Assembly (NCBI GenBank): GCA_018819105.1
Contig: JAHJQV010000061.1
Location: 1-50,685 of the forward strand
Direction: 5' to 3'
DNA length: 50,685 nucleotides
From: Gammaproteobacteria bacterium
GTDB taxonomy: Bacteria; Pseudomonadota; Gammaproteobacteria; Xanthomonadales; Wenzhouxiangellaceae
Shown: one piece after another, positions 1-50,685 of the stretch
Layout: each line of letters opens with the position of its first letter
How positions within the stretch are numbered: position 1 is the stretch's first letter
The notes under the pieces: generated by a model
The model's input: the letters and a program-made list of their open reading frames with translations, nothing else
What the model was told of the DNA's origin: nothing
Database searches by the model: none
Translations under genes and position numbers: made by a program

Positions 1-17
1 CTGCGATGCCGCCAATA

Positions 18-153
18 CCCGCATCTGCGGCGTTTCGCTCGGTCACGAATCCTCAACGTACTGTCAAGTACGCCTGCGGTTCGTTCGGTCGTGAAACACC
101 ACAGCTACAGGCACTGGCAGCATCTCGCGACGTCGACTCATGAATAATGCGGG
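18..153. repeat. Structured intergenic repeat, copy 1
   Basis: This non-coding segment is bounded by CCCGCAT (18-24) and its complement ATGCGGG (147-153). Its core (about 32-97) is an imperfect palindrome, with arms starting GTTTCGCTCGGTC and ending TCGGTCGTGAAAC around a TACTGTCAAGTA centre. The same boundaries and core recur at 11163-11338, so this is a dispersed extragenic element and not unique leader DNA. Its function is unknown. Folding in RNA or acting as a small mobile repeat are both possible. Confidence 0.55.
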
Positions 154-215
154 CCAGAGGTGTTTGCAATGATCCTGTGCATCTGGCCATTGATCGCATT
201 GCCGCAGTCCGGCAA

Positions 216-244
216 TTGTTTCTGTGCGGCGAAACGGGTATAAG
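216..244 (+). promoter_or_regulatory. Putative sigma70 promoter for the first BNR gene
   Basis: TTGTTT (216-221) and TATAAG (239-244) are separated by exactly 17 bases. They lie 30 bases upstream of the chosen ATG at 275, which has its own AGGAG ribosome-binding site at 264-268. Both hexamers deviate from consensus. The assignment rests on spacing and position only. Confidence 0.45.
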
Positions 245-274
245 CTGTGCAGTACCTTGCCTCAGGAGATCACC

Positions 275-3200
275 ATGTCAGTCATTCCCGGATCAACCAG
301 ACCGTTTGCTCGCGTCTCGCGTGCAATGTCGTCGCTGCTGCGCTGCACACTGGTGCTTGCGGGTGTGCTTGCTTGCACTGCGCTGACTGCAGCAGACACT
401 GACCCGTTTGCCAGTCTGCAGTGGCGCAACATCGGTCCGGTGAACATGGGTGGTCGCGTTGCCGATGTCGAGGGCGTGCCGGGTGATCCGCGCATTGTCT
501 ATGTCGGCAGCGCCTCTGGCGGGATCTGGAAATCCACCGATGCCGGCATGACCTTTGCGCCGATCTTTGATGACCAGCCGGTGGCCTCGATTGGTGATCT
601 GGCGCTGGCACCGTCGAACCCGGATGTGATCTATGCCGGTACCGGCGAGGCCAATGTGCGCAACTCGGTTTCCATCGGCACTGGCGTTTACCGCAGCAAT
701 GATGCGGGTGCCAGCTGGAAACTGCTGGGGCTGGAACAGACCCGGCATATTTCGCGCATCGCGGTGTCGTCGCTTGACACTGATCATGTCGTAGTCGGTG
801 CACTGGGCAACATCTATGCCCCGTCCGAGCATCGTGGTGTCTATGTCAGCAGCGACGGCGGGCAGAACTGGCAGCGCACGCTGTACATTGACGAATACCA
901 CGGCGTGGCCGATCTGGACATGGATCCGCACAATCCGAACATCGTGTTCGCCGCCATGTGGCGGTTTGAGCGCAAGCCGTGGACACACCGTACCGGCAGC
1001 GAGGATGGTGGCATATTCAAATCCAGCGACGGTGGCATGACCTGGCAGCGCATCAGCAAGGGCCTGCCCGAACTGATGGGCCGGGTGGCGGTGAAGATTG
1101 CGCCGTCGAATCCGCAAGTGGTGTACGTGTTGGCCGAAAGCGATGCCGGCACCTTGTTCCGTTCTGACGATCGCGGCGCAAGCTTCGTCAAGATCAGCGA
1201 CGAGAAATCCATTGTTGCGCGCGGTCTCTATTACACCGACCTGCGCGTGGATCCGCTCGACGCCGACAAGGTCTATGCAGTCGCCAGCCTGCTACAGCAG
1301 TCCATTGATGGCGGCAAAACCTGGCAGCGGCTGGCCAGCAAGGTGCACATCGATTTTCATTCGCTGTGGCTGGACCCGCTCAATCCACAGCGCATGTGGG
1401 TGGGTGAAGACGGCGGCGTGGCCTTTTCCCACGACGGCGGTGAACACTGGACCGCACCGCGCACGCTGCCGCTGGCGCAGTTCTATCAGATTTTTGTCGA
1501 TGACGGCGCCGGTCCGTTTTATCGCACCGGTGGTGGTTTGCAGGACAATGGCACCTGGATTGGTCCGGCCGCCACCCGCGAGCGTGCCGGCATTTACACC
1601 GATGACTGGCACATGTTCAGTTTCGGCGATGCCTACTGGGTGGTGCCGCATCCCGAAGATGACAACGTTTTCATCAGCGAAGCCCAGGGCGGTGCGATCT
1701 ACAAGACCAACCTGGCCAGTCGTCAGCAGCTGGATATCAATCCGCAGACCGAACGCAACGACGGTGGTCCGGTCGAGGCACTGGAGTATCGCTTTAACTG
1801 GAACGCGCCGATCATCCAGTCACCGCACGATCCGATGACAGTTTATTTCGGCAGCAACGTGGTGTTCAAGAGCAGCGATTTCGGCGACAGCTGGCAACAG
1901 ATCAGCCCGGATCTGACCACCAACGATCCGGCCAAGCAGGGTGAGGCCGGTGGCCCGGCCTGGTATGAGAACACTGTGGCCGAATGGCATACCACTCTGA
2001 TCTCGCTGGCCGAATCGCCACACAGCGCCGGGCTGCTGTGGGCCGGCAGTGATGATGGCCTGCTGCATGTCAGTCGCAATGCCGGCGACGAATGGAAGCA
2101 GGTAGCCAGGCCGTCCGGTGTGCCCGAGTTTTCCCCGGTCTCGCACGTGGAGCCATCGCGGGCGGCGGCCGAGCGCATTTACGTCAGCTACGACCGCCAC
2201 ATGTTCGACGACAACCGTCCGCACATTTTCCGCAGCGACAATCTGGGTCAACGCTGGCAGCGCATCACCGACGGCTTGCCGGACAATGCCTGGGTGTGGG
2301 TGGTGCGGGAAGATCCGCGCAATCCAGATGTGCTCTACGCCGGCACCGAATTCGGCCTGTTTGTCTCGCACGATCGCGGCGACAGCTGGCAGGAGCTGGA
2401 TCTGGGTAATCTGCCCACGGTGGCGGTGCATGACATCGTGCTGCATCCGCGCCGCAACGATCTGCTTATCGGCACCCATGGTCGCGCCATCTGGGTGCTC
2501 GACGATGCCACGCCGATTCAGCAATACCGCGCGGACAATGATGAACCCAGGCTGTATCCACCGCGTACCGCCTGGCGCCACGCACGCAGCTTCACCCGCT
2601 ATGGCATCAGCGATGCCCGCTGGGTGGCGGACAATCCTCCCTATGGCGCCATCATCGACTACCACCTGGCGGAAGTGCCGGCGGATTCTGCTGAACAAGA
2701 CACCGATGTGCAGGAAAAGGATTGGCTGCGGCTGGAAATCGTCGCTGCCGATGGCACGGTGATTCGAACCATCAAGGATGTGCCGGCCAAAGTCGGCAAC
2801 AATCGCGTGAGCTGGGATCTGCGTATGGACCCGCCGACCTATCGCAGCGATGAACAGGAGCCGGCGCTGTTCGGCGGCCCCACCGAGGGTGCCGAAGTGC
2901 TCCCGGGTAGCTACACGGTGCGGCTGACGGTCAACGACCAGGTCTTGCAGCAGCCCATCGAGGTGCGCGTGGACCCGGCCCTGAAGGCCGGCATGGACGG
3001 GCTGCAGGCGGAATTTGCCGCGGTCAACGAGATCAACGGCATGCTGTCACAGCTTAATCGACGGCTGCGCCTGCTCGATGGCATCAAACTGCAATTTGAC
3101 CATCGCCGTGAGGAACTCAAGCAACTGGGGGTCGAACTGACTGAGGCCGATCAGCAGCAGCTGGACGATTTTGCGGCAGCGCTGAAACAGCAGTTTGCCC

Positions 3201-3466
3201 TGCTCACACGCGATGCCGACAAGCCACGCTGGGCCGCCGGGCCGGAGCTGGTGGAGCACCTGGAGAGCCTCAGCGGCGAGCTGGGCAGTCGTTTTCAGGC
3301 CCCGGCACCGCAGCAGCTGGCTTTTTTGCAGTCGCTGCAGAATCAGCATCAGACAGCGAGTGAGCAGTTGGATCGGTTCTTTTCGGAGCGCCTGGACAAC
3401 ATCAACAGCGAACTGGAAAATCTGGGCGTGGCGCCATTGAGCAAGACACTGGCAGCGGCGCAATGA
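275..3466 (+). CDS. Exported BNR/VPS10-like beta-propeller protein
   Basis: A 1063-residue protein of the WD40/YVTN/BNR-like (sortilin/VPS10-like) family. The N-terminus has a basic stretch then a hydrophobic segment ending near ALTAADTD, read as a signal peptide. At least ten Asp-box motifs of the S-x-D-x-G-x-x-W type follow (for example KSTDAGMTF, VSSDGGQNW, KSSDGGMTW, RSDDRGASF, KSSDFGDSW, VSHDRGDSW), consistent with two propellers over about residues 30-780. The C-terminal third has a beta-rich domain and a Gln/Leu-rich helical tail. ATG 275 is chosen over the upstream in-frame ATG 224 because AGGAG sits 6 bases before it. Members are often annotated as glycosyl hydrolases, but I see no catalytic signature, so a binding role in the periplasm or outside the cell is more likely. 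A paralog lies at 45756-49058. Confidence 0.85.
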   Translation: MSVIPGSTRPFARVSRAMSSLLRCTLVLAGVLACTALTAADTDPFASLQWRNIGPVNMGGRVADVEGVPGDPRIVYVGSASGGIWKSTDAGMTFAPIFDDQPVASIGDLALAPSNPDVIYAGTGEANVRNSVSIGTGVYRSNDAGASWKLLGLEQTRHISRIAVSSLDTDHVVVGALGNIYAPSEHRGVYVSSDGGQNWQRTLYIDEYHGVADLDMDPHNPNIVFAAMWRFERKPWTHRTGSEDGGIFKSSDGGMTWQRISKGLPELMGRVAVKIAPSNPQVVYVLAESDAGTLFRSDDRGASFVKISDEKSIVARGLYYTDLRVDPLDADKVYAVASLLQQSIDGGKTWQRLASKVHIDFHSLWLDPLNPQRMWVGEDGGVAFSHDGGEHWTAPRTLPLAQFYQIFVDDGAGPFYRTGGGLQDNGTWIGPAATRERAGIYTDDWHMFSFGDAYWVVPHPEDDNVFISEAQGGAIYKTNLASRQQLDINPQTERNDGGPVEALEYRFNWNAPIIQSPHDPMTVYFGSNVVFKSSDFGDSWQQISPDLTTNDPAKQGEAGGPAWYENTVAEWHTTLISLAESPHSAGLLWAGSDDGLLHVSRNAGDEWKQVARPSGVPEFSPVSHVEPSRAAAERIYVSYDRHMFDDNRPHIFRSDNLGQRWQRITDGLPDNAWVWVVREDPRNPDVLYAGTEFGLFVSHDRGDSWQELDLGNLPTVAVHDIVLHPRRNDLLIGTHGRAIWVLDDATPIQQYRADNDEPRLYPPRTAWRHARSFTRYGISDARWVADNPPYGAIIDYHLAEVPADSAEQDTDVQEKDWLRLEIVAADGTVIRTIKDVPAKVGNNRVSWDLRMDPPTYRSDEQEPALFGGPTEGAEVLPGSYTVRLTVNDQVLQQPIEVRVDPALKAGMDGLQAEFAAVNEINGMLSQLNRRLRLLDGIKLQFDHRREELKQLGVELTEADQQQLDDFAAALKQQFALLTRDADKPRWAAGPELVEHLESLSGELGSRFQAPAPQQLAFLQSLQNQHQTASEQLDRFFSERLDNINSELENLGVAPLSKTLAAAQ

Positions 3467-3487
3467 CCGCATTGCGCTGGGCATGAT

Positions 3488-3760
3488 GCTAGTATACCCC
3501 GCCGGAAATACTGTGACATTCAGAGCGCGTCCTGAGGCTGCAGTACAAGGCGTAATCCGTAGTGAATGGCAAGCCCTTGACAAGGATTGCAACGCCGTAA
3601 TGCAGCCTCAGGGGCGCTCCCGCAGGGCGAGCCGGAAAGCACTCATCCGCTGTGTTATGGCTCTTGGCCATGGAATGGCCAAGACCTGCGAGCCATGCCT
3701 TGCGGCTAAGCGCTTTCCGACTCGCTGAACGTTACAGTATTTCCGGCGGGGTACACTAGC
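3488..3760. mobile_element. MITE-like element with 36-bp terminal inverted repeats
   Basis: The two ends (3488-3523 and 3725-3760) are inverted repeats of each other with 33 of 36 positions matching; the outer end reads GCTAGTRTACCCCGCCGGAA. The outermost CTAG is palindromic and could be a 4-bp target duplication. Inside are two further long hairpins. One is at 3523-3619 (arms GAGCGC...GCGCTC containing CTGAGGCTGCA/TGCAGCCTCAG). The other is at 3627-3725 (arms GCGAGCCGGAAAGC/GCTTTCCGACTCGC) and encloses the perfect stem CTTGGCCAT/ATGGCCAAG. No transposase is encoded. The 81-codon ORF across it is made mostly of inverted-repeat sequence and is not called. It lies downstream of the BNR gene and may end its transcript. 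Confidence 0.7.
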
Positions 3761-3805
3761 CGGGTCTGATTATCGGGCCCGGCCTCGGTGGGATGGCTGA
3801 GCCGT

Positions 3806-4249
3806 TCAGCGCGGCCTGCTGATCAGACTTCTGCAGAATAGCCCCAGTGCTGCCAACAACAACACAAGTCCAGTCGTGATCAACCATATGCTGTCACGAA
3901 AGCGGCAGGCCAATCTGCGCTCGCGCTGAGTCACTTCAGCTACCTGTTGTTGAAACTCATCGATGTCATCAATCCAGCTCTGATCCAGAAAACCATATAC
4001 TAATTCCATGCGCCCGCCGCGAATGCGCAGGGTTTGCTCGCCAGGACGGCTTGGGTGCGGCACCACATCCACGCTTGCTATGCCAGCATAAGGCATCTCG
4101 TTGCGGTGCCAGTAGCGATGAGAGAACTGAATCTGCCACATGGCTTGCTCTGTTCCGACAAAGCACAGTGACGTGCCTGGCTGCAGCCAGCCGTAGCCAG
4201 CAACCACAAGACCCAAAAACGCCAGGATGTAGTAAGCTGGTATTCTCAT
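3806..4249 (-). CDS. Small two-TM membrane protein of unknown function
   Basis: A 147-residue protein I do not recognise. It has a hydrophobic N-terminal segment (IPAYYILAFLGLVVAGYGW), a soluble middle with a beta-rich stretch and an acidic WIDDIDEFQQQV helix, and a second membrane segment (WLITTGLVLLLAALGLF) near the C-terminus. The loop between them would lie on one side of the inner membrane. ATG 4249 is chosen because AGGA lies just upstream on the minus strand and the hydrophobic segment starts there; longer in-frame reading to 4798 runs antisense into the next gene and is not credible. It is transcribed divergently from the CRTAC1-like gene at 4280, with only 30 bases between them. Confidence 0.65.
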   Translation of the reverse strand: MRIPAYYILAFLGLVVAGYGWLQPGTSLCFVGTEQAMWQIQFSHRYWHRNEMPYAGIASVDVVPHPSRPGEQTLRIRGGRMELVYGFLDQSWIDDIDEFQQQVAEVTQRERRLACRFRDSIWLITTGLVLLLAALGLFCRSLISRPR

Positions 4250-4279
4250 TTTGTTCCTGATGCTGCCTTTGTTGCCAAC

Positions 4280-5824
4280 ATGATATCTGCCATCAATCGA
4301 CTGATGATTGCAATGATTGCGGGCGCAGGGGGCATTGTCCATGCTTCGGTTCAGTTTGTCGATGTCACGGATCAGTTGGGGTTGAGTTTGCCGCATGTGG
4401 CGAGTTACCTGATCACAGGTCAGGCATTCGCTGACATCAATCGCGATGGCTGGCCGGATATTGTCGTCACCAGCAGCGATGGCAACAATGCCATCTGGCT
4501 GAATCAGCACGGGCAATCGTTTACCAGGGCGAGTTTTTCCGCCGACATTGCTGTGCCGGGGCATGCCTGCGGCGGTCTGGCCATTGCCGATTATGACAAT
4601 GACGGGTGGCCGGACATCTACATGACCGGCAATGGTGGTAATTTTCTGTTTCGAAATGTGAACGGGCAGGCGATGGTCAACGTCACCGCCCTCGTGGGTG
4701 TCGCGCATGGCGGCCGAGATGAGTCTGCAGCCTGGGGTGATTTCAACCTGGATGGCTGGCTGGATTTGATCGTGGTCGGTTTCAGCCTGGCGGATCATCC
4801 CGATCCGGATGCTGCGGTCAATCTGGACGCGCTTTATTTCAGTCTGGGGCCGGATGCGCAGGGGCAGGTAACGTTTGCCGACGTCTCAACACTGTTGGGC
4901 AGCCAGCAGCGGGCAGGGCCGGGATTTGCAGTGGGTGTGTTTGATCTGGATCAGGATGGTGACCAGGACATCTATGTGGTCAACGACAAACTCTATGGCA
5001 ATACCATGTGGCGCAATGACGGTGCCGGCTGTGGCGGCTGGTGCTTTAGCGATGTTGCGGCCGCTACCCAGACCCTGCGTCCGGCGTTTTCAATGGGGCT
5101 TGCCATTGGCGACATTGACAATGATCTGGATGATGACCTGCTCTATTCGAGTATCAATGAGCAGGTTCTGTTGCGGTCGCAACTCAGCCAGGGCGAACTG
5201 AGCTACAGCGACATTTCTGCCGCTGCCGGAGTGTCGGTTGATGCTGTCGGCTGGTCTACCCTGCTGTTTGATGTCGACAACGATGGCTGGCTGGATGCCT
5301 GGATCGGCACCTACAACAGTCAGCCGCAGAGTTCGGATCGGCTTTACCTGAACCAACGCAACGGCACATTTCTGGACATTTCACAGACCTCCGGCGTCAC
5401 AGATCCAAGGCCTACCATCGGTGCAGCCAGCGGCGATTTCAATCGGGATGGGCAACTTGACCTGCTGATCGGTGATCATGGCAATGGTTACCGTTTACTT
5501 GAGAACACCAGCAATGCGGCCAACCGCTGGTTGCAGCTGCGACTTCTGGCACCTTATTCCGACAATCGGGATGCCATCGGAGCTGTGGTCACCGTGACCC
5601 GCGGCTCCGGCGTGCAATCCAGGCATCGGCTGTTCTCCGGTGATGCCATCGGCTCGGGCTCCGAGCGGCTTGTGCATGTTGGGCTGGGTGCAGAGGATGC
5701 GGTGGAACTGGAGGTCCTGTGGCCTGACGGCAGTCTATGGCACATCGACAATCCACCCGGCAATCAGCGGCTCACACTGATACATCCGGACGACGAGCTG
5801 CAGCAAAGCGACGGTTTTGAGTGA
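4280..5824 (+). CDS. Exported FG-GAP/VCBS protein, CRTAC1/ASPIC-UnbV family
   Basis: A 514-residue protein with a short N-terminal signal-like segment (LMIAMIAGAGGIVHA). It has about seven calcium-loop motifs of the D-x-N-x-D-G-x-x-D type spaced through the chain: DINRDGWPD, DYDNDGWPD, DFNLDGWLD, DLDQDGDQD, DIDNDLDDD, DVDNDGWLD and DFNRDGQLD. This predicts an integrin-alpha-like seven-bladed propeller. The C-terminal 100 residues (NRWLQLRLL..., GAVVTVTRGSG, VELEVLWPDGS) match the ASPIC/UnbV domain that follows such propellers in CRTAC1-like proteins. A binding or adhesion role outside the cytoplasm is likely; no enzyme activity is implied. No strong ribosome-binding site precedes 4280, and in-frame ATGs a few codons later are alternatives. 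Confidence 0.82.
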   Translation: MISAINRLMIAMIAGAGGIVHASVQFVDVTDQLGLSLPHVASYLITGQAFADINRDGWPDIVVTSSDGNNAIWLNQHGQSFTRASFSADIAVPGHACGGLAIADYDNDGWPDIYMTGNGGNFLFRNVNGQAMVNVTALVGVAHGGRDESAAWGDFNLDGWLDLIVVGFSLADHPDPDAAVNLDALYFSLGPDAQGQVTFADVSTLLGSQQRAGPGFAVGVFDLDQDGDQDIYVVNDKLYGNTMWRNDGAGCGGWCFSDVAAATQTLRPAFSMGLAIGDIDNDLDDDLLYSSINEQVLLRSQLSQGELSYSDISAAAGVSVDAVGWSTLLFDVDNDGWLDAWIGTYNSQPQSSDRLYLNQRNGTFLDISQTSGVTDPRPTIGAASGDFNRDGQLDLLIGDHGNGYRLLENTSNAANRWLQLRLLAPYSDNRDAIGAVVTVTRGSGVQSRHRLFSGDAIGSGSERLVHVGLGAEDAVELEVLWPDGSLWHIDNPPGNQRLTLIHPDDELQQSDGFE

Positions 5825-5864
5825 ATAATCTCTGCTGCTGGTGCGGGCTTCTGGTGTTACTGAC

Positions 5865-5893
5865 TTGACCGCAGGCCCGACAACAGCTATTTT
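5865..5893 (+). promoter_or_regulatory. Putative sigma70 promoter for the IPTL-CTERM gene
   Basis: TTGACC (5865-5870) and TATTTT (5888-5893) have 17-base spacing and lie 31 bases before the ATG at 5925. The -35 is close to consensus and the -10 is moderate. The position suggests the gene is transcribed separately from the CRTAC1-like gene upstream. Confidence 0.5.
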
Positions 5894-5924
5894 AGATGCA
5901 ATCCTAAACCTGAGAACCACCGCT

Positions 5925-6704
5925 ATGAAACTTAGAAATACACTGCTGTTGCTGCTCTGCCTTGTGCTGGTCAGCCCGGCAATGGCGCAGATCGGAGCCC
6001 GTCCCGGCAGTCAGTCGGACAATACCCCGCCGCAACAGCCGCTGGGTACGACGGATGAAGGCTTTGAGGACATCGCCGCGCTGCTGGCTGGTGGCTGGGA
6101 GTCAATCAACACATCCGATGCGATTGGAACAGTGCCAGACTGGTTCCAGCCGGACGGCACCGTGTTCGAAGCACAGGCCGGACCGATCGACTCTTATGCT
6201 GCGGCCAATTTCAACTCCACTGCTGGTTCGCAGATCAGCAACTGGTTGCTGGTGCCGGACGTGGGCTTTCTCGAATCAGCCACCTTCTGGACCAGAACCG
6301 TCACTGCAAACACCTTCCCGGATCGCATGCAGGTTCGCTTCAGCAGCGTCGGCGGCAGCAATGTCGGTACCGATGTGAACACCGTCGGTGATTACACCGA
6401 TCTCCTGGTCGACATCAACGACACGCTCGCTGCAGGCGGCTATCCGGATGTCTGGACTGAGTTCACCGTCAATCCAGGTGCAGCAGGCCGTCTGGCGTTC
6501 CGTTATTTTGTGCCAACCGACGCTGGGCCTGTCGGCAACAACTCGAACTTCATCGGTGTCGACACCTTGAGTTTCGTCATTGGCGAACCTGATGTGTTGC
6601 CGCCACCGCCAGCTGTTCCAACCCTGGGCTGGTTTGGTCTGACCGCGCTGGCGCTGCTGCTGATCATCGGCACCGTGGTCATGCGTCGTCGTCAGGAAGG
6701 CTGA
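5925..6704 (+). CDS. Choice-of-anchor J protein with IPTL-CTERM sorting tail
   Basis: A 259-residue exported protein. Residues 1-22 form a clear signal peptide (KLRNTLLLLLCLVLVSPAMA, cleavage after AMA). The body (GFEDIAALLAGGWESIN..., NWLLVPDVGF, FRYFVPTDAG) resembles the choice-of-anchor J beta-sandwich seen in surface-attached proteins. The C-terminus has VPTLGWFG, a hydrophobic helix and an RRR cluster, the layout of an IPTL-CTERM sorting signal. In that system the tail is recognised by an exosortase-type enzyme; none is encoded in this window. ATG 5925 is chosen because it starts the signal peptide; longer in-frame reading from 5841 would bury it. A terminator follows directly. Confidence 0.8.
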   Translation: MKLRNTLLLLLCLVLVSPAMAQIGARPGSQSDNTPPQQPLGTTDEGFEDIAALLAGGWESINTSDAIGTVPDWFQPDGTVFEAQAGPIDSYAAANFNSTAGSQISNWLLVPDVGFLESATFWTRTVTANTFPDRMQVRFSSVGGSNVGTDVNTVGDYTDLLVDINDTLAAGGYPDVWTEFTVNPGAAGRLAFRYFVPTDAGPVGNNSNFIGVDTLSFVIGEPDVLPPPPAVPTLGWFGLTALALLLIIGTVVMRRRQEG

Positions 6705-6740
6705 ACAACAGCCACTGCTGAACGATCCGCAGGCAATAAC

Positions 6741-6770
6741 AAAAGGCCGCCGTCGAGGCGGCCTTTTTTT
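6741..6770 (+). terminator. Bidirectional rho-independent terminator
   Basis: The stem AAGGCCGCC/GGCGGCCTT has a GTCGA loop, flanked by an A run on the left and seven Ts on the right. It lies between the convergent IPTL-CTERM gene (+) and the DUF3429 gene (-) and can serve both. Confidence 0.9.
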
Positions 6771-6795
6771 ATGCTTTTGAACTGGGGTTGCGGGC

Positions 6796-7242
6796 TTACC
6801 AGGTTCGAATCGCCAGCCAGGCCAGCAGGTGTGTCAGCAGCACCAGTGTGCTCAATTGCCAGCGCAATGCGCGCAACCATTGCGGCATGCCGGCGGCAGG
6901 ACGCCAGTGATCCAGCGCGCCGATGGCAGCAAAGCCTGCTGCCAGCAACAGCACCTGCCAGGCCGGGCGCGGCAGCAGTACCGCCATCACGGCGATCAGG
7001 CTGGGCATGACCGCGAGCACATAGTCGCCAGCCGTGGCGGCGGCATGGCGTGCCGCCAGACCCCAGCGGATGCCGCCCAGAAATGACAGGATGACTGCGC
7101 TGTAGACAATGAAGACTTGCAGGGCTAAACCGTTGAACAAAGGCCAAGCGGTGTGCAGGTTGATGGCGCTGGCGGCAAACGGGAAGACCCCGGCGAAGCC
7201 AATCCAGCGTGCTGCAGCCGGCATGGACTGATGTGCTTGCAT
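6796..7242 (-). CDS. DUF3429 family integral membrane protein
   Basis: A 148-residue protein with five probable membrane segments. The stretch FIVYSAVILSFLGGIRWG is typical of DUF3429, and hydrophobic segments fill most of the chain. Function is unknown for the family. ATG 7242 is preferred because GGGAG lies 9 bases before it and the protein then starts at the usual place; the reading frame continues upstream to 7371 but into the divergent transporter gene. The two genes are head-to-head with 71 bases between them, so their promoters must be intermingled. Confidence 0.75.
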   Translation of the reverse strand: MQAHQSMPAAARWIGFAGVFPFAASAINLHTAWPLFNGLALQVFIVYSAVILSFLGGIRWGLAARHAAATAGDYVLAVMPSLIAVMAVLLPRPAWQVLLLAAGFAAIGALDHWRPAAGMPQWLRALRWQLSTLVLLTHLLAWLAIRTW

Positions 7243-7313
7243 GATTGAATCTCCCGGATAGTCTGCGCAGGTGTCCCTGCAATTGGTAGACTGTAGCAAA
7301 TTGGATTTCATCA

Positions 7314-8264
7314 TTGTGGATTGCTGCCTTGCTGCGTTATGCCCTGGAAAGACTGCTGACGGCGATACCAACGCTATTGTTGTTGATTACGCTGGCATTT
7401 TTCCTCATTCGACTGGCCCCGGGCGGACCGTTTGATGCCGAGCGGGCATTGAGTCCGGAGATCGAGCAGAACCTGAATCAGCTGTATCATCTGGATGAGC
7501 CATTGCCACTGCAGTATTTCCGCTATCTGGGGCAGATTCTGCGGCTGGATTTCGGTCCATCCTTCCAGTATCGCGACTGGACCGTGAATCAGCTCATTGC
7601 GCAGGGTTTCCCGGTATCGCTGACCATCGGTGGGCTTGCTCTGCTGCTCGGTCTGCTTGCCGGCGTGCTGATCGGCATGCTGGCCGCATTGCGGCAAAAC
7701 CATTGGCTGGACTATCTGCTCATGTCGCTGGCCATGGCGGGCCTGTCCATTCCGGCCTTTGTGCTGGCGCCCATTCTGGTGCTGCTGTTTGCCGTGCATT
7801 TTGGCTGGCTGCCTGCCGGTGGCTGGGAATGGCGGCTGCAGTACATGCTGTTGCCGATCCTGACCCTGGCCATGCCGCTGGTGGCATACGTCGCACGTCT
7901 GACCCGCGCCAGCATGATCGAAGTGATGCGTACCGGATTCATCCGCACCGCCCGGGCCAAAGGCCTGCCGCTGCATCAGATCGTATTGCGGCATGCCTGG
8001 AAACCGGCGCTGTTGCCGGTGGTGTCGTATCTTGGTCCGGCTGCGGCTGCGGTGATCACCGGTTCGGTGGTGATAGAGAAAATCTTTACCATCCCCGGCC
8101 TGGGTACATATTTTGTCCAGGGCGCGCTGAACCGCGATTACACGCTGGTGCTGGGTGTGGTGATTTTCTACGGCATGCTGATCATCCTGTTCAATCTGCT
8201 GGTTGATCTGCTGTATGCCTGGATGGATCCGCAGATCCACCTGGACAGCCGGGAGGGTTACTGA
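7314..8264 (+). CDS. Oligopeptide-type ABC transporter permease, OppB/DppB type
   Basis: A 316-residue inner-membrane permease of the peptide/nickel importer class. It has an N-terminal membrane helix (LLTAIPTLLLLITLAFFLI) followed by RLAPGGPFD, the signature seen near the start of OppB/DppB. About five more helices follow, along with the cytoplasmic EAA-type loop (FIRTARAKGLPLHQIVLRHAWKPAL reads as the coupling helix that docks on the ATPases). Its start is TTG 7314, with another in-frame TTG at 7329; neither has a strong ribosome-binding site. Its stop overlaps the next ATG (TGATG), which indicates translational coupling. No periplasmic substrate-binding protein is encoded next to it, so the substrate cannot be named. 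Confidence 0.88.
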   Translation: MWIAALLRYALERLLTAIPTLLLLITLAFFLIRLAPGGPFDAERALSPEIEQNLNQLYHLDEPLPLQYFRYLGQILRLDFGPSFQYRDWTVNQLIAQGFPVSLTIGGLALLLGLLAGVLIGMLAALRQNHWLDYLLMSLAMAGLSIPAFVLAPILVLLFAVHFGWLPAGGWEWRLQYMLLPILTLAMPLVAYVARLTRASMIEVMRTGFIRTARAKGLPLHQIVLRHAWKPALLPVVSYLGPAAAAVITGSVVIEKIFTIPGLGTYFVQGALNRDYTLVLGVVIFYGMLIILFNLLVDLLYAWMDPQIHLDSREGY

Positions 8265-9157
8265 TGGGCAGGCTGGGTGACTGGCGTCAGCGCCGCCAGC
8301 ACAACCGGCGCCGTTCGCTGTGGCGCGATGCCCTCGGCAGGCTGCTGCGCAATCGTGCCGCGCTACTGGCCAGTGTGCTGTTGCTGCTCATTCTGCTGCT
8401 GGTCACGGCCGGGCCCCTGCTGAGTCCCTGGGATGCGGAAATCCCGGACTGGGACAAGGCTTCGATGCCGCCGGATTTGTCCAGCAGGCACTGGTTTGGG
8501 ACCGATGCCATCGGCCGGGATCTGTTCGTGCGTGTGCTGGAGGGTGGCCGGGTATCTTTGCTGGTGGCCTTGCTGGCAACTCTGGTCAGTCTGGTGATCG
8601 GGGTCAGCTATGGTGCTGTGGCGGGCTACTTCGGCGGCCGGCTGGATGCCATGATGATGCGTCTGGTGGACATTCTCTATGCCATGCCGTTTCTGTTTTT
8701 CGTCATCCTGCTGATGGTCATTTTCCAGCGTAACATCCTGCTGATATTCATCGCCATCGGTGCCATCAACTGGCTGGACATGGCGCGCATCGTGCGCGGC
8801 CAGACCATGAGTCTGCGCCATCGCGGTTTTGTGCAGGCGGCCGAGGCCATCGGCGTACAGCCGGGTTTCATCATCTCACGGCACATCGTGCCGAACCTGC
8901 TTGGCGTGGTGGTGGTGTACGCGACGCTGACCATACCGCAGATCATGCTGATGGAATCGTTTTTGAGCTTTCTCGGCCTGGGCGTGCAGGAACCCGCGAC
9001 CAGTCTCGGTGCGCTGGTCAGTGACGGCGCGCAGGAAATGCAGACGGCACCGTGGACACTGCTGTTTCCGGCCTCGCTGCTGGCACTGACGCTGTTCTGT
9101 TTCAACTTCATCGGTGACGGTCTGCGCGATGCGCTGGATCCGCGAGAACATCTGTGA
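8264..9157 (+). CDS. Oligopeptide-type ABC transporter permease, OppC/DppC type
   Basis: A 297-residue second permease. It has a basic cytoplasmic N-terminus (RQRRQHNRRR) and one helix, followed by the periplasmic HWFGTDAIGRDLFVRVLEGG motif that is diagnostic of OppC/DppC. Then comes a permease core with the coupling loop AAEAIGVQPGFIISRHIVPN, and a C-terminal GDGLRDALDPR that is also family-typical. Together with the OppB-type protein it would form the membrane channel. The ATG is embedded in the stop of the preceding gene, and its own stop overlaps the start of the ATPase gene, so the four genes form one tightly coupled operon. Confidence 0.9.
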   Translation: MGRLGDWRQRRQHNRRRSLWRDALGRLLRNRAALLASVLLLLILLLVTAGPLLSPWDAEIPDWDKASMPPDLSSRHWFGTDAIGRDLFVRVLEGGRVSLLVALLATLVSLVIGVSYGAVAGYFGGRLDAMMMRLVDILYAMPFLFFVILLMVIFQRNILLIFIAIGAINWLDMARIVRGQTMSLRHRGFVQAAEAIGVQPGFIISRHIVPNLLGVVVVYATLTIPQIMLMESFLSFLGLGVQEPATSLGALVSDGAQEMQTAPWTLLFPASLLALTLFCFNFIGDGLRDALDPREHL

Positions 9158-10140
9158 TGACGGCTGCGATGACGCCATCGCTGCTGCAGGTTAGCGACCT
9201 GAAAGTGCGCTTTTGCACCGCCGATGGTGAACTGCAGGCGCTGCGTTCGGTGAGTTTTGATATGCAGCCCGGTGAAGTGCTGGCAGTGGTTGGCGAATCC
9301 GGCTCCGGCAAGACCCAGCTGGCACTGGCGCTGATGGGCCTGCTGGCGGAAAACGGCAGTGCCAGCGGCACGGCGATGTTCCAGGGGCACGACCTGCTCA
9401 GCTGTGGCCAGGCCCGGCTGAACCGCTTGCGCGGTAGCGAAATGGCGATGATTTTCCAGGATCCGGAGAGCACGCTGAATCCCTATCTGAACATCGGCCG
9501 CCAGATGAGCGAAGTGCTGGAGCAGCATCGCCGCATGCCCCATGCACAGGCACTGCAGGTGGCCGAGGAAATGCTGCATCAGGTGCGCATCGGCAATCCG
9601 CGCGAGTGCATGCAGCAGTACCCGCACGAACTTTCCGGCGGCATGCAGCAGCGCATCGTCATTGCCATGGGGCTGTTGTGCCAGCCGGCCCTGCTGATTG
9701 CCGACGAGCCAACCACGGCACTGGATGTCACCGTGCAGGCCGACATCAACCGGCTCATGCTGGATCTGCGTGAACGCTACCAGACCGCGATCATGCTGAT
9801 CACGCACGATCTGGGCGTGGTGGCCGGACTGGCCGATCGGGTGCTGGTGCTGTACGCCGGTCAGACCATGGAATATGCCGCAGTGCGCGATCTGTACCGG
9901 CAGCCGGAACACCCCTACAGCCGGGCCCTGGTGCGTGCGGTGCCGCAGCTGGACAGTCAGCATGGAGCAGGACTGCAGCCGATCCCGGGCAATCCGCCCA
10001 ATCCGTTGCAGATTCCCAGCGGCTGTCCGTTTCGGGATCGTTGCGAATTTGCCTTTACCGACTGCACCGCCACGCCCCTGCTGCGCCCGGCGCGGCATGG
10101 CGGTCAGATTGCCTGTCATCTTGAGACCCTGCCGGAATGA
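9157..10140 (+). CDS. Oligopeptide-type ABC transporter ATPase, OppD/DppD type
   Basis: An ATP-binding subunit of about 327 residues. The order of motifs is complete: Walker A GESGSGKTQ, Q-loop MIFQDPESTLNP, signature LSGGMQQR, Walker B LLIADEPTTALD and switch His ITHDLGVV. The C-terminal oligopeptide-ABC extension has HPYSRALVRAVP and the Cys-rich CPFRDRC...C...C...C segment, which in relatives of this family binds an iron-sulfur cluster. ATG 9157 overlaps the previous stop; an in-frame GTG one codon earlier (9154) is an alternative. It works as a heterodimer with the next gene product on the cytoplasmic face of the permeases. Confidence 0.9.
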   Translation: MTAAMTPSLLQVSDLKVRFCTADGELQALRSVSFDMQPGEVLAVVGESGSGKTQLALALMGLLAENGSASGTAMFQGHDLLSCGQARLNRLRGSEMAMIFQDPESTLNPYLNIGRQMSEVLEQHRRMPHAQALQVAEEMLHQVRIGNPRECMQQYPHELSGGMQQRIVIAMGLLCQPALLIADEPTTALDVTVQADINRLMLDLRERYQTAIMLITHDLGVVAGLADRVLVLYAGQTMEYAAVRDLYRQPEHPYSRALVRAVPQLDSQHGAGLQPIPGNPPNPLQIPSGCPFRDRCEFAFTDCTATPLLRPARHGGQIACHLETLPE

Positions 10141-11162
10141 ACACTGCCAGCACGGACAGCAGACCGGTTGTGCTCAAGGTGACCGAGCTGCAGTGCAGCT
10201 ACCCGGTGCATGGCGGTGGCCTGCTGCGGCGCCACGAGCAGCGCCAGCAGATTCTGCATGGGGTCAGTTTTGATCTGGCACGCGCCGAGGCTTTGGCCAT
10301 CATCGGCGAGTCCGGCTCCGGCAAGACCACACTGGCACGCGCCGTGCTCGGCCTGCTGCCGGTGGATCATGGTGAGGTAAGCTGGCGCGGTGAATCCCTG
10401 CTGCAGCTTTCTGCCGAGGAAATGCGCCTGCGGCGGCGCGACATGCAGATGGTGTTTCAGGATCCGCAGGCGTCGCTGAATCCGCGCATGACCATCGGCG
10501 ATATTCTCGCCGAGCCATTGCACACGTTCTATCCCAACATGGCAGCAGTACAGGTGCGCGAGCGCGTGCGCGGCATGCTGAAAATGGTCGGCCTGCTGCC
10601 GCATGTGCTGAACCGCTACGCGCACGAGTTTTCCGGCGGCCAGTGCCAGCGCATCGCCATCGCCCGCGCGCTGATCCTGAATCCGCGTCTGCTGGTCTGT
10701 GATGAGCCGGTCTCGGCACTGGATGTGTCGATCCAGGCGCAGATCATCTACCTGCTCAAGGATCTGCAGCGCAAACTGCAGCTTTCGCTGCTGTTCATCG
10801 GCCATGATCTCGCGCTGGTGCCATACCTTTGTGACCGCGTCATGGTGCTGTACATGGGCGAGATCATGGAACTGGCTGATTGCGACCGGCTGTATTCCCA
10901 GCCGGTGCATCCTTACACCCGCGCCATGTTGGCGGCGATACCGCGACCGGATCCGGACTGGCGTCCGGAGTCGGTCACCACCCGCGCACACGACACCCGG
11001 AGCAGCAGCGAGGAGCGTCCGCCTGGATGCATCTTCAGTGACCGCTGTCCGCATGTGCAGCAGCGCTGCCTGGAGGAGCGTCCGCGTTTGCGACAGGTGC
11101 GCCGGCGTCAGGTAAGCTGCCATTTTGCTGAAGCGCTGATGGCCGACAGCGATTCGAACTAA
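10137..11162 (+). CDS. Oligopeptide-type ABC transporter ATPase, OppF/DppF type
   Basis: A 341-residue ATPase with Walker A GESGSGKTT, Q-loop MVFQDPQASLNP, signature FSGGQCQR, Walker B LLVCDEPVSALD and switch His IGHDLALV. The C-terminal tail again has HPYTRAMLAAIP and a Cys-containing CIFSDRCPHVQQRC segment. The N-terminal insert (VHGGGLLRRHEQRQQ) between the first strands is typical of OppF relative to OppD. Its ATGA start overlaps the stop of the OppD-type gene. It is the last gene of the operon, and its stop codon is directly followed by a structured repeat at 11163 with no spacer. Confidence 0.9.
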   Translation: MNTASTDSRPVVLKVTELQCSYPVHGGGLLRRHEQRQQILHGVSFDLARAEALAIIGESGSGKTTLARAVLGLLPVDHGEVSWRGESLLQLSAEEMRLRRRDMQMVFQDPQASLNPRMTIGDILAEPLHTFYPNMAAVQVRERVRGMLKMVGLLPHVLNRYAHEFSGGQCQRIAIARALILNPRLLVCDEPVSALDVSIQAQIIYLLKDLQRKLQLSLLFIGHDLALVPYLCDRVMVLYMGEIMELADCDRLYSQPVHPYTRAMLAAIPRPDPDWRPESVTTRAHDTRSSSEERPPGCIFSDRCPHVQQRCLEERPRLRQVRRRQVSCHFAEALMADSDSN

Positions 11163-11338
11163 CCCGCATTTCTCACCGCCCCTCTACTGCGGCGGCCCCA
11201 GGGCACGCCCTGCCTGGCTTTCGCTCGGTCGCATTGCTCGACATAGTGTCGACTATGCCTGCGCGCTGCTCGGTCGTGAAAGCAAGCCATGCCCCACCCT
11301 GGAACCGCCTCGCTACGAACGGCGCTGAGAAATGCGGG
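11163..11338. repeat. Structured intergenic repeat, copy 2
   Basis: This copy starts immediately after the OppF-type stop codon. Its ends are a perfect 13-bp inverted repeat, CCCGCATTTCTCA (11163-11175) and TGAGAAATGCGGG (11326-11338). The arms continue as an imperfect palindrome to a centre near ATAGTGTCGACTAT. The core CTTTCGCTCGGTC...GCTCGGTCGTGAAAG (about 11218-11282) aligns with copy 1 at 18-153, and both share the CCCGCAT/ATGCGGG boundary. As RNA it would form a long cruciform-like stem at the 3' end of the transporter message. No coding potential is supported. Confidence 0.65.
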
Positions 11339-11340
11339 CT

Positions 11341-11360
11341 AAAAGCGGCCAATTGCTTTT
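11341..11360 (+). terminator. Weak terminator-like hairpin after the transporter operon
   Basis: AAAAGC (11341-11346) and GCTTTT (11355-11360) form a short stem with a GGCCAATT loop, followed by ATTCT. The T tract is part of the stem and the structure is weak. It may act together with the long palindrome just before it. Confidence 0.25.
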
Positions 11361-11493
11361 ATTCTGGCATCAGTGGCGGCGGCGCAGCCTCTCGATCAGC
11401 TCATGCAGCCCTGGTCTGTGTACAGCGGCAGCGGAAATTCTGCCGATTACCGGGTAAAATCACAGACTGATTGTCAACCAGGGCTTGCCCACC

Positions 11494-12060
11494 ATGAATC
11501 TGCGACTTACCCACATTCTCCTGCTGTTGTCGCTGTTGCTGCTGACAGCCTGCGGTGGCGACAAGGCGGTGCGTCCGGAAGACCGGCCGGCGGTGCCGCG
11601 CAGCATCGTCATCGGCATGACTGCCGACGCCGTGCAGTTGAGCGCCTTCGAAAACATTTTCGCCAACATTCTGCGCACCGAAGGTGAAGTGGTGTGTCTG
11701 ATCGCGACCGGCTTGCCGGATCTCAGCGCCGGCATCACCATGGAAACCCTGAATCAGGCCGCCGAGGCCGCACACGTTGACGCCGTCATCATCAACCGTA
11801 TGGTCAGCGAATCAGCGCGTGGTGGTGATGCGGGTGGCTTGACCGAGTATCTGGATCAGATCACCCCGGTGCGCCGGGTGGAGGAAGCGCGCGGCTTGAT
11901 CGAAAGCCGGGCTTTCGACATCACCAGCGGTGCACTGCTGTGGAGCGGCTGGTCGGATGCCGTGAACCCGCGTGGCCGCTTGCAGGATCTGGCCAAGGAA
12001 TCCACCCGGGTGGCGGAGAAGCTGGCCAAGTCCAGAGTACTGTTTCAGCAGCAGGAGTAA
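11494..12060 (+). CDS. Lipoprotein of unknown function
   Basis: A 188-residue protein. The N-terminus (MNLRLTHILLLLSLLLLTAC) is a textbook lipoprotein signal with lipobox LTAC, so the mature chain begins at Cys20 followed by GGD; there is no Asp at +2, which favours outer-membrane sorting. The soluble part (RSIVIGMTADAVQL, VDAVIINRMVSES, AFDITSGALLWSGWSD) alternates strand and helix in a way that recalls DUF4136 or LpoB/CsgG-like lipoproteins, but I cannot assign a family firmly. ATG 11494 is chosen over the upstream TTG 11485 because it starts the signal peptide. It appears to be a single gene, ending in a hairpin shared with the convergent gene. Confidence 0.75.
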   Translation: MNLRLTHILLLLSLLLLTACGGDKAVRPEDRPAVPRSIVIGMTADAVQLSAFENIFANILRTEGEVVCLIATGLPDLSAGITMETLNQAAEAAHVDAVIINRMVSESARGGDAGGLTEYLDQITPVRRVEEARGLIESRAFDITSGALLWSGWSDAVNPRGRLQDLAKESTRVAEKLAKSRVLFQQQE

Positions 12061-12091
12061 GGCCGGAAAGTTTTGTCGCATGCTGATTGAT

Positions 12092-12130
12092 CCCGGATTT
12101 TCATGACGCCAGCGTCATGAACAATCCGGG
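12092..12130. terminator. Long hairpin between convergent genes
   Basis: CCCGGATTTTCATGACGC and GCGTCATGAACAATCCGGG pair over about 18 bases with a 2-base loop and one bulge. It lies between the lipoprotein gene (+) and the YdgA-like gene (-), overlapping neither. There is no T tract, so it is not a classical intrinsic terminator. Blocking read-through or protecting 3' ends is inferred. Confidence 0.5.
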
Positions 12131-12132
12131 TT

Positions 12133-13413
12133 TCAGCGGTTGACGACAACATTGATCAGCCAGCGGCCGTCAAGCTCCTGCACCAGGCCCTGGCGGCGCC
12201 ATGCCTGGAGCATGCGTTCGGCAGCAGCCTGATCCTGCAGCAGCACGGTCATGACAGCGGTGGCAGCTGCCGCCGTGGTCTCGCCCTGCAGCTGTGCGCG
12301 CAAACCACCCGGGCGCAACTCGACCTCCCCGCTCAGTTCGAAATCACCAGCGGCGGTGTGCAGCAACAATGCATGCAGTTGCAACAACGGCCGCTGTTGC
12401 AGCAATTCCGCAGTCTGTGCCGCCAGTGCCAGCTGAGCCATGCTCAGCTGGTCTGCAGCCGGCTGCCGTCGATACTGCTGTGCTGCTTGCAACCAGTTCG
12501 TCAAAACGGCACGATCCACATGTGCAAGCGTGACTTCGAGTTGCAGCGGGCCAATGGCCGTGTCCGCCGCCTGCCAGCCGGCAGCAATAAGCTGCAAGGC
12601 GATGGCAGATCGTTCCGGCCAGCCCAGCTGCAGGCGCAATCCAGCAAGCGTGGCTGTGCTGGCGTCACCGCCTGCGGCAACAAGCCGGCAGCGATCAGCC
12701 TGAGCGATGACGAGTTCCTCGGCAGCCAGCGTCATGTCGCCGGACTGCAGCCAGTCTGCGGCAGTCTGCAGACGCAATCGCCAGTCCAGCTCCCGCCAGC
12801 GCAAATTGAGCTCCGGCAGACACAGCAGGCCAGTCGCATGCTGCAAGCCGCCATGCAGGCTGGTATCCGGCAGCAGAAGGTCCGCTGTGCCAGCGACCGG
12901 GCCGCCGAACTGCGCTGATTGCTGGCTTAGATCCAGCCATTGTGGCAGATCCATGGCGGCGGACGTGTGTCCGGAAAATCCGCTCTGCAGCGATATCCTC
13001 AGCGCAGACTGCGGCGGCATGCCGCTGGCGTCTGCACTGTCATCGGACGCAGCGCGCAATGGCGCAGGTGTCAGTTTGCCGTGGAGGCGCAGCAGGCCCG
13101 CCTGCCAGGGTTGGCGCAGCAGAGGACCATGCTGCAGGTGTCCGCTGAAGCGCGCATTCAGTGGCGCAGCAGTGCTGCTGACCAGGTCGACGTCGCTGTG
13201 GAACCAACCCGCTTGCAGCCGCAACTGCGTCCAGTCCGGCAGCTCGGTTTGCAGCAGCCGATCTCGTAGCCACCAGCCCAGCGCTGCGCTGAGTGCCACA
13301 TACAGCAGCAGCGCAGTGGCAACGATCGCGGTGATGGCACGCGATTGCTTCAACTGTGCAGACAAACATGGCGGTTGCCGGGGGCTGCCCGCAGCAGGCC
13401 TGGCGCAGCACAC
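12133..13413 (-). CDS. YdgA-like (DUF945 type) single-pass membrane protein
   Basis: A protein of about 426 residues with a positively charged N-terminus, one membrane helix (AITAIVATALLLYVALSAALGWWL) and a long periplasmic part. That part is rich in amphipathic strands, with the pattern SGHLQHGPLLRQPWQAGLLRLHG and the late LLQLHALLLHTAAGDFELSGEVELRPGG. This layout resembles the DUF945/YdgA family, an AsmA-like envelope group of unknown role. The only in-frame start for the full frame is GTG 13413; a TTG about 16 codons later, closer to the membrane helix, is plausible. It is divergent from rsmG. Leu/Gln/Ala content is very high, and the family call is tentative. Confidence 0.6.
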   Translation of the reverse strand: MCCARPAAGSPRQPPCLSAQLKQSRAITAIVATALLLYVALSAALGWWLRDRLLQTELPDWTQLRLQAGWFHSDVDLVSSTAAPLNARFSGHLQHGPLLRQPWQAGLLRLHGKLTPAPLRAASDDSADASGMPPQSALRISLQSGFSGHTSAAMDLPQWLDLSQQSAQFGGPVAGTADLLLPDTSLHGGLQHATGLLCLPELNLRWRELDWRLRLQTAADWLQSGDMTLAAEELVIAQADRCRLVAAGGDASTATLAGLRLQLGWPERSAIALQLIAAGWQAADTAIGPLQLEVTLAHVDRAVLTNWLQAAQQYRRQPAADQLSMAQLALAAQTAELLQQRPLLQLHALLLHTAAGDFELSGEVELRPGGLRAQLQGETTAAAATAVMTVLLQDQAAAERMLQAWRRQGLVQELDGRWLINVVVNR

Positions 13414-13489
13414 TGCAGCCGCAGCCTGTGCATAAGACAGCGTCGCAGCCGTGCGCAGTGATGCAGAAGTTCTCGGACTGGCATGTCAC

Positions 13490-13495
13490 TATAAT
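13490..13495 (+). promoter_or_regulatory. -10 hexamer just before rsmG
   Basis: A perfect TATAAT ends 9 bases before the rsmG ATG at 13505. No good -35 is visible at 16-18 bases upstream. If used, transcription would start about 2-4 bases before the start codon and give an almost leaderless message. Confidence 0.4.
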
Positions 13496-13504
13496 AACGC
13501 GGTT

Positions 13505-14209
13505 ATGGAGCCATCTGAGCAGCTGTGGTCACAAGTGCGGGAACGCTGCCAACTGGGGCTGGCGCAGCTAGGCCTGAGCGCAGATGCCGGGCAGCTTGAG
13601 CAATGTCTGGCATATCTGCGGCTGCTGCAGGAATGGAACCGCAGTTACAATCTGACCGCCGTGCGCGATCCGCTGCAGGCGGTGGAGCGACATCTGCTTG
13701 ACAGCCTCAGCATCAGCCCGTGGCTGCAGCCGGGTGCAGCGCTGGATGCCGGCAGCGGGGCCGGTCTGCCGGGCATTCCGCTGGCCATCATGCAGCCGGC
13801 CCGGCACTGGCTGTTGCTGGACAGCAACGGCAAGAAAGTGCGTTTTCTGCGCCACGTGGTGAGAACCCTGAAACTGGCCAACGTGATGGTCATGCAGCAG
13901 CGCCTTGAGCACCTGCAGCCGTCCCGACTGGCACCTCAGTGGCGTCCGGTGCAGATCGTCAGTCGCGCCTTTGCACCGTTGCCGCGACAGTGCGAGTGGG
14001 CGAAGCATTGGCTGCAACACGGCTGCCGCCTGCTGGCCATGGTGGGCGCCCTGGATGAAGCAGACATCAATGCCTTGCCGGCCAGCGTGGAGCTCGCCGC
14101 ATGCGAGTCGCTGGCGACCTGCAGCGACGTCGCCCAGCAGCGTCATCTGATCATTCTGCAGTGGCGTCATCGCGACATGTATAATCACCCCGAGGTTCCT
14201 GCATCATGA
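13505..14209 (+). CDS. rsmG: 16S rRNA (guanine-527-N7)-methyltransferase RsmG
   Basis: A 234-residue cytoplasmic Rossmann-fold methyltransferase (formerly GidB) that uses SAM to methylate G527 of 16S rRNA. Family hallmarks are the N-terminal YLRLLQEWNRSYNLTAVRDP, the RHLLDSLSI segment, the SAM-binding LDAGSGAGLPGIPLAI, DSNGKKVRFLRHV and the RAFAPL motif. ATG 13505 is chosen because the family starts there; in-frame codons upstream add only unrelated residues. Its stop overlaps the parA start (ATGA). This rsmG-parA-parB order is the usual one near bacterial chromosome origins, but mnmG, which commonly precedes rsmG, is absent. Confidence 0.93.
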   Translation: MEPSEQLWSQVRERCQLGLAQLGLSADAGQLEQCLAYLRLLQEWNRSYNLTAVRDPLQAVERHLLDSLSISPWLQPGAALDAGSGAGLPGIPLAIMQPARHWLLLDSNGKKVRFLRHVVRTLKLANVMVMQQRLEHLQPSRLAPQWRPVQIVSRAFAPLPRQCEWAKHWLQHGCRLLAMVGALDEADINALPASVELAACESLATCSDVAQQRHLIILQWRHRDMYNHPEVPAS

Positions 14210-15018
14210 CCGAAATCATCGCCATCGCCAATCAGAAAGGCGGGGTGGGTAAAACCACCACCACCATCAATCTTGCGGCCGCATTGCAACAGATGCGCAG
14301 CCATGTGCTGGTGTGTGATCTCGATCCCCAGGGCAATGCCACCGTGGGTCTGGGGGTGGAGGCAGACGATTACCAGCACAGTGCCTGTGAGCTTTTGCTG
14401 CAGGAGTGTCAGTTTGACGAGGCGGTGTGTTCGCTGGCAGCAGACGACAGCAAGTACCGGTTTGATCTGGTGCCGGCCAACAATGACCTGACCGCAGCGG
14501 AAATCGAGCTGACCCGGCAGTCCGGCTGTGAAACCAGACTGCGTGACATACTCCGCCAACTGCCGGAGCGACGCTACGATTTCGTGCTGCTGGACTGCCC
14601 GCCGGCACTCAATCTGCTCAATCTGAATGCGCTCACCGCCGCCGACAAGGTGCTCATACCCATGCAGTGCGAGTACTTCGCCATGGAAGGCCTGACCGCG
14701 CTGCTGAACACCATCCGGCAGATTAAGGACAGCGTCAATCCAGGGCTGAAGATCGAGGGCATTCTGCGCACCATGTATGACGTGCGCAACAATCTGTCGC
14801 TGCAGGTGTCCCGGCAATTGGCCGAACACTTTGGCCCGCAGCTGTATCGCACCGTGGTGCCGCGCAATGTGCGGCTGGCAGAGGCACCCAGCTTTGGCGA
14901 AAGCATCATCAGCTATGATGCCGATTCGCGTGGCGCCATTGCCTATCTTGGCCTGGCCGGGGAGTTCCTGCGCCGGCGCCAGACAACGGCAGAAACCGCC
15001 GCGACCACCGCACCTTAA
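14206..15018 (+). CDS. parA: Chromosome-partitioning ATPase ParA/Soj
   Basis: A 270-residue ParA/MinD-type ATPase. The deviant Walker A KGGVGKTTT lies at about residues 11-19, with the invariant first Lys. CDLDPQGNAT follows (Walker A' region), and then FVLLDCPPAL (Walker B). ATP-dependent dimers bind DNA non-specifically and move ParB-parS complexes. The first residues MTEIIAIANQKGGVGKT match chromosomal Soj, which lacks the N-terminal DNA-binding domain of plasmid ParA. It is translationally coupled to rsmG by a 4-base overlap and is followed by parB after 28 bases. Confidence 0.93.
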   Translation: MTEIIAIANQKGGVGKTTTTINLAAALQQMRSHVLVCDLDPQGNATVGLGVEADDYQHSACELLLQECQFDEAVCSLAADDSKYRFDLVPANNDLTAAEIELTRQSGCETRLRDILRQLPERRYDFVLLDCPPALNLLNLNALTAADKVLIPMQCEYFAMEGLTALLNTIRQIKDSVNPGLKIEGILRTMYDVRNNLSLQVSRQLAEHFGPQLYRTVVPRNVRLAEAPSFGESIISYDADSRGAIAYLGLAGEFLRRRQTTAETAATTAP

Positions 15019-15046
15019 AGATCGCGCGCAAGCTCACGAGCATCTC

Positions 15047-15973
15047 ATGGCAAGCAAGAAAAAAAGCATCAGCAAACAGACCACGCCGCGCAGCAGCAAG
15101 CGCAACGCGCTGGGACGTGGTCTCAGCGCCATGCTGGCGCGCAGTGAAGCCGAGCAGCGGCAGCAGGATCAGGCCAATCTGCGCGAGTTGCCGGTTGATC
15201 TGATCCAGCCGGGCCGCTATCAGCCGCGCACGGTCATGGACCCCGACAAACTCCAGGAGCTGGCCGATTCCATTCGTGCCCAGGGCATGGTGCAGCCGAT
15301 CATCGTGCGTCCGATCACTACCGACAGCTATGAGCTGATCGCCGGTGAGCGACGCTGGCGTGCGGCGCAACTGGCCGGTCTGCAGGTGGTGCCGGCGGTG
15401 ATCCGTGATGTCAGCGATGAGGTCACCGTGGCCATGGCGCTGATCGAAAACATTCAGCGCGAGGATCTCAACCCGCTGGAAGAGGCCGGCGCATTGCAGC
15501 GCCTGATTCATGAGTTTGCCATGACCCATGAGCAGGCCGGCAAAGCCGTGGGGCGTTCGCGCGCTGCGGTGAGCAATCTTCTGCGCCTGCTGGAGCTGGA
15601 GCGGGAGGTGCAGCAGCTGGTCAATCAGCGGGCTCTTGACATGGGGCATGCGCGCGCGCTGCTGGCCCTGCGAGGTCAGGCGCAGATTGCAGCGGCCAGG
15701 CACGTGGTCAGCAAACAGCTGTCGGTGCGCGCCACCGAGCAGTATCTGGCCGGGCTGGCCAGCAACGCCGGCACCGGCAATGGTCAATCCACGCGGCGGC
15801 AGTCCGCGCAGCCGGATGCTGACACCCGCAGGCTGCAGCAGCAGTTGACCGAGCAACTGGGCGCACCGATCCAGATTCGCCACCAGTCCGGCGGTGCCGG
15901 CAAGCTGATCATCAGTTATCACAGCCTGGACGAGCTGGACGGCATCATCGAGCGCATCACTGGCAAGCACTGA
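15047..15973 (+). CDS. parB: Chromosome-partitioning protein ParB/Spo0J
   Basis: A 308-residue ParB. It has a basic N-terminus with KRNALGRGLSAML, the ParA-stimulating region; PVDLIQPGRYQPRT; the CTPase/ParB-box motifs YELIAGERRWRAAQLAG and ENIQREDLNPLEEA; the helix-turn-helix THEQAGKAVGRSRAAVSNLLRLL; and a C-terminal dimerisation segment after a Gln/Ala linker. ATG 15047 is chosen because the basic N-terminus matches the family; the open frame reaches back to 14777 only by overlapping parA. ParB loads on parS and spreads as a CTP-dependent clamp. I found no complete parS (TGTTTCACGTGAAACA-like) site in the window. Confidence 0.93.
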   Translation: MASKKKSISKQTTPRSSKRNALGRGLSAMLARSEAEQRQQDQANLRELPVDLIQPGRYQPRTVMDPDKLQELADSIRAQGMVQPIIVRPITTDSYELIAGERRWRAAQLAGLQVVPAVIRDVSDEVTVAMALIENIQREDLNPLEEAGALQRLIHEFAMTHEQAGKAVGRSRAAVSNLLRLLELEREVQQLVNQRALDMGHARALLALRGQAQIAAARHVVSKQLSVRATEQYLAGLASNAGTGNGQSTRRQSAQPDADTRRLQQQLTEQLGAPIQIRHQSGGAGKLIISYHSLDELDGIIERITGKH

Positions 15974-16027
15974 CCTGGCCTGAACACAGTGCTGTGCTGA
16001 TGCTGGCGGCTATGGTTTCAGCGCAGA

Positions 16028-16050
16028 GTTCAAGTTATACTATAGGGCTG
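16028..16050 (+). promoter_or_regulatory. Probable Zur box overlapping the L31 promoter
   Basis: GTTATACTATA (16034-16044) matches the core of the gammaproteobacterial Zur operator (GTTATA-N-TATAAC) at all positions except the last two bases of the right half (GG instead of AC). The TATACT within it (16036-16041) also looks like a -10 element, 32 bases before the rpmE2 ATG, so repressor binding would occlude RNA polymerase. Zur control of cysteine-free L31 genes is established in other bacteria. Use here is inference. Confidence 0.55.
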
Positions 16051-16073
16051 TTTACTCAAATTGGTTCACAACA

Positions 16074-16319
16074 ATGAAAGCTGATATACATCCGGTGTAC
16101 CGACCGGTGGTGTTCCAGGACACTTCTTCGGACTTTTCCTTCATCACCCGATCCACGATCAAGACCAAGGAAACCATCAAGTGGGAAGATGGTAACGAAT
16201 ATCCGCTGGTGAAGCTGGACATTTCCAGCGCTTCGCATCCGTTTTACACCGGCAAGCACAAGGTGGTGGATTCCGGTGGACGTGTGGACAAGTTCAAACA
16301 GCGCTACAGCCGTTCCTGA
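16074..16319 (+). CDS. rpmE2: 50S ribosomal protein L31 type B
   Basis: An 81-residue protein with the conserved type B start [16 protein letters not shown] and SFITRSTI, followed by [31 protein letters not shown]. It contains no cysteine at all, so it is the zinc-independent paralog that can replace the zinc-binding L31 under zinc limitation and let cells recover the metal. A Zur-box-like sequence overlaps the promoter region, in agreement with that role. It stands alone; a non-coding stretch of 555 bases follows. Confidence 0.95.
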
Positions 16320-16874
16320 GCTGGGCTGGCCGCACCGGGCGTGTTCCGCTGCGGATTGCCTGTCAGAGTAATGCTCCAGCTCCTGATCCCGGGTCAGGAT
16401 GCTGCTTGTGATGAGATCGCGAGCAGCAACGAGCCATCACCAAACCCTGCCAGTCCAGCTGCTGAACCTGCTCACGGCGCAAGTCTGCAAGCAGAGCTGC
16501 TTTGCTCGGGTCTGAAGCGCTGTTGGCCTGATCCGATTGCGCATCGCAGCAGCGCTGTGTCGGGCCCGGCAATCATGGCATGACATCATCGGCTGATGAT
16601 GAGGGATCTGTCCGTACTGTTGACGTCTGCCTGTGGTGCTGATGCACAGACTGTCATCAGGCTGTGGCAGACTGCGGTCGCACCATATGCGCTGCTGCTG
16701 GCGATGGCCCGCTGGCTTAGTCATCAGCGGCTCTGCGACACAGCGCTGACGCAGAGCCAGGCGAGGCGGCTGCAGGGTGGTGAATCCGCCAGATTCAGGC
16801 AGCCAGCCAGCATCGCTTCGGCTTCGGCTGGCAGCCCGCAGATCCATCTCTGAACATCTTTTAGGAGTAACAAC
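16320..16874. other. Non-coding stretch between rpmE2 and gltA
   Basis: I see no supportable gene here; the reading frames on both strands lack family resemblance and normal composition. Visible structure is limited to small palindromes. These are TCCTGATCCCGGGTCAGGA at 16381-16399, a CATCA/TGATG hairpin near 16584-16601, and a perfect 9-bp stem GGCTCTGCG/CGCAGAGCC at 16729-16758. The gltA ribosome-binding site AGGAG lies at 16863-16867. No clear sigma70 promoter is evident by eye. Confidence 0.5.
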
Positions 16875-18164
16875 GTGAGCGATAAGAAGGTCAACATCAC
16901 CGATCCTGCCAACGGCAAAACGCTTGAACTCGCCGTGCACACCGGCTCTTGTGGCGATCCGGTACTGGACATTTCCTCGCTGCACAAGGAACTGGGTTAC
17001 TTTACCTACGACCCGGGTTTCTCGGTCACAGCCAGCTGTTCCAGCGAGATCACCTTTATCGACGGTGATCAGGGCATCCTGCGCTATCGCGGCTATCCGA
17101 TCGAGCAGCTGTCAGAACATTCCAGCTACATTGAAGTGGCCTACCTGCTGCTGTACGGCGAATTGCCGTCACCGGCGGAGTTTCGCAAATTCGAACACGA
17201 CATCACCCACCACACCATGGTGCACGACAAGCTGAACACCTTTCTCAAGGGGTTTCGCTATGATTCACATCCGATGGCGATCATGGCCGGTGTGGTGGCC
17301 TCACTGGCCGGTTTCTATCACGACGATCTCGACATCAAGGATGCCGAAGAGCGCGATCTGACCGCCAAGCGACTGATTGCCAAGATGCCGACCATTGCCG
17401 CTGCGGCCTATCGCCATCACGTCGGCTGGCCGACCGCCTATCCGCGCAACAGCCTCAACTACACCGAGCGTTTCCTGGACATGATGTTTTCGGTGCCGGC
17501 GGAACCCTACAAGATCAATCCGGTGGCGGCACGGGCGCTGGATCTGCTGTTCATTCTGCATGCCGATCACGAGCAGAACGCCAGCACCTCCACCGTGCGC
17601 CTGGTGGCCAGCACCGGCGCCAATCCGTATGCCTGTGTCTCGGCCGGGATCGCCGCACTTTGGGGCCCTGCCCACGGCGGTGCCAATGAGGCGGTGCTGG
17701 ACATGCTCAACGAGATCGGCAGTGTTGAGCATGTCGGCGAATACATCGCCAAAGCCAAGGACAAGAACGATCCGTTCCGGCTCATGGGCTTTGGACACCG
17801 TGTCTACAAGAACTTCGATCCGCGTGCGCAGATCATTCGTCAGGCCTGCCATGATGTTCTGGACGATCTCGGGATCAAGGATCCGCTGCTGGATCTGGCC
17901 ATGGAGCTGGAAAAGATCGCGCTGGAAGACGATTATTTCGTCGAGAGAAAACTGTATCCGAATGTGGACTTTTATTCGGGCATCATCTACAAGGCGCTGA
18001 ACATTCCCACCAGCATGTTCACGGCGATGTTTGCCATCGCCCGCACCTCCGGTTGGGTCGCACAGTGGCTTGAGCAGAGTGCCCAGGGCGGCCGCATTGG
18101 CCGTCCGCGTCAGCTCTACACTGGCGCAGCCGAGCGCGACTACCGGGCGATCGATAAACGCTGA
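16875..18164 (+). CDS. gltA: Citrate synthase, type II
   Basis: A 429-residue citrate synthase that condenses oxaloacetate and acetyl-CoA to citrate at the entry of the TCA cycle. Active-site segments are present: [14 protein letters not shown] (substrate His), [14 protein letters not shown] (catalytic His and Arg) and [12 protein letters not shown] (catalytic Asp). The length and N-terminal beta-domain ([39 protein letters not shown]) fit the hexameric, NADH-sensitive type II enzyme of Gram-negatives. The start is GTG with AGGAG 7-8 bases upstream. It stands alone and is preceded by the long non-coding region at 16320. Confidence 0.97.
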
Positions 18165-18214
18165 GAAAACTGCGACACAAGTCCTGTTTGTGCCGGGTTA
18201 ATAGGAAGGAGCCA

Positions 18215-18286
18215 ATGCCGGTCACATTCAGGCACGGTGTGCCCATTGGCCAAACCTGGACAAAATCCTGGCGTCACAGCGCGTGA
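18215..18286 (+). CDS. Possible 23-codon small ORF with strong ribosome-binding site
   Basis: ATG 18215 is preceded by AGGAAGGAG (18203-18211), one of the strongest Shine-Dalgarno-like stretches in the window, although it ends only 3 bases before the ATG. The ORF encodes 23 residues (MPVTFRHGVPIGQTW then TKSWRHSA). It overlaps a hairpin with arms GCCAATG (18211-18217) and CATTGGC (18244-18250) enclosing GGCAC/GTGCC, so the start codon could be sequestered. It may instead be only the 3' structure of the gltA transcript. There is no family recognition. Confidence 0.2.
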   Translation: MPVTFRHGVPIGQTWTKSWRHSA

Positions 18287-18338
18287 CCAAATCCACTTGT
18301 ATCGCTCAATGGCGAGCCCTGCGGACGCTTTCAGGCAA

Positions 18339-18935
18339 TCATCCGCAGCCTGATTCCAGCAACCGCTGCAGCTGATCCATGCTCACCCGTCGCTGGGGCT
18401 GGCCGTCAATCGGGCTGGGTGGTGCCTGGCGCAGATCGATGCTGTTGAATAGACACAGTTCACAGCCATGCCCACGCCACTCAATGTTCAACACCTGAAT
18501 GTTGCGGTATGCATTGAGATACCAGCGCAGCCGCCGTTCCGAGGTCGAAAAGGGCAGTTTCAGGTCGAGCAGCAGACGCACCATGTCATCGGGATTGTCA
18601 CTGAACACATGCAGCGTGATGCTGCTGTGCTGATCGGCGGTTCCCTCCAGTACCGGGCCGACTAGACGTGGGCGCAGACTGGCGAAATGCTGCATGATCT
18701 CCAGTGCCAGATGCTGCAGAGTCTGCAGCTGGCGGTCATGGTCGGCGATGAATAGCGTCTGATAGGTGCGCAATTGCTGTTCGATTTCATGGTTGCTGGG
18801 CAGGTGGCGTGTGGCAGCCATGCCCAAGCGCTCGGCGGCCTTGCGCTTGGCGGTGCCATAGTTTTTCTGGCCTTCGTGAACAATGATGCGCGCAGCTTCC
18901 ACTGCGATCGCCTGGCGTTGGTGCTTTGCCTGCAT
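18339..18935 (-). CDS. Conserved hypothetical protein (nucleotidyltransferase-like)
   Basis: A 198-residue cytoplasmic protein of a family found in many gammaproteobacteria without an established function. The N-terminus (EAARIIVHEGQKNYGTAKRKAAERLGM) and LPSNHEIEQQLRTYQTLF are characteristic. The middle has PRLVGPVLEGTADQHSSITLHVFSDNPDDM, which reads like the active-site strand region of a nucleotidyltransferase-like fold, followed by ERRLRWYLNAYRN. Homologs are sometimes mislabelled as UDP-N-acetylmuramate-alanine ligase; no Mur ligase motif is present. It starts at ATG 18935 and is divergent from the sigma-factor gene, sharing a 364-base intergenic region with it. Confidence 0.75.
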   Translation of the reverse strand: MQAKHQRQAIAVEAARIIVHEGQKNYGTAKRKAAERLGMAATRHLPSNHEIEQQLRTYQTLFIADHDRQLQTLQHLALEIMQHFASLRPRLVGPVLEGTADQHSSITLHVFSDNPDDMVRLLLDLKLPFSTSERRLRWYLNAYRNIQVLNIEWRGHGCELCLFNSIDLRQAPPSPIDGQPQRRVSMDQLQRLLESGCG

Positions 18936-19299
18936 GACGGTTGTGCTGATGTGATGATGAGTTCTGCTTCAGTGCGGCCAGCTCGCCGCCGTGAGGCGAC
19001 TGTGCATGATGCTGTGGCCCGGTGCCGCCCGGCATTTCCGTTGCTTCTTCATAGACAGTAACATTGTTGTTTCATCCGCGCCATGGTCATGGCAAAACAG
19101 CATCAGCAATGCTACCTCATCGATGGTGGTAATGACCTTGCCATGCATGAATGAGTATCATCATCATGCTGGTGTCGGCATCTCGTGACTGCGAGCATGA
19201 CTGGCGGGATACTCCACAGCGTCGATCTTCACATACATGATAGACTTGTTCACTCAATCGTTGCCATACTCGTCTTGACCAGGGAAGCAGGGACAGCAA
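18936..19299. other. Divergent intergenic region before the sigma-factor cassette
   Basis: These 364 bases must hold the promoters of the leftward hypothetical gene and the rightward sigma factor. I see no gene. TAGACT (19241-19246) and CATACT (19265-19270), 18 bases apart, are a weak sigma70-like pair 30 bases before the TTG start of the sigma gene. No GGAA(C/T)-type ECF promoter was visible, so autoregulation of the sigma gene is not evident from the sequence. Confidence 0.4.
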
Positions 19300-19893
19300 T
19301 TGCCTGAGAAGATTCATAATAATAGTGAGGCCGCTGACATCGTTGCGAGAATCGGTGCCGGTGACCCCAGCGCCGAAAAAGCATTGCTGGACAAGTACTT
19401 TCAGCCGATGCTGGCATTGCTGCGCTTTCGCTGCCATGAGCCCGCCGTGGCAGACGATCTGTGCCAGGAGACCTTCCGTATCGCCATCGAGCAGCTGCGT
19501 GAGAAGCCGATGGACAACCCGGAGGCGCTCGGTGGCTACATCCACCAGATTGCCATGAATCTGTTCATCAATGAGTTGCGTCGTTCCGACAGGCAGAAAA
19601 CCAGCCCGGATCTGGACAGCATCGAGCGCCAGGTTGGTGAACAGCTGTCGGCCTACGATCTGATCCAGCAGCAGCAGTCAAAAATTGCCGTGGAGACGCT
19701 GCTGGCCACATTGAAAACACCGCGTGACCGGCAAGTGCTGCGGCTGTTCTATCTGGCTGAGCTGGACAAAAGTGAAATCTGCGCCCGACTGAATCTGACC
19801 CCTTCGCATTTTGACCGTGTCATCTATCGGGCCAAGCAGCGCCTGCGCGAGCAGCTGGAAAAAAATCGCGAAACTGGTGAGAGAAATCTGTGA
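19300..19893 (+). CDS. ECF-type RNA polymerase sigma factor
   Basis: A 197-residue sigma factor with region 2 (LLDKYFQPMLALLRFRC..., the DDLCQETF core-binding motif, GGYIHQIAMNLFINELRR for -10 recognition) and region 4 (LKTPRDRQVLRLFYLAELDKSEICARL, with NLTPSHFDRVIYRAKQRLRE as the recognition helix). It lacks regions 1 and 3, as ECF factors do. The start is TTG 19300 with GGGA about 8 bases upstream; no ATG fits. It heads a four-gene rightward group. The next gene encodes an anti-sigma-like membrane protein 67 bases downstream, so it is probably held inactive at the membrane until a signal arrives. Confidence 0.9.
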   Translation: MPEKIHNNSEAADIVARIGAGDPSAEKALLDKYFQPMLALLRFRCHEPAVADDLCQETFRIAIEQLREKPMDNPEALGGYIHQIAMNLFINELRRSDRQKTSPDLDSIERQVGEQLSAYDLIQQQQSKIAVETLLATLKTPRDRQVLRLFYLAELDKSEICARLNLTPSHFDRVIYRAKQRLREQLEKNRETGERNL

Positions 19894-19904
19894 GTCACAT
19901 GTCA

Positions 19905-19945
19905 TTAGAGACCGTAAGCATGTGGCTCATGGACGAGCCCTCTAA
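19905..19945 (+). promoter_or_regulatory. Hairpin in the sigma/anti-sigma spacer
   Basis: GGCTC/GAGCC (19924-19928 and 19935-19939, loop ATGGAC) is extended by TTAGAG (19905-19910) pairing with CTCTAA (19940-19945) across a 13-base bulge. It ends just upstream of the AAGGA ribosome-binding site of the next gene (about 19954-19958). It could influence relative expression of the two genes. This is inference from sequence symmetry only. Confidence 0.3.
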
Positions 19946-19960
19946 CTTCAGGTAAGGATT

Positions 19961-20836
19961 ATGCAGCACTACGAAGCACAAATTGATGCGTACGTACGGG
20001 GAAAACTTTCTCCCGCTGAACAGTCTGCGCTGGAAGTGGAGATTCTGGAAAACCCGGACATGCTTATGGAGTTCGAGATGGCTGTCGCCATGCGCAAGGG
20101 TGTACAGCAGCTCGATACCCCGTTGGTTAAGGAAGTGAAGTCCAGCTATTGGTGGCAGCCATGGATAGGCAAACCAATGGTGACAGGGGTAACGATGGCC
20201 GTGGCCGTTGTTGCTTTGGTGCAGTTGGCTTCACTTTCCAGTCGCGGTGATCTGAGCAAGGACGATCAGATGCCGTCGGCGCTTTCTGCCAACGTACCGA
20301 TCCTGACCTTCTCCAGAATTCGCTCGGCTCGTGAAAACACCGATTTCTCGGTGGTCGTGGACAAGGATGCTATCCAGTCCGGGCTTGCGGTTCTGGAGCT
20401 CGAGATCGACTGGCCGCCTCAGCCTGCCTATGAGGTGACGATTGCCGCGCAGTCCCAGACCGGTAACGATCGTGTGCAGACGCCACTGGCTCGTGCGGCT
20501 CAGCAAAGTGCTGATGCCCGTATCCAGGACGTCAGGCAAGATCAACATGCATCCACTGTAGACTTCAAGCCACAAACCCTGTTGCTCAATCCCGATGCCC
20601 GCGGTTACCTGGTCATGGCGATGCCTGCCAGTCAGCTTTCTGCGGGCGATTATGTCATAAGCATCAATCCGGTGACGGGTGATCAGGCTGCTGTGCCAAC
20701 GAATCCTGAGTCGGTAGACTCGGCAATGACAATGCAGCAGTCGGTGGCAGACAACACATCCAACAACAGGGAAGTTACAGCCCAGCAGGACCAGTCACAA
20801 CAGATATACACCCTGCGCGTCAAATCCGCGAATTGA
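19961..20836 (+). CDS. Anti-sigma-factor-like single-pass membrane protein
   Basis: A 291-residue protein. Residues 1-50 are helical and charged (IDAYVRGKLSPAEQSALEVEILENP), the same layout as the N-terminal sigma-binding domain of anti-sigma factors. The His-x3-Cys-x2-Cys zinc motif is missing and there is no cysteine at all. Residues 73-92 form one membrane helix (PMVTGVTMAVAVVALVQLAS). The remaining 200 residues are probably periplasmic, with an all-beta segment (DFSVVVDKDA..., LAVLELEIDWPPQPAYEVTI, YLVMAMPASQLSAGDYVISI) that resembles a sensor or binding domain, then a Ser/Gln-rich stretch. AAGGA lies upstream of the ATG. Position after the ECF gene supports an anti-sigma role, which is inferred. 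Confidence 0.75.
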   Translation: MQHYEAQIDAYVRGKLSPAEQSALEVEILENPDMLMEFEMAVAMRKGVQQLDTPLVKEVKSSYWWQPWIGKPMVTGVTMAVAVVALVQLASLSSRGDLSKDDQMPSALSANVPILTFSRIRSARENTDFSVVVDKDAIQSGLAVLELEIDWPPQPAYEVTIAAQSQTGNDRVQTPLARAAQQSADARIQDVRQDQHASTVDFKPQTLLLNPDARGYLVMAMPASQLSAGDYVISINPVTGDQAAVPTNPESVDSAMTMQQSVADNTSNNREVTAQQDQSQQIYTLRVKSAN

Positions 20837-20883
20837 AGCTCCGTTTCAGACCATCTTCGCCAAACCATTTCGAGGATTCGACC

Positions 20884-21480
20884 ATGACGCTTACCAAGTC
20901 ACTTGCACCAAAGCAATTGAAGGTTTTTTTTTCTGCTTTTAAGTCTGCCGTTTTTGCCCTGACCGCAACGCTGATTGTCACCGGAGTGATAAGTCCCGGT
21001 GCCATCATCGCGGTATCCATGGCAAACGATGCCGTCCCTGTGCACAGTTGTGACACTGACTATACAGAAACCTGGATTGTGGGCCAGAGCTGCTTTGTCG
21101 GGCTAAGTGTCGACGTACAAACCGATGATGCCATTCATGTCAGCTGCAATGCCGACAATGAGTACAGCATTGCCTTTTTCGTCGAGCCTGCTGGGATCGA
21201 TCCTGCCACCAGCAATGCCATCCAGCATGATGTCTGTCCGGGCAATGGCTACATCACGACCAATGTTGATGGCGAAGAAGTATTGCGCTGCAATTTCTGG
21301 GAGTCAACCGACAATGTGGCCAAGCAGATCGATATCCAGTTGGAACCAGCGGCCTATGGGGAGACTGGACGCAGCATGGCGTGGAAAGTCAGCGAACTGG
21401 ACAATCCCAATGTGGTGTGTGGTGTCAGCGGTCGTCCCGGTGAAGAGGGTGATACGGCTGGCAGTGGTCACACCTCCTGA
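20884..21480 (+). CDS. Small exported Cys-containing protein of unknown function
   Basis: A 198-residue protein I do not recognise. The N-terminus is basic, then strongly hydrophobic (FALTATLIVTGVISPGAIIA), with a probable cleavage after SMA at about residue 46. The mature part has six cysteines spread through it (SCDTD, SCFVG, SCNAD, VCPGN, RCNFW, VCGVS), which suggests disulfides and a periplasmic or extracellular location. ATG 20884 is chosen because GAGGA precedes it; the in-frame TTG 20833 would overlap the upstream stop. It lies between the anti-sigma-like gene and the TPR-CHAT gene and is probably a partner or substrate in the same system (inference). Confidence 0.65.
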   Translation: MTLTKSLAPKQLKVFFSAFKSAVFALTATLIVTGVISPGAIIAVSMANDAVPVHSCDTDYTETWIVGQSCFVGLSVDVQTDDAIHVSCNADNEYSIAFFVEPAGIDPATSNAIQHDVCPGNGYITTNVDGEEVLRCNFWESTDNVAKQIDIQLEPAAYGETGRSMAWKVSELDNPNVVCGVSGRPGEEGDTAGSGHTS

Positions 21481-21509
21481 GTGAGGCCATGATCTGGTGG
21501 GGTGAAAAC

Positions 21510-24500
21510 ATGAACAACAATAAATTGATACCATCCATACCCACAGCAACGCGTGTGCATCAATGGCTGATGCTGGCACTGATCGTTACTGGCACATCCG
21601 TTGCCGCCACTGTCGAAGCCGGTGACGGCAGCAGCGTTCGGCTGAACAATCAGGTCGAGCAGAGTCTTGATCTGCGCGGTGGCGAGAGCATCGAACTCGA
21701 CATCCCGGCCCATGGCCGGTTCCTGCTGATTCAGAACGTGGGCATAGACAGCATCGCAGAGCTGCGTGACCAGAGCGACAATGTGCTGACTTCTGCGGCA
21801 AGTTGGCGCGGTATGGAAGGGCGGTATGTTCTTGATCTACGTCAGTCCCTTGATCCGGCTGGGGTTGTCATCAACACGAATCAGCATACGCGCAACGGCA
21901 ATGTGTCTCTGCGTTGGTTGGATGAGCAGTCATTGAGTGAGCAGGCAGTGCAGGCGTTGGCACTTTGGAGTCGGGCGGCCGATCTGCACCTGCAGGCATT
22001 GCATGGCGATGCCAGTCGACGGGATAGTGCCATAGTGGCATATAAAAAATCCGCTCAATCAATCCGCACAACCGAGCTGGCGAATTTCCAGGCTGATTTG
22101 CTCTATGAAATTGCCCAGGCTCAGCGCGCGGCTGGTGACCTTGAGCTAGCCCAGGCCAGCTTTATCCAGGCGCTGGCAGCCTTTCAGACACTCAAGGATA
22201 CATCAGGTATTGCCTTTACCTACAACGCTCTGGGCCGAACCGCCAGAAGCCGCGGCAATCTGGCTGAGGCCGAGCGCCTGTATCAGCGCAGCCTTGCGGA
22301 AAGACAACGACTGAGCGATCAAGACTCTCCTCACGATGCGCTGTATCAGGCCATCACGCTGAACAACATCGGCATTGTCAACCTTGAGCAGGACAAATTC
22401 GATCTGGCCAGCACTGCATTCAGCCAGGCACTGCCAATGCTTGCCGGGATTTCCGGTCAGACAGTTGATGCCGTGCTGGGCATGACGGCAGCAGAGATCG
22501 GTGAGCGAGGTGATCTGTCCGAGACAGTCAACACCATGAACAATCTCGCTGTGGTCAAGGCAGCAGTTGGGCAGGTGGGTGAGGCCGCGCTGCTATACGA
22601 ACGCACCATGCAGCTGGCGACGGAGACCAATCAGGTCAAACGCGTGGCCGATGCGCACTTCAACATCGGTCGCCTGCTGCTTGATCTGGGCCAGCTGGAT
22701 GCCTCATTGCGGCATCTTGACAGCGCCGCAGCCATCTTTGCCGATCTGCAGAACGACTTCTGGTACGGCCAGACATTGGAGTGGATTGCCAACATCTACA
22801 ATGCCGTTGGTGAGCATGCCACAGCCGAGGAGTATCTGACCCGTGCGCTGGCGCTAAGTGGAGAAAACCAGCGCCAGCGTGCCAATGTGCTGGGTCGCCT
22901 CGGGCAGGTTGATTATCAGCAGGGTGCACTGGCCAGCGCCGATGACTATTTTTCCCAGTCCTATGACAGCTTTGCTGGCAGTGGCCAGCCAGGTTCGGCT
23001 GCTGTGGTGGCCAGCAAGCATGCTCTGGTGAGCATGGCTCAGGGTGACACCGATGCCGCACTGCGCAAGCAGCGTCAGGCCATCGATGCCCTGGCAAAGC
23101 TAGGTCAGCCTCGCGAACTCGCCAGAGCCAGATACAGACTGGGCATGCTGCTGCTTGAAGCCGGCGACAGTGCGGCCGCTGAACGCGAACTGACTGCCGC
23201 ACTCGCCGGTCACCGCGCTGTTGACGATCAGCTTTTCGAACTCGATACCCTGGTTGCACTGAGCAGTGTGCGCAGTGGTCAGGCGGCACTGGATGCCATA
23301 CAGGATGCTGCCACGCTGGCGTCTTCCATCCGGCTGCACACCAGAGCGCCGCAACTTCAGACCAGTTTCATGACCAGTCGTCGCAATGCATTCGGACAGT
23401 ACATTGATCTGCTGGTGGCGGCTGACAGGATTGAGGATGCCTGGGCAGTCAGTGAGCACATCCGCGCGCGCAGTCTGCTGGATCTGATTGCAGACAAGGA
23501 CAATGTCATCAGCAGTGATGCTGCCTTGCGCGAGCGTCGCGATACCATGCTGGAGTCGCTTGCAAGCAGCCAGGACACTATGCAGTCGCGACAGTTGCGT
23601 CGGCAGATTGATCTGCTGGAAAGTCGCATGCGCGATGGCATGACCATGGACAACATGGTCGAGTTCCATCCCGACGCCACCTCATTGCAGGCAGCCCTGG
23701 CAGACGATGTATTGATGGTCAGTTATTTTCTTGGCGATGCTCACAGTCATCTGTGGCTGGTCAGTGAAGACGATATTCGCCACATTGAGCTGCCATCTGG
23801 TGCTGATATCACTGCCAATGTGCACGCCTTGAGTGACGCTCTGCGCAGTCATCGACAATCACCGTCGCGGATCGAATTCATGGCAGCCCGTCTGCGCGAG
23901 CAGATTCTGCCGCTGGATCACAGCGTGCTCAGCGACAAGGAACTGGTGGTGGTCGCCGATGGGGCGCTGCAAATGGTGCCATTTGAACTGCTGCCGCTGT
24001 CCGACAATACCTTGCTGATGGATCGCAGCACGGTCATCTATACCCCGTCAGCACGACTGTTTGCCATGCTCGATCAGCAGTTCACCATCAACCCCAGCAG
24101 CATCGCGGTGCTGGCCGATCCGATGGCTGACCGCAGCAACATGCTGGCTATGCATGATCAGCCGGGAGTCGGTGCCGGCAACTTGTTCGCGCAGCGGGCA
24201 CTGAGCCAGTCAGCGATCAATGTTGATCGTCTGCCGGGTGCACAACAAGAGGCGAGAGCGATTCAGGAAAAGGTCATGGCAGGACACTCTGCTGTGTCTC
24301 CCATCAACCGCATCAGCATGGTCATCGGCAGTGAAGCCAGTCGTGACCATGTCACCACCGGCGGTCTCCAGGGTTTTGGCATTCTGCATTTCGCCACCCA
24401 TGGGGTGGTTGATGCGGATATACCGGAATTGTCTGGGCTGGTGGTATCGGGCGACCAGCTGAATGATGAAAAGATCAGTTATCTGCGCCCCCATGACATT

Positions 24501-24923
24501 GCCCAACTGCAGCTTGATGCCGATCTGGTTGTACTCAGCGGTTGTGAAACCGGCATCGGTAAATCACTGGCTGCGGAAGGACTGATGAGTCTGACCCGGC
24601 CGTTTTTTGTCGCCGGGGCAAGACAGGTGGTATCAAGCCTGTGGAAAGTCTCTGATCAGGCCACGGCAGCACTGATGGAGCATTTCTACACCCACCTGCT
24701 CGATCATCAGCTGCCGGCAGAGAAGGCATTGCAGCGAGCCAAAGACGATATGCGTGCCGATCCGCAGTGGCAGCATCCCTATTTCTGGGCCGGGTTCGTC
24801 ATTCAGGGCGGTCGTGCCCGGCAACCGAGTGAAACCATGACTACCGAGCAGCCGCCGGTGAGCAGTGTTGCCGCACGTCAAACCCATTTAGGAGCAGTGC
24901 TGATGGGGACTTCCAGCCCCTGA
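21510..24923 (+). CDS. Exported TPR-CHAT domain protein (putative caspase-like peptidase)
   Basis: A protein of about 1137 residues. The N-terminus has a basic start and hydrophobic core (WLMLALIVTGTSVAA), read as a signal peptide, followed by a beta-rich segment (residues 45-140). An array of TPR units fills about residues 190-560 (for example YNALGRTARSRGNLAEAERLYQ). The C-terminal 350 residues form a CHAT domain, the caspase-like clan CD peptidase fold. The predicted catalytic dyad is intact: His964 in LHFATHG and Cys1012 in VVLSGCETG, followed by the typical GLMSLTRPFFVAGARQVVSSLWKV. ATG 21510 has TGGGGTGA upstream; ATG 21489 is an in-frame alternative with a poorly spaced site. It ends the sigma/anti-sigma cassette. 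Proteolysis is predicted, not shown. Confidence 0.88.
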   Translation: MNNNKLIPSIPTATRVHQWLMLALIVTGTSVAATVEAGDGSSVRLNNQVEQSLDLRGGESIELDIPAHGRFLLIQNVGIDSIAELRDQSDNVLTSAASWRGMEGRYVLDLRQSLDPAGVVINTNQHTRNGNVSLRWLDEQSLSEQAVQALALWSRAADLHLQALHGDASRRDSAIVAYKKSAQSIRTTELANFQADLLYEIAQAQRAAGDLELAQASFIQALAAFQTLKDTSGIAFTYNALGRTARSRGNLAEAERLYQRSLAERQRLSDQDSPHDALYQAITLNNIGIVNLEQDKFDLASTAFSQALPMLAGISGQTVDAVLGMTAAEIGERGDLSETVNTMNNLAVVKAAVGQVGEAALLYERTMQLATETNQVKRVADAHFNIGRLLLDLGQLDASLRHLDSAAAIFADLQNDFWYGQTLEWIANIYNAVGEHATAEEYLTRALALSGENQRQRANVLGRLGQVDYQQGALASADDYFSQSYDSFAGSGQPGSAAVVASKHALVSMAQGDTDAALRKQRQAIDALAKLGQPRELARARYRLGMLLLEAGDSAAAERELTAALAGHRAVDDQLFELDTLVALSSVRSGQAALDAIQDAATLASSIRLHTRAPQLQTSFMTSRRNAFGQYIDLLVAADRIEDAWAVSEHIRARSLLDLIADKDNVISSDAALRERRDTMLESLASSQDTMQSRQLRRQIDLLESRMRDGMTMDNMVEFHPDATSLQAALADDVLMVSYFLGDAHSHLWLVSEDDIRHIELPSGADITANVHALSDALRSHRQSPSRIEFMAARLREQILPLDHSVLSDKELVVVADGALQMVPFELLPLSDNTLLMDRSTVIYTPSARLFAMLDQQFTINPSSIAVLADPMADRSNMLAMHDQPGVGAGNLFAQRALSQSAINVDRLPGAQQEARAIQEKVMAGHSAVSPINRISMVIGSEASRDHVTTGGLQGFGILHFATHGVVDADIPELSGLVVSGDQLNDEKISYLRPHDIAQLQLDADLVVLSGCETGIGKSLAAEGLMSLTRPFFVAGARQVVSSLWKVSDQATAALMEHFYTHLLDHQLPAEKALQRAKDDMRADPQWQHPYFWAGFVIQGGRARQPSETMTTEQPPVSSVAARQTHLGAVLMGTSSP

Positions 24924-24986
24924 TGCGAATTGGTGGTCTGTCGTTGCATTGACAGCTGCCTGACAACAATCTGGAAAGTGGCACTG

Positions 24987-25013
24987 ACCCGTCCGCGAGG
25001 ACGGGTTTTTTTT
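24987..25013 (+). terminator. Rho-independent terminator after the CHAT gene
   Basis: ACCCGTCC/GGACGGGT with a GCGA tetraloop and a run of nine Ts (two of them in the stem). It closes the sigma-factor cassette 63 bases after the CHAT stop codon. Confidence 0.92.
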
Positions 25014-25074
25014 GGCTGCGAAAATGTCCTCGCATCGGCTATGATGGATCTTTATCCAGACCGTGAGCCGATCC

Positions 25075-26385
25075 ATGAACCTACCTGTCCGACTTCTGCT
25101 TATAGCCATCCTGATGACCCCGCCTGTGGGCATCCAGCAGGCCAGCGCGCAGCCTGATCACGCCCATCTGGACAGCCTTGCTGCCGATGCCTATACCCAG
25201 GTCGTGCAATGGCGGCGGCATTTTCATCAGTATCCGGAGTTGTCCAACCGCGAATTCGAAACCGCAGCCACCGTGGCCGAGGCATTGCGTGACATGGGAC
25301 TGGAGGTGACAACCGGTATCGCTCACACCGGCGTGGTGGCGCTGCTCAAAGGCGGCAAGCCCGGGCCTTTGGTGGCCTTGCGCGCTGACATGGACGCGCT
25401 GCCGGTGACGGAACAGGTGGAACTGCCGTTTGCATCCAATGTGACCACCGAGTATCAGGGCAAGCAGGTCGGCGTCATGCATGCCTGCGGACACGATACC
25501 CACATGGCCATGCTGTTGGGTGCAGCGCGGGTACTGACGGCGGTGCGCGATGAGCTTCCTGGTTCTGTGCTGTTCATCTTCCAGCCAGCAGAAGAAGGCG
25601 CACCACTTGGTGAGGAGGGCGGTGCCGAACTGATGCTCAAGGAAGGACTGTTCGAGCGTTATCGGCCGCAAGCCGTGTTCGGCATGCACATCGGCTTGAA
25701 CATGCCGGGTGGTCAACTGGCGGTGCGGCCGGGTCCGGCAATGGCGGCGGTGGACTATTTGCAGATCAATGTGGCAGGACGTCAGACCCACGGTGCCCGC
25801 CCCTGGGGCGGCATCGACCCGATCGTGGTGGGCTCGCAGATCGTCATGGGGCTGCAGACCATCGCCAGTCGTCAGCTGAACCTGACCAAAGTGCCCTACA
25901 TCATCACCATAGGCAAGTTTGATGCCGGTGTGCGCAACAACATCATCCCGGACATGGCGGAAATGCACGGCACCATCCGCAGTTTTGATGCCGCAATGCA
26001 GGACGACATGCATGCGCGCATTCGCAGCACCGCCGAGCACATTGCTGCCAGCGCCGGAGCCAGCGCCGAGGTGAACATCATCAAACAGTATCCGGCCACG
26101 GTGAATGACCCGGCACTGACCGCGCAGATGCTGCCGAGCTTACAGAGGGTCTCGGGTGAACAGCCGGTGGTCACGCCGGATCTGGTTACTGGCGCTGAGG
26201 ATTTTGCCTTTTTTGCCCGGGAGGTTCCGGGGGTGTTTGTCTATCTGGGCGCAGCGGCTCCAGGCGAGCAGGCCAGCGAACTGCCCAGCAACCACTCACC
26301 ACTGTTTGCCGTGCATGAGCCGAACATGGCCCTGGGCGTCAGAGCCTATGTGCATCTGGCGGTTGATTATCTGGCACAGCACTGA
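25075..26385 (+). CDS. Exported M20D family amidohydrolase
   Basis: A 436-residue metal-dependent amidase/peptidase of family M20D (hippurate hydrolase, N-acyl-amino-acid and IAA-amidohydrolase group). A signal peptide (LLLIAILMTPPVGIQQASA) indicates a periplasmic location. Metal and catalytic motifs are in order: RRHFHQYPELSNREFET, RADMDALPVTE, MHACGHDTHMAMLLG (Cys/His metal ligands), QPAEEG (catalytic Glu), the dimerisation domain with GRQTHGARPW, then TGAEDFAFFAREVPG and NHSPLF. Substrates in the family are N-acylated amino acids or small peptides; which one here is unknown. ATG 25075 starts the signal peptide; GTG 25063 is an alternative. TATGAT at 25040-25045 may be its -10. Confidence 0.9.
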   Translation: MNLPVRLLLIAILMTPPVGIQQASAQPDHAHLDSLAADAYTQVVQWRRHFHQYPELSNREFETAATVAEALRDMGLEVTTGIAHTGVVALLKGGKPGPLVALRADMDALPVTEQVELPFASNVTTEYQGKQVGVMHACGHDTHMAMLLGAARVLTAVRDELPGSVLFIFQPAEEGAPLGEEGGAELMLKEGLFERYRPQAVFGMHIGLNMPGGQLAVRPGPAMAAVDYLQINVAGRQTHGARPWGGIDPIVVGSQIVMGLQTIASRQLNLTKVPYIITIGKFDAGVRNNIIPDMAEMHGTIRSFDAAMQDDMHARIRSTAEHIAASAGASAEVNIIKQYPATVNDPALTAQMLPSLQRVSGEQPVVTPDLVTGAEDFAFFAREVPGVFVYLGAAAPGEQASELPSNHSPLFAVHEPNMALGVRAYVHLAVDYLAQH

Positions 26386-26463
26386 GGTCAGCGGACGGCT
26401 TTGTGGGACAGCATGCCGGCAACATCGCCGACAGGCTGTGAGTGAGCAGCAGCATGGCGATGG

Positions 26464-27873
26464 TCAATCAGACTCTGATCGCCGCAAGCGCAGACCAGCT
26501 GCAAACAGCAGGGCGATGCCCAGCAGCAACAAAGCGGCGACATTGAGCACAGGCACTGCCGCTGGCGGCGGCAGCGGCAGGGCATCGTCGCCCAGGTTGC
26601 GCGCAAACAGGTAGACCAGACCGGCCTCATCCAGACCATTGTCGGTGGCGTCGTCGGCACCGACGGCAATCAGGTTTTCGGCCACGCCTATGGCGCGTCC
26701 AAAGCTGGACTGCGCCTGTGCTGCGCTCGCAAACAGCTTGTCGGTGATGCTCCAGTTGCCGGCTGCATCGCGCTCCAGCACATAGGTGGCACCACTTTCG
26801 CTGGCATTACCGGTGGCAAACGGGGCACCCACTGCAGCCAGATCGCCACTGGCGGCGACGGCAGCGCCGAGCTGGTCACCACCGCTGGCATCATCGGCCA
26901 GCAACTTCTGTATCTGCAGCCACTGATCGTTTGGCTGGCGCTGAAACACATAGATGGCACCACGGTTGCTGATGCCATCGGCATCATGGCTGGTGGCAGT
27001 GACGATGGCCTGCATGCCGGCAGCATGCGGGGACAGTGTGATGGCGCTGCCAAAACCGTCAAAGGCGGCACCATCAGCAGCGACCAGATCCTGCACCAGC
27101 GTCCAGTTGTTGCTGCCATCGCGCTGCCAGACCTGGGCCTTGCCCTGGAAAAAATTGTCGCCCACACTGGCCCGGGGTGAGCCAAGCACAGCGATGTCAT
27201 CGCGCACGGCAATGCCGGTGCTGTAGGCTTCGAACGGCTGGCCGTCGGGATCCAGCAGCTTGCCATCCTGCTGCCAGCTGCCATTGCTGAATGAATAGAC
27301 GTAGCCGGCACCCTGGTCGATGCTGTCGCCATCGGCCTGGATGGCACCGCCGAGTATGCTGACGCCGTCACTGGACAGGGTGGTGCCCAGTTCGTCGAAC
27401 GTCAGCCCATCGTCGGCGGTCAGCGCGGCAGACTCCTGCCAGACCCCGGCGATGAGATCATACACGTAGAGCACGCCCTGCCATTCGTTGCCATCCACGT
27501 CGGCGCGCATGGCACCTACCACTGCCATGTCATCGATGATGGCAACCGAGGCACCGAAGCGGTCATCTTCGGCACCATTGCTGGCGAGCAGGGTCTGCGT
27601 CAGTGTGACCTCGCCGCCGGGCGAGATGGCATACAGATGGGCGTTGCCCTGCATGATGTTGCCATTGACGCTGGCAAAGCGCTGACCGATCAGCAGATTG
27701 CGCTGATCCAGGCTGACAGCACCACCAAAATTGCTCACTGCTTCAGCGGTCGGGCTGCTGAGCACCTGCAGTTCCCGCCAGTCTTCCGGCGCGGGGTCTC
27801 CGGCATACAACACGTCGGCGTGCAGCCAGGTGGCAGAAAGCAATGCGGTAACGAGCATCTTGTGCATGGTCAT
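26464..27873 (-). CDS. FG-GAP propeller protein with IPTL-CTERM-like tail
   Basis: A 469-residue exported protein. It starts with a short signal peptide (MLVTALLSATWLHADVLYAG). At least six FG-GAP-type repeats follow, with the pattern FG-A-x-hydrophobic...hydrophobic-VGA (FGASVAIIDDMAVVGA, STGIAVRDDIAVLGSP, LGAAVAASGDLAAVGAP, FGRAIGVAENLIAVGADD), giving a seven-bladed propeller. The tail is proline-rich, then AAVPVLN, a hydrophobic helix and RLRR. This is the arrangement of an IPTL-CTERM-type sorting signal, although the motif reads VPVL. Start ATG 27873 has GGAG 8 bases upstream; ATG 27867 is also possible. It converges on the M20D gene and probably sits at the outer surface. Confidence 0.8.
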   Translation of the reverse strand: MTMHKMLVTALLSATWLHADVLYAGDPAPEDWRELQVLSSPTAEAVSNFGGAVSLDQRNLLIGQRFASVNGNIMQGNAHLYAISPGGEVTLTQTLLASNGAEDDRFGASVAIIDDMAVVGAMRADVDGNEWQGVLYVYDLIAGVWQESAALTADDGLTFDELGTTLSSDGVSILGGAIQADGDSIDQGAGYVYSFSNGSWQQDGKLLDPDGQPFEAYSTGIAVRDDIAVLGSPRASVGDNFFQGKAQVWQRDGSNNWTLVQDLVAADGAAFDGFGSAITLSPHAAGMQAIVTATSHDADGISNRGAIYVFQRQPNDQWLQIQKLLADDASGGDQLGAAVAASGDLAAVGAPFATGNASESGATYVLERDAAGNWSITDKLFASAAQAQSSFGRAIGVAENLIAVGADDATDNGLDEAGLVYLFARNLGDDALPLPPPAAVPVLNVAALLLLGIALLFAAGLRLRRSESD

Positions 27874-27996
27874 CTCGGCAACTCCGTTTGCCAGATTGTA
27901 GCGGATGATTGTAGGGAAAAGTTAAGTCCAGTGCGATCATCGCACAGCGCATGGCTTGCTGCGCTGCGAGCAGCTGCGCAGGCACTGTGTCGAAGG

Positions 27997-30180
27997 CTAC
28001 GAATCGCTCATCAAAGCCGCATAGTGCTGCGCCTCATCCAGCGGGGGATACAGAGGGGAGGTGACAAAAGCCCGCTGCATGCCGTCCTGCCAACTGAGTC
28101 CGAGCGTGTGCAACAGTCCACTGATGCTTTGTTCCGGGTCAGCGAACAGGCTCTGACGATCCAGCTCAATGATGCGCAATTGCAGCGTCTGTCTTGCCTG
28201 CAACCATTGGCGCTGTTGCAGTTGCCACAGTGAGGACATGGTCTCCAGGTCGGCGAAACCGGACCAGTGCCAGCTTAATTGCAGGGCGTTGATGTCGGCA
28301 TTGAGCATGATCACCGTGGCTTCCGGAAACAGCCGTTGAATGGCCAGCAGACCCTGCACCGGCAGCGTCATGCCGTCGATCAGCGGCTTCTCCGGATGGC
28401 GTCCGAGTTCCTGTACCACGCGCTTTTTATAGCCCTGGCGTTTGCCCATCCAGTCGGCTTCGGCAAGCGCTGACAACAGCTCCGGGTCGCGCGGCCAGGT
28501 CAGATGACGCTGCCGCTCCAGCATCGCCCCGTAGGCCAATGGCGACTGATCGGCCTGCAGTGGACGATCCAGCAGGCAGTCCAGTTCGCTGTGAGAGTGC
28601 AAGGCCTGCAGCAACTCGCGTCGACCGCTGCCTGGCCAGCCGAGCACAAACACTGGCCGCAGACGTACACCACCCGGTGCCTGCGGTGGCCAGGAGAGAA
28701 TCACATCGGCATCGAACAACGACTCCGGTGTGGCGGTGGTTTCCGGCAGCAGCTCACTGCTTTCGGGTTGTGGGTTGTCATTGATGGCATCGATGATGCC
28801 GGCTTGCTGGCGCGGCAATTCATCGAGCAACTGCAGAACCTGCGCATGGTTCGATTGCTGATGCTGCAGCCGCGCGCGCAGCTGAATGACCGCACGCAAC
28901 ATGTCTTCGGGCAGTTCATCGTGTACGGCAAGCTGTTGCAGATTCTGATCCTGCTGCGCTGCCGCCACGGCATCGGCATCGCCGGCCAGCAGCTTCAGGG
29001 CATCGGCCATGCAGCGCAGCCATTGGGCTGGTAATTGTGCCTGCTGTCGCTGGCTCAGCTGGTTCAGGCAGCGGTGGGCCGCATCGGCTTGACCATGGGC
29101 CACGGCAGCCTGAGCCGCCAGCAGATACTCTTCGTCGTCGCCATCTGTCTGCAACTGCTGGCCCAGCCGATGGGCGTCAGCAAAGCGCTTGCTTTCCAGA
29201 TAGGCACGCAGCAATAGTCGCTGGGCCTCCCGGTCACCGGCCGGGCACTGCTGCAGGGTGCTGATGCTTTGCTGCAGACGGCCCGAGCGCAGCTGGGCAG
29301 TGCCGAGCAAACGCAGAATGGTCGGTTCGCCCGGCTCTTCCTGGCGGGCTTTACCCAGCAGATGCAGCGCCTTGTCGATCAGGCCGGCATGCAGATACGA
29401 CTGCGCCGCGCGCACCAGTATCATGGGTTCAGTGTGACCATTGGCCAGCAGATCACGCCAGATCGCCAGTGCCCCGGCATGGTCGCCGGACTGCTCCAGG
29501 GCCTCGGCGTGCCAGACGTTGAGTTGCGGTTCTTTGGCGTAGGCACCGCGCTGCAAGCATTTGGCGTTTTCGAAGCAGCGCATGGCAAACCCTGCCTGGC
29601 CGCCGCGCAGAAAGGCATGTCCCAACTGGGTCTGGGAATACAGATCGTCGGGATTCAGATCCACCGCCTGCTGCAACCAGGTCTGTGCCTGTTGCGGCTG
29701 CTCGCGCTGCAATTCAATGACGCCCATGTGGGCACAGATGGTGGCCTCGGTCTCGCTGTCGTTGTTGACCGCCCGCCGGGCGGTGCGCAGACTCTGTTCG
29801 GCTTCCTCCAGCCGGCCCAGTGTCAGCAGTGCATAGCCATGTCCCAGCCAGGCCTTGGCTTCATTGGGACTCAGCGTGGTGGCTTCCTGGTAGTTGTCCA
29901 GTGCGGCCTGGAACTGTCCCATGCGCATGCGCAGACCGCCCATGGTGTAATGAAACATGGAACTGCGCGGCTGCAGTGCAATGGCCTGCTGCAGGCAGTC
30001 TGCAGCGGCATCCAGACGCCCCTGTTTCTGTCGACACAGCGACATCATATAGAGCAATTCATGGTTCTCGGGTTCCTGCTCCAGCATGCGCGCATACAAG
30101 GCGTGGGCGGCCTCATAGTTGCCGTTCTGGTAATAATCGAGTGCCTGTTCCAGGGACTGTTCGGTGAGTGATTCATTCAT
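27997..30180 (-). CDS. TPR protein with degenerate sulfotransferase-like domain
   Basis: A 727-residue protein. Residues 1-470 are consecutive tetratricopeptide units (for example DYYQNGNYEAAHALYARML, AWLGHGYALLTLGRLEEAE). From about residue 505 the sequence follows the TPR-sulfotransferase family: FVLGWPGSGRRELLQALHSH corresponds to the PAPS 5'-phosphosulfate loop, and LFPEATVIMLNADINALQLSW to the 3'-phosphate site. Both are altered: PRSGTT has become PGSGRR, and the Arg-Asp-Pro of the second site is absent, so catalysis is doubtful. ATG 30180 overlaps the last 8 bases of the YheT gene, indicating coupled translation. Its role is unknown; substrate binding or scaffolding is possible. Confidence 0.75.
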   Translation of the reverse strand: MNESLTEQSLEQALDYYQNGNYEAAHALYARMLEQEPENHELLYMMSLCRQKQGRLDAAADCLQQAIALQPRSSMFHYTMGGLRMRMGQFQAALDNYQEATTLSPNEAKAWLGHGYALLTLGRLEEAEQSLRTARRAVNNDSETEATICAHMGVIELQREQPQQAQTWLQQAVDLNPDDLYSQTQLGHAFLRGGQAGFAMRCFENAKCLQRGAYAKEPQLNVWHAEALEQSGDHAGALAIWRDLLANGHTEPMILVRAAQSYLHAGLIDKALHLLGKARQEEPGEPTILRLLGTAQLRSGRLQQSISTLQQCPAGDREAQRLLLRAYLESKRFADAHRLGQQLQTDGDDEEYLLAAQAAVAHGQADAAHRCLNQLSQRQQAQLPAQWLRCMADALKLLAGDADAVAAAQQDQNLQQLAVHDELPEDMLRAVIQLRARLQHQQSNHAQVLQLLDELPRQQAGIIDAINDNPQPESSELLPETTATPESLFDADVILSWPPQAPGGVRLRPVFVLGWPGSGRRELLQALHSHSELDCLLDRPLQADQSPLAYGAMLERQRHLTWPRDPELLSALAEADWMGKRQGYKKRVVQELGRHPEKPLIDGMTLPVQGLLAIQRLFPEATVIMLNADINALQLSWHWSGFADLETMSSLWQLQQRQWLQARQTLQLRIIELDRQSLFADPEQSISGLLHTLGLSWQDGMQRAFVTSPLYPPLDEAQHYAALMSDS

Positions 30181-31150
30181 GCGCTTTGATCTGTTCGTTG
30201 ATGCGTTGAGACAAGGTCTGTTCCAGCCAGCTGTGCATCTGCCAGTTGCTGATGAAGCCGCAATGGCCACCGTGGCGATGCACTTCCAGCTGCAGCAGTG
30301 GATGTTCGGGCAGGCTGGAGAAATCCGCGATCGGAATGATCGGGTCATCTGCTGCGGTAATGATGGTGGTCGGGGCCTGCAGTTGCAACAGATAGTCATC
30401 ATGGATGGCGTAACCGCTGAGGTAGTCATCAATGCTGTCGAAGTCGGTGTAGCGTTCCACCAGAATGCGCGTCATGGCATAAATGCCCCTGGCCTGATCC
30501 CAGTTGCAATCGGCATAGAGTTCGGGGAAGAGGTCCTGTTTCTTGCGCAATGAGTTGCGCCATTTACGCAGAAAATAGTGCTCGTACACCGGCAGGCCAT
30601 GCTCCAGCTCATGCAGCACATGTTTCGGCACAATCACCGGACTGATGGCAAACACGTGCTGCAGCGGATTGCGGAAATCACCGGCGTGGCAGGCGGTGCG
30701 CAGGGCGAAATTGCCACCCAGTGAAAAGCCGGTCAGGTAGACCGGCAGCTCGGTATCGGTGGCGATCTGGCGAACCGCTGCAACCACTTCCTGCAGGCGA
30801 CAGGAGTGAAACAGCTCAGGATTCAGGTAATGCGAGTCACCGTGATCGCGGAAATTCAGTCGCACCGTGGTAAAACCGCTGCGCCACAAAGCATCACCCA
30901 GCGCGAGCATGTAGGTGGAGTCGGCAGAGCCTTCCCAGCCATGCAGCATGATCACCAGACCACGCGGCTGCACACTGCGGGTGCGCACAGCCAGCAGTCG
31001 GATGCCGTCATCCAGGGCAATGATTTCCTTGCAGCTGCCCTGCTGGTAGGCACGCACCCGGCGCTTTATCAGCCAGCGCCGCAGCGGCGCACTGGTGAGC
31101 ACGCTTTGCACGTGCGTGTTCGACAACACTGGTGGGGCGGTGAAGCTCAT
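30173..31150 (-). CDS. YheT-family alpha/beta hydrolase
   Basis: A 325-residue cytoplasmic hydrolase of the YheT/UPF0017 (ABHD1/3-like) family. Recognisable stretches are NTHVQSVL near the start, LHGWEGSADSTYML (oxyanion region), TVRLNFRDHGDSHYLNPELFHSCRL, the nucleophile elbow GFSLGGN, ITAADDPIIP (acid) and HRHGGHCGFI (His). The catalytic triad is therefore complete. Esterase activity is known for relatives, and the physiological substrate is not established. It lies between an acyltransferase gene (27 bases upstream) and the TPR/sulfotransferase-like gene (8-base overlap), which suggests a lipid-related transcription unit. Confidence 0.88.
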   Translation of the reverse strand: MSFTAPPVLSNTHVQSVLTSAPLRRWLIKRRVRAYQQGSCKEIIALDDGIRLLAVRTRSVQPRGLVIMLHGWEGSADSTYMLALGDALWRSGFTTVRLNFRDHGDSHYLNPELFHSCRLQEVVAAVRQIATDTELPVYLTGFSLGGNFALRTACHAGDFRNPLQHVFAISPVIVPKHVLHELEHGLPVYEHYFLRKWRNSLRKKQDLFPELYADCNWDQARGIYAMTRILVERYTDFDSIDDYLSGYAIHDDYLLQLQAPTTIITAADDPIIPIADFSSLPEHPLLQLEVHRHGGHCGFISNWQMHSWLEQTLSQRINEQIKAHE

Positions 31151-31177
31151 ACTGCCATTATCCCGTAAACCGGCCGT

Positions 31178-31987
31178 TCATACGACACTGGCCTGCGGCG
31201 ACGGCTGTGAGGCGCGGTCTGATTCTGGCTGGTAGCACTGCCGGATCATCTCCTCCGCCTGCCGGGCGACGGCTTTGCGCTGCCGGTCATGCTGTGGCAT
31301 GAGCGTCGGCAACACGTGCACCTGCACCGTCTGCGGCGGCGCTGCCAGCAGCCGCACCAGGCTGGCCGTGAAGCTTTCGCGCTGACGAAAGCGTGACCGC
31401 TGCGATGCTCGGCCGTTGATCAGATAGCGCAGACACAGCGGCTGGATCGGCAGCATGGCGTCGATGGCCGGGGCGAACAGGCGGGCATGAAAACGCGCCA
31501 CACCCGGGCTGGTCGGCACGCCGCCTTCGGGAAAAATGGCCACATTGCTGGACGCTTGCAGGGCATCGTGCATGCTGTCTCTGACCTGATCGGTGGATTG
31601 CATGTCGCCACGGCGGATAAACACCGTACCGGCCGCCGCCACCATGGCCCCGAACACGGGCCAGTCGCGGATTTCTCGTTTCGCCACAAAACGCATAGGC
31701 TCAATGCTGAGCAGCACGATGATGTCCTGCCAGGACTGGTGATTGGCCACCAGCAGGGCGTGAATGCCGGGCCAGTTGGCACCGGCATGCTGAATCCGCT
31801 GGATGCGCAAGGCAAAGGTGAAGGCAAACAGGCGTGCCCAGGCACGCACGGCGTGCTGGCTGAGGCGGTGTTGGCCGCAGCGCACACGACTGCCCAGCGG
31901 GTTCACCAGCAGCATGGCGAGAAACGACACCAGCAGCAGCAGCAGCAGCATGGGAATGCGCCACAGCAGTCGCAGCATGATCAGCAT
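31178..31987 (-). CDS. 1-acyl-glycerol-3-phosphate acyltransferase-like protein (PlsC family)
   Basis: A membrane-associated acyltransferase of about 269 residues. It has a Leu-rich N-terminal membrane segment, then the catalytic motif ANHQSWQDI (His-x4-Asp), a substrate motif with AAAGTVFIRRGD and AIFPEGGVPTSPG, where most PlsC proteins have FPEGTRS. The family transfers acyl chains to lysophosphatidate or related acceptors in the inner membrane. ATG 31987 and ATG 31978 are equally plausible; neither has a good ribosome-binding site, and the frame stays open upstream only by overlapping the thioesterase gene. Neighbours (hotdog thioesterase and YheT hydrolase) support lipid metabolism. Confidence 0.85.
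   Translation of the reverse strand: MLIMLRLLWRIPMLLLLLLVSFLAMLLVNPLGSRVRCGQHRLSQHAVRAWARLFAFTFALRIQRIQHAGANWPGIHALLVANHQSWQDIIVLLSIEPMRFVAKREIRDWPVFGAMVAAAGTVFIRRGDMQSTDQVRDSMHDALQASSNVAIFPEGGVPTSPGVARFHARLFAPAIDAMLPIQPLCLRYLINGRASQRSRFRQRESFTASLVRLLAAPPQTVQVHVLPTLMPQHDRQRKAVARQAEEMIRQCYQPESDRASQPSPQASVV
31931..31950. repeat. CAG trinucleotide run in the acyltransferase gene
   Basis: Nearly seven perfect CAG units encode consecutive leucines (CTG on the coding strand) in the N-terminal membrane helix of the PlsC-family protein. Slippage would lengthen or shorten the helix without shifting the frame. Confidence 0.6.
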
Positions 31988-32027
31988 GCAGTTGCCGAGC
32001 GACGACGAGCGCAGTGTCTCACCCTGC

Positions 32028-32486
32028 TCAGCGCTCGGACTTGCCACTGCCCACCGCAGCAGCCGGCATGACGGCCGTGGTGAGTCGGCCCACGCAGACC
32101 AACTCGTGCGCCGGGTTGTGCAGACGCACGTCCCACACATGGGTGCTGCGACCGACGTGCAGGGCGGTGACTGTGCCGGTAACCAGTCCGCTGCGCATAC
32201 CACGAACATGGTTGGCATTGATTTCTATGCCCACCGCGCGCTTGCCGGCGGGTGCCGCCAGCAGGTGCGAGGCCACACTGCCCAGCGTTTCGATCATCAC
32301 CGCCGAGGCACCGCCATGCAGCAGGCCATAGGGTTGTCGGGTGCGCTCTGAAACCGTCATCTGGGCCTGCAGAAAATGCCTGCCGATGGCGACAAAATGC
32401 AATCCGATGTGGCCGTCAAGGGTGCCTGCCAGATTGCGGTTCAGGCGCTGCAGGCTGATGCCCTGGGCAAGAAAGTTGATGTTCAT
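32028..32486 (-). CDS. Hotdog-fold acyl-CoA thioesterase (PaaI/MenI-like)
   Basis: A 152-residue hotdog protein. The sequence TRQPYGLLHGGASAVMIETLGSVASHL carries the HGG and the downstream Glu of the PaaI/EntH/DHNA-CoA thioesterase group. The C-terminal half (GIEINANHVRGMRSGLVTGTVTALHVGRSTHVWDVRL) forms the expected beta strands. Such enzymes hydrolyse aromatic or medium-chain acyl-CoA as tetramers in the cytoplasm. ATG 32486 is one base after the DUF2007 stop, so the two are translated together; longer frames upstream lie antisense or out of frame to that gene. The specific substrate is unknown. Confidence 0.85.
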   Translation of the reverse strand: MNINFLAQGISLQRLNRNLAGTLDGHIGLHFVAIGRHFLQAQMTVSERTRQPYGLLHGGASAVMIETLGSVASHLLAAPAGKRAVGIEINANHVRGMRSGLVTGTVTALHVGRSTHVWDVRLHNPAHELVCVGRLTTAVMPAAAVGSGKSER

Positions 32487-32487
32487 G

Positions 32488-32823
32488 TCATTGCTGATCC
32501 GTTGCTTGTCGTTCGCTGCCGCACTGCCAGCAGGCGGAGAAGTGGTCACCATTGATTTCGTGACACTGCGCGCAGTGCCAGTCCGGCTCATCCACCATAC
32601 CCTGGTCAGCGAACTGCTGTTGCAGGATGCGCAGGGCGGTGGCTTCCTGGTGCGCCGGCACCCACACTGACGGTGCCGCACCCTGGCTGTACAATACCTC
32701 CACCGCGACACCCCAGAGCTCCATTTGCCGCAACTGCACAGTCAGACCGGCGGCTTCCAGCGCCACTTTGGCGATACCGGCCTGCAGCGGATCGTTGGCC
32801 ACCAGCACGCGTTGCCACTTCAC
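32488..32823 (-). CDS. DUF2007 protein with C-terminal zinc ribbon
   Basis: A 111-residue cytoplasmic protein. The first 70 residues (VLVANDPLQAGIAKVALEAAGLTVQLRQ, then VEVLYSQGAAPSVWVPAHQEATALRILQQ) match the DUF2007 putative signal-transducing fold, a GlnB-like ferredoxin fold. A zinc ribbon follows: CAQC about 14 residues before CWQC, four cysteines in the C-x2-C arrangement seen in DUF2007 relatives. Function is unknown. It is first in the leftward lipid-related group and divergent from the reductase gene at 32908. Confidence 0.82.
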   Translation of the reverse strand: MKWQRVLVANDPLQAGIAKVALEAAGLTVQLRQMELWGVAVEVLYSQGAAPSVWVPAHQEATALRILQQQFADQGMVDEPDWHCAQCHEINGDHFSACWQCGSERQATDQQ

Positions 32824-32907
32824 GCTGTGCGCGGTCCGCTGGAAATCATCAGTGATTGCTCCATATCTGTGAAAATGAACATTGCAGCAGACGCCACCAA
32901 GCCAGCC

Positions 32908-33936
32908 ATGTCAGATTTTAACGTGACCATCCGCCCCAGCGGCAAGCAATTCAGTGTGCGTGAACATGAAACCATACTGGCTGCCGCGCTGCGCCAGGGC
33001 ATCATGCTGCCATACTCCTGCCGCAATGGCAGTTGTGGCAGTTGCCAGGGCCAGGTGCTGGACGGGCGTGTGCATTATCCGCGGCAAGCGCCGCTGGCAC
33101 TGAATCCGCAGCAGCTGGATGCCGGACAGGCACTGTTCTGTCAGGCAGTGCCACAATCTGACCTGACCATTGCCGCGCGCGAGATCGACGCCGTGCGCGA
33201 CATCCCGGTGCGCATGCTGCCGGCGCGGGTGCAGTCGCGCGAACTGCTGGCCGACAATGTGGCCCGTTTGCGACTGACCCTGCCGCAGGGCCAGCGCCTG
33301 CAGTTTCTCGCCGGGCAGTACATCGACATACTGCTTCCAGGCGGCCAGCGACGGGCATTTTCGCTGGCCAATGCGCCGCACGATGAAGGGGCACTGGAAC
33401 TGCACGTGCGCCATGTCGAGGGTGGAGACTTTACTGAATACGTGTTCAAGCAGATGCCGGAGCGAGCCATTGTGCGCTTCGAAGGCCCGCTGGGCACATT
33501 TTTCCTGCGTGAGGACAGCACCCGGCCGATGCTGATGATGGCCGGCGGCACCGGCTATGCACCGTTGAAGGCGATGCTGGATCACGCCCTGCACAGCGGT
33601 CTGGACCGCTCGGTGCATCTGTTCTGGGGCGCGCGCAACCGCGCCGAGCTGTATGCGCTGGAGCAGGCGCAGCAGTATGCCCGCAGTTCGCCACAGATCC
33701 GTTTTGACGCGGTGCTGTCCGAGCCTGCACCGGAAGATCGCTGGCAGGGTGCCACCGGATGGGTGCACGAGGCACTGTTGCAGCAGTATGCCGATCAGCT
33801 GGAAGAATTCGATGTCTACATGAGCGGGCCGCCAGCGATGATCAATGCCGCCCGCCAGGCGTTCGCCGAAGCCGGCCTGCCGGCCGCGCAGCTGTACTAC
33901 GATTCCTTCGACTTTGCGCCGCGCACAGCGGGCTGA
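32908..33936 (+). CDS. 2Fe-2S ferredoxin-NAD(P)H oxidoreductase (AscD-like)
   Basis: A 342-residue flavoprotein. The N-terminal plant-type ferredoxin domain has SCRNGSCGSC and a fourth cysteine in LFCQAVP to bind one 2Fe-2S cluster. It is followed by an FNR module with RAFSLAN (flavin), the FEGPLGTFFLR region and GGTGYAPLKAML (nicotinamide), ending in DVYMSGPPAMINAAR. Relatives are annotated as CDP-6-deoxy-delta-3,4-glucoseen reductase or phenol/toluene oxygenase reductases; the electron acceptor cannot be inferred. Start MSDFNVTIRPSG at 32908 matches the family; ATG 32875 would add 11 residues. Its last 40 bases overlap the 3' end of hemY on the other strand. Confidence 0.87.
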   Translation: MSDFNVTIRPSGKQFSVREHETILAAALRQGIMLPYSCRNGSCGSCQGQVLDGRVHYPRQAPLALNPQQLDAGQALFCQAVPQSDLTIAAREIDAVRDIPVRMLPARVQSRELLADNVARLRLTLPQGQRLQFLAGQYIDILLPGGQRRAFSLANAPHDEGALELHVRHVEGGDFTEYVFKQMPERAIVRFEGPLGTFFLREDSTRPMLMMAGGTGYAPLKAMLDHALHSGLDRSVHLFWGARNRAELYALEQAQQYARSSPQIRFDAVLSEPAPEDRWQGATGWVHEALLQQYADQLEEFDVYMSGPPAMINAARQAFAEAGLPAAQLYYDSFDFAPRTAG

Positions 33937-35459
33937 AAATCTGCCGGCACCGAAGCCAGATCGCCCAGCACATCCTCGGCATCGCTGTCTACATTGTACG
34001 CTTTGACAGATTCGGACTCAGGCTCAGACCTGACGGCGTGATCCGCTGCGGGTGGAGCCATTGGCGCTTGCCGATTTTTGGCTCCGCTGACGTCCGCACG
34101 GTCGCTCGCTGGCGCAGCAGTGCCGGTCTGGCCCGCTGACGTTGATGGCTGCCCGGCTGCGGGCGCGCTGAGGGTGCGTTGAGGATACAGCGGCCGCAGT
34201 GCCAGCCTGGTAGCTTGCCTGGCAGCTTGCCCGGCAGCTTGTGCGGTCAATGGCCGGGGCGAAGACCCAGCGCTCGCGCCGGCCGCTGACACCGCTGCCG
34301 TGCCGCCCAGCTGCAGCGCGTTGAAGAAGCAGTTGGCGGCGGCATCGCCGTCGCCCTGCTGTTGCAGCAGATTGCCCAACATGGCGTAAGTGTCGGCGTC
34401 TGCTTGCAGTCTGAGGCTTTCCTGCAGGTGATCGCGCGCCTTGCCCCATTTCTTGTCCTGCAGGTAAAGCTGTCCCAGCAGTCGTTGGATGGCGGCGTCA
34501 TCCGGATGTTTGCGCTGCCATTGCTGCGCCCGCTGCAGCGCTTTGTCCAGTGGCTCCAGATGGGCGCGGGCATACAGGCCGGCCAGCACCGGGTCAGGGG
34601 CGCGATCCAGAGCCTGGATCAGTACGGCCTCGGCCAGACGGGGAAAATCGAAGCGCAATGCCTGTTCGGCATACACCGCGATGCTCTCAGGCTGTTGCCG
34701 TTGCGCGCGCAGCAGAGCGTCCCAGCTTTGCTGCAACTGCTCGGCATCTGTGGCTGCGGCCAGTTCATTGTGGATGCTGAGCTGCTCCAGGTCATCGCTG
34801 CCGCTGCGATCCAGCACACCGGTTTTGCGCATCGTCGGCAGCAGTGCGCGCAACGCTGCCCACTGACCCAGCTCGCGATGACATTGCGCCAGCATGCGCA
34901 GCGCCTGACGATGGCGACGGCGCTGTTTCAGACAGTGCTGCAGCAGCGGTATGGCCTGCTCATGCTGTCCTTTGTTGATGAGCAGACGGGCCTTGCTCAG
35001 CTGGATCAGAAAGCGTGTGCGGGCATGACCGTCATCGGCCGCCTGCAGATATTGCTGTTGCCGCTCGGTGACGGCCTGGGTGTCGGCATCGTGACCGTCG
35101 GCGGCGCGCGCTGCAGCCAGATAGCCGGCCACCGGTGCCGCGCTGTGACCAGCGGCCCGGCTGAGCGCCTTTTCCGCCTGTTGCCAGTCACCTTCGGCCA
35201 ATGCCAGCAGACCATTTTCCAGCCGCCGTCTAGCCAGGTTGTCGGCGGCCCGGCGTGGCAGCGACAAAAACCAGAACAACAGCTTCAGTGCGAGCAGCAA
35301 TAGCAGCAGCAGGCCCAGCAGCACCAGCACATTGCTTTCGATGGTCCACTGACCCAACTCGATCAGCACATAGCCGGCGTCCTGGCGAAACATCGGTGCC
35401 AGCGCCACGGCACAGAGCAGGGCGCCAATCACCACGATGATGCTGATCAGATGTCGCAT
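33897..35459 (-). CDS. hemY: HemY-like membrane TPR protein of the heme cluster
   Basis: A 520-residue inner-membrane protein with two N-terminal helices (ISIIVVIGALLCAVALAPMF and NVLVLLGLLLLLLLALKLLFWF). The HemY_N signature RRAADNLARRRLENGLLALAEGDWQQAEKAL and TPR units follow, including HPDDAAIQRLLGQLYLQDKKWGKARDHLQESL. This is the proteobacterial HemY associated with late heme synthesis or envelope assembly, not protoporphyrinogen oxidase. It is longer than the usual about 400 residues because of an Ala/Gln/Ser/Pro-rich tail of about 120 residues with short repeats. It starts 5 bases after the hemX stop. Its 3' end overlaps the convergent reductase gene by 40 bases. Confidence 0.88.
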   Translation of the reverse strand: MRHLISIIVVIGALLCAVALAPMFRQDAGYVLIELGQWTIESNVLVLLGLLLLLLLALKLLFWFLSLPRRAADNLARRRLENGLLALAEGDWQQAEKALSRAAGHSAAPVAGYLAAARAADGHDADTQAVTERQQQYLQAADDGHARTRFLIQLSKARLLINKGQHEQAIPLLQHCLKQRRRHRQALRMLAQCHRELGQWAALRALLPTMRKTGVLDRSGSDDLEQLSIHNELAAATDAEQLQQSWDALLRAQRQQPESIAVYAEQALRFDFPRLAEAVLIQALDRAPDPVLAGLYARAHLEPLDKALQRAQQWQRKHPDDAAIQRLLGQLYLQDKKWGKARDHLQESLRLQADADTYAMLGNLLQQQGDGDAAANCFFNALQLGGTAAVSAAGASAGSSPRPLTAQAAGQAARQATRLALRPLYPQRTLSAPAAGQPSTSAGQTGTAAPASDRADVSGAKNRQAPMAPPAADHAVRSEPESESVKAYNVDSDAEDVLGDLASVPADFQPAVRGAKSKES

Positions 35460-35463
35460 GATC

Positions 35464-37008
35464 TCAGCGCTGCAGGCTGGCGCTGGCCTGCAGGCTGGCC
35501 AGCAGTTGCATGGCCTCATCCGCTTGCGGCCATTCCGGCTTGAGTTCGATCCGGGCGAGTTCCCGCAGGCGCGCAAGCGCTGCGTCAACACCGCGGTTGT
35601 CGCTGACAAACCACTGCCTGATAAAGCTGTCGATGCTGTCCAGACTGCTGCGCCAGGCGTCATCACGCTGCTGCAGCGCGAGCAATGCGGCGGTGCGCAG
35701 TTGCAGTTGCAGATGGCGCTTGAGCTTGAGCTGCTCATCAATGCCGAGTTGCGGCTTGTCGGTGTTGCGCACCGTGACCAGATGACCCAGGCTGCCGCGC
35801 AGTTTCGACCACATGCCGCTGTCTGTGCCGGCATCGGCATCGGCATCAGCATCGCTGCTGCTGGCTGCACGGGTGCTGTCACTGCTGTCGGACTGCAGCG
35901 GCCAGTCCTGGACCGCATCGGCAAGACCATGCAGTTCGGCGATCAAGCTGTCCAGGTCAGGGTTGGCTACTGTGGCCAGCTGTGAGCGTTCATTGATCAG
36001 TGCCTGTTGCAGCTTGCCCAGCTGTGTCGGTGGCAGCAGATTTTCTGCCGCAGGCAGGTCCTGCAGCGCCTGTACCGCCAGATCGTAACCATCAAGGGCT
36101 GCCTGCTGATTGCCGTTCAGCAGCAGCTGCTGGCGCGAGGTGCGCAGCAATGCGCTGATTTCATCCAGGCGTTGACGCAGCTGCAGCAGCCTGAACTGAC
36201 GCTGCATTTCGGCCTGGTTGTCACTCTGCTGTGCCTGCAGCTGGGACAGGCCGGCTTCCAGCTCATTGATGCGGCGGGTCTGGTTCTGCTGCTGACCCTG
36301 CAGAGTGTTGATGCTGGCCGTCTGTTCGTTGTCGCTGTCGGCAGCGGTTGCACCCTGCTCCTGCAGCATGGCCTCCAGCTGTTGCAGTCGCTGCTGCTGG
36401 CTGTCTGTTTCAGTTTGGTTTTGCTGCAGTTGCTCGATGCGGTTTTGCAGCTGGTCAAGCAGTTCGGCCTGCCTGCTTTGCTGGCGGTCAAGTGCCAGCA
36501 GACGCGGGTGCTCGTCGATCACTGCCATGGCTTCATCGCTGGTGGCCGGCGTGCTGAAATGGCTGAGACCTTTGTTGATCAGCAAGGCACCGATGCCGAT
36601 GCAGGCCAGCACTGCCAGCAGTAGGCTGATCCAGACCAGGCTGCCGCCTCCAGTGCGACCTTGTGCCCCGGCTGGACTAGCATTGTCAGTCGAACCGGGT
36701 TCTGTTGCGTTGTCGCGGGATGCTGCTGCCTGTTGCGCCACTGCAGCAGCGGTCGGGTGGTTGCTGCCAGCAGTGTCTGCAGGGGTTTTGCTGCTGGCTG
36801 CTGTGGCAGCCTCAGCGGGGTTGCCTGGCTGCCCATTGGCTGCAGCCGCGGTCGTCGGTCTGGCTGCGGTCCGCTTGCTGGAGGTCCGCTTGCTGGTGGT
36901 CTTGTTGCCAGTGGTCTTTTTGCCAGCCGCTTTCTTGCCGCCGGTTTTTTTGCTGGTGGCGCGATCGCCGCTGCCCGGTTTGCCTGTAGCTTGCTTGTTG
37001 TCTGCCAT
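35464..37008 (-). CDS. hemX: HemX-like single-pass membrane protein
   Basis: A 514-residue protein of the HemX (uroporphyrinogen-III C-methyltransferase-like) family. The cytoplasmic N-terminus (about 110 residues) is low complexity, first Lys/Thr/Gly-rich with KKTGGKKAAGKKTTGNK-type repeats, then Ala/Ser/Pro-rich. One membrane helix follows (LVWISLLLAVLACIGIGALL). The periplasmic part is a long Gln-rich coiled coil (about residues 170-290), then the conserved C-terminal domain (LVTVRNTDKPQL, WFVSDNRGVDAALARLREL). A microsatellite encodes DADADADAG. No methyltransferase motif is present. Start ATG 37008 is the first that begins the Lys-rich segment. It lies between hemD and hemY. Confidence 0.87.
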   Translation of the reverse strand: MADNKQATGKPGSGDRATSKKTGGKKAAGKKTTGNKTTSKRTSSKRTAARPTTAAAANGQPGNPAEAATAASSKTPADTAGSNHPTAAAVAQQAAASRDNATEPGSTDNASPAGAQGRTGGGSLVWISLLLAVLACIGIGALLINKGLSHFSTPATSDEAMAVIDEHPRLLALDRQQSRQAELLDQLQNRIEQLQQNQTETDSQQQRLQQLEAMLQEQGATAADSDNEQTASINTLQGQQQNQTRRINELEAGLSQLQAQQSDNQAEMQRQFRLLQLRQRLDEISALLRTSRQQLLLNGNQQAALDGYDLAVQALQDLPAAENLLPPTQLGKLQQALINERSQLATVANPDLDSLIAELHGLADAVQDWPLQSDSSDSTRAASSSDADADADAGTDSGMWSKLRGSLGHLVTVRNTDKPQLGIDEQLKLKRHLQLQLRTAALLALQQRDDAWRSSLDSIDSFIRQWFVSDNRGVDAALARLRELARIELKPEWPQADEAMQLLASLQASASLQR

Positions 37009-37135
37009 GATGTCGCTGTGCTGCCGTGATGCTGTTGCCGAGGATGTCGTCGAACTGGTGCGCCTGTCCCAGCGCAAGACCGGACTGTTCTGTCTGCGCC
37101 AGTCGCGGCGATCAGCGTTGCGGTCGCCGCCGGTG

Positions 37136-37942
37136 TCAGCCAGACTCGCTGCAAACCATACGCTGAACCTGCTGCGCAAGACTCTCTGGATCGGGCGCGC
37201 TGGCCACCGTTATTGTAACAGCATCAAGTTGTTGCAGAAGCCGGCGTTGTGCTGCCGACAACACCAGATGCTGGCCATGGATGATGCGCTGCCACAGTCC
37301 GGCTGCACGCGCACTGGTGGTGGCGAAGCGTTGCTGCAGAAACCCGATTGCAGCCGAACTGGTCCAGACCGTGAGCAGTCCACCGGGCCAGGCGCTGATC
37401 TGCTCCAGCGCGTGGTCATCAAGCGCGGGTGCCACGCGCTGATACACCGCAAGTTCGTTCACGCTGGCACCACGCTGGTGCAAAGCGGTGCGCAGCTTGT
37501 CGCGACCACCCGGCGCATTCAGCAGCAGCACCTGCTTGCCCGCGACCTGTTGCAAGCGCGGATGTTGCAGCAGGCCCTCGCTGTTGCTGGCGTCGGCTTC
37601 TGCCGGACTGATGATTTCGACATCGCTGGCTTTGACGGCTTGCAGATGCTGCTGCAGACAATGCCATGAGCCTGATCCCAGCACTGCCAGCAGCGGCCAT
37701 CCTGCTGCCGGCAGCGGCTGTGTGGACAGCAGCAGAAAACACTGTTCAATGGCATTGATGCTGGTAAAGATCCAGATGTCAGCAGCCAGCGCAGCACGCA
37801 GGTGGGCACCGATCATCGCGGGATCATCCGGGCCGGTGATGAGCATGCCCGGCAGGCTGACGCTGGGCAGATGGCGCTGGCTCAGCGCCTGCTGCAGGGC
37901 ATCAGCGGTGGTTGCGGGTCTGGTATTGATGATCAAGTGCAT
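37136..37942 (-). CDS. hemD: Uroporphyrinogen-III synthase
   Basis: A 268-residue HemD that closes and rearranges hydroxymethylbilane to uroporphyrinogen III, the step after HemC. The family is poorly conserved in sequence; supporting stretches are the N-terminal INTRPATTADALQQALSQ, DIWIFTSINAIEQCF, VLLLNAPGGRDKLRTALHQRGASVNELAVYQRV and VWTSSAAIGFL, which define the two-domain fold. ATG 37942 aligns with other HemD starts; ATG 37966 and 37972 are in frame and possible, none with a clear ribosome-binding site. Gene order hemC-hemD-hemX-hemY is kept, although a rightward gene separates it from hemC. Confidence 0.88.
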   Translation of the reverse strand: MHLIINTRPATTADALQQALSQRHLPSVSLPGMLITGPDDPAMIGAHLRAALAADIWIFTSINAIEQCFLLLSTQPLPAAGWPLLAVLGSGSWHCLQQHLQAVKASDVEIISPAEADASNSEGLLQHPRLQQVAGKQVLLLNAPGGRDKLRTALHQRGASVNELAVYQRVAPALDDHALEQISAWPGGLLTVWTSSAAIGFLQQRFATTSARAAGLWQRIIHGQHLVLSAAQRRLLQQLDAVTITVASAPDPESLAQQVQRMVCSESG

Positions 37943-38058
37943 GCTGGTTGGGTTTGCTGCCGCCATGGTCATGATGTTTAGTGTATCCGCTAATGCAGCC
38001 GCGCCGACACTCGCGGCAGAGTTCAGTCTGCCACGCTACACTGTGAGATAACGCGGTC

Positions 38059-38448
38059 ATGGGTACCAGAGCAATGTCGTTTCGGTATGCACAAGTTTCT
38101 CTGCCGGCAGCCTGGGGCATCTCGCTGCTAGGCATGCTGTTGCTGATCTGGATCAGTCCTGGGGTCGGCATCATTGGCCGCGATGGCGACCCGGCCAATC
38201 TGATGTATGTTGCCGTGGTCGCCGTGTTTGTGTTGGGAGTGCTGGCAAGCCGATTGCGTCCCGGCGGCATGGCCGTGAGCATGCTGGCTGCGGCGCTGAC
38301 GCAGGCTCTGATCACCGTGATCGCGCTGGGCTGGCGGCTGGGAATGCCTTACAGCGGGGCAATGGAAATCCTGCTGCTCAATGCCTTCTTCATCGCACTG
38401 CAGCTGTGTGCTGCCTGGCTGTTTTACCGCACTGCCGTCAGGCGGTGA
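38059..38448 (+). CDS. Small integral membrane protein of unknown function
   Basis: A 129-residue protein with four clear hydrophobic helices (AWGISLLGMLLLIWISPGVG, LMYVAVVAVFVLGVLA, AALTQALITVIALGW, IALQLCAAWLFY) and short charged loops; the C-terminus is basic. The composition strongly supports coding on this strand. It is inserted between hemD and hemC in the opposite orientation, 15 bases from the hemC stop and divergent from hemD. I do not recognise the family. ATG 38059 or 38074 may be the start; no strong ribosome-binding site is visible. Confidence 0.65.
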   Translation: MGTRAMSFRYAQVSLPAAWGISLLGMLLLIWISPGVGIIGRDGDPANLMYVAVVAVFVLGVLASRLRPGGMAVSMLAAALTQALITVIALGWRLGMPYSGAMEILLLNAFFIALQLCAAWLFYRTAVRR

Positions 38449-38463
38449 CTGCGTGATCGAAGT

Positions 38464-39378
38464 TCAGCGCTGGCTGGATTCCAGCTGACTGGACAGTTGT
38501 TGCGCCAGGCGGTCGGCCAGCGCGCTGATGTCAGCCCTTGCCCCGATGACCTGAGCTCTGGCAATGCCCGGCTGGCCCTGCTCCGGGTCGCTGCCCAGCA
38601 CCCCATGCAGGATGACATCATTGCTTTCCGGCAGCGCTTCGGCGTACACCCCGAGCGGGGTGTGGCAATCGCCCTGGAGGCGTTCAATGATCAGGCGCTC
38701 GGCGCTGATCAGATCGGCATTGGCGGCATCATGCAGCTGCGCCAGCAGATCACGCATGCGCTGATCATCGCGGCGACACTGCACCGTGACCACGCCCTGG
38801 GCGGCGGCCGGAATCCAGTCCGGCGTACGCAGCACGCCAGTGATGCGCTCGTCCAGGCCCAGTCGCTCCAGTCCGGCACAGGCCAGCAGCAGGGCATGAC
38901 AATCGCCATCGTCCAGCCGTTGCAGCCGGGTCTGCACGTTGCCGCGCACCGGCAGACACTGCAGATCAGGTCGGCGATGCATGACCTGGATCTGGCGTCT
39001 GGGGCTGGAAGTGCCAACGATGGCAGCTTCCGGCAGACTGTCCAGATCGGCATAGGCATTGCTGACAAAGGCATCCCACGGGGTCGCCCTAGGCAGGTTG
39101 GCGGCCAGGCACAGTTCGGGGTGCATTTCTGCCGGCACGTCTTTCATTGAATGCACCGCCAGATCGGCGCGACCATCAAGCAAAGCGTGTTCCAGTTCTT
39201 TCAGGAACAGCCCCTTGCCGCCTATGGCCGCCAACGAGCGGTCGAGCAACTCGTCTCCGCGTGTGGACAATTCCAGCAACTGTACCGGTTGCTCGGTGAT
39301 CTGTGCCAGCAGGCTGGCACAATGCTCGCTTTGCCAGAGTGCCAGTGGGCTGCGACGGGTAGCAATGGTCAGGGTCAT
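38464..39378 (-). CDS. hemC: Porphobilinogen deaminase (hydroxymethylbilane synthase)
   Basis: A 304-residue cytoplasmic enzyme that joins four porphobilinogens into hydroxymethylbilane for heme synthesis. Conserved segments are TIATRRSPLALWQ at the start, GGKGLFLKELE, HSMKDVPAE, VGTSSPRR, RGNVQTRLQRLDDG and GDCHTPLGVYA, whose Cys carries the dipyrromethane cofactor. Length is normal. It is followed by hemD on the same strand after a gap that contains a rightward gene, and preceded by the AlgR-like regulator gene, as in Pseudomonas. Confidence 0.96.
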   Translation of the reverse strand: MTLTIATRRSPLALWQSEHCASLLAQITEQPVQLLELSTRGDELLDRSLAAIGGKGLFLKELEHALLDGRADLAVHSMKDVPAEMHPELCLAANLPRATPWDAFVSNAYADLDSLPEAAIVGTSSPRRQIQVMHRRPDLQCLPVRGNVQTRLQRLDDGDCHALLLACAGLERLGLDERITGVLRTPDWIPAAAQGVVTVQCRRDDQRMRDLLAQLHDAANADLISAERLIIERLQGDCHTPLGVYAEALPESNDVILHGVLGSDPEQGQPGIARAQVIGARADISALADRLAQQLSSQLESSQR

Positions 39379-39440
39379 GGGAGCTTGTGATGGTATGAAG
39401 CAGACAACATTCTAATGGATGCCGTGTGCTGTCGTCAGCG

Positions 39441-40178
39441 TCAAGACGTCAGTCCCTGCAAGACATCCTGCAGGGTTCGCCGGTAGCGGCGCGAGATGTC
39501 CGGACGCTGGGCGCAGTCACGCAGCTTGACCTGCACACGCTGGCCATCAGCATGGTGCACGCCGATGATTCTGTTTCTCGCCACCAGCGCATTGCGGTGC
39601 ACACGCAAAAAGTAGCGTTGATGCAGCTGTTCAAGTTCGCGCAGACTCTTCTGGCTGACGTGCTCGCCGGCATCATGATGAATCACCGTGTACTTGTCGC
39701 TGGCGATGCAGCAGGCGATGCTGGACACTGGCAGCCAGTGTTCATCGCGTCCCAGTCGCACTGCAATATGATCCTGGGCGCTGGCTTCCTGCTGTTGCTG
39801 TCGCTGTTGCTGCAGGCGCTGCACGGCCTCATGCAGGCGCTGCTGTTGCACCGGCTTGAGCAGATAGTCCACCGCCTGCAGGGCGAAAGCTTCGACCGCA
39901 TGCTGGTCATGCGCAGTGGTGAACACCACGGCCGGACGTTGTCCGGCTGGCAATTGTTGCAGCCGCTGTGCCAGTTGCATGCCGCTGTCGCCGGGCATGT
40001 GGATATCCAGCAACAGCGCATCCGGCCGGGTGGCATGGATCAGTTGCCAGGCGCTGGCAGCATCACCGGCCTGGCCAATGGCGCTGACTGCTGGCATGTT
40101 TTCCAGCAGCCGCTGCAGTCTTTTGCGCGCCAGCGGTTCATCATCGATGATCAGGATCCGCAGCAGCTGTTCAGTCAT
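39441..40178 (-). CDS. algR: LytTR-type response regulator, AlgR-like
   Basis: A 245-residue response regulator. The N-terminal receiver has ILIIDDEPLARKRL (acidic pocket), the phosphoacceptor Asp in LLLDIHMPGDSGM, and the Lys in YLLKPV. After a Gln-rich linker the C-terminal LytTR DNA-binding domain reads SDKYTVIHHDAGEHVSQKSLRELEQL and FLRVHRNALVARNRIIGV. In Pseudomonas AlgR controls alginate, twitching and virulence genes; targets here are unknown. ATG 40178 (or 40184) overlaps the 3' end of the kinase gene by 8 or more bases, a coupled pair. hemC lies 62 bases downstream. Confidence 0.88.
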   Translation of the reverse strand: MTEQLLRILIIDDEPLARKRLQRLLENMPAVSAIGQAGDAASAWQLIHATRPDALLLDIHMPGDSGMQLAQRLQQLPAGQRPAVVFTTAHDQHAVEAFALQAVDYLLKPVQQQRLHEAVQRLQQQRQQQQEASAQDHIAVRLGRDEHWLPVSSIACCIASDKYTVIHHDAGEHVSQKSLRELEQLHQRYFLRVHRNALVARNRIIGVHHADGQRVQVKLRDCAQRPDISRRYRRTLQDVLQGLTS

Positions 40179-41301
40179 TGCCATCGACTGGGCTGAGCGG
40201 ATAAAACTGCAGCGACACCTGGTAGCGATCGGCGCTGACACGGCTGTGCAGGTTGACTGGTCGTGCAAACAGCAGCTGTAGCCGCCGTCGCAGGTCGCTG
40301 ATGGCCGTGCCGGTGCCGGTATGCGCTGCTGTGGCCCGATCTGACTGTATGGCATCGTTGGGCATGGGATTGCTGATGCGCAGGCACAGTTGCTCATCGC
40401 GCCGCACCGCCGAGATCTCTATGCAGCCACCGGCGAGGCTGGGCTGAATGCCATGCAGCACGGCGTTTTCCAGCAGTACCTGCAGGGTCAGCGGTGGCAA
40501 CCGCCAGCGACTGTCGTTGCTGATGTCGCTGCTGATGTCCCAGTGAACCTGCAGCCGCTCACCGAAACGCCATTGCATCAGGCGCAGGTAGCGTCGTGCC
40601 AGATCCAGCTCTGCGGCCAGACTGATGAGCCGTTCGCGCGGTGCCAGCGACTGTCGCAGCAGATCGCTGAGATCCTCGATCGCGGCCACCGCATGCTGCG
40701 GCTGTTCTTCGGCCAGGGCGGCGATGGTGTTGAGTGTGTTGAACAGAAAATGCGGATGCACGCGCGCCTGCAGATTGTGCAGTTCGGCCCGGGCCTGCAG
40801 CCGTTGCTGATGCCGCCAGCGCTGCTGCACGTAAAGGTAGCGCAACAGACTGCCGCTGAGCACGGCGGTGATCAGCGCGCTGCTGAGCAGAAATGGCCAC
40901 TGCTGGACACCGGCCGGTAGCAACGGCAGATAGCGGCTGCTGCCAAGCTGGTAAATCAGTTGTGCCAGCAGCACACTGAGAGCAATGCCCATCAGCCAGA
41001 GCAGCATCCACGCGCTGTTGTGCAGCACGACCAGCCGCTGCCCACTGCGCGCAGCTGCGCCGCCAATGGCTGTGCTGGCCAGATAGACCTGGGTCAGTCT
41101 GCCCATCAGGCACCAGAGAAACACCAGAATCAGGCTCAACCAGCCGCTGTAGATGGAGACCAGACCGGCCAGCGACCAGTCCAGCGGCAGACCGTGACCC
41201 AGCACATACAGCGCACAGCCCAACTGGGCCCAGAAGAAGCTCTGCAGCAGTACCGACAGCTGGCAGAAATCAGGCAGGGCGTGTTCATTCGCGCTCGACA
41301 T
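40171..41301 (-). CDS. algZ: LytS-type sensor histidine kinase, AlgZ/FimS-like
   Basis: A 376-residue inner-membrane kinase. The N-terminal half has several membrane helices (FFWAQLGCALYVLGHGL, GLVSIYSGWLSLILVFLWCL, LLWLMGIALSVLLAQLIYQL, FLLSSALITAVLSG). The His_kinase domain has ARVHPHFLFNTLNTIAAL with the conserved HPHFLFN. The ATP lid side has PPLTLQVLLENAVLHGI (N box) and GTGTAISDLRRRL (G box). Its start has an excellent AGGAGG 7 bases upstream. It overlaps algR and is its probable partner. In Pseudomonas FimS the kinase activity is atypical; whether that applies here cannot be read from sequence. Confidence 0.88.
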   Translation of the reverse strand: MSSANEHALPDFCQLSVLLQSFFWAQLGCALYVLGHGLPLDWSLAGLVSIYSGWLSLILVFLWCLMGRLTQVYLASTAIGGAAARSGQRLVVLHNSAWMLLWLMGIALSVLLAQLIYQLGSSRYLPLLPAGVQQWPFLLSSALITAVLSGSLLRYLYVQQRWRHQQRLQARAELHNLQARVHPHFLFNTLNTIAALAEEQPQHAVAAIEDLSDLLRQSLAPRERLISLAAELDLARRYLRLMQWRFGERLQVHWDISSDISNDSRWRLPPLTLQVLLENAVLHGIQPSLAGGCIEISAVRRDEQLCLRISNPMPNDAIQSDRATAAHTGTGTAISDLRRRLQLLFARPVNLHSRVSADRYQVSLQFYPLSPVDGND

Positions 41302-41312
41302 CGTTTCGCCTC

Positions 41313-42053
41313 CTAGTCCGGCGGGCGGTTCGGTGCCAGGCGGGCAGCCAGCCAGGCATCGATGTCGGCCAACTCCTCCGGCAGCACGCCATGGGCGACC
41401 GGGTAGCTGTGCCATTGCACCGTTAGTCCCTGTTGCTGCAGCGTGCTGGCGGCCTGCTGGCCGAGCTGGAAGGGCACCACCGGATCCGTCTTGCCGTGCG
41501 CCATGAACAGCGGGGTTTGTTTCAGCCCGGTGGCAGCAGCGAGACCTGCGGGTGTCCACGGCAGATAGCAGGACAGGGCGATGATACCGCCCAGCGGTGC
41601 CGGGTCGAACTCGGCAGCATGCAGACCGGCCAGCAGAGCAATCACGCCGCCCTGGGAAAAACCGGCCAGAACGATCTGGCTGCTGTGCAGGCCGTGTTCC
41701 TGCTGCAGTTGCCGAATCAGCGCGGTGACTTGCGCGCAGGAGCGCTGCATGCCATCGCGATCGAGTGACCGCGTGCCGGCCAGATCCACGCTGCGGATGT
41801 CGTACCAGGCGCGCATGCGCATGCCGGCATTGATGGTGACCGCCTGCACCGGGGCGTGCGGGAACACAAACCGGATTGCCAGCGCATCGCACTGGCTCAA
41901 CAGGGGCACGATCGGCTCGAAATCGTGGCCGTCGGCGCCCAGACCGTGCAGCCACACCACAGCGGCATCAACCCTGCCGCTGTCACTGGCTGCGCTGGTC
42001 AGATGGCTTAGGCTGGGCAGAGCTGGCTCATTGTGGCTGTGTTCGCTGTGCAT
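41313..42053 (-). CDS. Carboxylesterase/phospholipase-type alpha/beta hydrolase
   Basis: A 246-residue soluble esterase of the phospholipase/carboxylesterase (Pseudomonas EstB, acyl-protein-thioesterase-like) family. It has VVWLHGLGADGHDFEPIVPLL (oxyanion), FPHAPVQAVTINAGMRMRAWYDI, nucleophile GFSQGGVIAL, acid GKTDPVVPF and His in YPVAHGVLPEE, so the triad is complete. Length is typical, with a short variable N-terminal extension (HSEHSHNEPALPS). ATG 42053 is chosen because upstream codons run into the divergent lptM region. It lies 11 bases upstream of algZ and may be co-transcribed with it. Confidence 0.9.
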   Translation of the reverse strand: MHSEHSHNEPALPSLSHLTSAASDSGRVDAAVVWLHGLGADGHDFEPIVPLLSQCDALAIRFVFPHAPVQAVTINAGMRMRAWYDIRSVDLAGTRSLDRDGMQRSCAQVTALIRQLQQEHGLHSSQIVLAGFSQGGVIALLAGLHAAEFDPAPLGGIIALSCYLPWTPAGLAAATGLKQTPLFMAHGKTDPVVPFQLGQQAASTLQQQGLTVQWHSYPVAHGVLPEELADIDAWLAARLAPNRPPD

Positions 42054-42127
42054 TGGGTTTTCCGGTGAACATGAGATATGCAAATGGCTGCGGTGCTGGT
42101 CTGGCTGCGATAAACTACCTGTTTCCA

Positions 42128-42310
42128 ATGTCAACGCAGAACCAGAATGTGTGCAAGTTTATCAATGTTTTGATCGCCTGTTGTCTGGCCACCCTGCTGC
42201 TGGCAGCCTGCGGCCAGAAAGGTGATCTGTATCTGCCGTCTCCCACCGCTGCCGATGCGTCTGCCACACCGGCAGAAGCGGGCGATGAGCAGGACAGCGA
42301 GGACGACTGA
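42128..42310 (+). CDS. lptM: LptM (YifL-like) outer-membrane lipoprotein
   Basis: A 60-residue lipoprotein. The signal (FINVLIACCLATLLLAAC) ends in lipobox LAAC, and the mature start CGQKGDLYLP is the LptM/YifL signature that assists oxidative maturation of the LPS transporter LptD. An acidic Ala/Asp tail follows. In many gammaproteobacteria the gene sits directly before lysA-dapF or dapF, as it does here apart from an intervening methyltransferase gene that begins 2 bases after the stop. Confidence 0.88.
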   Translation: MSTQNQNVCKFINVLIACCLATLLLAACGQKGDLYLPSPTAADASATPAEAGDEQDSEDD

Positions 42311-42312
42311 GC

Positions 42313-42981
42313 ATGCTTGCGCGGGTGCCGGAGCCGGAGTTGATGGACAGCCCGGAACAGGTGGCGGCATACGCCGGGGCTGATTTTGCTGCTTCCGACA
42401 ACGCCTTCGTCGAGCGGCTGCTGCAAGCGTTGCAGCCGCTGCCAGATCGCGGCACGCTGATTGATCTTGGCTGTGGTCCTGGTGGGATCACGATCAGCAC
42501 GGCGCGCAGCCTGCCGGGATGGCAGATCACCGCGCTGGATGCCGGTGCCAACATGCTGGCGCGCGCCGGCGAAAACCTGCATCGCCAGCCTGCGGCTGTG
42601 CGCGAGCGCGTCACCCTGCATCAGGCCTGGCTGCCGCAGCATGGCCTGCGGCAGCAGTTTGATGTCATCATCAGCAACAGTCTGCTGCATCATCTGCCGG
42701 ACCCGACCACGCTGTGGCAGACCCTGGTGGCGCTGGGCCGTCGTGGCAGTCTGGTGCAGGTGATGGATCTGCTGCGTCCCGACAGCGAACAGCAATTGCA
42801 GCAGCTGGTGCAGACCCATGCCGGAGACGCTCCGCCAGTGCTGCAGCAGGATTTCAGTCATTCGCTGCGCGCCGCCTACAGCCTGGAAGAGTTGGGCGCG
42901 CAGCTTAAGTCAGCAGGCTTGCAGCATCTGTCGCTGGCACAGATCTCCGATCGCCACATGCAGATCAGCGGTCGCTTGTGA
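42313..42981 (+). CDS. Class I SAM-dependent methyltransferase
   Basis: A 222-residue Rossmann-fold methyltransferase. Motif I is LIDLGCGPGGITI (SAM binding), the motif II acidic residue is in ITALDAGANML, and IISNSLLHHLPDPTTLWQ lies near motif IV. The C-terminal strands are shorter than in UbiE-type enzymes. The N-terminal segment ELMDSPEQVAAYAGADFA resembles methyltransferases that act on small molecules, but the substrate is unknown. It begins 2 bases after the lptM stop and occupies the place where lysA lies in Pseudomonas. Confidence 0.82.
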   Translation: MLARVPEPELMDSPEQVAAYAGADFAASDNAFVERLLQALQPLPDRGTLIDLGCGPGGITISTARSLPGWQITALDAGANMLARAGENLHRQPAAVRERVTLHQAWLPQHGLRQQFDVIISNSLLHHLPDPTTLWQTLVALGRRGSLVQVMDLLRPDSEQQLQQLVQTHAGDAPPVLQQDFSHSLRAAYSLEELGAQLKSAGLQHLSLAQISDRHMQISGRL

Positions 42982-43005
42982 TCAGGTGCCTGTGAGCGCG
43001 CTCCG

Positions 43006-43893
43006 GTGAGCGGGTCCGGGACCAGCCTGCCGTTTGCCAAGCTGCACGGACTTGGCAACGATTTTGTCGTGCTGCAGCAATGCGATCTTACTGCGCCAAT
43101 GGATGCTGTCACCGCACGCGCGCTGGCGGATCGACACACCGGCATCGGTTGCGACCAGTTGCTGCTGCTGCAGGCCAATGAGGCCGCTGCGGACGGCAGC
43201 TGGCAGGTACGGATATTCAATGCCGACGGCTCCAGCGCGCAGCAGTGCATCAACGGCATGCGCGCAGTGGCACTGTGGCTGCAGCGGCAGGGGCTGCTGC
43301 AGACTGTCACCAGCTTGCACCTGCCGACCGTGACAGTGCAGGTCGGCAGTGACCGGCCCGGGCAGTTCTTTGTCGAGCTGCCGATGCCCGAGTTGTGCGG
43401 CGTGTTGCACCCTTGCCGGCATGCCGATCAGGTGTTTGTCCGCGCCTGTGCGGTGAACGTGGGCAATCCACATCTGATCGTGTATTCGGATCAGCCACAG
43501 CAGCATCAGCTGCAGTTGGGGCAGGCCATGGCGGCTGCAGGTGCGGCCTGGCAGCAGCATCCGAGTCTGACTGCGGCATTCCGTTCGCTGGCGGCAGACG
43601 GCTGCAACATCGGCTTCATGCGCATTGCCGAAAAGCCTGAGCAGCGGGTTTCGCTGGCAGTCTGGGAGCGCGGCAGCGGACCCACCCGTGCCTGCGGCAG
43701 CGCTGCCTGTGCCGCAGCCGCGGTGCTGCTGCAGGCGCAGGATTTTTCCCGCATTGAGGTTGAACAAGCCGGCGGTGCGCTTATACTGGAACACAGGCAG
43801 GCAGGCTGCTTGCGGGTGACCGGATCAGCCACGCATGTTTTCAGCGGCCTGCTGGACCGGCACAGTCTGCACACAACAGTGAGTCAGCGATGA
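43006..43893 (+). CDS. dapF: Diaminopimelate epimerase
   Basis: A 295-residue DapF that interconverts LL- and meso-diaminopimelate for lysine and peptidoglycan synthesis, with two catalytic cysteines acting as acid and base. Family stretches are FAKLHGLGNDFVVL, TGIGCDQLLLL, FNADGSSAQQC (Cys81), NVGNPHLIVY, VWERGSGPTRACGSAAC (Cys230). Both cysteines are present. Unusual is CING after Cys81, where nearly all family members have CGNG or CGNA; the glycine normally provides a backbone contact to substrate. The start is GTG 43006 without a strong ribosome-binding site. It is coupled to the DUF484 gene by a 4-base overlap. Confidence 0.9.
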   Translation: MSGSGTSLPFAKLHGLGNDFVVLQQCDLTAPMDAVTARALADRHTGIGCDQLLLLQANEAAADGSWQVRIFNADGSSAQQCINGMRAVALWLQRQGLLQTVTSLHLPTVTVQVGSDRPGQFFVELPMPELCGVLHPCRHADQVFVRACAVNVGNPHLIVYSDQPQQHQLQLGQAMAAAGAAWQQHPSLTAAFRSLAADGCNIGFMRIAEKPEQRVSLAVWERGSGPTRACGSAACAAAAVLLQAQDFSRIEVEQAGGALILEHRQAGCLRVTGSATHVFSGLLDRHSLHTTVSQR

Positions 43894-44645
43894 CCCAAAG
43901 CAAGTCACCATCGACCGGCAGCCAAACCAGGCGTGCCGCCGGCAAACCCGAAGCCGATCCCGGCAGCATGGCCACGCCGGATCAGGTCATCACCTATCTG
44001 CGCATGCATCCCGGTTTTCTCGCCGAACACCCACAGGTGCTGAAGGCTCAGCGGCTGCATGATCAGGAACACGGCAAGGACACGGCCTCGTTGCTGCAGC
44101 GGCAAAACCAACTGCTGCGCGCACAGCTGGATGAGCAGCAGCAACAACTGCAGCAGCTTTCCAGCGCGGCACGCAGCAATGAGCAGTTGCTGAACCGCTG
44201 GCACAGCCTGACCCTGGAGCTGATGACCAGCTGCGACACGGTGGCATTTCTGGATTTGCTGGATGCGCGACTGCGCGCCGATTTTGCTGCCGATTATGTG
44301 GTGTTGCGTCTGCTGGATGCACAAGTCGATGGCAGCGATCTGCAGCAGGCGAAAATGGTGCACGCTGCATCCGGCGAGCATCTGCCGGAATTGCAGCAGA
44401 TGCTGCAAAGCCGCCACGCCTACTGTGGTCGCCTGATTGCCGACAAGCGCGAGGCGGTGTTTGGTGAGGATCGGCCGGCATCGGTCGCGCTGGTGGCGAT
44501 TGAGCAGTTGGGGCTGCTTGCCATCGGCAGCGATGACCCTGATCGTTATGCGCCTGGCATGGGTGGTCTGTTCATTGAATTGCTGGGCAAGACGGTGGCC
44601 TGGCAATTGCAGCGTGATGTCGAAAGCTATCGAAAACGGGCTTAA
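43890..44645 (+). CDS. DUF484 (GAF-like) family protein
   Basis: A 251-residue cytoplasmic protein. It starts with a disordered basic tail, then VITYLRMHPGFLAEHPQVL (the DUF484 signature), a Gln-rich coiled coil (LLQRQNQLLRAQLDEQQQQL) and a GAF-like domain with VALVAIEQLGLLAIGSDDPDRYAPGMGGLFIELLG near the C-terminus. The family has no proven function, but it is almost always found between dapF and xerC in gammaproteobacteria. Here it overlaps dapF by 4 bases and xerC by 29 bases, so all three are translationally linked. Confidence 0.88.
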   Translation: MTQSKSPSTGSQTRRAAGKPEADPGSMATPDQVITYLRMHPGFLAEHPQVLKAQRLHDQEHGKDTASLLQRQNQLLRAQLDEQQQQLQQLSSAARSNEQLLNRWHSLTLELMTSCDTVAFLDLLDARLRADFAADYVVLRLLDAQVDGSDLQQAKMVHAASGEHLPELQQMLQSRHAYCGRLIADKREAVFGEDRPASVALVAIEQLGLLAIGSDDPDRYAPGMGGLFIELLGKTVAWQLQRDVESYRKRA

Positions 44646-45603
44646 GGCAAACGAGCCCGACCACAGCGACGCAGACCGCAGCAGCTGTGTGCCGCTGCTG
44701 CGCGAGTATTTTCAGGGTCTGGGCAATCGGCAGCTTTCGCCGCACACCATTCAGGCTTATCGCCGCGACCTGGCCAAATTTGCCCATCTGCTGCCACAGC
44801 AGCTGCCGTTGCAGGCCGAGCAGCAGCATGACATCGGCATCGCGCATCTGGCACAGCTTAAACGCACACATGTGCGCGCCATGGCTGCCGCCCTGCATCG
44901 CCGTGGTCTGGGCGGTCGCAGCATCGCACGCTGGCTGACTGCAGTGCGCAGCTATTTTCAGTGGCTGCAGCGACACGGTCATGTGCAGGACAACCCGGCC
45001 GCTGGCGTGCGCGCGCCGAAAGCGCCTCGCAAACTACCGGCCACGCTGGGGGTGGATGATGTCCATCGGCTGATGGATCTGCCTGCCGATGAGCCGCTGG
45101 CGGTGCGCGATCGGGCCATGCTGGAACTGTTTTATTCCAGCGGCTTGCGACTGGCAGAGCTGGCAGCACTGCACTGGAGCGAGCTGGATTTTCAAAATGG
45201 CCTGGTGACGGTGACCGGCAAAGGCAACCGTCAGCGCATCCTGCCGGTGGGGCGCATGGCCCTGCAGGCACTGCGTGACTGGCAAAGCCTGCAGCACCGG
45301 CTTTGTGGGGGCTGCACAGCAATCTTCACCGGCCGCAAGGGTCTGCCATTGACCCACCGCGCCATCCAGTATCGCCTGCGTTACTGGTCGCGCCGCCTGG
45401 GCTTGAACGCTCCGCTGCATCCGCACAAACTGCGTCATTCGTTTGCCAGCCATCTGCTGGAATCCAGCGGCGCGCTGCGTTCAGTGCAGGAATTGCTCGG
45501 GCATGCCAACATCAGTACCACACAAATCTATACCCACCTGGATTATCAGCATCTGGCCAAGGTCTACGATGCCGCCCATCCACGGGCGAAGCTGAAGTCC
45601 TGA
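44617..45603 (+). CDS. xerC: Tyrosine recombinase XerC
   Basis: A 328-residue tyrosine recombinase that, with XerD, resolves chromosome dimers at dif. The N-terminal SAM-like core-binding domain has LREYFQGLGNRQLSPHTIQAYRRDL. The catalytic domain has all residues: Arg in YSSGLRLAEL, Lys in TGKGNRQR, HKLRHSF (His-x2-Arg), LGHANISTTQIY (His) and the nucleophile Tyr in IYTHLD. ATG 44617 lies inside the DUF484 reading frame and gives the usual N-terminus; the frame is open further back but antiparallel family evidence stops here. It is the last gene of the lptM-dapF group. Confidence 0.94.
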   Translation: MSKAIENGLKANEPDHSDADRSSCVPLLREYFQGLGNRQLSPHTIQAYRRDLAKFAHLLPQQLPLQAEQQHDIGIAHLAQLKRTHVRAMAAALHRRGLGGRSIARWLTAVRSYFQWLQRHGHVQDNPAAGVRAPKAPRKLPATLGVDDVHRLMDLPADEPLAVRDRAMLELFYSSGLRLAELAALHWSELDFQNGLVTVTGKGNRQRILPVGRMALQALRDWQSLQHRLCGGCTAIFTGRKGLPLTHRAIQYRLRYWSRRLGLNAPLHPHKLRHSFASHLLESSGALRSVQELLGHANISTTQIYTHLDYQHLAKVYDAAHPRAKLKS

Positions 45604-45755
45604 GTCGCATGCGGCGCAGCCAGCGCTGAACCCACACTGCAGGATCACGATCAGGTGCCTGACAAATGCGGCCAGCAGCCGGGTCATTGCCACATGCATG
45701 GCAGTGGGCTTGTTACTATGGTGGATTGAATTATCTGTAAGCCAAGGACAACGCA

Positions 45756-48700
45756 ATGAACAAACTCGGGTTTTACCATTCACATCACATCGCTCGCCAC
45801 GGGCTGCTGCTTGCCATGCTGCTGCTGCTGACATTGCCCTTGCTGGCACAGGAAGACATGTCGGACGGCGATTTCAGCGGATTTACGCTGCGCAACATCG
45901 GTCCGGCGCTGATGTCAGGCAGAATCGCCGATGTGGCCGTTCATCCCGATGATCACAGCGTCTGGTATGTCGCGGTGGGTTCCGGCGGGGTGTGGAAAAC
46001 CGTCAACAGCGGAACTTCCTGGCAGCCGGTGTTCGATGGCCAGACGTCCTATTCCATCGGCACCATCACCCTGGATCCCTCCAATCCGCACACAGTCTGG
46101 GTCGGCACCGGGGAAAACGTGGGTGGTCGCCACGTCGGCTTCGGCGACGGCGTCTATCGCAGCCGTGACGGTGGCGGCAGCTGGGAGAATCTGGGGCTTA
46201 AGGATTCCGAGCACATCAGCAGGATCATCGTCCATCCTGAGGATTCGGATACGGTGTGGGTGGCCGCGCAGGGACCGTTGTGGAGCCAGGGTGGGCAGCG
46301 TGGTCTGTACAAAACCACCGACGGTGGCAGCAGCTGGCAGCGCACGCTGGTTGGCGATGAGGGCGACGATGTCTGGACCGGTGTCACCGATCTGGTGATC
46401 GATCCGCGTAACCCGGACGTGTTGTATGCGGCCACCTGGCAGCGTCACCGCACCGTGGCGGCCTACGTTGGTGGTGGTCCGAACACGGCGCTGTACAAAT
46501 CCACCGACGGCGGCGACAGCTGGGAGAAGTTGAGCAAGGGCTTGCCGCAGGGCAATCTGGGCAAGATCGGTCTGGCCATCTCGCCGCAGAATCCGGATGT
46601 GCTGTATGCCGCCATCGAGCTGAACCGGCGTGAGGGTGGGGTGTGGAAATCCACCGATCGTGGTGCCTCCTGGAGCAAGCAGTCCGACACCGTATCCGGC
46701 GGCACGGGTCCGCACTATTATCAGGAGCTGTATGCCAGCCCGCATGCATTTGACCGCATTTACCTGATGGACGTGCGCGTGCAGGTGTCCGACGATGGCG
46801 GCAAGACCTTCCGGGTACTGAATGAAGAACACAAGCACAGTGATAACCATTCGCTGGCATTCCGTCCGGACGACCCGGACTACCTGCTGATCGGCACCGA
46901 CGGTGGTCTCTACGAGAGCTTCGATCTGGCACAAAGCTGGCGATTTGTCGACAACCTGCCGATCACGCAGTTCTACAAGGTGGCTGTCGATGATGCCGAG
47001 CCGTTCTACACCGTTTATGGCGGTACCCAGGACAACAACACCCAGGGCGGTCCATCGCGCACCGACAACCTGCACGGCATCCGCAATGCCGACTGGTTTG
47101 TCACCCTGTTTGGCGATGGCCATCAACCGGCCACCGAGCCGGGCAACCCCGACATCATGTACTCCGAATGGCAGCAGGGCAACCTGGTGCGAGTGGATCG
47201 AACCAATGGCGAAATCGTCTACATCCAGCCGCAACCGGAGCCCGGTGACCCGGCCGAACGGTTCAACTGGGACGCCCCGATTCTGGTCAGCCCGCATCAG
47301 CCGACGCGTTTGTACTATGCCTCGCAGCGCGTGTGGCGCTCCGACGACCGTGGCGACAGCTGGCGAGCTGTGTCCGGCGATCTGACCCGTGATCAGCAGC
47401 GGGTGGAACTGGATGTCATGGGCCGGCAGTGGAGCTGGGATGCTCCCTGGGACATGTATGCCATGTCCAACTACAACACCATCACCTCGCTGGCGGAGTC
47501 GCCGGTGACCGAGGGCGTGCTGTATGCCGGCACCGATGACGGGCTGCTGCAGGTCTCCGAGGATGGCGGAGACAGCTGGCGCCGCATTGAGGTGGGTAAA
47601 TTGCCGGGGGTGCCTGCCACCGCTTTTGTCAATGACATCAAGGCCGATCTGTTTTCTGCCGACACCGTTTATGTGGCGCTGGACAATCACAAGCACGGTG
47701 ATTTCAAGCCCTATCTGCTGAAGAGCACCGACCGCGGTCGCAGCTGGAAGTCCATCAGCAGCAACCTGCCCGAGCGTCATCTGGTATGGCGGCTGGTGCA
47801 GGATCACGTCAAGCCGGAGCTGATGTTTGTGGGCACCGAGTTCGGTATATTCTTCACCCTGGATGGTGGCGATAAGTGGCTCAAGCTGACCGGCAATGCC
47901 CCCACCATCTCGTTTCGGGATCTGGCCATTCAGCGCCGTGAGAACGATCTGATTGGTGCATCCTTCGGCCGTGGTTTCTGGATCCTCGACGATTACAGCC
48001 CGCTGCGCGAAGTCAGCAGCGAGTTACTGGCGAAAGAAGCGGCTCTGCTTAACACCCGTGACGCGCTGTGGTACTTCCAGCGTGGAGTGCTCGGCTTCGG
48101 TGAAAAGGCTTCCATGGGCGAGGCCTACTACACCGCCCCCAACCCCGAGTTCGGCGCTGTCTTCACCTACCATCTGGCAGACGGTTACAAAACCGCAGAG
48201 GCGCAGCGCCAGGAACGCGAAAAGCCCTTGATCAAGGAGCGTGAGGATGTGCCGTTTCCCGGTTTTGACGCGGTTGAGGCCGAGGCCAGACAACCGCAGC
48301 CGGCCATCGTTTTGACTGTGCGTGACAGCGATGGCAATGTGGTGCGCCGACTGGAAGGCCCAAGCAGCGCAGGCTTTCACCGCGTGGCCTGGGATCTGCG
48401 TTTCCCGGCCACCGCAGCCATTGGTGCCCAGGGCGGCTTTGGCGGTGAACCGCAGGGACACATGGTGATGCCGGGTAACTACACAGTCGAGCTGGCCAAG
48501 CGCATTGATGGCCAACTGACAACACTGGCTGAACCTCGCAGCTTTGCCGTCAAGCGCATCAATGCAGGTGCCTTGCAGGGTGCGGAACTGGCGGACACGG
48601 TGGCATTCTGGGAGCAGTTGGCAGACCTGCAGCGGGCCACCACTGCGGCCAGCCAGGTGATTGCCGAAGCGCGCGGCAAGATCGACAACATGCGCACCGC

Positions 48701-49058
48701 CCTGCAGCGTTCGCTGGTCGATGGCGGTGAACTTGATGCCGAACTGTATGCGCTGGATCAGCAGCTTTACAGCATCGCCGAGCAGTTCCAGGGCAAGGCG
48801 GAACTGGAGCCGGTCGGACAGCCACAGCCGCACACCATTGGCACGCGCATTTTTGTTGCCAGCATGGGCACGATGCGCTCCAGTTACGGTCCCACGCCAA
48901 CCCACCGGCGCAGTCTGGAAATCGCCAGCAATGAGTTTGACGATGTACGGGCGCGACTGAACCAGCTGATCGAGCAACGCCTGCCAGCACTGCAGCAGCG
49001 CCTGCTGGATGCCGGTGCGCCATGGATGCCAGGGAACCCGGTCCCACAGGGCGACTGA
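45756..49058 (+). CDS. Exported BNR/VPS10-like beta-propeller protein, second paralog
   Basis: A 1100-residue protein with signal peptide (HGLLLAMLLLLTLPLLAQ). It has many Asp-box repeats: RSRDGGGSW, KTTDGGSSW, KSTDGGDSW, KSTDRGASW, RSDDRGDSW, VSEDGGDSW, KSTDRGRSW, TLDGGDKW. Characteristic late segments are GASFGRGFWILDDYSPLR, a beta domain with VAWDLRFP...MPGNYTVEL and a helical C-terminus. The closely related layout in the protein at 275-3466 (FTLRNIGPALMSGRIADVAVHP here, LQWRNIGPVNMGGRVADVEG there) shows common descent. AAGGA precedes the ATG. Some homologs are labelled glycosyl hydrolase or sialidase-like, but the Arg triad of sialidases is not apparent. The location is periplasmic or extracellular. 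Confidence 0.87.
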   Translation: MNKLGFYHSHHIARHGLLLAMLLLLTLPLLAQEDMSDGDFSGFTLRNIGPALMSGRIADVAVHPDDHSVWYVAVGSGGVWKTVNSGTSWQPVFDGQTSYSIGTITLDPSNPHTVWVGTGENVGGRHVGFGDGVYRSRDGGGSWENLGLKDSEHISRIIVHPEDSDTVWVAAQGPLWSQGGQRGLYKTTDGGSSWQRTLVGDEGDDVWTGVTDLVIDPRNPDVLYAATWQRHRTVAAYVGGGPNTALYKSTDGGDSWEKLSKGLPQGNLGKIGLAISPQNPDVLYAAIELNRREGGVWKSTDRGASWSKQSDTVSGGTGPHYYQELYASPHAFDRIYLMDVRVQVSDDGGKTFRVLNEEHKHSDNHSLAFRPDDPDYLLIGTDGGLYESFDLAQSWRFVDNLPITQFYKVAVDDAEPFYTVYGGTQDNNTQGGPSRTDNLHGIRNADWFVTLFGDGHQPATEPGNPDIMYSEWQQGNLVRVDRTNGEIVYIQPQPEPGDPAERFNWDAPILVSPHQPTRLYYASQRVWRSDDRGDSWRAVSGDLTRDQQRVELDVMGRQWSWDAPWDMYAMSNYNTITSLAESPVTEGVLYAGTDDGLLQVSEDGGDSWRRIEVGKLPGVPATAFVNDIKADLFSADTVYVALDNHKHGDFKPYLLKSTDRGRSWKSISSNLPERHLVWRLVQDHVKPELMFVGTEFGIFFTLDGGDKWLKLTGNAPTISFRDLAIQRRENDLIGASFGRGFWILDDYSPLREVSSELLAKEAALLNTRDALWYFQRGVLGFGEKASMGEAYYTAPNPEFGAVFTYHLADGYKTAEAQRQEREKPLIKEREDVPFPGFDAVEAEARQPQPAIVLTVRDSDGNVVRRLEGPSSAGFHRVAWDLRFPATAAIGAQGGFGGEPQGHMVMPGNYTVELAKRIDGQLTTLAEPRSFAVKRINAGALQGAELADTVAFWEQLADLQRATTAASQVIAEARGKIDNMRTALQRSLVDGGELDAELYALDQQLYSIAEQFQGKAELEPVGQPQPHTIGTRIFVASMGTMRSSYGPTPTHRRSLEIASNEFDDVRARLNQLIEQRLPALQQRLLDAGAPWMPGNPVPQGD

Positions 49059-49074
49059 TTGCAGGCTGGAAACT

Positions 49075-49108
49075 AAAAAAGCCGCAGTCTCTGACTGCGG
49101 CTTTTTTT
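49075..49108 (+). terminator. Rho-independent terminator after the second BNR gene
   Basis: Six As, the perfect stem GCCGCAGTC/GACTGCGGC with a TCT loop, then seven Ts. It is 16 bases after the BNR stop codon. Confidence 0.95.
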
Positions 49109-49158
49109 ACCTTTGCTGGCTGCGTGCAGCCTGTCGTAAAGATTATTTTTCGTAAGCG

Positions 49159-49184
49159 GGAATAAAATTTTATCCCATGCGTTA
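49159..49184 (+). promoter_or_regulatory. Putative ECF-type promoter for the Asp-rich protein gene
   Basis: GGAAT (49159-49163) and CGTTA (49180-49184) are separated by 16 bases, the arrangement typical of ECF sigma-factor promoters (GGAAC/T-N16-CGTN-like). The same region holds a near-palindrome GGGAATAAAATTTTATCCC (49158-49176). The start codon is 78 bases further on. Recognition by the ECF factor encoded at 19300 is only a possibility. Confidence 0.35.
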
Positions 49185-49261
49185 TCCCTGTGTCCGGCAA
49201 GTTTAACCGGCACGGATGTTTAGCAACCCATCAGGGATGACTTTCTAACAGGAGAACGACG

Positions 49262-50685
49262 ATGAAACTCAACAAGAACTTACTCGCCGCGAGCATTGCT
49301 TCGGTATTGTCAGTATCCAGCGCACACGCGGTTCTGGTGACCGGTGGATTTACCGGCAACTGGCGTAATGCAGCGACCACCGGCCAGGGCTTCCAGATGC
49401 AGGTATTGCCAAATGGTCAGGCCGGTGCATTCTGGTTCACATATGATGGCAGTGGCAACCAGGTCTGGGCGATTGGTGTCGGCGACATCACCGGCAATCA
49501 GGTCAGCATGGAGATGCGCATGCCACGCGGTGCCGTTTTCGGTCCGGCATTCGATCCCAATGACATCCAGAACGTGCCGTTCGGTACCGTCAACATGGTG
49601 TTTGACGACTGCAATACCGCCACCGTCAGCTGGCAAAGTGATGATCCGCAGTTCGGCTCCGGCAGCATGCAGGTCGAGCGCATTACCTCCAGTGCTGGCG
49701 CAACCTGTACAGCATCGGTTTCCGACAACACCTCATCCGCTGATCCGATCGTTGATTTCCGCCAGTTCCTCGATAATCTTGGCGCATTTCCGGCCGCCAC
49801 CGCACGCATCGATTATGAATCCCGTCCGGCCCCCACCCGCACCGATTTTGATGTCGAACTGGAAGATCTGCCGGTTGGTGATTACCAGTTGCTGGTGGAT
49901 GGCATTGAGCGCGCCATCATCAGTGTCGTGGCCACAGATGATGGTACCGAAGGTGAGGTGGAATTCTCCAGCCCGCAGGACGACGGCGAGTTGCTGCTGG
50001 ATTTTGAGCCGCTGGGTGCGTTGATCGAGATTGCCGATTCCAGTGGGGTGCTGTTCAGTGGTATCGCCGACCCGGCCAACAGTGGTGGTGGCGATGACGG
50101 TGGCGGTGATGACGGTGGTGCCGGTGGCGATGATGACAACGCGCCGCCGTTTGGTAACACCGAAACCGAAGTGGACTTCATCAACACCGGACTGGATACC
50201 GATGCCAGCGGTGATGTTGAACTGGAGCAGCGCCCGGATCGGGTCGAATTTGATGTCGAGATCGAAGATCTTGATCTGGGCAGCTATGAACTATGGGTCG
50301 GTGGCATGATGGTGGCCGAAATCGAAGTGGTCACCGTGGATGACGGCACCGAAGGTGAAGTGGAGTTCCGCAATCCGGTCGAACCGGGCAAGCTGCTGCT
50401 GGACTTTGATCCCATTGGTCAATTGATCACCATCGAGCAGGCTGGCAGCGTTTTCCTTGAAGTCGAGTTTCCGACCGAGTTGGGTAATGACGACGACGAT
50501 GACGACGACAACGGCGGCAATGACGACGACGATGACGACGACAACGGCGGCAATGATGACGACGATGACGATGACAACGGCGGCGATGACGACGACGACG
50601 ACGACGGCGGCAATGACGACGACGACGACAACGGCGGCAATGACGACGACGACGACAACGGCGGCAATGACGACGACGATGATGA
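49262..50685 (+). CDS. Secreted protein with tandem beta domains and Asp-rich repeat, 3' end outside window
   Basis: The reading frame is open from ATG 49262 to the window end (474 codons visible, no stop). AGGAG lies 7 bases before the ATG, and MKLNKNLLAASIASVLSVSSAHA is a clear signal peptide. Residues about 27-135 (GFTGNWRNAATTGQGF, GAFWFTYDGSGNQVWAIGVG, MVFDDCNTATVSW) form a domain common in exported gammaproteobacterial proteins. Two tandem copies of an 80-residue beta domain follow, each with DGTEGEVEF and LLLDF(E/D)P; they are separated by a Gly/Asp linker. From 50486 the protein becomes an Asn-Asp-Gly repeat. The domains have no proven function; adhesion or calcium binding outside the cell is inferred. 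Confidence 0.85.
   Translation, partial: MKLNKNLLAASIASVLSVSSAHAVLVTGGFTGNWRNAATTGQGFQMQVLPNGQAGAFWFTYDGSGNQVWAIGVGDITGNQVSMEMRMPRGAVFGPAFDPNDIQNVPFGTVNMVFDDCNTATVSWQSDDPQFGSGSMQVERITSSAGATCTASVSDNTSSADPIVDFRQFLDNLGAFPAATARIDYESRPAPTRTDFDVELEDLPVGDYQLLVDGIERAIISVVATDDGTEGEVEFSSPQDDGELLLDFEPLGALIEIADSSGVLFSGIADPANSGGGDDGGGDDGGAGGDDDNAPPFGNTETEVDFINTGLDTDASGDVELEQRPDRVEFDVEIEDLDLGSYELWVGGMMVAEIEVVTVDDGTEGEVEFRNPVEPGKLLLDFDPIGQLITIEQAGSVFLEVEFPTELGNDDDDDDDNGGNDDDDDDDNGGNDDDDDDDNGGDDDDDDDGGNDDDDDNGGNDDDDDNGGNDDDDD
50486..50685 (+). repeat. Asp/Asn/Gly coding repeat (N-D5-7-N-G-G units)
   Basis: At least six full units and one partial unit encode Asn, five to seven Asp, (Asn) Gly-Gly. Codons are mostly GAC/GAT and AAT/GGC, and units vary by whole codons, as expected from slippage or unequal recombination in frame. 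The run continues past the window end, so its total length is unknown and it is prone to assembly error. Confidence 0.9.

Follow-up and report, generated by a model that had tools for sequence, protein, structure and literature searches.

The window, i.e., the whole stretch of 50,685 nucleotides analysed here, contains a four-gene cassette that encodes an ECF sigma factor (SIG), an anti-sigma-like membrane protein (ASF), a small six-cysteine protein (CYS) and a TPR-CHAT caspase-like protease (CHAT). The most likely, still tentative, reading is that of an envelope-signalling ECF sigma module in which CHAT would be a periplasmic protease that cuts ASF. The ORF list and the translations place the four genes on the plus strand within positions 19300-24923 in the order SIG-ASF-CYS-CHAT. 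The original prediction had described four same-strand genes followed by a terminator, and indeed all four ORFs and a stem with a T run were located:

19300..19893, + strand, ECF sigma factor SIG (Pfam, NCBIfam; TTG start)
19961..20836, + strand, ASF, zinc-less single-pass anti-sigma-like protein (model and weak fold match)
20884..21480, + strand, CYS, small exported-looking protein (start by reading; start in the ORF list 20833)
21510..24923, + strand, CHAT, exported-looking TPR-CHAT caspase-like protease (alternative start 21489)
24986..25013, + strand, terminator-like site at the cassette end (stem 24986-25007, followed by the T run)
25063..26385, + strand, M20-family hydrolase with a signal-peptide-like start, the first gene past the cassette

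Conservation of the gene order had been put forward as a check, and the complete order was found in three further genomes (L038, L039 and L040), which together with the window represent two genera of related gammaproteobacteria. The gene for the M20 hydrolase came next downstream in 4/4 complete cassettes and was not found in the remaining fetched loci; whether it belongs to the system is uncertain. With the CHAT profile, relatives were detected in 3 genomes (the window's own included) of a class-wide sample of 369 at E 1e-90 and in 11 of 43 genomes of the family at E 1e-40, and a scan of genome contigs yielded one relative, in the MAG OFTM86. No RNA family scored above threshold in the window or in L005, L006, L041 and L042. 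An assignment as a defence system was rejected: PADLOC gave CHAT two generic TPR models, SIG and ASF none, and CYS one marginal match (E1-E2, E 0.0073). A literature search that covered few subscription papers returned no description of this cassette.

SIG (197 amino acids) has regions 2 and 4 only in about 200 residues, the criterion for an ECF sigma factor. It matched Sigma70_r2 (E 3.5e-8) and Sigma70_ECF (E 1.8e-6) over the Pfam cut-offs, with region 4 (r4_2) slightly below (25.3 vs 25.7), and the NCBIfam sigma70-ECF model with E 2.8e-20 (72.6 vs a cut-off of 42.9). TTG is the start codon both of SIG and of its 82% identical homologue in L038.

ASF (291 amino acids) has no cysteine and a single hydrophobic stretch at about residues 71-94, and its structural model suggests helices at residues 2-51, one TM helix at 76-94 and a beta domain at 114-288, in line with the single-pass, cysteine-free protein expected beforehand. 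Zinc-binding (zf-HC2) anti-sigma factors carry an HxxxCxxC zinc motif. The absence of cysteines and a merely sub-threshold zf-HC2 match (E 0.15, residues 4-25) exclude ASF from this group; no Pfam family exceeded its cut-off, RseA was absent among the matches at E up to 1, and a sequence search against solved structures gave three matches, all insignificant. The modelled residues 1-58 matched the anti-sigma factor RslA (3hug) weakly, with a Z of 6.4 (rmsd 4.7, 58 aligned, 24% identity), a score low enough for the tool to advise caution with helical folds, and ChrR (2q1z) appeared at Foldseek rank 44 (E 0.29). The beta domain gave generic fold matches, the best to phage baseplate proteins (Z 8.9), and these were not used for inference. 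As in membrane anti-sigma factors, a single TM follows the helical domain and the gene adjoins that of its sigma factor, the latter also in 20/20 further ASF loci inspected. The position of ASF is taken in L056 by a TM protein that keeps HxxxCxxC and in L052 by one that keeps the His alone. Of the anti-sigma-like reading, the arrangement of helices, TM and beta domain stands in the model, the match of the helices to RslA is weak and the zinc ligands are absent; the model weakly suggests that the N-terminal helices are an anti-sigma domain without zinc ligands.

CHAT matched PF12770 with E 4.9e-60 (203.9 bits vs a cut-off of 24) and contains TPRs; the 60 matches listed of 184 in a sequence search of its alignment against solved structures were TPR proteins. 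Its N-terminus resembles a signal peptide by eye, which suggests export. The catalytic dyad, whose loss had been named beforehand as refuting, is His964/Cys1012 counted from the ATG at 21510 (His971/Cys1019 from 21489). When the last 480 residues were aligned, both residues were kept in 56/56 CHAT ORFs, while a plain regular expression recovered fewer (40 of the 56 for the His motif, 41 for the Cys motif).

We read CYS as a protein of 198 amino acids starting at 20884, the best start, with an N-terminus that by eye also suggests a signal peptide. The ORF is present as predicted, and its six cysteines were invariant in 8 aligned homologues. No family in Pfam or NCBIfam, MucB_RseB (Pfam) included, matched CYS at E up to 1, and a sequence search against solved structures gave no match. 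The model, built from 8 sequences with low confidence (mean pLDDT 60), suggests an eight-stranded barrel-like fold followed by a C-terminal tail that contains Gly/Ser and has a very low pLDDT.

Across genomes, SIG and ASF both lay ≤4 kb from CHAT in 23/44 loci; these loci had been picked by similarity to CHAT proteins, SIG-linked ones among them, which we counted against the reading in which CHAT cuts ASF. The layouts were operonic, convergent (L049, L057, L077, L086, L090) or divergent (L091), and therefore the link of SIG/ASF with CHAT is more than co-transcription. In a sample of 151 genomes of the order, CHAT was present in 41/42 genomes with an ASF match vs 67/151 overall (hypergeometric 5e-18, kinship of genomes ignored), and after removal of 18 genomes that contributed training sequences in 23/24 (3e-11, kinship ignored). 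Outside the training loci, 15/35 ASF matches were within 8 kb of CHAT; in G093 the single ASF match (on C3) and the single CHAT match (on C6) co-occurred though unlinked. Because the whole order recurs in three further genomes and ASF co-occurs with CHAT in the order sample, the association goes beyond chance, and we conclude that the four-gene cassette is real.

The converse was different. It had been stated in advance that CHAT genes widespread without sigma/anti-sigma genes would speak against the prediction, and this was partly the case: for 97 of the 132 CHAT matches no ASF was detected within 8 kb, with a profile that does not pick up, for example, the forms in L052 and L056, 26/67 genomes with CHAT had no ASF match, and 2/4 CHAT genes of the source genome lack SIG/ASF. 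ASF that nearly always occurs with CHAT, and CHAT that often occurs without ASF, are what is expected if SIG-ASF needs input from CHAT.

Starting from the observed genes, their order and recurrence, the dyad and the ASF-CHAT co-occurrence, we infer the following scheme, including the cleavage, what is cleaved and which way the signal runs. ASF would tether SIG to the inner membrane. The N-terminus of ASF would be an anti-sigma domain whose zinc site has been lost, and its C-terminal beta domain would reach into the periplasm. The exported TPR-CHAT cysteine protease and its own small exported partner CYS would form the proteolytic unit. CHAT would be activated in the periplasm, presumably via CYS or the TPRs, and would then cut the exposed part of ASF; later RseA-like steps would free SIG, and an RseP-family protease is encoded in the source genome. 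A purely periplasmic reaction fits badly with some relatives (L077, L079, L081, L086), since their small CHAT neighbour lacks a signal peptide by eye.

A close rival to this scheme, possible though on the unlikely side, is that CHAT is an output of SIG. ASF would respond to some envelope condition without help from CHAT and free SIG, and cys-chat, perhaps along with the gene for the M20 hydrolase, would be transcribed by SIG; CHAT would then cut, mature or be regulated by CYS, and ASF would not be its substrate. Five CYS-CHAT loci without sigma genes form one clade (support 0.986), in which CYS adjoins CHAT in 5/5 loci and the dyad is kept. Hence there are settings in which CHAT works with no ASF linked to it, which counts against CHAT cutting ASF, and in this clade CYS is the more plausible partner; from the sequences, CYS appears to be a steadier partner of CHAT than SIG/ASF. 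Four of the five loci share an upstream element; a search of 4 genomes gave 4 exact matches to it, none of them elsewhere. In another genus (L079, L081), CHAT likewise retains a small neighbour with a Gly tail, and SIG-ASF does not adjoin it. The very low pLDDT of the CYS tail likewise speaks for this alternative, as do the Gly-rich tails found in 23/41 same-strand small ORFs beside CHAT vs 4/204 others in the discovery set, on which the criterion was set. However, the enrichment did not recur in a second, more distant set of 20 loci (1/8 vs 2/80, p 0.25), where the sole positive, in L110, resembles a spurious ORF; we therefore dropped the idea that small neighbours of CHAT bear a Gly-rich tail throughout, and restrict this feature to part of the tree. 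In addition, a crude search for exact two-block promoter motifs (5+4 bases, gaps 14-19, counts compared with shuffles) upstream of 47 SIG genes revealed none common above the shuffled level, a result that also stands against CHAT cutting ASF, and the presence of CHAT in nearly all SIG-ASF genomes (41/42) is above expectation for a mere regulon member.

CYS could also both sense a signal and restrain CHAT: as a barrel that binds a ligand, it would keep CHAT inactive until a ligand or a disulfide change frees the protease, which we regard as rather improbable. This would fit CHAT acting on ASF as well as CHAT as an output of SIG, and can be likened to RseB shielding RseA. The six invariant cysteines and the constant position beside CHAT in its clade are consistent with it, and most of the matches listed for the eight-stranded model are barrels of the calycin type, FABP/CRABP and (strept)avidin (best Foldseek E 8e-3; VIA best Z 7.6, BF2706; streptavidin Z 7.1, rmsd 3.7, 91 aligned), but they are below the reliable range, and the model itself is of low confidence. 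Ordinary co-location of exported CHAT proteins of separate functions beside ECF genes, with no proteolytic link, is very unlikely despite the abundance of CHAT genes (132 matches in 67/151 genomes, most without a detected ASF nearby), as the association spans genera and orientations and persists even when unlinked.

The reading in which CHAT cuts ASF has a familiar counterpart. In E. coli, envelope stress is handled by RpoE/RseA/RseB with DegS and RseP. Both systems would combine an ECF sigma factor, a single-pass anti-sigma factor without zinc ligands, a periplasmic beta-rich partner and an envelope protease; however, ASF has no match to RseA and CYS none to RseB in Pfam, and the protease is a cassette-encoded CHAT cysteine protease here and DegS there. 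Separately, an RseB-family gene lies on C62 of the source genome. Details of RpoE/RseA/RseB are given in part in PMC10028731, which also describes Craspase/CASP, consisting of Csx29 (TPR-CHAT), Csx30 and CASP-sigma, with Csx29 working within an RNA-guided complex. The likeness lies in a TPR-CHAT protease with a His/Cys dyad that is genetically tied to an ECF sigma factor and an inhibitor, whereas here the protease looks exported by eye and the inhibitor candidate is a membrane protein. In line with the CRISPR-free setting described beforehand, no CRISPR-like array was among the direct repeats reported for 14000-32000. CHAT is not Csx29 (NCBIfam NF041237, 18.4 bits vs a cut-off of 300), and because of this distance Craspase is a loose functional parallel at most, which is what remains of the parallel originally drawn. 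For the ECF54 group, PMC8999054 describes CHAT-domain proteins in a conserved genetic context and proposes control by proteolysis. Members of the group are proposed to dispense with an anti-sigma factor, the example being from Geodermatophilus. By this description, CHAT proteins in a sigma context are common to both, whereas an anti-sigma-like membrane gene adjoins SIG here.

The cassette may represent a new route for an outside signal to genes. It is conceivable, though doubtful, that it stands for a gammaproteobacterial family of envelope sigma systems in which a periplasmic CHAT protease, gated by a small barrel protein, makes the first cut in zinc-less membrane anti-sigma factors without CRISPR, so that proteolysis of the caspase type would carry a transcriptional signal across the envelope. 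The Craspase work showed that a single CHAT protease targets an inhibitor of a sigma factor. If the order-wide association is functional, CHAT proteases would have a wider role in controlling ECF sigma factors, exerted from outside the cytoplasm; ASF and CYS would be concrete substrate candidates for exported bacterial caspase-like proteases. Sigma-linked and sigma-less CYS-CHAT loci within one genome offer a natural contrast that makes the question testable.

The window corresponds to contig G000:C56; the genome comprises 3.14 Mb in 68 contigs. The four genes under study are arranged as follows:

19300 to 24923, + strand: SIG-ASF-CYS-CHAT, four genes, followed by a terminator-like stem and T run

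Family-model searches identified SIG as an ECF sigma factor and found TPRs and a CHAT domain in CHAT. The N-termini of CYS, the small six-cysteine protein, and of CHAT look signal-peptide-like by eye, and a crude hydropathy check detected a strongly hydrophobic segment close to the N-terminus in 42 of 56 CHAT ORFs, a set that includes truncated and mis-started ones. Since the His/Cys dyad is retained in 56 of 56 CHAT ORFs, CHAT is, judging from its sequence, retained as a protease. No CRISPR-like array was present among the direct repeats reported for 14000-32000, which were all two-copy pairs. Three further CHAT genes occur in this genome. The window also encodes two large Sortilin-Vps10/BNR-repeat proteins (224-3466 and 45756-49058) and, on the - strand, a TPR and sulfotransferase-domain protein (27997-30432).

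The anti-sigma-like protein ASF is 291 residues long and lacks cysteine. In its model, three N-terminal helices (residues 2-51, mean pLDDT of 83-97 per block) are followed by a TM helix and then a beta domain. Among the 50 listed matches of each fold search with this model, the anti-sigma factors were RslA (aligned to ASF residues 1-58) and ChrR, which are zinc-binding proteins; both matched weakly. The zf-HC2 family scored sub-threshold at the N-terminus of ASF and of 4 of 10 homologues; at this place, HxxxCxxC is kept in locus L056, and L052 retains the His alone. This suggests that ASF may derive from a zinc anti-sigma ancestor by zinc loss, the direction being our inference.

The six cysteines of CYS are invariant in all eight aligned sequences. 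Its model, of low overall confidence, shows an eight-strand antiparallel fold and a tail whose pLDDT is very low, and its best fold matches were mostly calycin-type barrels with weak scores. The small neighbours at other CHAT loci differ from CYS, some having Gly-rich tails and some lacking a signal peptide by eye; none of ten scanned exceeded the cut-off of any Pfam or NCBIfam model. Locus L081 (481-7627) carries two small-protein/CHAT pairs in tandem, which have Gly-rich tails and no adjoining SIG-ASF, and in L112 (9028-9979) two small ORFs 3' of CHAT have near-identical tails (SHDGTIHPIP versus SHDGTIHPVP).

Protein queries were run against 41 genomes, comprising that of the window and 40 relatives. 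CHAT had matches in 30 of them, TPR-only matches included, ASF in 5, and CYS in 4 at strong E-values; accepting any match up to E 1 raises the CYS figure to 13. The complete SIG-ASF-CYS-CHAT order was found in the window, in L038 (same genus) and in L039 and L040 (one other genus). An M20 hydrolase gene (25063-26385 in the window, separated there from CHAT by the terminator-like site) directly follows CHAT in all four complete cassettes of the two genera; the other hydrolases are 75-83% identical to that of the window, and the hydrolase was absent from all other loci among the 64 searched (E 1e-10).

SIG and ASF both lay within 4 kb of CHAT in 23 of 44 CHAT loci, comprising the window and 43 fetched loci that were picked by similarity to CHAT proteins, SIG-linked ones among them; several neighbourhoods are cut by a contig end (e.g. 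L046, L048, L051). L052 and L056 encode a SIG-like protein together with a TM protein that escaped the profiles, and in L091, which belongs to a different order of the class, SIG-ASF is divergent from CHAT. In a sample of 151 genomes from the order under study, a 22-sequence ASF profile matched 56 times across 42 genomes and PF12770 matched 132 times across 67; because this sample is an even draw from a larger group and the genomes are related, association probabilities are not strict. CHAT was within 8 kb of 36 of the 56 ASF matches and, after removal of the 21 on training contigs, of 15 of 35. Ten of the remaining 20 were inspected: L097, L098 and L101 are at contig ends, and in L099 an ORF with 70.9 bits to the CHAT profile adjoins SIG-ASF. 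At the genome level, CHAT was present in 41 of 42 ASF genomes (23 of 24 with training genomes left out). In the sole exception, G048, the ORF adjoining SIG-ASF is cut by the contig end and did not match the CHAT profile. Conversely, ASF was within 8 kb of 35 of the 132 CHAT matches.

CYS adjoins CHAT in L005 and L006 (both of this genome), L041, L042 and L043, where neither SIG nor ASF lies within 4 kb and the contigs have no ASF profile match; L041 and L043 are at contig ends, and CYS of L043 is cut. The five sigma-less CHAT proteins form one clade (support 0.986), joined with the four SIG-linked proteins of the complete cassettes in a larger clade (1.0); monophyly of these four is weak (0.209). 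Four of the five sigma-less loci have in common the element TTGRCCGYGCARGGAG, located some 180 bases 5' of CYS:

L005 10800-11080, L006 10398-10680, L042 8937-9240, L041 860-1160: upstream element TTGRCCGYGCARGGAG and another conserved segment around TTGCGCGTC

Exact matches to TTGRCCGYGCARGGAG numbered four, in three of the four genomes searched and every one at sigma-less loci; allowing one mismatch added two in G008; G001, where the locus is cut, had none; and the reversed control gave one. No Rfam family was found for the upstream regions of these four loci.

Csx29 has been shown to cut Csx30, which inhibits an ECF sigma factor (PMC10028731), and CHAT proteins are reported to occur in ECF54 neighbourhoods, with ECF54 control by proteolysis without an anti-sigma factor proposed (PMC8999054). 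A CHAT-ECF link is therefore already known. As far as the literature searched shows, the novelty is the combination of an exported-looking protease, a zinc-less, anti-sigma-like membrane protein and a small disulfide-type protein.

That ASF is seldom found without CHAT, linked or unlinked, fits CHAT being a step required by ASF. We tentatively propose that CHAT acts on ASF and so would free SIG. A close rival, slightly less likely, is that SIG would drive cys-chat and that ASF would not be a CHAT substrate. The retention of CHAT-CYS without ASF fits a sigma-independent use of this pair, or a shared sigma factor acting in trans.
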